IMG/VR virus record: IMGVR_UViG_3300031839_000295
Span: 1-21,638 of that record
Source: a virus
Reading direction: 5' to 3' (one strand)
Length of the DNA stretch: 21,638 bases
Shown piece after piece: positions 1-21,638 of this stretch. How positions within the stretch are numbered: the stretch's first letter is position 1; the number at the start of each line of letters is the position of its first letter. The notes under the pieces are model-generated. The model saw nothing but the letters and a program-made list of their open reading frames with translations. It searched no databases and was not told the DNA's origin. The position numbers and the translations under genes were made by a program.

Positions 1-1
1 A

Positions 2-1306
2 GAGCCATATTCTGTTGTTTGGGCTGCAAGAACAGACGGAGTATTATCTGGTTTAACTTATAATAGATTAGAGAATGTCGTAGCCTGGCACAGACACGTT
101 ATCGGAGGTAAATCAGACACAACTAAAAATATTATACAACAACAAATTTCTTTTACATCTAATTCAACAATAGTTAGTACAACTAACAATACTATAACTT
201 TAACATCACACGGATTATCAACTGGCGATCCAGTTTATTATTATGCAGCTAGTAATATTATTGGTGGATTAGATAACTCTACACTTTATTACACAATAGC
301 ATCTGACAGTAACACTATTAAACTAGCAACCACAGCAGCTAACGCAACTGCGGGAACTGCTATCTCATTAACTTCAGCTCCTAGTTCAGATACCACGCAA
401 TATATTTATCAAGGTGTAAACATTTCATCTAATTTTATTTATTCAGAAGCTCATGGTTTTACTACTGGCGATATATTTTATTATGATAACACGGGTACAT
501 CTATCGGTGGATTATCTGAAAATGTAAAATATTATATTGAAAAAATAGATAACAACCAATTAAAACTTTATTCTAATAAAACTTTAACAACTGTTGTTGA
601 TATAACTTCAGCTCATACATCAGAACAAACTGATAATATTTTAACTCATTCTAAAGTAGAAAGTGTTGCAGTAATTGATGGCGATGAAGATGAAGATCAA
701 GTTTGGTTAATAGTGCAGCGTTGGATTAACGGAGCTGTAAGACGTTATGTAGAATATTTTACACCATTTGATTTTAACGAAGATTTAACTGCGTTTCATT
801 ACCTAGATAGTGGATTAAGTTATGTGGGTGGAGACACTACAAGTTTAACTGGTTTAGATCATTTAGAAGGCGAAGTAGTAGATATTATTGGCGAAGGCTC
901 AACGCAAACTTCTAAAACAGTATCAAGCGGAGCTATAACATTAGCAACTGCAACTGAACAAGCTAAAGTTGGTTTATTATATTCATCTGATTTACAAACA
1001 ATGAGATTAGATGAAGGTTATACAGAAACTACACAAACTAAAACAACTCGTATTTATGATCTATCTGTTAGATTTCAAAATACAGTTGGAGCTAGTGTGG
1101 GGCCAAATGCAGCAACATTAACTGCAATAGATTTTAGAGCTAGCGGCTCTGCAATGAACTTGCCTATTCCATTATTTACGGGAGATAAATCCGTTGAGTT
1201 TGATACGGGTTACGGCACAGAAGGGTTGGTTTACATTCAACAACCACAAGCATTACCTATGACAATACTAGGAATATATCCAAGATTGGAGACAGAAAGT
1301 GTCTAA
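2..1306 (+). CDS. Tail nozzle / tail tubular protein B-like (T7 gp12-like), 5'-truncated
   Basis: The gene is open from the left edge (frame of base 2), so its N-terminal part lies outside the window; 434 codons are visible. The flanking parts look like the C-terminal half of the T7 gp12-type nozzle family. Seen: a VVWAARTDG...GLTYNR...AWHRHVIGG block just after the edge, then ESVAVIDGDEDEDQVWLIVQRWINGAVRRYVEYF from about base 656, and a C-terminal part ending PMTILGIYPRLETESV. In T7 this protein forms the distal tail tube to which fibres attach. The order is unusual because about 180 residues (110-652) separate the two conserved blocks. An internal ATG does not start the gene, since the conserved reading frame is open well upstream. 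The stop overlaps the next start by 8 bases. Family assignment rests on recognised sequence pattern plus position before gp13/14-like genes. Confidence 0.8.
   Translation, partial: EPYSVVWAARTDGVLSGLTYNRLENVVAWHRHVIGGKSDTTKNIIQQQISFTSNSTIVSTTNNTITLTSHGLSTGDPVYYYAASNIIGGLDNSTLYYTIASDSNTIKLATTAANATAGTAISLTSAPSSDTTQYIYQGVNISSNFIYSEAHGFTTGDIFYYDNTGTSIGGLSENVKYYIEKIDNNQLKLYSNKTLTTVVDITSAHTSEQTDNILTHSKVESVAVIDGDEDEDQVWLIVQRWINGAVRRYVEYFTPFDFNEDLTAFHYLDSGLSYVGGDTTSLTGLDHLEGEVVDIIGEGSTQTSKTVSSGAITLATATEQAKVGLLYSSDLQTMRLDEGYTETTQTKTTRIYDLSVRFQNTVGASVGPNAATLTAIDFRASGSAMNLPIPLFTGDKSVEFDTGYGTEGLVYIQQPQALPMTILGIYPRLETESV
110..652 (+). repeat. Two tandem divergent domains inserted in the nozzle protein
   Basis: Two related segments of about 80-90 residues sit in frame between the conserved AWHRHVIGG and KVESVAVIDG blocks. 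The first (about 149-417) contains SHGLSTGDPVYYY, IIGGLDNSTLYYTI and DSNTIKLATT. The second (about 418-652) contains EAHGFTTGDIFYYD, SIGGLSENVKYYIE and DNNQLKLYSN. Shared pattern: HG(L/F)xTGDxxYY, then (I)IGGL, then YYxI, then (T/Q)(I/L)KL. The segments are polar, Thr/Asn/Ser-rich and probably beta-rich. I recognise this repeat style from large marine surface and phage tail proteins but cannot name a fold. Confidence 0.7.
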
Positions 1307-1751
1307 AGTTGATATTATTCCATTTGAAAACGAACACGCAAAATTTATTTTGGAGCAACCATTAAATTCTAAATTTTTAGAATTAAGAAACGAGCATAAA
1401 AAATACGCTTATTTTTTAAAAGAAATTGGAATGTCGTTTACGGGTATTGTTAACAATAAACCCATTGCGGCTGGCGGAGTGTTACCACTCTGGGATGGCG
1501 TAGCCGAAGGGTGGGTGTTGGCTACAAAAGAAATAAATAACTATCCAATAACATTTGCAAGAGTTATGAAGCAAAGAACTGACATGATGATTGCAAATAA
1601 TAAAATTAAAAGATTACAAACAAGTGTTAAAGCTGATTGCAATTTAGCTATTCGTTTTGCTAAATGGCTTGGTTTAAAAGAAGAAGGTTTAATGAAAAAT
1701 TATGGAGCTGATGGTTCAGATTATTACAGATATGCAAGGATTATAAAATGA
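1299..1751 (+). CDS. GNAT-fold acetyltransferase-like, T7 gp13-type internal protein
   Basis: This 150-residue protein has the C-terminal pattern of small phage GNAT-like proteins: a central GVLPLWDGVAEGWVLAT strand region, a basic helix with KQRTDMM, then SVKADCNLAIRFAKWLGLKEEG and YGADGSDYYRYARI, which match the end of the GNAT fold. In T7-like phages a protein of this type sits at the gp13 position, just before gp14, and is linked to virion assembly; whether it acetylates anything is unknown. The start is GTG at 1299, inside the stop of the nozzle gene, with GGAG seven bases upstream. The stop overlaps the next gene as ATGA. Function as an enzyme is not shown; an acetyl-CoA-binding loop is not obvious to me. 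Confidence 0.72.
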   Translation: MSKVDIIPFENEHAKFILEQPLNSKFLELRNEHKKYAYFLKEIGMSFTGIVNNKPIAAGGVLPLWDGVAEGWVLATKEINNYPITFARVMKQRTDMMIANNKIKRLQTSVKADCNLAIRFAKWLGLKEEGLMKNYGADGSDYYRYARIIK

Positions 1752-2203
1752 GTTTTTTTGGAGATTTATTTGCGGGTAGAGCTGCACAAAAAGCAGCAAA
1801 CTATAATGCTAGACTTGCAGAAAATAATAAAAAAATTAAAGACATGGAAGCAAAACAGATTATGTCTGTTCATAATGATTTTAATCTTCCAAAATTTGAC
1901 AAAACAGTTGAAGAAATACAAGGCACAACAAGAGTTTCATATTTAACAAGTGGAGCTGCATTAGAAGGTACTCCAATAACTGCTCTTTATGCAAACGCAT
2001 TAGAGTTAGAAACTGATAGAGATATTATGCAATTCAATGCAGAAAACGCTAGAGACACAAAAATTAACGAAGGCATTATGCTGCAAGCAGAAGCAGATCT
2101 TCAAAGATGGAGAGGTAAAGTTGCGAAAAAAGCTAGTTATTATGCAGCGGGAGCAAGTTTATTATCAACTGGAACATCAATGAAAACAGCGGGGTTCATT
2201 TAA
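1748..2203 (+). CDS. Internal virion protein B-like (T7 gp14-like)
   Basis: This 151-residue protein has the look of T7-like gp14. It has a short N-terminal SFFGDLFAGRAAQKAANYNARLAE segment, a long helical middle rich in Ala, Glu and Asn (NAENARDTKINEGIMLQAEADLQRWRGKVAKK), and a small-residue hydrophobic C-terminus (ASYYAAGASLLSTGTSMKTAGF). In T7, gp14 leaves the particle on infection and makes the outer-membrane channel for DNA entry. The position directly between gp13-like and gp15-like genes supports the call. ATG at 1748 overlaps the previous stop (ATGA), with AAGGA upstream. Similarity is by pattern and position; no catalytic motif is expected. Confidence 0.75.
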   Translation: MSFFGDLFAGRAAQKAANYNARLAENNKKIKDMEAKQIMSVHNDFNLPKFDKTVEEIQGTTRVSYLTSGAALEGTPITALYANALELETDRDIMQFNAENARDTKINEGIMLQAEADLQRWRGKVAKKASYYAAGASLLSTGTSMKTAGFI

Positions 2204-2206
2204 TTC

Positions 2207-4291
2207 ATGGCAATAAAATTATACAAATCACAATTAACACCAACAACTGAAAGTTCTAATGTTATGAATACAAATAGAGTTAGTATGGCAGAAGCTCAAT
2301 CTATTGGTAAAGCCTGGAAAGGCATGGTTAAAGCTGGAGAAGAACTTTATATAACCCACCAAGATATTAAAACTGATAATGAAATTTTAGAAAAATCTAA
2401 AGAAGTAATGAATGGTGGAGAAAATTTTACTGGATTATCTGAAACAAGTATAAGAGCATCAGAAATGAAAGATCCAGATCTTGCTGGTAAAGTATATAAC
2501 GATGAATGGCAAAAAATATTTGATAACGTCAATGGCACATTATCAAATGGAATGGCTAAAAAGAAATTTAAAGCCTTTATGACTAAACAAAATCTTAAAG
2601 ATGTTAATGCAATAAAAATTGCTTCAACAACTAATATGATTAATTCTTTAAGAACTAATAAACTAGATCAAATAGAAACTTTAAAAAAATCTGTAATTTT
2701 TGGACACCCAACAGAAAGTAAATTAGCAGCTGAAGAATTAAAAGTTTTATTAGGAGATAAAAAAACAAAAGAAATATTTGGTAATACTTTAGAAAAAGTT
2801 GCTAAAGCAACTAATAATGAAATAGCTTTTTATGGTTATAAAAGAATGCCATATACACAAAAAGATGAAGTATTAGCAGCAGCCAAAAAAGATAAAAGAA
2901 TTACAGCTGACGATTATTTAAAATTAGAAAAACATTTTAATACAACACAAACAACAGATAATAATTTAAACAAAGATAACGTATCTAAAATGGATAGTAA
3001 TTTACAAGCTGGTATTATATTTAGTGAAGATGAATTTAATGCAGCAATAGCAATTGCCACACAAAACCAAGACGAAAAAACTTTAATTAAATTAAGACAA
3101 ATGGCTACTGATGCGCCAATTATTCAAGATCTTAATACTAAAACTGTTGCTCAAATAGAAAAAAAAATTAATTTTTTTACATCTTTTAAAAATAGAGAAG
3201 GTGGTATGACAATAGCTGAAGCTAATGAGTTAAGAATATCACAAGAATATTTAGCATCGCTTACTACCTCATTAGATAAAGATCTAGTTACAACCGCAGC
3301 TGATAAAGGTGTTATTTCAATATCTGAAATTAATTTTGAAGATATATTAAATGGTGGCGATATGACTGCGTTTATTGATGGTGCAACAAATAGAATTGCA
3401 CAAGCAGAAACTGCTGCAAGTGTTTATAAAAGAGAAGTAAAATATTTAACAGCAACAGAAGCAAACACTATTAAAAATGTATTTAATAGTGCAGATACAC
3501 CAGAACAATTTATAGCTTTATCAAGTGGTATAGTTAAAGCGTTTGGTGTTAAATCAGATAAAGTATTTAAACAAATTTCTAAAGACGAAAATGTTTTAGC
3601 TCATCTTGGCGGATTAGTTTTAATGAATGATGGTGTTCCTGGAGAAAATGTAAAACTAGCAGCGGAAGGTTTAATAATTTCTAAAAACGAAAATTTAGCA
3701 AAATTATATAAAATGTCTACAACAGATATAAGAAGCACAAATATAATTAAAAAATATTCTGAAGTGTTTGTTGGTAGTGAAGCAACATTAGATAGTACAA
3801 TAGAAATGACTAACTTAATTTATGCTGCTATACTAAAAAAAGAAGGCAAAACTACTGCTAACTTTTCTAATAATTCTTATGAAAAAGCATTTGTTATGGC
3901 AGCTGGCGGTACAACAGTTGATGGTTTTCCTTTTGATAAAAAAATGGGTGGGTTTGATGAAAACACTAGAGGCACAATGGTTCATATTCCACCTTGGTTA
4001 CAAAGAGGTAAGTTTGAAAATGTAATTGAAATGTTAAAAACAGATCCACAATTAGTTTTAAAAGCATCATCAAATGGTAAATTAGCAGTAGCAATGGATG
4101 GAGAAGAAGTAAATATATTTACTAATGAAGATCCATATTTTGTAAGTGTTGGTAATGGTAAATATAAAATTGCTAATGGCGATAATCCAGTAACGGGCCA
4201 AAACCCAGAATACTTACTTAATAGTGATGGTGGATATTTTATTATTGATATTAATAAAATTAAAGCAGAAATAATTACGGGTATGCAATAA
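2207..4291 (+). CDS. Internal virion protein C-like (T7 gp15-like)
   Basis: This 694-residue, mostly helical, Lys/Glu/Asn-rich protein has no recognisable enzyme motif. It starts MAIKLYKSQLTPTTE, a style common at the start of marine T7-like gp15 proteins, and its size is close to T7 gp15 (747 residues). It lies three bases after the gp14-like gene and overlaps the gp16-like start by one base (TAATG at 4289-4293). In T7, gp15 assembles with gp16 into the periplasmic ejection tube. The C-terminal part (from about residue 560) contains GGTTVDGFPFDKKMGGF and PPWLQRGKFENVIEML and looks more globular. The assignment rests mainly on order and size, because these proteins diverge strongly. Confidence 0.65.
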   Translation: MAIKLYKSQLTPTTESSNVMNTNRVSMAEAQSIGKAWKGMVKAGEELYITHQDIKTDNEILEKSKEVMNGGENFTGLSETSIRASEMKDPDLAGKVYNDEWQKIFDNVNGTLSNGMAKKKFKAFMTKQNLKDVNAIKIASTTNMINSLRTNKLDQIETLKKSVIFGHPTESKLAAEELKVLLGDKKTKEIFGNTLEKVAKATNNEIAFYGYKRMPYTQKDEVLAAAKKDKRITADDYLKLEKHFNTTQTTDNNLNKDNVSKMDSNLQAGIIFSEDEFNAAIAIATQNQDEKTLIKLRQMATDAPIIQDLNTKTVAQIEKKINFFTSFKNREGGMTIAEANELRISQEYLASLTTSLDKDLVTTAADKGVISISEINFEDILNGGDMTAFIDGATNRIAQAETAASVYKREVKYLTATEANTIKNVFNSADTPEQFIALSSGIVKAFGVKSDKVFKQISKDENVLAHLGGLVLMNDGVPGENVKLAAEGLIISKNENLAKLYKMSTTDIRSTNIIKKYSEVFVGSEATLDSTIEMTNLIYAAILKKEGKTTANFSNNSYEKAFVMAAGGTTVDGFPFDKKMGGFDENTRGTMVHIPPWLQRGKFENVIEMLKTDPQLVLKASSNGKLAVAMDGEEVNIFTNEDPYFVSVGNGKYKIANGDNPVTGQNPEYLLNSDGGYFIIDINKIKAEIITGMQ

Positions 4292-6789
4292 TGAGTTTTT
4301 TCTTTGAAGAAGATACAGCTATACAAGTAAAAAGCACAGAAAGTATATCTAAAGGCGAAAGAACTGATTTTATGGAAAATGCTAGTAAAGCATTTAACGC
4401 ATTCCGTAGATCAGAAATATTTACATCTGAAGGTAATAACCAGGAAGAAGAATACGTTAATATAGTAAACATATTAACTGCTGCGGGTCATTCAGATTAC
4501 ATATCTCCATTAGAAGTTAATACAGATCCATTAAGTGAAGATGGCGACATGGGCGCAGTATTTAAAACTAGAGACGAATTACAAAAAAATTTTTGGGATC
4601 AAGTTGCAGTATTACAAACTACTGATGAAAATTTAAAAAATAAATTAACAGAAGCGGGTTTAGATAATTTTGAGAATATGCAAAAAACTATTGCAACTAA
4701 AACTCAAAACGCCTGGAAAGATTATACTGAAGTAAACGAAAGAGCTACTACTGCTGGATGGTGGGGTGGCATGGGTGGTATGGCGGGAGCTGCATTTACA
4801 GATCCTATTATGCTTATGACTATACCAATATCTTTTGGTTATTCTGTACCCGCTGGTTTTAGTGCCGCTGCATTAAAAATTGGATTAATGGAAGGTATTA
4901 TAGGTGGTGTTGCAGAAACAATAATACAGTTAAAAGCACAACCATACAGAGCAGAATTAGGTTTTGAAGATGCTGGTTTTGTAACTGGTGCAAAAAATGT
5001 TGGAATGGTTACACTTGCATCAGCTACATTATCTCCATTACTATTTGGTACATTTAAAGCATTTGGTAAAGGTATCGATGTAGGTAAAAAGTTTTTACAC
5101 AAACAAACTCCAGAAGATCTACAAACTATTTTTAAAGAAATGGGAGAAATAAACCCCAAACTAAAAGATAAAGATTTAACAGAATTTGAATTACCAAAAA
5201 AAGATAGTCCGTTTGAAGATACAGCTCCAGCTAGGGTTGAGCATAACGAAAGATTAGATACAGCAGCAAGAGCTATTGAAAATGGAGAACCCGTAGATTT
5301 ACCACCAATAAGATCCACGTTAGAAACACCAACACCAACTAAAATAGAATTTAACGATATAACTGCAAGCAACCCAGCTATTAAAAATACTTATGATGGT
5401 GTTAATAGATTAAAAGTATTTACAGAAGATAAAGCTCCTATAACTGTAAAAATGTTAGAAGATATATCTAAAGATGATTTAAACAAAATTTTAAGAGCAA
5501 ATGAATTAGGTTTATATAAAAGTCGGCCAGAAGTTTTAATTGCTGCTGATATGACAAAAAATTTTACCAATAAAAAAGGTAAGATTAATTATGAAAATGC
5601 ACAATTTTTTATACGTAAAGAATTAAAAGGTACTGAAACTTTAGATGAGCTTTTACAATTAGAAAGATCTACAAGAGTTACAGAAACACCAAAGGTTGCA
5701 GAAGTAGAAACTGTATCTAAAAACTTTAATAAAGAGCCAACTAGATTAGCTGACGATCAGAATAATGTAAGAGATTTTGATGTACCTAATGAAGCAGCTT
5801 ATAGAAATCAAGCCTCAAATATTGAAAGATCTGTATTTGATGTATCTACTTCTTCTTCCATTAGAAGTGTTGCTGGAGCTGGTGCAGCTGCTAAAACATC
5901 GCCTACTGTATTATCAGATGCAACCCAAGTTTTAGCTAAAGGTTCCCAAAAAACAGAAGCTACTCCAGTATCAGTTTTAGCTAATGCTAATACAGTTCCA
6001 CCACTATTTCGTGGTTTAGATACAAGTAGGGTAGGTTCTAAAAGTGCCATAACTAATAAAACAATATATCATATATCAGATGATTTCAATACGATTTATA
6101 AAACACTATCTGGAAAAAAAAATGAAGTTTTAAAAGAATTACAACCAATAGCTAATAAATATAATGGCGATTTAAAGGCAAGAATAAAAGCTATTAAAGA
6201 AATTAATAAAAAATTAAAACATACAACAAACCCTAAAAAACCAGAGCATATATCAGATTATTTAGGAACTAGAATATCTGTAAAAACTATTCACGAAGCT
6301 AAAATGCTTTTAAATGATTTAAACAAAGTTGTTAAATTTTTAGATGTAGATGATTTTTTAAATGATGCGGGTAGAGTAGTTGAAAGTAATACTGAATATA
6401 GAGCTATTCATGCACAAGTATTAACTAAAGATGGCTTTTCATTTGAGTTACAAATTAGATTGAAAGAGCTAGAGCCATTAACAAATAAATCTCACGAAAG
6501 TTACAAAAAAGCATTTTCTAAAAAAGAAATGACAAATGAAGAATTTAATATATTACAAAAAGAATTACGATCAGTTAATAAAAAATTAAAAGCTAAATAT
6601 TTTCAAATAAAAGATAAAGAATTTGCAAGATTAAAAAGTGAAGATCCATTAGATACGCCAATACCAGTTAGTCAAAGATTAGATGATGTTACTGGAGAAA
6701 GAATACCACTAACTATAACTGCTAGAGAAGCTATTGAACAAGCAGCTAAAGATGAAACAATGTTAAACAGATTGAAAGATTGCGTATGA
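4291..6789 (+). CDS. gp16-like ejection protein with C-terminal RelA/SpoT-type domain
   Basis: This 832-residue protein begins with a helical region (1-150), followed by a small-residue hydrophobic region (about 153-260, including GGMGGMAGAAFTDPIMLM and TLASATLSPLLFGTF) typical of large phage ejection proteins that contact membranes. Residues about 290-590 are a polar Thr/Ser/Ala-rich linker. Residues about 595-755 match a RelA/SpoT synthetase fold: an RxK G-loop (R631, K633; the usual Ser is Glu637), K641, D656 in DYLGTR, EYRAIH (Y703, H707) and FELQIR (E719, R723). These fall at family spacings for the nucleotide- and magnesium-binding residues. A charged helical tail follows. No T7-style lytic transglycosylase motif is seen. 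Position after gp15-like predicts packaging in the core and ejection. The stop overlaps the next start as ATGA. Confidence 0.72.
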   Translation: MSFFFEEDTAIQVKSTESISKGERTDFMENASKAFNAFRRSEIFTSEGNNQEEEYVNIVNILTAAGHSDYISPLEVNTDPLSEDGDMGAVFKTRDELQKNFWDQVAVLQTTDENLKNKLTEAGLDNFENMQKTIATKTQNAWKDYTEVNERATTAGWWGGMGGMAGAAFTDPIMLMTIPISFGYSVPAGFSAAALKIGLMEGIIGGVAETIIQLKAQPYRAELGFEDAGFVTGAKNVGMVTLASATLSPLLFGTFKAFGKGIDVGKKFLHKQTPEDLQTIFKEMGEINPKLKDKDLTEFELPKKDSPFEDTAPARVEHNERLDTAARAIENGEPVDLPPIRSTLETPTPTKIEFNDITASNPAIKNTYDGVNRLKVFTEDKAPITVKMLEDISKDDLNKILRANELGLYKSRPEVLIAADMTKNFTNKKGKINYENAQFFIRKELKGTETLDELLQLERSTRVTETPKVAEVETVSKNFNKEPTRLADDQNNVRDFDVPNEAAYRNQASNIERSVFDVSTSSSIRSVAGAGAAAKTSPTVLSDATQVLAKGSQKTEATPVSVLANANTVPPLFRGLDTSRVGSKSAITNKTIYHISDDFNTIYKTLSGKKNEVLKELQPIANKYNGDLKARIKAIKEINKKLKHTTNPKKPEHISDYLGTRISVKTIHEAKMLLNDLNKVVKFLDVDDFLNDAGRVVESNTEYRAIHAQVLTKDGFSFELQIRLKELEPLTNKSHESYKKAFSKKEMTNEEFNILQKELRSVNKKLKAKYFQIKDKEFARLKSEDPLDTPIPVSQRLDDVTGERIPLTITAREAIEQAAKDETMLNRLKDCV

Positions 6790-9326
6790 GCCAGTTTAGA
6801 AAATGTATTATTAATGGTGCTAAAGAAGGTTTGATAAGTCAAACACAAGCTCACAAACTGCAAGATATGTTAAATGAGTTAGAGGATTACTTTCAATTTA
6901 AAAAAGGTTTAGATAGATCGGAAGCTCAAAGAGCTGCTGCTAAAAAAACCTACGATCAATTAAAAATAGAAAGTGCAGAAAAATTAAGAGCTACATTACT
7001 ACAAAGAAAAGTAATGGATCAAATCCAGGAAAGATTATTAAATTATAGAAATAGTAAAGGCGAAGTAGATGTACCTAATGCAGTTAGATCTATGTATGCA
7101 CACGATAATTATTCAACTGAATTTAGTATTGAAAGATTAGTTGATATGGAAAGAGGTAAAGCTCACGCATTAATGAATAATGTTTTAGATCAGCTAGCTT
7201 ATAAAATAGGTGGCAGACAAACTAAATTACAAAAAACTAATCTTAAATTAATGATTAGAGAATTAATGGGAGAAAATACTGGTAATAAAAATGCTAAACA
7301 ATTAGCTGAAGCCTGGAAACAAACTGCTGAACATTTAAGAAAAAGATACAATAGTTTTGGTGGCAAAATTTTATCAAGAAAAGATTGGGGATTACCACAA
7401 ATACATGACACATTATTAGTTAGATCTGTAACTAAATCAGATTGGATTGATTATGTTTTACCTAAACTAGATCTTGATAAAATGACAGATGAAAGCACGG
7501 GTTTACCATTTACAGATAAAAGTATTCAAAAAGCATTAAATCAAGTTTACGATAATATTTCAACAGAAGGTATGGCAACTTTTAAACCTGGCACAAATTC
7601 TTATGGTAAAACATTTGCTAATAGAAGAACCGATCACAGATTTTTAGCTTTTAAAAATGCAGATGCCTGGATGGAATATCAAACAAGATTTGGTAATCCA
7701 GATCCATTTGTAACTATGATGGAACATATTAACGGAATGAGTAGAGATATAGCTTTATTAAAAACATTGGGGCCAAATCCAGATGCAACACACTCATTTT
7801 TATTACAAACTATAAAGAAACAATCAATATTAGATACAGCCGCAGAAGCACAAGGTAAATTTAAAAGAAAAACTATTAAAAAAATTTCTGGTAGTGAACA
7901 AGATAGAGCAAGTGCAATAACTGAAAGTATTAATAATTTATATGCCTATCACAAAGGTACTTTAAATCAGCCAGTTAATGCTACTATGGGAAATACATTT
8001 GCTGGTTTAAGACAAATACTAACTTCTGCACAATTAGGAGGAGCAAGTATTATGGCTCTTTCAGATTTTAACTGGTCAAGGATAACATCTAAATTTAATG
8101 GTTTACCATCTTTTAAAGCTAACAAAATGGCTACAAAATTATTATACGATGGTATAAAAAAAGATAGTTCATTAAGTAGAGTTGCTATGCGATTAGGATT
8201 AATTGCTGAAATGCAATCAACAGTAGCTGGAGTTCAAGCAAGATATTTAGATGACATAGATACACCAATGTTAGCTAAAAGAGTTTCAGATGTAATTTTA
8301 AGAGGTTCTGGATTATCTCATTTAACACAATCTGGTAAATGGGGTTTTGGTATGTCTTTACTAGGAACGCTAGGAGACGAAAGCGGTAAAGTTTTTAATA
8401 AATTAAACCCAGATTTACAAAAAGCATTAAATAAATATGGTATAGATGATGAGGCTTGGGATATTATTAGAGCTACTAAATTATATGATGCGGGTATTGA
8501 TGAACCTTCTATGGTTGGTAAAAATATAACTTTTTTAAGACCCGATGATATTCATGCAAGAGCAGATCTAGCTCCAGATATTAGAGAAGATTTAACAACA
8601 AGGTTAATGAATTTTGTTACTTCTGAAACTAACTTTGCTGTACCTACTGCATCTGCAAAAGGTAGAACTATTTTAGCGGGAAGTACAAAAAAAGGTACTG
8701 TACCTGGAGAGCTTATGTCATCAGCTTTAATGTATAAAAACTTTGCAATTACATTAGGCTTTACTCATTTAGCTAGAGGGTTTCAGCAAGTAGGTTTAAA
8801 AGGTAAAGCAAAGTATTTAGTACCAATGATTATAACGGGTGGTGTTATGGGTGCTTTAGCTTATGAATTAAAACAAATAGCAGCTGGTAAAAAACCTACT
8901 GAACTAAAAGATATGGGAGTTAGATATTGGTTAAATTCATTAGTGTATGGTGGTGGATTAGGAATTTTTGGAGATTTTTTATTTGCAGATCAAAACAGAT
9001 ATGGTGGATCTTTGCAGAAAACTATTGCTGGGCCAGTCGTAGGTTTCTTACATGATGCAATACAATTAACTATTGGTAATGTTATGCAGCTAGCTTCTGG
9101 GGAAAAAACTAATGCGGGTAAAGAATTAGCGGCATTTATACAAAGATACACTCCTGGTTCAACACTTTGGTATACCAGGTTAGTATTCGAAAGATTAATT
9201 ATAGATACACTTGAAAGGTTAATTAACCCAGATTTTGATGCAGATAATAGAAGAAAAGAAAGAAACTTAAAAAAACGTACTGGACAAACGTATTGGTGGT
9301 CTCCAGGCGAAATTACACCAAATTAA
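6786..9326 (+). CDS. Large internal virion / DNA-ejection protein (gp16-like second part)
   Basis: This 846-residue protein is of the type found as the last large ejection protein in many podoviruses. The N-terminal 230 residues are helical and charged. Its middle holds ANRRTDHRFLAFKNADAWMEYQTRFG, a recurring pattern in these proteins. There are hydrophobic segments near residues 678-695 (LVPMIITGGVMGALAYEL) and 714-733 (YWLNSLVYGGGLGIFGDF). It ends YWWSPGE, a signature ending of this group. A TTG two codons upstream is in frame, but ATG at 6786 gives the ATGA overlap used by its neighbours, so I chose ATG. Together with the preceding gene it may do the job of T7 gp16, split over two polypeptides. 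No enzymatic motif was recognised. Confidence 0.7.
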   Translation: MSQFRKCIINGAKEGLISQTQAHKLQDMLNELEDYFQFKKGLDRSEAQRAAAKKTYDQLKIESAEKLRATLLQRKVMDQIQERLLNYRNSKGEVDVPNAVRSMYAHDNYSTEFSIERLVDMERGKAHALMNNVLDQLAYKIGGRQTKLQKTNLKLMIRELMGENTGNKNAKQLAEAWKQTAEHLRKRYNSFGGKILSRKDWGLPQIHDTLLVRSVTKSDWIDYVLPKLDLDKMTDESTGLPFTDKSIQKALNQVYDNISTEGMATFKPGTNSYGKTFANRRTDHRFLAFKNADAWMEYQTRFGNPDPFVTMMEHINGMSRDIALLKTLGPNPDATHSFLLQTIKKQSILDTAAEAQGKFKRKTIKKISGSEQDRASAITESINNLYAYHKGTLNQPVNATMGNTFAGLRQILTSAQLGGASIMALSDFNWSRITSKFNGLPSFKANKMATKLLYDGIKKDSSLSRVAMRLGLIAEMQSTVAGVQARYLDDIDTPMLAKRVSDVILRGSGLSHLTQSGKWGFGMSLLGTLGDESGKVFNKLNPDLQKALNKYGIDDEAWDIIRATKLYDAGIDEPSMVGKNITFLRPDDIHARADLAPDIREDLTTRLMNFVTSETNFAVPTASAKGRTILAGSTKKGTVPGELMSSALMYKNFAITLGFTHLARGFQQVGLKGKAKYLVPMIITGGVMGALAYELKQIAAGKKPTELKDMGVRYWLNSLVYGGGLGIFGDFLFADQNRYGGSLQKTIAGPVVGFLHDAIQLTIGNVMQLASGEKTNAGKELAAFIQRYTPGSTLWYTRLVFERLIIDTLERLINPDFDADNRRKERNLKKRTGQTYWWSPGEITPN

Positions 9327-9367
9327 TTATAGACAATAAAGTCTTTTTTAAATAAAGAGAAACATAG

Positions 9368-9400
9368 TGTAGGATTTTCATGCCTACAAACTATTTTTTT
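9368..9400 (+). terminator. Candidate terminator between ejection and fibre genes
   Basis: Six-base stem TGTAGG (9368-9373) and CCTACA (9383-9388) with a nine-base loop, followed by AACTA and seven T (9394-9400). A weaker AGAC/GTCT hairpin with T6 lies just upstream (about 9330-9350). This is the only gap over 50 bases in the virion block. The stem is short, so it may be an attenuator or RNA-processing hairpin rather than a strong stop. Confidence 0.5.
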
Positions 9401-9420
9401 CACAACCTAAAGTAAAAATT

Positions 9421-12400
9421 ATGACAATAAGTACAACAACTATAAAAAATTCGTATAGCGGTAATGGTAGCACAACTGCGTTTGCCTACACATTTCCTAT
9501 TAATACAACATCTGAAATTACAGTAATTGAAAGATCTGCTACTGGTTCAGAAACAATAAAATCTGAAGGTACTGGATCAACAAACTATGGTATAGTTGAC
9601 AATGGAGCTTCTGGCGGAACAGTTACTATGGTTACGGCTCCAGCATCTGGCACAACTTTAGTTATTAGACGTAATACAGATCTTACACAAGAAACTGATT
9701 ATGTAGCAAACGATCCATTCCCAGCTGAAACGCATGAAGATGCTTTAGATAAAGCATTAATGCAATCACAAGAATTACAAGAACAATTAGATAGATCATT
9801 TAAAGTATCAAGAACTGCTACTATTACTACACCAGAATTTACAGAAGATGCTGCAACAAGAGCATCAAAAACTTTAGGTTTCGATAGCACGGGTAACGTA
9901 CTACAAACTGTCGCTGATTTCTTACCCGCTGGTGGAGATAGTGCAATGTTTCAATATTCAACAACAACTGCCGATGCCGATCCTGGTTCTGGAAAATTTA
10001 GATTAAACAACGCAACAATTTCTAGTGCAACTGAAATGTATATAGATGATTTAGAATTTAATGGTACAGATGTTTCAGCATGGGTACAGAGCTGGGATGA
10101 TGTTGCGGGTAACGATACTAATAGAGGAAGAATAAGAATTTCAAAAGCAAATACATTAGATACTTGGATGGTATTTAAAGTTACTGGTGCAATTACAGAT
10201 GCTACTGGTTATTCTAAAATAAGTTTAGTTTACATTGATAGTGCTGGTACTTTTGCAGATGATGATAAAGCATTTATTGCATTTGTATCATCTGGAGAAG
10301 ATGGAGCTATACCTGGCTACTTTTATAAATTCGATACTGGTACATCTGATGCTGATCCTGGAGCTGGAGAGATTGCTTTTAATCACGCAACTTATGCAAA
10401 TGTTACAGAAATATATATTGATGATGTTGATGCTAATGGTGCAGCAACTCAAACTGATACTGAAACTTGGGGATCATCAACTTCAACTATAAAAGGATTT
10501 ATTCACATTGTAGATATTAACGATAGATCTACATACGCAAGATTTAAAGTAACTGCTGCGGTAACAGACGCTTCTGGTTATAATAAAATTACAGTTGTTC
10601 ATCTTGCATCTAATAATACATTTTCAGCAGCCGATGAGCTGTCTGTTCATTTTACAAGAACAGGATTAAAAGGAGATACTGGATCACAAGGTATTCAAGG
10701 AAATACTGGAACTGCTGGTTTAGCAATGACTTTTAGTAATTCAACTTCTGATGCAGATCCAGGCGCAGGCAAAGTAGCTTTAAATAATGGAACGTTAAGT
10801 TCAGTTTCTATTTTATATGTAGATGATGCAGACGATGCTGGAACTGACATATCTGGTTTTGTTCAAAGTTGGGATGATGTATCAAACTCTGCTGCTAGAG
10901 GTATTATTCAAATAGTAAAAGAAGGAACACCAACAACTTTTGCAAATTATAAAGTAACTGGTGCTGTAACAGATGCAAGCGGATACACTAAAATTCCCGT
11001 AACTCATATAGTTTCAAATGGTTCTTTTTCAAATGCAGATGGTATTGGAGTTAATTTTATATATTCTGGTGCAGATGGTTCTGGAGATGTTTCAACAGAT
11101 GGTACACAAACATTAACTAATAAAACTCTAACATCGCCTAAAATTGGTACTTCTATTTTAGATACCAATGGTAATGAATTATTAAAACTTACTGCAACTG
11201 GTTCAGCAATTAATGAATTAACTTACGCAAATGCTGCTGCTGGCAATAATCCTACTTTTACAGCATCTGGTGGAGACACTAATATTGGTGTATCAATTTT
11301 ACCAAAAGGAAGCGGACAAGTTACAATAGATAATTTAACTTTTCCAGCAGCAGATGGTTCAGCAAATCAAATTTTAACAACTAATGGTTCTGGAGCTTTA
11401 TCTTTTGTAGATAACTCTGGTGGTACAGATTGGCAATCAGCAGTCAAAACTTCAAACTTTACAGCAGCAGCTGGAGAAGGTTATTTTGTAAATACTGCTG
11501 GTGGTGCTTTTGAAATTGATTTACCAGGTTCTCCTAGTGTAGGAGATGAAATTGAATTTGTTGATTTTACAAGAAATTTTGCAACAGCTAATCTTACATT
11601 AGATCAAGGGTCTTTAAAATTTCAAGGTTTTGCATCTCCAAAACCCGTTTATAGTACAGATGGTCAAAATATAAAAATAGTTTATTCTGGTTCAACGCAA
11701 GGTTGGATCCCATTAGTAGATGACGATGTAACTAATGAAACTCCACAAACATATTCAGTAGATTTTTTAGTAGTTGCTGGAGGAGGCGGTGGTGGACAAG
11801 ATGACGGAGGAGGCGGAGGTGCTGGTGGATACAGAACTTCTACTCAAGCAAGTCAGTCTGCTGGAAATACTATAACTGTTACAGTAGGAGATGGTGGAGC
11901 TAATCGGACAGATGGTAGTGATTCATCAGTTTCTGGTACTGGTATAACAACAATTACATCTACTGGTGGTGGTAAAGGTGGAGATGGTGGGCCAAATACT
12001 GCTGCAACAGGTGGGTCTGGTGGTGGTGGTGGAAATACTAATTCAAATCCAGGAGCTTCTGGAAACACTCCAAGTACTTCTCCAAGTCAAGGTAATGATG
12101 GTGCTGCTGGTCAAGCCTCTGCACCAAGAAACGGTGGCGGTGGCGGTGGTGCTGGAGAAGATGGAAATACAGATGGTGCTGCTCATGGTGGAGATGGATT
12201 ATCTTCTTCAATAACTGGTTCAGCAGTTACAAGAGCTGGTGGCGGTGGTGGTTCAACAAGAGTTGATGGAAACGCACGACCAGGCGGAGATGGTGGTGGA
12301 GGTAATGGTGGTTGTGATACCCCACAAGTTACAGCTACAGCTGGAACTGCAAATACTGGTGGTGGAGGCGGAGGAGGTGCTGGAAATACTCCTCAACAAG

Positions 12401-12546
12401 GTGGTGCTGGTGGAAAAGGTGTGGTTATTGTTAGTATGCCAGACGCAAATTACTCTGGAACAACATCTGGATCTCCAACAGTTGCTACAGGAGTTTCTGG
12501 AAAAACAGTTTTAACATTTACAGGAAGTGGGAGTTACGTATCATAA
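9421..12546 (+). CDS. Tail fibre protein with T7 gp17-like N-terminus and glycine-rich tip
   Basis: This 1041-residue protein is modular. Residues 1-125 resemble the T7 gp17 N-terminal attachment domain (NSYSGNGSTTAFAYTFP..., ending in helical EDALDKALMQSQELQEQLDRS). Residues about 180-548 hold three tandem repeats of about 125-133 residues, with a collagen-like G-x-y run (GLKGDTGSQGIQGNTGTAG) between copies 2 and 3. A TLTNKTLTSPKI segment common in marine fibres follows near residue 560. A beta-rich stem leads to DFLVVAGGGGGG, and residues about 785-1004 are extremely glycine-rich, ending GGKGVVIVSMP, then a short beta tail. It should bind the host surface. Its start has no strong ribosome-binding site (AAAG 9 bases upstream), and TAATG couples it to the next gene. 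Confidence 0.88.
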   Translation: MTISTTTIKNSYSGNGSTTAFAYTFPINTTSEITVIERSATGSETIKSEGTGSTNYGIVDNGASGGTVTMVTAPASGTTLVIRRNTDLTQETDYVANDPFPAETHEDALDKALMQSQELQEQLDRSFKVSRTATITTPEFTEDAATRASKTLGFDSTGNVLQTVADFLPAGGDSAMFQYSTTTADADPGSGKFRLNNATISSATEMYIDDLEFNGTDVSAWVQSWDDVAGNDTNRGRIRISKANTLDTWMVFKVTGAITDATGYSKISLVYIDSAGTFADDDKAFIAFVSSGEDGAIPGYFYKFDTGTSDADPGAGEIAFNHATYANVTEIYIDDVDANGAATQTDTETWGSSTSTIKGFIHIVDINDRSTYARFKVTAAVTDASGYNKITVVHLASNNTFSAADELSVHFTRTGLKGDTGSQGIQGNTGTAGLAMTFSNSTSDADPGAGKVALNNGTLSSVSILYVDDADDAGTDISGFVQSWDDVSNSAARGIIQIVKEGTPTTFANYKVTGAVTDASGYTKIPVTHIVSNGSFSNADGIGVNFIYSGADGSGDVSTDGTQTLTNKTLTSPKIGTSILDTNGNELLKLTATGSAINELTYANAAAGNNPTFTASGGDTNIGVSILPKGSGQVTIDNLTFPAADGSANQILTTNGSGALSFVDNSGGTDWQSAVKTSNFTAAAGEGYFVNTAGGAFEIDLPGSPSVGDEIEFVDFTRNFATANLTLDQGSLKFQGFASPKPVYSTDGQNIKIVYSGSTQGWIPLVDDDVTNETPQTYSVDFLVVAGGGGGGQDDGGGGGAGGYRTSTQASQSAGNTITVTVGDGGANRTDGSDSSVSGTGITTITSTGGGKGGDGGPNTAATGGSGGGGGNTNSNPGASGNTPSTSPSQGNDGAAGQASAPRNGGGGGGAGEDGNTDGAAHGGDGLSSSITGSAVTRAGGGGGSTRVDGNARPGGDGGGGNGGCDTPQVTATAGTANTGGGGGGGAGNTPQQGGAGGKGVVIVSMPDANYSGTTSGSPTVATGVSGKTVLTFTGSGSYVS
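9961..11090 (+). repeat. Three tandem ~125-133-residue repeats in the tail fibre
   Basis: Copies begin near 9967, 10348 and 10747, each with (S/A)DADPG(A/S)G(K/E)xxxN followed by (M/I/L)Y(I/V)DD, a WDDV or equivalent, a RG-I-I segment, a V(T/A)G-ATDA-GY-K segment and a V-(I/L)-S-FxxxD segment. The DNA has diverged more than the protein, so these are old, selected domain duplications and not recent slippage. Confidence 0.85.
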
Positions 12547-12935
12547 TGGCTAGTTTTGCAAAAATAGGATTAAATAATAAAGTGATTGAAGTTCAATCAG
12601 TAGTTAATGAAGTTTTACATGATAGTAATGGTGTAGAACAAGAAAGCATTGGAATTGATTTTTTAAATAAATTAACTAGTTGGTCTATTTGGAAACAAAC
12701 ATCTTATAATACTCATGGTGGAGTTCACGATAATGGTGGCACACCATTTAGAAAAAATCATGCTGGTATAGGTTACACTTATGATGAAGATAGAGATGCT
12801 TTTATACCACCTAAACCTTATACATCTTGGACACTTAATGAAGAAACTTGTTTATGGGAAGCACCTAGCGAAAAACCCAATGATGGCAATTCTTATATAT
12901 GGAATGAAGAAAATCAAACTTGGGATCAAATATAA
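12546..12935 (+). CDS. Conserved small marine-phage protein, Trp-rich, function unknown
   Basis: This 129-residue protein starts MASFAKIGLNNKVIEV and contains FRKNHAGIGYTYDEDRDAFIPPKPYTSW and repeated W-containing turns (TCLWEAP, SYIWNEE, QTWDQI). I recognise this pattern from hypothetical proteins near tail genes of marine myoviruses and podoviruses, where it is abundant. The role is unknown; the position directly after the fibre, coupled to it by TAATG, suggests a tail-associated or fibre-assembly protein. No signal peptide or membrane segment is seen. Confidence 0.75.
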   Translation: MASFAKIGLNNKVIEVQSVVNEVLHDSNGVEQESIGIDFLNKLTSWSIWKQTSYNTHGGVHDNGGTPFRKNHAGIGYTYDEDRDAFIPPKPYTSWTLNEETCLWEAPSEKPNDGNSYIWNEENQTWDQI

Positions 12936-12938
12936 TAA

Positions 12939-12956
12939 ATACTAAATTTTTAGTAT
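12939..12956 (+). promoter_or_regulatory. Perfect palindrome covering the oxygenase start codon
   Basis: ATACTAAA (12939-12946), TT, TTTAGTAT (12949-12956) is an 18-base perfect inverted repeat. The A and T of the ATG at 12955 lie inside its right arm, and no Shine-Dalgarno is visible upstream. In RNA the hairpin would bury the start codon; as DNA it could be an operator. AT-rich context makes chance possible. Confidence 0.35.
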
Positions 12957-13539
12957 GAAAAAAACAAAAATTAATAATCCATCTTGGAATTTGTATTTAG
13001 ATAAAGTTTATACTTATGCCTATATGGAAAAAGTATTTACTAAAGAAGAATGTAAATTAATAATTAATTCTGCAAAAAAAAAAGGTTTAGTTAAAGGAAT
13101 TACAACAGGCAAAACTGATGCCAGATTAAGTAAAATTTGTTGGTTATATAGTGATGAAAATTTAGAATGGGTATTTAGAAAAATTACAGATGTTGTTTTA
13201 AATCTTAATAGTAGGTTTTTTAATTTTGATATTTTTGGTTTAAATGAGGGTTTACAATTTACAAATTACAAAGCACCATCAGATAATTATAGAAAGCATA
13301 TTGATAGATCATTAGATATTGTAGTAAGAAAATTATCTTTATCAATTCAACTTACTGATCCCAAAGAATATGAGGGTGGAGAACTAATTTTATACGAAGA
13401 TGAAAAAGGCACACCAATGAAAAAAGAACAAGGTACATTAGTATTATTTCCATCTTATATGTTACATGAAGTTAAGCCTGTAACAAAAGGAGAAAGAAAT
13501 TCATTAGTTTCTTGGGTAACAGGAAAACAATTTAAGTAA
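12955..13539 (+). CDS. 2-oxoglutarate/Fe(II)-dependent oxygenase (prolyl-hydroxylase type)
   Basis: This 194-residue protein has the full metal and cosubstrate set of the double-stranded beta-helix 2OG-Fe(II) oxygenases: H115-I-D117, distal H171 (YMLHEV), and R181 ten residues later (ERNSLVSW) for the 2-oxoglutarate carboxylate. Other family marks are VFTKEEC near residue 28, EGGEL (140-144) and the GTLVLFPS strand (160-167). The layout resembles the short PiuC/P4H-type enzymes carried by marine phages. Substrate unknown; hydroxylation of a virion or host protein, or a role in nucleic-acid modification, is possible. It is separated from the previous gene by a palindrome and has no clear ribosome-binding site. 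Confidence 0.85.
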   Translation: MKKTKINNPSWNLYLDKVYTYAYMEKVFTKEECKLIINSAKKKGLVKGITTGKTDARLSKICWLYSDENLEWVFRKITDVVLNLNSRFFNFDIFGLNEGLQFTNYKAPSDNYRKHIDRSLDIVVRKLSLSIQLTDPKEYEGGELILYEDEKGTPMKKEQGTLVLFPSYMLHEVKPVTKGERNSLVSWVTGKQFK

Positions 13540-13572
13540 TTATTTTAAATAAAAAAATTACAAAATTAATAA

Positions 13573-13785
13573 ATGAAATTTATATTAGTAATATATGTAT
13601 GCTCTTTTTTAGAAAATACTTGCAAAGATCCAGTAGAATTAAATTTACAATTTAATACTTGGAAAGAATGCGCAATGGCTGCGTTAGATACCAGCCAAAA
13701 ATATTTAGATTTAGAAGATGAAAAAACTATAAACAAATATCGTCTTGCAACTAAATTTAGTTGTGAAGCAATACAGGAAACGTGA
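13573..13785 (+). CDS. Small Cys-containing, possibly exported protein, function unknown
   Basis: This 70-residue protein has a short hydrophobic N-terminus (MKFILVIYVCSFL) and four cysteines (C10, C17, C33, C64), with the pattern FNTWKECAMAA and ATKFSCEAIQET. I recognise similar short proteins from marine phage genomes without a known role. The hydrophobic start is too short to be sure of a signal peptide or anchor. Its stop overlaps the next ATG (TGATG at 13783-13787), tying it to the lysis-region operon. Confidence 0.6.
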   Translation: MKFILVIYVCSFLENTCKDPVELNLQFNTWKECAMAALDTSQKYLDLEDEKTINKYRLATKFSCEAIQET

Positions 13786-14018
13786 TGGCAAAAAAGAAAT
13801 CTCAACACTCAAACGTACAGGATCATAATGGTATAAGAATATCCTACCATGAAAAGGTTTGCGCAGAACGAATGAAAACTTTGTTCAAAGCAATCGATGA
13901 AATGCGAGTAGATATTAAATCATTAAAATCTGACATGAATAGAGGTAAAGGAGCTGCTACTATAATAATACTCATAGGTGGTTTACTTGGCTCAATCTTC
14001 TACTACTTTACGAAATAG
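13785..14018 (+). CDS. Small C-terminal-anchored membrane protein (XhlA/holin-like candidate)
   Basis: This 77-residue protein has a basic N-terminus, a YHEKVCAERMKTLFKAIDEMRVDIKSLK helical/coil region (21-48) and one transmembrane segment at about 57-75 (GAATIIILIGGLLGSIFYYF), followed by TK. This architecture resembles haemolysin XhlA-type small phage membrane proteins found next to lysis genes. I chose ATG at 13785 over GTG at 13782 because it has AGGA seven bases upstream and the usual stop-start overlap. It could be a holin accessory or a membrane-anchored regulator; the 3-TM-like protein at 14706 is the better main holin candidate. Confidence 0.6.
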   Translation: MAKKKSQHSNVQDHNGIRISYHEKVCAERMKTLFKAIDEMRVDIKSLKSDMNRGKGAATIIILIGGLLGSIFYYFTK

Positions 14019-14280
14019 AATAACCAACGCTAAAGGTTTATCAAACGAACTACTAGCTGCTGCAAAGTTTGCCAAGGATCCAAACTTAATAGTCTTTACA
14101 CCCATTGGTGCGGGGCCAGTAGATATATTAGTTCTTAACATAAAGACGGGGGAGTACACGGCTTATGATGTCAAAACAAGAAACTACCGCAAGAATGGTT
14201 ACAAAATTGCTAGAGCAAGAACTGGCGAGCAAAAAAGATTAGGTGTCAAAATTATTAATTTTGATCCAGAAAGTAAATGA
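13987..14280 (+). CDS. PD-(D/E)XK nuclease-like small protein
   Basis: A 97-residue protein (100 if GTG at 13978 is used). The conserved block reads NELLAAAKFAKDP-LIVFTPIGAGPVDILVLN--TG-YTAYDVKTRN. Glu in NELL, Asp in GPVDIL and the D-V-K of YDVKT are placed as in the PD-(D/E)XK nuclease core (E...D...DxK), with a basic tail segment (RKNGYKIARARTGEQKRLGVK). I recognise the GPVDVL...YDVKT pattern from small marine phage proteins; a DNA-end or resolvase-like role is plausible but unproven. TTG at 13987 is preferred because AGGTGG sits five bases upstream. It overlaps the preceding gene by more than 30 bases and its G+C and codon use are higher than most of the window. Confidence 0.6.
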   Translation: MAQSSTTLRNRITNAKGLSNELLAAAKFAKDPNLIVFTPIGAGPVDILVLNIKTGEYTAYDVKTRNYRKNGYKIARARTGEQKRLGVKIINFDPESK

Positions 14281-14283
14281 AAC

Positions 14284-14709
14284 ATGGAAGAAGTTAAATC
14301 ACGAATTAAGGAACACGAAGGGTTTAGGGATACTGTGTACTCCGATAGCCTGGGTTTCGCTACAATTGGCTATGGCCATCTGGTTCTACCTACCGATGAC
14401 TTTGTTGAAGGTGTGGCGTATCCTAAAGAGCAGCTTGAAACTGTTTTTGACAATGACTTTGAAATTGCTCTCACATCTGCTGAAGAACTTTTGGAAGAAA
14501 TAGAAGTGCCAGAAACTATTAAAGGTGTCATTTGTGAAATGTGTTTTCAGTTAGGCAAGCCTCGTACTATGAAATTTAAGAAGATGTGGGAAGGTTTAGA
14601 AGCTGGAGATTATAATAAAGCAGCTGATGAAATGATTGATAGTGCTTGGCACAAGCAAACTACGTCAAGATGTGAAAGCCTGGCGGAGCTAGTTAGGAGC
14701 TGTGCATGA
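14284..14709 (+). CDS. Endolysin, T4-type lysozyme (GH24)
   Basis: A 141-residue lysozyme. The T4 catalytic triad is present at exact spacing: E12 (EHEGF), D21 (SDSLG) and T27 (FATIGYGH). Later parts of the fold are seen as EVPETIKGVICEMCFQLG and SAWHKQTTSRCESLAELVRS. It should cleave the glycan strands of peptidoglycan at the end of infection. There is no signal peptide, so it needs a holin; a membrane protein with holin-like topology follows with an ATGA overlap. It is shorter than T4 lysozyme (164). Leucine codons CTG, CTT and CTC are common here while neighbours use mostly TTA, suggesting a different recent history. Confidence 0.93.
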   Translation: MEEVKSRIKEHEGFRDTVYSDSLGFATIGYGHLVLPTDDFVEGVAYPKEQLETVFDNDFEIALTSAEELLEEIEVPETIKGVICEMCFQLGKPRTMKFKKMWEGLEAGDYNKAADEMIDSAWHKQTTSRCESLAELVRSCA

Positions 14710-15074
14710 TACAATTTTTAAGCATACTAAAAAACCCATTAACTAAAATGGTGTTTAATAAAGCAACAGAACATTTTAAACACAAAGCAGAAAAGGTAAA
14801 AGTAATTAGAGCTGCTGAAATAGAGGCAGCAAAAGACGTAGATATAACTAGAATTAAAAGTCAAAACAATACGATCAAGGATGAAGTATTAATGTTTTGG
14901 CTAATTGGAATGCTTACTACTGGCTGGTTTCCAGCTACTAGAGAAAACTTTAGAGAGTGGGTAGCAATCATAAATGATCTACCAGACAGCGTTTGGTATT
15001 TAGTTATCATAGTTTTTACAGCTAGCTTTGGATCTAAAGTTTCTGACAAATTAATGAATAGGAAGAAGAAATGA
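14706..15074 (+). CDS. Holin candidate, GTA/3TM-holin-like
   Basis: This 122-residue protein has an amphipathic charged N-terminus (AEKVKVIRAAEIEAAKDVDITRIKSQ), then KDEVLMFWLIGMLTTGWFP (about 58-76) and LPDSVWYLVIIVFTASFGSKV (about 92-111), and a basic end (NRKKK). The DE-hydrophobic-FP spacing and the WY...FG segment resemble holins of the gene-transfer-agent 3TM type. Two strong membrane spans are visible, with a third weaker (FREWVAIIND). It directly follows, and overlaps, the lysozyme gene, which supports a role in releasing lysozyme. Confidence 0.68.
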   Translation: MIQFLSILKNPLTKMVFNKATEHFKHKAEKVKVIRAAEIEAAKDVDITRIKSQNNTIKDEVLMFWLIGMLTTGWFPATRENFREWVAIINDLPDSVWYLVIIVFTASFGSKVSDKLMNRKKK

Positions 15075-15358
15075 CAATAACTAAATCAGATTTTGATCCG
15101 CATTGTTTTGGCGGACAGTATCAAGATCCACCAGATACATTACACTTTCAATTTGAAGGTGTTAGATGCGATAACTATGTCTATCGTTATGTTTTAGTAG
15201 ATAAAATTAGACCGAATAAAATAGATGCTAGAAGTAAAAAAACAGAAGAAGAAGTAGGTAAGTCTGGCAATGAGATAGCTCAAAGTTATTTACCTTTAGT
15301 TTTAACAGAAGAAACAAAACCAAGTTTAGTAAATAGAATTAAAAAGATTTTGTTCTAA
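15071..15358 (+). CDS. Hypothetical 95-residue protein
   Basis: The protein starts MTITKSDFDPHCFGGQYQDPPDTLHFQFEG and ends in a basic helix (SLVNRIKKILF). It has two cysteines (C12, C33) and no membrane segment or recognised domain. ATG at 15071 overlaps the holin stop as ATGA and the stop overlaps the next gene as TAATG, so it is translated within the lysis-region run. The tail could be a membrane-surface amphipathic helix. I do not recognise a family. Confidence 0.6.
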   Translation: MTITKSDFDPHCFGGQYQDPPDTLHFQFEGVRCDNYVYRYVLVDKIRPNKIDARSKKTEEEVGKSGNEIAQSYLPLVLTEETKPSLVNRIKKILF

Positions 15359-15492
15359 TGGCTAAACAGAAGTTTACTCACTTTGTACCAAGGGATAAAC
15401 CAAAGAAACGGCCAGGCGTACATAAAAAATCATTAAATAAATCAGAAAAATTACAGAAGAAACTTACAAGATATAAAGGCGGTGGAAGATGA
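15358..15492 (+). CDS. Very small basic conserved protein (44 residues)
   Basis: Short CDS with an ATG that overlaps the previous stop by one base. The protein is very basic (starts MAKQKFTHFVPRDKPKKRPGV, ends YKGGGR), with about 16 Lys/Arg. The HFVPRDKPKKRPGVHKKS pattern is one I recognise as a recurring tiny protein in marine T7-like phages. Strong charge suggests nucleic-acid binding, but the function is unknown. Its stop overlaps the ATG of the next tiny CDS. Confidence 0.65.
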   Translation: MAKQKFTHFVPRDKPKKRPGVHKKSLNKSEKLQKKLTRYKGGGR

Positions 15493-15563
15493 TTAAAAAA
15501 TTTATTAAATGGTTGTTTGCACCACGATGCAAATGTGGAGCAAAAAAAAATGAAATGGATTAA
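15489..15563 (+). CDS. Microprotein with amphipathic start and CxC motif (24 residues)
   Basis: ATG overlaps the previous stop as ATGA. The product is MIKKFIKWLFAPRCKCGAKK followed by NEMD: a hydrophobic/basic helix, then C-K-C-G. It overlaps the next gene's start by 14 bases and carries that gene's GGAG ribosome-binding site. It may be a real micro-gene or a leader that couples translation; evidence is coding-style and tight overlap only. Confidence 0.4.
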   Translation: MIKKFIKWLFAPRCKCGAKKNEMD

Positions 15564-16176
15564 AGGATTTGTATATACCTTTTTAGCTATTCTTTGGCTT
15601 ATTTTAATATTAAGTACAGCTGCATTTGCTGTTACACAAACAAATACAAGTGGTTCTAACACGAACATAAGTGGAGCATATACTGGAGGGTCAACAACTT
15701 ACGAAAGTGGATCTTCTTCATCTAGTACAACCACAAACAGCACAACATCTAATATGAAATCAGCTCCATATACATCTGCTGCGCCATCTTTAGGTTCAAT
15801 GAATAATTGCGCATTAGCTTTATCTGCTGGAGTGCAAAACTTTTCAATAGGTGTATCAGCTGGCAGACATTATATAGATCCCGTTTGTCAAACAATTAAT
15901 TTATCTAAAGCTCTGCATGGTATGGGTATGAAGGTTGCAGCAATAAGTGTGTTGTGTGGTAATCCAGAAATATTTCATGCAATGAGTGCAGCGTTTGCAA
16001 ATACTCCGTGTCCGATTGAAGGCAAGATTGGTGCAGAGGCAACTAAAATATTATTTGAAAAATATAATGGCAAGATGCCAACCTACGAACAGTACTTAAA
16101 ACTAGAATTAAAAAAGATAAAAGTTCAAAAATCTAAAATTAAAATAGAAAAAATAAAACCTACAAAAGTTCACTAA
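15550..16176 (+). CDS. Exported Ser/Thr-rich protein, function unknown
   Basis: This 208-residue protein has a clear signal peptide: MKWIKGF, a hydrophobic core (VYTFLAILWLILILSTA) and a likely cut after AFA at residue 27. Mature residues 28-85 are Thr/Ser/Asn-rich and probably flexible. Residues 88-165 look folded (NNCALALSAGVQNFSIGVSAGRHYIDPVC, MGMKVAAISVLCGNP, ANTPCPIEGKIG), with four Cys that could pair in the periplasm. The C-terminus is a Lys-rich helix. I chose ATG at 15550 because GGAG lies nine bases upstream and the signal peptide starts there; an upstream in-frame TTG is less likely. No family recognised. Confidence 0.7.
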   Translation: MKWIKGFVYTFLAILWLILILSTAAFAVTQTNTSGSNTNISGAYTGGSTTYESGSSSSSTTTNSTTSNMKSAPYTSAAPSLGSMNNCALALSAGVQNFSIGVSAGRHYIDPVCQTINLSKALHGMGMKVAAISVLCGNPEIFHAMSAAFANTPCPIEGKIGAEATKILFEKYNGKMPTYEQYLKLELKKIKVQKSKIKIEKIKPTKVH

Positions 16177-16361
16177 TGACTAGAAAAACTAACACAATAT
16201 TAATTGGATTGTTAGGAACTATTCTTATGGGTTTAGCAACTTGGGTTGTAATTACACTTGTTGAAATACAAGTAATTGTAATGATGTTGCAACAAGAGCT
16301 AATGGATTTAGATAAAGTTATAGGCAGAATTTATCATCACATGGATAGGTTAGCACAATGA
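16176..16361 (+). CDS. Small single-span membrane protein
   Basis: This 61-residue protein has a basic start (MTRKTN), one transmembrane segment at about 7-30 (TILIGLLGTILMGLATWVVITLV), then a helical segment (MMLQQELMDLDKVIGRIYHHMDRL) able to form a coiled coil. TAATG coupling upstream and a four-base ATGA overlap downstream. It resembles the membrane-helix-plus-coil layout of small spanin or membrane-scaffold proteins but is short for an i-spanin. No family recognised. Confidence 0.6.
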   Translation: MTRKTNTILIGLLGTILMGLATWVVITLVEIQVIVMMLQQELMDLDKVIGRIYHHMDRLAQ

Positions 16362-17800
16362 AATTTTTTATAATACTAGCAGCTTTACTTTGGTTGCTAT
16401 TATCCTGGTTTGCAAGTTCAGTTGGTTTAAAAGCTGAAGAAATAACAACAAATAATTTATTAACCAATAGTAATTTTGAAACGGGTAATGCTAATGGCTG
16501 GACAACAAGTGGAGATACCCAAGTAGTAAATGATTGCTGCGAGCTAAATGGTGTATCAAGTAATTATGATTTAGAGTTTGGCGATAGCGGATCTATATCG
16601 CAAGATGTTAATTTAACAACTAATACTATTACCCAAAATATGTTGGATAATGGTATTACTTTAAACCAAGTAACAGAGGTGCAAAACGGAGAATGTAATG
16701 TATCTGGTTGTTGGGGAGGCAGCGGAGCTGCGGATCAATTTACTATAAATCTTAATATTAAAGATAGCTCTGGTAGTGTTATTGCTACCATGACATCTAC
16801 TAGAACAAATGTAACGGGTATTAACGGAGCTAATTTTACTGATACTCTTATCTATACTGGTACTGGTTCAAACGTAGGTAACACTACTATTTCTGCTGTA
16901 GATGCAAATGCTCCAGCAACTCTTGGTGGGCCAAACATAGACAACATATTATTAACTATGACTTATAATAATGTTGTTTTACAAGTTGAGACTAAACAAG
17001 CATTACAAGCATTTGAAGAACAAGTTTTATTTGAAGAAGAAGAACAATTTTTTACTGAAGAATTTGTAGAAATATTTACTGAAAAAATAGAAACGATTGC
17101 AGCTTCTCCATTACCATCTGAAGAAAAAGCAGTAGAAATAACAGCTGCTGTATTAAAGTTTGAAGAAAAAACAGAAACTAAAGTAACTAAAGCAGAGATA
17201 CAAACAGCTTCTTTTTTACCACCACCAACTACAATGATGGAAGAAAAAGAAGAAAAAAAACCAGCTGAAATAGCAATGGCTATTATGGAAGAAACTAAAA
17301 ATGAAGAACCACCATCAGAGCCAGAACAAATAATAGAAACTAAAAAGGAGACTACAAATGTACGGGAAGAAGAAACCAACAAAAGTCAAGCCGAAGAAAC
17401 CAAAACAGAAACCGAAGAAAAGGTAGCTGCTAAACCAGAGACTAAAACTAAAAAAACTAATACTAAAGTTAGTAAATTAGAAGCGTCTATGGATAAGGTA
17501 GATGCAGTAGTTAAAGATGCTGCTAAAAACCTTGAAGTAAAAAGTATTATAAAGCTAGATGCTATGCAAAGTGATAGCTCTATTAACCTGGCTGTCTATA
17601 ACAACCAGGCGTTTTATAAAAGTAAAGATATATATCTAAATCAAATTATTATGTTTGATAACAGAGACATCTATAACAATGTAACCTTGGTTAATTACAT
17701 AAGTAATGATCCAATAAACATTAAAGAAAATATCTTACACAACATTAATAAAAGAAAAGAAGAACTATTAATAGAAATAGAGGTACTTAAAAATGGATAG
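16358..17800 (+). CDS. Large secreted multidomain protein, function unknown
   Basis: This 480-residue protein has a signal peptide (MKFFIILAALLWLLLSWFASSVGLKA, about 1-26). Residues about 30-205 look like a secreted beta-sandwich: NLLTNSNFETGNANGWTTSGD resembles the start of carbohydrate-binding or choice-of-anchor domains, with Cys near VVNDCCEL and GECNVSGCWGG. Residues about 210-390 are a highly charged Glu/Lys/Thr-rich, probably extended segment. Residues about 390-480 form a helical/beta C-terminal domain (DAVVKDAAKNLEVKSIIKLDAM, FYKSKDIYLNQIIMFDNRDIYNN, ending IEIEVLKNG). It is not a known tail protein and lies after the lysis genes. It may be a periplasmic or surface protein made during infection or lysogeny, or a virion decoration. 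Confidence 0.65.
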   Translation: MKFFIILAALLWLLLSWFASSVGLKAEEITTNNLLTNSNFETGNANGWTTSGDTQVVNDCCELNGVSSNYDLEFGDSGSISQDVNLTTNTITQNMLDNGITLNQVTEVQNGECNVSGCWGGSGAADQFTINLNIKDSSGSVIATMTSTRTNVTGINGANFTDTLIYTGTGSNVGNTTISAVDANAPATLGGPNIDNILLTMTYNNVVLQVETKQALQAFEEQVLFEEEEQFFTEEFVEIFTEKIETIAASPLPSEEKAVEITAAVLKFEEKTETKVTKAEIQTASFLPPPTTMMEEKEEKKPAEIAMAIMEETKNEEPPSEPEQIIETKKETTNVREEETNKSQAEETKTETEEKVAAKPETKTKKTNTKVSKLEASMDKVDAVVKDAAKNLEVKSIIKLDAMQSDSSINLAVYNNQAFYKSKDIYLNQIIMFDNRDIYNNVTLVNYISNDPINIKENILHNINKRKEELLIEIEVLKNG

Positions 17801-18101
17801 TATTAAAAAGAACTTAACTAACATAGTTGTCATAATTGGTTTAATTGGTTCCATTGGAGCTGGTTTTACAAAGTATGGAGAACTGACTACTAGATTATCT
17901 GAAATAGAAGGTAGATCTTCTACTGACTATTCTGCACAGATTGCAGTATTAGAGGAAAAAGTTGCAAAATTATCAGATGAAGTAGATGGATCAACTAATC
18001 ATGGTCATACTAAAATATTGATAAACGAGAGACAAATTGAACTATTAAAAGTTAAAATAGACGAAATTAAAGCGTCTGTTTCTAACCCGCTTGGCGGATA
18101 A
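17793..18101 (+). CDS. Membrane-anchored coiled-coil protein
   Basis: This 102-residue protein has an N-terminal membrane segment (about 8-27, LTNIVVIIGLIGSIGAGFTKY), then heptad-like helices (TRLSEIEG, AQIAVLEEKVAKLSDEV and INERQIELLKVKIDEIKASV) split by a Ser/Gly/His break. The layout fits an inner-membrane spanin or a lysis-cassette accessory, although the C-terminal domain is short. ATG at 17793 overlaps the previous stop by eight bases and AGAGGT lies upstream. The stop is two bases from the 3' end of the oppositely oriented tRNA. Confidence 0.65.
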   Translation: MDSIKKNLTNIVVIIGLIGSIGAGFTKYGELTTRLSEIEGRSSTDYSAQIAVLEEKVAKLSDEVDGSTNHGHTKILINERQIELLKVKIDEIKASVSNPLGG

Positions 18102-18103
18102 TC

Positions 18104-18180
18104 TGGTCTGGGTGGCTGGATTTGAACCAGCGATCCCTAGCTCCCAAAGCTAGTGCGTTACCAGGCTACGCTACACCCAG
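18104..18180 (-). tRNA. tRNA-Pro(UGG), with encoded CCA; possible attP core
   Basis: Read on the - strand, 77 bases form a complete cloverleaf: acceptor CTGGGTG (18180-18174) with CACCCAG, discriminator A, encoded CCA (18106-18104), D-arm GCG...CGC, anticodon stem CTAGC/GCTAG with loop TTTGGGA giving anticodon UGG and G37, and T stem GCTGG/CCAGC with loop TTCAAAT. It reads CCA, a very common proline codon in the phage genes here. It stands on the side of the regulator/integrase block away from the early genes and is antisense to read-through from the + strand block. It could be a phage tRNA, an attachment-site copy, or both; no host gene flanks it. Confidence 0.93.
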
Positions 18181-18346
18181 ACTTCTATTTTTTCGAGACT
18201 TGTATCAGAGAGTTATCGGGGAGTAAATGATGTATCAACGTGATAACAGCTAGGAAAAACAACCCTTATTTTATAACCTTTTTGGTAAATAAAATTTGTC
18301 TAATTGTGGTTGTAAGTGTTATATAACAACGATAATTAACAAAATG

Positions 18347-18380
18347 ATTGGTAGGTTCGAATATTACCAATACCTATTGG
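18347..18380. repeat. Interlocking inverted repeats of ATTGG/CCAAT
   Basis: ATTGGTA (18347-18353) and TACCAAT (18365-18371) form a 7-base inverted repeat around 11 bases. CCAATA (18367-18372), CC, TATTGG (18375-18380) forms a second that shares the middle element. Arms of this size around a short centre are typical of recombinase core sites or of repressor operators. The centre contains GGTTCGAAT, which resembles a tRNA T-loop, but no tRNA folds here. Confidence 0.45.
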
Positions 18381-18402
18381 CACACAACAATTCTAAACCA
18401 TC

Positions 18403-18425
18403 AGAGAGTAAACGAGAGAGTAAAC
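18403..18425 (+). repeat. Tandem 11-base direct repeats, 12-base period
   Basis: AGAGAGTAAAC at 18403-18413 and 18415-18425, offset 12 bases, about one helical turn. Related pair near the tRNA: AGAGAGTTAT (18207-18216) and GGGGAGTAAA (18218-18227). Iterated short sites in pairs are typical of integrase arm-type or regulator binding sites. Confidence 0.5.
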
Positions 18426-18473
18426 CAAAGATGTTTGCTATTTTTTTTGTATTTTTTGAGGGGAAAAAGTAAC

Positions 18474-18501
18474 GAGGGAGTTGCTAGCTCCCTCTAGTTT
18501 T
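18474..18501. terminator. Hairpin terminator between converging modules
   Basis: GAGGGAG (18474-18480), seven-base loop, CTCCCTC (18488-18494), then TAGTTTTTTT on the + strand. On the - strand the same stem is followed by GTTACTTTTT, a weaker T-tract, directly after the regulator stop at 18503. It probably stops + strand transcripts from the structural block and, less well, - strand transcripts from the integrase operon before the tRNA. Confidence 0.8.
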
Positions 18502-18502
18502 T

Positions 18503-18928
18503 TTATAAATTATATATTTTTATTGGTTCTTTATCTGCTACTGGATCTTTAAATGTATTCTCGCCAGCTAGCTCTCGGTTTAATTTAGGCATTAGAGGCG
18601 CATAGAGACGTTGTAGCCTACGTTCTTCAATAATGTTAGCTTCTATCTCACGAAACTTTTTAGCTACCATATCTTGCTTAAATAAAGGTATTTGTTGCAG
18701 CACCATTTCTGGATCTCCATTGTATAATAAATTTATATCCCAGCCTTCTTGTTTAGCTAAAACAAATAACTTATCAGAACCAATGCCATTCAAGGCTTTT
18801 TCATATTTCTGTATCTGCTGAAACGAAACCTTTACTGCTTTAGATATTTTTGTTTGAGTTTTACCGCTTATGGTTCTTAAAACGAACATCATTTTTGCTA
18901 TTCGTTCCTTCTCTTGTAGTGCTGGCAT
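18503..18928 (-). CDS. XRE-family transcriptional regulator (CI/Cro-like)
   Basis: This 141-residue protein has an XRE helix-turn-helix at about residues 13-67: MFVLRTISGKTQTKISKAVKVSFQQIQKYEKALNGIGSDKLFVLAK. The FQQIQKYEKALNGIG...L form is typical of alphaproteobacterial regulators. No C-terminal LexA-type protease domain is present, so it may be a short repressor, a Cro-like protein, or an excisionase-type controller. ATG at 18928 lies three bases past the integrase stop, and its ribosome-binding site AAGGA is inside the end of the integrase gene, so the two are co-expressed. Likely operators are the palindromes at 21101 or in the noncoding region at 18181-18473. Confidence 0.88.
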   Translation of the reverse strand: MPALQEKERIAKMMFVLRTISGKTQTKISKAVKVSFQQIQKYEKALNGIGSDKLFVLAKQEGWDINLLYNGDPEMVLQQIPLFKQDMVAKKFREIEANIIEERRLQRLYAPLMPKLNRELAGENTFKDPVADKEPIKIYNL

Positions 18929-18931
18929 CTA

Positions 18932-20137
18932 TCATCCTTGCGTTATTTGATTAATAGCAGCTTTTCTTTGTTTCTCATTCAAATTCAAATCTCTGATGTA
19001 GTTAGCTTGTCTAATATCTTTAGAGTTACCAAATCTATTATCCATTTGCTTATCAGTTAAAATTTTAAGTTCTTCCATTCTTGATATGCTCCATTTTCTA
19101 AAAGGAGACATCCCGTTTGGCCAATGGATCCCTAATCTTTTAGCAGAAACTTTAACTCTTTTTCTAGCTCCGTGGATAGGTACATTAAACACTCTTTTAA
19201 ATGTTCTTTTTTCCATTTTATTTATATCTGGATTATTAAAAGTTACGTTTCTATGTGTAATTGGAAACATCTGTGCCTTCATCCATATACCAAACAACTC
19301 CAAACATTGATCTGATACTTCTACAAATCTTCTTTGGGTCTTTACCTGGTAGGGTCTAAAGTTATTTTCTTCATTAATTGAGTGATCTAAAAACACACCA
19401 CCAGAATTAAAATCTACATTTTCATAACAGATCCCAAGAAGCTCACTTAATCTAGCTCCAGTTTCAGCAGCACATTTGTATAAAGTTTTAAGTTGTATAT
19501 CTGGTTCCTTATTTACAACAGCTAACAGCTCTGGAGTTGTAGGCATCCACTTGATTTGAGTATTGTAATCTTTAAAATATTTTGGCCCGAATTTAAAATT
19601 AGCAATGGTGTAATCAATCTTCCATTGTCTGCTGGCACAAAAATTTACAAATTTTTTAAATTCTAATACCGCAGCTCTAATAGTTACTCTACCAATGGTT
19701 TCAGTTTTTTTCTTATAGAAACCGAACCCATTTTTTTTAACCCATTGTAGAGCTTTGCTATTTTTAATACCAAGTAAAGTTACTTCTCTAAAATCTGATA
19801 GTAAGTAGTCTGCTAGATATTGTTTATTGATATGGGGTCTAACATGATTGTTAATGTATGCTACTTGCATATCTTTATATTTAGATGTCGTGTCTGGATC
19901 GCTATTAATAACTTTAAAGTATTCATCAAAAGCAAAATTAAATTCTATTTTTTGATCGATGACATCTATTTTATCTGAATTTTCTAGTTTAGATCTTAAC
20001 GCTTCAGCTTTTCTTTTTTCATTCAAACCAAAAGTTTCTTTGTTTTGCTTTTTAGTTTTGCCGTTTACCTGGTAAACAACTTGAACGCATAGTTTTTTAC
20101 CGCCAGCTCTATCAACAGTAACAACTTGAACTTTCAT
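18932..20137 (-). CDS. Phage integrase, tyrosine recombinase
   Basis: This 401-residue protein has an N-terminal arm-binding-like part (1-60), a core-binding helical domain (about 65-170) and a catalytic domain (about 195-395). Catalytic residues seen: R229 (ETGARLSELLG), K266 in the beta hairpin (YQVKTQRR), R347 (SPFRKWS), and nucleophile Y380 (RQANYIRD). Spacings agree with the family (33 residues from R347 to Y380). The histidine of HxxR is S344 and the His/Trp of the LGH motif is N371 in FGN. It should integrate the phage into the host chromosome, plausibly at a tRNA gene. GGAGG lies ten bases before ATG at 20137. It heads a pair with the XRE gene at the end of a co-directional run. Confidence 0.92.
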   Translation of the reverse strand: MKVQVVTVDRAGGKKLCVQVVYQVNGKTKKQNKETFGLNEKRKAEALRSKLENSDKIDVIDQKIEFNFAFDEYFKVINSDPDTTSKYKDMQVAYINNHVRPHINKQYLADYLLSDFREVTLLGIKNSKALQWVKKNGFGFYKKKTETIGRVTIRAAVLEFKKFVNFCASRQWKIDYTIANFKFGPKYFKDYNTQIKWMPTTPELLAVVNKEPDIQLKTLYKCAAETGARLSELLGICYENVDFNSGGVFLDHSINEENNFRPYQVKTQRRFVEVSDQCLELFGIWMKAQMFPITHRNVTFNNPDINKMEKRTFKRVFNVPIHGARKRVKVSAKRLGIHWPNGMSPFRKWSISRMEELKILTDKQMDNRFGNSKDIRQANYIRDLNLNEKQRKAAINQITQG

Positions 20138-20140
20138 ATA

Positions 20141-20527
20141 TTAAGCACCTCCATTATTTAATTTAGGAACAACATTTGTAAATTGGATTGTAGGTATTTG
20201 TGGATTATATTTTTTTAATAATTCCTTTTTTTCCCACATACTTTCCAACACATTATTTAATTGGTCGAAGTAAATACCACTTTTAGTATTTAACAATTTA
20301 CCATTTTTATTTTTAATAGTTATGTCGTAAAGATCTAAACCATTAAGAGTAATTCTAACAGTTCCATATTTTACAGCAGAAGTATTACTGATTGTAAATT
20401 GCAATCCAAATAAACCATCTTTATCTTCATACGCAGCATAATTTCTAGCAGCAGCACACATTAAAACAGTAGGGTGGATTTGTAATTTAATTGTTTTAGC
20501 AATATTTAAAACATCTTCATTTGTCAT
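20141..20527 (-). CDS. Small phage protein of the VRITL...D.YD type, function unknown
   Basis: This 128-residue soluble protein has the order: helical start (NEDVLNIAKTIKLQI), MCAAARNYAAYEDKDGLFGLQFTI, VRITLNGLDLYDITI, then GIYFDQLNNVLESMWEKKELL. I recognise this outline from short hypothetical proteins of phages and mobile elements (usual form: FIAMTGAKNF...L.F.I...V.ITL...D.Y...F...GVYADQL...FE). The role is unknown. ATG at 20527 is preceded by GGAGG seven bases upstream, which lies within the last codons of the previous gene. The end of this gene likewise carries the ribosome-binding site for the integrase. Confidence 0.65.
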   Translation of the reverse strand: MTNEDVLNIAKTIKLQIHPTVLMCAAARNYAAYEDKDGLFGLQFTISNTSAVKYGTVRITLNGLDLYDITIKNKNGKLLNTKSGIYFDQLNNVLESMWEKKELLKKYNPQIPTIQFTNVVPKLNNGGA

Positions 20528-20853
20528 TAAGCAGCCTCCTGGGTTGGTTGATAAACTAATTGAGAATTGAAAACTTCTCCAACAAAATGATGTTGCTTTA
20601 ATTTTTTTAAATTCTTAAACCAAGCAACCATAACAGACAAATCATTATTCATTTTGTAAGTTGTAGTTTTTAATTTTAAGTGGATCTTACCAACAAAGTT
20701 ATAGTTATGAGATCCAGTAAAAAATTTACCAACAAAAGAATTTAACCATTTACCCTTGTCGGTATTGTTAGAGATCTTTGGTACTTTGTACTCGCAATCT
20801 TTTTTGTGATTGCTGTAACCAGTATTAAGATTTTTTTGAAATGTAACTATCAA
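20527..20853 (-). CDS. Hypothetical 108-residue protein, TTG start
   Basis: A basic, aromatic-rich protein (KWLNSFVGKFFTGSHNYNFVGKIHLKLKTTTYKM, then VMVAWFKNLKKLKQHHFVGEV). No membrane segment or known domain. No ATG is near the start; TTG at 20853 has a full AAGGAGG four bases upstream and overlaps the preceding stop as TTGA, so I accept it. It ends TQEAA, where GAGGCTGCT encodes EAA and supplies the ribosome-binding site for the next gene. Likely a small early regulator or host-takeover protein, but this is a guess from position only. Confidence 0.65.
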   Translation of the reverse strand: MIVTFQKNLNTGYSNHKKDCEYKVPKISNNTDKGKWLNSFVGKFFTGSHNYNFVGKIHLKLKTTTYKMNNDLSVMVAWFKNLKKLKQHHFVGEVFNSQLVYQPTQEAA

Positions 20854-21002
20854 GCAGCCTCCTTTTTTGGTTTATCCCACACAAGCAAAGTCTTACCAAT
20901 AACTTTGGATGACTTGTTTTTTTGTGGAAGGATTTTTTTTGTAAAATATTTTTCTAATGCAGAGTAGGTAGTGAACTTTTTTTTGTGAAAGTTTTTAACC
21001 AT
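20850..21002 (-). CDS. Hypothetical 50-residue basic protein, first gene of the integrase run
   Basis: Product MVKNFHKKKFTTYSALEKYF...KVIGKTLLVWDKPKKEAA, strongly basic. I chose ATG at 21002; an in-frame TTG at 21053 would add 17 residues, but that stretch holds a promoter-like sequence and neither start has a clear ribosome-binding site. If the promoter is used, the mRNA would be nearly leaderless. The C-terminal KEAA is encoded by GGAGGCTGCTT, which doubles as the ribosome-binding site for the next gene. Confidence 0.5.
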   Translation of the reverse strand: MVKNFHKKKFTTYSALEKYFTKKILPQKNKSSKVIGKTLLVWDKPKKEAA

Positions 21003-21008
21003 ACAATA

Positions 21009-21037
21009 TATATAATTACCTATCTGGCAATAGTCAA
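21009..21037 (-). promoter_or_regulatory. Sigma70-type promoter candidate for the integrase run
   Basis: On the - strand, TTGACT (21037-21032), a 17-base spacer, then TATATA (21014-21009). The -35 box matches 5 of 6 and the -10 box 4 of 6 of the consensus, at ideal spacing, just before the first gene of the integrase/regulator run. The start of transcription would fall close to the ATG at 21002. AT-rich sequence raises the chance of a false match. Confidence 0.5.
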
Positions 21038-21100
21038 GATATAGATTTGCCAATATGGTAAGTTTATTTAGGCGTAGAAAGGGTATCCGAATTTAATCAG

Positions 21101-21117
21101 TTTAGAAGTATTCTAAA
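21101..21117. promoter_or_regulatory. Operator-like perfect inverted repeat
   Basis: TTTAGAA, GTA, TTCTAAA: 7-base arms around a 3-base centre, in the only noncoding gap of the - strand block (21054-21126), upstream of the promoter candidate. Size and form fit a dimeric XRE repressor site. Confidence 0.45.
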
Positions 21118-21126
21118 GTAAAATAT

Positions 21127-21333
21127 CTAGGCTTCTATTTTACTTAATTGGTCTTGCAGACTTATAACAGCAATCAATTTTGAATGAGCTGTCTTGCTTA
21201 TAGCCGCAATCCCTGGAGGATACATTCCCCCGTTTTTAACTTTAAGTCTCGTGATCTTTGCGTTCAGAGACTTTCGTTCTTTCTCGATCTGACTTATCTG
21301 TTGTGTCAGATGTTGGTAATGGTTTATCGCCAT
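21127..21333 (-). CDS. Small coiled-coil protein, function unknown
   Basis: This 68-residue protein has an N-terminal helix (YQHLTQQISQIEKERKSLNAKITRLKVK), a turn with GGMYPPGI, and a second helix (KTAHSKLIAVISLQDQLSKIEA), so a helical hairpin is likely. ATG at 21333 has AGAGGT six bases upstream. The first 92 bases overlap, in another frame, the end of the preceding gene. No family recognised. Confidence 0.55.
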   Translation of the reverse strand: MAINHYQHLTQQISQIEKERKSLNAKITRLKVKNGGMYPPGIAAISKTAHSKLIAVISLQDQLSKIEA

Positions 21334-21505
21334 CGTTTACCTCTTTTATTCTAGCGAACTCGAAGCTAACAGTTTTACCATCAACTTCATATTTAGCTGC
21401 ATCGCTAGGTATAGTTTGTTTTGCAGCATCAGAAACAGAATTAAAAACTTCACTTGCTGTAAAGTTTGCGCTTCCGTTCCAGAATTTTTCAATCTTCTTG
21501 TTCAT
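21242..21505 (-). CDS. Hypothetical 87-residue protein with charged overprinted tail
   Basis: Residues 1-56 look folded (KIEKFWNGSANFTASEVFNSVSDAAKQTI, then a beta-like KYEVDGKTVSFEFARI). The last 30 residues are charged and low-complexity and overlap the start of the next gene in a different frame. ATG at 21505 lies inside the end of the upstream gene (17-base overlap). The ribosome-binding site is weak (GAG). No family recognised. Confidence 0.5.
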   Translation of the reverse strand: MNKKIEKFWNGSANFTASEVFNSVSDAAKQTIPSDAAKYEVDGKTVSFEFARIKEVNDGDKPLPTSDTTDKSDRERTKVSERKDHET

Positions 21506-21638
21506 TTGGGTAATCTCGTTCTAAAATTATTTTGCAGTAATGAATTATTTTTTTAATATCTTCAGATTTATTTTTATTTTGATGTCTGCACGCTAATTTT
21601 ACTATATTTCCTTCAGCAAACAAGAGTTTATTTTCACA
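21489..21638 (-). CDS. C-terminal end of a DUF3310-like protein (start outside window)
   Basis: Open from the right edge, 49 codons then TGA. The visible end contains AEGNIVKLACRH-NKNKSEDIKKIIHYCKIILERDYP, matching the DUF3310 pattern G-(V/I)-(I/V)-K-(Y/L)-xxRHxxKx..EDxxKAxxYxxxLIE. Members of this family are common in phage early regions; T7 gp1.7, a nucleotide kinase, is placed in it. Function here is inferred only. It shows that the - strand gene run goes on past the window. Confidence 0.6.
   Translation of the reverse strand, partial: CENKLLFAEGNIVKLACRHQNKNKSEDIKKIIHYCKIILERDYPNEQED

What the first reader, a model, noticed from the sequence alone, without database searches (positions are those of the whole stretch)
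6070..6560. RelA/SpoT-type nucleotidyltransferase fused to a phage ejection protein
Residues about 595-755 of the gp16-like protein show the synthetase signature at family spacings: R631-x-K633, K641, D656 (DYLGTR), Y703 and H707 (EYRAIH), E719 (FELQIR). In Rel enzymes the equivalent residues bind ATP, magnesium and the guanine base. The G-loop Ser is Glu here. T7-type ejection proteins travel into the cell ahead of the DNA, so the domain may act in the host at once, making alarmones, pyrophosphorylating nucleotides or tRNA like toxSAS enzymes, or blocking host (p)ppGpp signalling. RelA/SpoT domains are known in phage polyvalent proteins, but I know of none described on the gp16-type core protein of marine T7-like phages.
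Basis: partly seen in the sequence, partly recalled or inferred. Interest (0 to 1): 0.9.

Follow-up and report, generated by a model that had tools for sequence, protein, structure and literature searches.

The report
Alarmone-synthetase payload on phage ejection protein
A short-tailed ocean virus of bacteria carries a stress-signal-type enzyme fused to a protein it probably injects with its DNA, and related viruses carry other toxin-like enzymes, or none, at the same spot, as if it were an exchangeable warhead.

Summary
The 832-aa protein at 4291-6789 contains a RelA/SpoT synthetase domain (Pfam E 1.1e-9, above cut-off). Its predicted fold matches small alarmone synthetases (RelP, Z 16.7). 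Nine donor- and acceptor-site residues are invariant in 19 sequences. The gene sits in the gp14-gp17 ejection cassette of an epsilon15/HTVC010P-type podovirus, probably of SAR11; no T7 RNA polymerase was found, so it is not T7-like.

The new result: this C-terminal part of gp16 is an exchangeable payload slot. Of 76 gp16 ORFs chosen by their neighbour gp17 (best 80 of 400 loci), 30 carry this domain and 20 a Zeta-toxin-type kinase. Ten carry a divergent RelA/SpoT-like domain whose profile finds Tas1, one an ART-like domain, six something unidentified, five apparently nothing; four are fragments. Between close relatives the segment has been replaced by a diverged allele while flanks stay about 90-100% identical.

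Most likely it is a virion-borne pyrophosphokinase effector acting on host nucleotides or tRNA at entry. Substrate, toxicity and presence in virions are untested. RelA/SpoT, zeta-like and ART domains in injected phage "polyvalent proteins" were predicted in 2017: a new variant of a known kind.

The parts
4291..6789 (+). gp16-position protein, 832 aa, carrying the RelA/SpoT domain
   Evidence: gp15-gp16-gp17 order in the related contigs wherever the contig is long enough
4291..5307 (+). N-terminal chassis, residues 1-339, with a hydrophobic stretch at about 164-258
   Evidence: 94-95% identical to L022/L020 and about 27% to the Zeta-type gp16; hydropathy; weak phrog_342 (internal virion protein with endolysin domain) match, E 0.009 here, best 7.1e-4 of 17; structure model too poor to use (pLDDT 54)
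5308..5775 (+). variable middle slot, residues 340-495; no assigned domain in the window, ART-like or ParB-like in some relatives
6025..6597 (+). RelA/SpoT synthetase-like domain, residues 579-769 (Pfam core 631-740 = 6181-6510)
5407..6606 (+). segment replaced between lineages: 58-72% DNA identity to L022/L020 in 200-nt windows, except one window at 85%
6598..6789 (+). conserved C-terminal tail with the protein's only cysteine, C831 (6781-6783)
2207..4291 (+). gp15-position ejection-cassette protein, 694 aa, no cysteine
   Evidence: synteny; Cys count
6780..9326 (+). gp17-position virion protein, 848 aa, single N-terminal cysteine C9
   Evidence: phrog_684, E 1.5e-161; 113 phage records
1748..2203 (+). 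gp14-position internal virion protein, 151 aa
   Evidence: phrog_418, E 1.5e-4; synteny
1299..1751 (+). gp13-position, GNAT-like internal virion protein
   Evidence: phrog_4177 and phrog_308; position as in phiV10 and HTVC100P

Best explanation
The gp16-position ejection protein is a delivery chassis. Its N-terminal third is the conserved ejection part. Its C-terminal half is an exchangeable payload slot, which in this phage holds a catalytically competent RelA/SpoT-superfamily pyrophosphokinase. The proposed course is that gp16 leaves the head with gp14, gp15 and gp17 just before or with the DNA, that the part after the hydrophobic region reaches the cytoplasm, and that it transfers pyrophosphate from ATP to a host acceptor (a nucleotide, or a tRNA end as in toxSAS enzymes), slowing host translation or transcription before any phage gene is read. 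Shown here: the domain, predicted fold, active-site signature, synteny, exchange of alleles, and substitution by Zeta-type, Tas1-like or ART-like domains or by apparently nothing. Inferred: packaging, injection, topology, activity, substrate and effect.
For: Pfam PF04607 above cut-off in the window; matched in 17 of 17 proteins scanned, window included. Fold: RelP Z 16.7 over 170 residues, RelQ 16.1, Rel 12.3, CapRel 12.0, Tas1 11.4. Counterparts by spacing of FaRel2 R64, K66, K74, D90, R95, Y128, E145 and Q147 (residues from PMC11782079), plus the His of YRxIH, are invariant in 19 of 19 sequences. Position in the gp14-gp17 cassette. Payload slot: of 76 gp16 ORFs 30 RelA/SpoT, 20 Zeta-type, 10 divergent RelA/SpoT-like, 1 ART-like, 6 other, 5 none, 4 fragments. 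Zeta_toxin E 8.8e-16 and 4.6e-13 in L041, L042, 1.3e-22 and 1.1e-18 in L138, L177. The divergent group's profile has one PDB hit at E<=1, Tas1, E 8.7e-12. Allelic replacement centred on this segment. A relative, L028, in which the domain is absent. dN/dS about 0.3-0.5 in the domain against four relatives.
Against: No proteomics, assay or toxicity data. The donor-site Ser (FaRel2 S70) is Glu here and varies in the family (K 10, S 6, E 3 of 19); FaRel2 R77 has no counterpart; the Arg of QIR is Ser in 12 of 19. The best structural matches are RelP and RelQ, which the FaRel2 paper calls non-toxic; FaRel2 scores only Z 6.8. The N-terminal chassis gave no usable model, so membrane topology is argued from hydropathy only. 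Homology of this gp16 to characterised gp16 proteins is weak. Depleting host ATP or blocking tRNA could also harm the phage.
Confidence: 0.6

Rival explanations
1. It is a (p)ppGpp synthetase used for signalling rather than killing: the injected enzyme raises (p)ppGpp briefly to slow growth, shift NTP pools or bias the lysis-lysogeny choice of this integrase-bearing phage.
For: Closest folds are RelP and RelQ, aligned out to model residue 205-207, beyond the catalytic core; the YR at the acceptor Tyr resembles GYRSYH of the SAS 2be3; integrase and HTH genes at 18503-20137; 120 of 147 Pelagibacteraceae genomes have an RSH of their own, so targets of (p)ppGpp should exist.
Against: Sister gp16 proteins use Zeta-type kinase or ART-like domains at the same place, which make no alarmone. 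No residue test here separates GTP from other acceptors.
Confidence: 0.22
2. Counter-defence: the domain disarms a host or prophage defence (for example by competing with or modifying a CapRel- or RelA-type sensor, or altering a signal nucleotide).
For: Exchange of alleles and of whole domains fits an arms race; CapRel is the top Foldseek hit by E-value, 2.1e-8.
Against: No defence target was looked for or is known to me in the presumed SAR11 hosts; full catalytic signature kept.
Confidence: 0.09
3. The domain is a catalytically dead structural or nucleic-acid-binding module of the ejection machine.
For: Substituted donor Ser; ejection proteins are structural.
Against: Nine of nine catalytic positions invariant, p 3.6e-7; the chassis apparently exists without a payload (5 of 76, judged by length; L028) and with unrelated enzymes.
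Confidence: 0.05
4. It acts in the producing cell or lysogen (late-made toxin or superinfection block), its place on gp16 being incidental.
For: Position among virion genes; integrase.
Against: Fusion to the ejection chassis kept in the RelA/SpoT loci with room, though those were found through the domain; the whole protein keeps to one C-terminal cysteine, but for the 191-aa domain alone zero Cys is not significant (P 0.15).
Confidence: 0.04

Closest known systems
Phage polyvalent proteins with RelA/SpoT domains and MuF-RelA/SpoT fusions (Iyer et al. 2017, PMC5512222; passages and section 22 read)
   Same: RelA/SpoT, ART, ParB-like and zeta-toxin-like kinase domains in phage or mobile-element proteins, in phages encoded among virion genes and predicted to be injected
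   Different: [quoted passage not shown] the main text has no occurrence of gp16 or pelagi. Here the carrier is the gp16-position protein of epsilon15-type aquatic podoviruses, with one payload slot that swaps or is empty
Small alarmone synthetases RelP/RelQ
   Same: Fold (Z 16.7 and 16.1) and active-site residues
   Different: Free-standing enzymes of bacteria; here fused to a virion-cassette protein, about 16-18% identical in the structural alignments
toxSAS enzymes and the T6SS effector Tas1; CapRel
   Same: RelA/SpoT-fold effectors; CapRel top by Foldseek E-value; the divergent sister payload finds only Tas1 at E<=1
   Different: Those work in TA modules, as a self-inhibited CapRel, or through T6SS with an immunity protein; no such partner is adjacent here
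Epsilon15/phiV10 gp15-gp16-gp17 and Pelagibacter phage HTVC100P gp46-gp45-gp44
   Same: Gene order and gp17 homology
   Different: Their gp16-position proteins are 600 and 489 aa and lack RelA/SpoT
Alcaligenes phage Piluca gp16 (epsilon15 gp16-like)
   Same: gp16 position with extra domains
   Different: Carries ddrB-ParB (E 1.1e-40) and a sub-threshold SLT match instead

Membership tests
RelA/SpoT synthetase superfamily (PF04607) | Profile match above curated cut-off | tested here: met
   38.9 bits vs 27; matched in 17 of 17 proteins, window included
RelA/SpoT synthetase superfamily (PF04607) | Synthetase fold | tested here: met
   Foldseek and VIA top hits are RelP/RelQ/CapRel/Rel, Z up to 16.7, on a predicted model of pLDDT 78
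RelA/SpoT synthetase superfamily (PF04607) | Donor and acceptor residues (FaRel2 R64, K66, K74, D90, R95, Y128, E145, Q147) | tested here: met
   Counterparts by spacing present and invariant in 19 of 19
RelA/SpoT synthetase superfamily (PF04607) | Auxiliary triphosphate contacts S70 and R77 of FaRel2 (listed contacts; not treated here as family-defining) | tested here: not met
   E637 and H644 in the window; S at 637 in 6 of 19
RelA/SpoT synthetase superfamily (PF04607) | Pyrophosphate transfer from ATP | not testable with these tools
   needs an enzyme assay
toxSAS toxin-antitoxin toxins | Adjacent antitoxin or fused antitoxin domain | tested here: not met
   Neighbours are gp15 and gp17 in the contigs with room; no antitoxin-type Pfam match on the protein
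toxSAS toxin-antitoxin toxins | Toxic tRNA or (p)ppApp chemistry | not testable with these tools
   needs an assay
Phage polyvalent proteins (Iyer 2017) | Several biochemically unlike domains in one polypeptide | tested here: inconclusive
   Window protein: only RelA/SpoT assigned. Relatives add ART-PolyVal matches (5 of 17 at E<=0.1; the L027 segment 28.5 bits vs cut-off 31.2) or a DGHxR ParB-like region homologous to SI2 gp16
Phage polyvalent proteins (Iyer 2017) | Encoded among virion genes | tested here: met
Phage polyvalent proteins (Iyer 2017) | Packaged and injected | not testable with these tools
   needs virion proteomics and a delivery assay
epsilon15-type gp16 ejection protein | Position between gp15- and gp17-type genes of the cassette | tested here: met
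epsilon15-type gp16 ejection protein | Sequence homology to characterised gp16 | tested here: inconclusive
   Weak: phrog_342 E 0.009 in the window, 2 of 17 at E<=0.01, best 7.1e-4; profile vs phiV10/HTVC100P gp16 only a few bits. Shared single C-terminal Cys
T7-like phages (Autographiviridae) | Phage-encoded single-subunit RNA polymerase | tested here: inconclusive
   PF00940 absent in 6 records incl. the 32-kb contig G001 that matches the window's genes at 100%, T7 control E 9.9e-110; the uncultured contigs may be incomplete

The most novel reading that the evidence does not exclude
The gp16-position ejection protein of a large group of aquatic podoviruses is a general effector-delivery chassis: one conserved ejection part plus an interchangeable C-terminal enzyme (RelA/SpoT synthetase, Tas1-like, Zeta-type kinase, ART-like, others or none), perhaps tied by a single C-terminal cysteine to the single N-terminal cysteine of gp17, so that every infecting particle delivers a few toxin molecules into the host before its DNA is expressed.
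Probability: 0.5. Interest if true: 0.85.

Novelty: new variant of a known kind. Interest (0 to 1): 0.75.

Why it matters
If true, these ocean short-tailed phages bring a pre-made stress-signal or toxin enzyme with every particle. Takeover would then begin before transcription, in probable SAR11 hosts that have one RSH gene and very small cells. Rough arithmetic, from recalled numbers except the copy number: T7's record gives about 3 copies of gp16, and in a cytoplasm of about 0.02 fL one molecule is about 0.08 uM, so 3-10 enzymes at a few turnovers per second could reach tens to hundreds of uM within a minute. The slot also gives a natural comparison set: the same chassis with different enzymes or none. 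That makes the question of what injected phage proteins do to the host directly testable.

Tried and rejected
Single-sequence phmmer against the PDB found no synthetase; the profile did. NCBIfam gave no match for the window protein and only sub-cut-off ones for two relatives. Pfam OSK (E 6.5e-4, below cut-off), NAD_binding_5 and the other sub-threshold matches were set aside as chance. phrog_4012 (E 8.6e-5, unknown function) covers the same stretch but says nothing on function. tblastn of the whole protein against 50,697 phage records: no match at E<=0.01; of the domain: best E 0.1, not used, although Paenibacillus phage proteins annotated GTP pyrophosphokinase appear at E 2. The N-terminal chassis model has pLDDT 54, so no fold search was made with it; its profile found nothing credible in the PDB. 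The ParB-like label of the DGHxR region is from motif recall; Pfam gave no ParB match for L020's segment, SI2 or L055, PHROGs only families of unknown function and a portal protein, the PDB none. It rests on homology to SI2 gp16, on the weak ParB_N match in L151 (E 0.0014, below cut-off) and on ddrB-ParB in Piluca's gp16. The payloads of L145/L150, L151 and L170-L172 looked RelA-like by eye; profile comparison of L170-L172 with L151 gave probability 2.7, so they stay 'other', and L145/L150 were not compared. A recent host-RSH origin of the domain is not supported: host copies score mostly about 1e-39 to 1e-44 to PF04607, the phage type 3.7e-8; no tree was built. Comparison of cysteines in host SYNTH segments failed because my pattern matched none; only the whole-protein counts (4-6 Cys) are valid. 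A first PF00940 search had no positive control and was repeated with T7. The payload sample is the 80 loci most like the window's gp17 among 400 found, so it is biased to near relatives; Pfam was run on representatives only, and 'no payload' is judged by length.

Novelty searches (PMC open library only): polyvalent proteins+RelA+ParB, RelA+internal virion protein, toxSAS+prophage+polyvalent, pelagiphage+alarmone, ejection protein+polyvalent protein, pelagiphage+SpoT, alarmone synthetase+phage+virion+ejected, ejection proteins+cysteine+disulfide+podovirus, epsilon15+gp17+ejection+cysteine, RelA SpoT domain+phage+structural protein. No listed title or abstract start names a RelA/SpoT domain on a podoviral ejection protein; lists were capped.
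Full report
OBSERVATION. The window is one IMG/VR virus record of 21,638 bases. ORF 4291-6789 (+) encodes 832 residues. Pfam RelA_SpoT matches residues 631-740 with E 1.1e-9, above its curated cut-off.

RELATIVES. A scan of IMG/VR with the domain gave 17 loci, one of them 100% identical to the window over the domain; with the profile, 27 viral loci and one contig of a Candidatus Pelagibacter MAG were found. Of 17 full-length proteins aligned (window and 16 relatives), 17 match PF04607. In the MAG contig (9.6 kb) I found phage genes gp14 to tail fibre and looked for nothing else, so it may be a phage contig and is weak host evidence. Better host evidence is a 962-base tail-fibre stretch 80.7% identical in DNA to Pelagibacter phage HTVC010P.

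FOLD AND ACTIVE SITE. AlphaFold2 on 18 aligned sequences gave pLDDT 78.4, pTM 0.68. Foldseek against the PDB ranks CapRel first (E 2.1e-8), then RelP, RelQ, Rel and Tas1. The VIA second look gives RelP Z 16.7 over 170 residues at 3.0 A, RelQ 16.1, Rel 12.3, CapRel 12.0, Tas1 11.4, FaRel2 6.8. The FaRel2 paper (PMC11782079, passages read) lists the contacts R64, K66, S70, K74, R77, D90, R95, Y128, E145, Q147. By spacing the window has R631, K633, E637, K641, H644, D656, R661, Y703, E719, Q721. All except the counterparts of S70 and R77 are the same residue and invariant in 19 of 19 sequences, as is H707. Since 40 of 191 columns are invariant in all, nine of nine has p 3.6e-7; with 637 and 644 counted in, nine of eleven, p 1.4e-5. 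Position 637 is K in 10, S in 6, E in 3. dN/dS in the domain is about 0.3-0.5 against four relatives. The domain is thus very probably an active enzyme, with an unusual donor helix.

SURROUNDINGS. The genes at 2-9326 follow the epsilon15/phiV10 order gp12 to gp17 and the order of Pelagibacter phage HTVC100P. In the 28 related contigs, gp17 lies right after gp16, and gp15 before it wherever the contig reaches that far. phiV10's gp16 is 600 aa, HTVC100P's 489 aa; PF04607 is absent from those records and from SI2, ZCVPP1, HTVC010P and MT835618, and from six more phages. T7 RNA polymerase (PF00940) is absent from six records including the 32-kb contig whose genes match the window at 100%, while T7 gives E 9.9e-110. 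So this is an epsilon15/HTVC010P-type podovirus, not a T7-like one. The review of ejection proteins (PMC8954989, passages) presumes that the gp16 C-terminal part extends into the host cytoplasm in T7; by analogy, with the hydrophobic stretch at about 164-258, the RelA/SpoT domain would end up inside. That step is inference.

THE SLOT IS A RECOMBINING CASSETTE. In 200-base windows, DNA identity of the window to L022 is 84-100% over gp15 to codon ~370 of gp16 (one window of 72% in gp15) and 90-100% from 6807 through gp17, but 58-72% over 5407-6606 (one window 85%), with 86% at 6607. L020, which starts inside gp15, behaves alike. To L034 the stretch 5807-6406 is 86-88% while its immediate flanks are 68-78%; L034 also reaches 88-90% in two other windows. 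The domain has been replaced by a diverged allele between otherwise close relatives.

THE SLOT CHANGES CONTENT. L041/L042, found with the N-terminal chassis (27% identity), have gp15 and gp17 orthologues (29-30% and 46%) but a Zeta_toxin kinase (E 8.8e-16, 4.6e-13) in place of RelA/SpoT. L028, whose gp17 is 67% identical, lacks the domain: its gp16 fragment, which runs to the C-terminus, matches window residues 297-344, 465-514 and 783-832 only. To count without choosing by the domain, I searched with a gp17 profile: 400 relatives, best 80 kept. 76 have a gp16 ORF of at least 100 aa upstream, 10 of them cut at the 5' end; 4 loci have none. By motif and clustering: 30 RelA/SpoT (YRxIH), 20 Zeta-type, 10 divergent RelA/SpoT-like, 6 unidentified, 5 with no payload (772-878 aa, judged by length), 1 ART-like, 4 fragments (one of them L028's contig); at 90% dereplication 55: 23, 13, 7, 5, 4, 1, 2. 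Pfam was run on representatives only: Zeta_toxin E 1.3e-22 and 1.1e-18 in L138 and L177; ART-PolyVal and DUF3990 below cut-off in L140; RelA_SpoT 0.013, below cut-off, in L155, and none in L152. The profile of seven of the ten divergent proteins has one PDB hit at E<=1, the type VI effector Tas1, E 8.7e-12, and aligns to the window's family at 94.9% probability, with YRDIK where the window has YRAIH. The sample is ranked by closeness to the window's gp17, so fractions do not describe the whole group. The middle of gp16 varies too: ART-PolyVal matches in 5 of 17 and, in L055/L060, a DGHxR ParB-like region homologous to the gp16 of Dunaliella viridis virus SI2, a tailed-phage record (31% over about 360 aa, E 1e-44).

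CYSTEINES. In 75 of 76 of those gp16 ORFs the only cysteine lies within the last ten residues; L140 has one extra. The same holds in 12 phages of the annotated collection, four of them phiV10 and its close relatives. gp17 has a cysteine within its first 11 residues in 21 of 21 loci (L028 has two) and in 13 of 13 phages, the window included (TPWB-05 has one more later). gp15 has none in 8 of 12 examined and two in the four phiV10-like phages. Against a general rule: T7 gp16 has no cysteine, nor have four HTVC010P proteins of that region, whose assignment I did not establish. Other ORFs of the window's phage have 59 Cys in 6021 residues; gp14-gp17 without their ends would be expected to have 24.6 and have none. 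The payload obeys the rule of its carrier, which fits joint travel; for the 191-residue domain alone zero Cys is not significant (P 0.15).

MECHANISM. Best explanation: an exchangeable, virion-borne pyrophosphokinase effector (0.6). The alternatives at the same place, Zeta-type kinase, Tas1-like and ART-like domains, belong to families known as toxins or effectors (recalled; zeta, ART and RelA/SpoT so described in PMC5512222 passages, Tas1 in PMC11782079), which favours a hostile act on the host over pure signalling. But the closest fold is RelP/RelQ, so (p)ppGpp remains possible (0.22). Presumed hosts have their own RSH: 121 of 147 Pelagibacteraceae genomes match PF04607, one of them only through the phage contig.

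KNOWN. Iyer et al. 2017 predicted RelA/SpoT domains in polyvalent proteins and MuF fusions, and zeta-like kinases and ARTs too. BFVD holds large uncultured phage proteins with similar folds, some named RelA/SpoT, ART-PolyVal-like or DdrB-like. Ten literature searches listed no report of this domain on a podoviral ejection protein (see Tried and rejected). Hence: new variant of a known kind.

Noticed in passing
window 6781-6783 (gp16 C831) and 6804-6806 (gp17 C9); gp16/gp17 of the loci: gp16-position proteins have exactly one cysteine, at the extreme C-terminus (75 of 76, plus 12 annotated phages), and gp17 a cysteine at its extreme N-terminus: a tail-to-head cysteine pair that may link the two proteins. 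T7 gp16 has none.
   Followed up: partly
L003, L004, L024, L027, L013 gp16; L055, L057, L060 gp16; L020 gp16: A second variable slot in the middle of gp16 (in L013 after the RelA/SpoT domain) holds ART-PolyVal-like or DGHxR ParB-like regions; the window's own middle segment (5308-5775) has no assignment.
   Followed up: partly
L145, L150, L151, L170-L172 gp16 C-terminal parts: Unidentified payload-like domains in the same slot; vaguely RelA-like by eye, not by the profile comparison made for L170-L172 and L151.
   Followed up: partly
window 18104-18180 (-) and 18932-20137 (-): A tRNA-Pro(TGG) near a tyrosine-type integrase gene and an HTH gene, suggesting a temperate phage with a tRNA attachment site.
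   Followed up: no
window 9697-10658 and 12187-12711: Two stretches of the tail-fibre region close to Pelagibacter phages HTVC010P (80.7% DNA identity) and Greip EXVC021P (76.9%, opposite strand of that record).
   Followed up: no
window 12955-13539: 2OG-Fe(II) oxygenase gene (PF13640, E 8.1e-15) after the tail genes.
   Followed up: no
L100 1128-1283: A Zeta-type relative whose gp16 reading frame stops after 51 codons although homology to the family continues downstream.
   Followed up: no
Pelagibacteraceae genomes: One PF04607 match per matching genome, mostly in an open frame of about 583 codons, shorter than usual full-length RSH (recalled, about 700); 26 of 147 genomes show no match, completeness not told.
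   Followed up: no
L087 (Alcaligenes phage Piluca gp16): gp16 carries ddrB-ParB (E 1.1e-40) and a sub-threshold transglycosylase match, another composite gp16.
   Followed up: no
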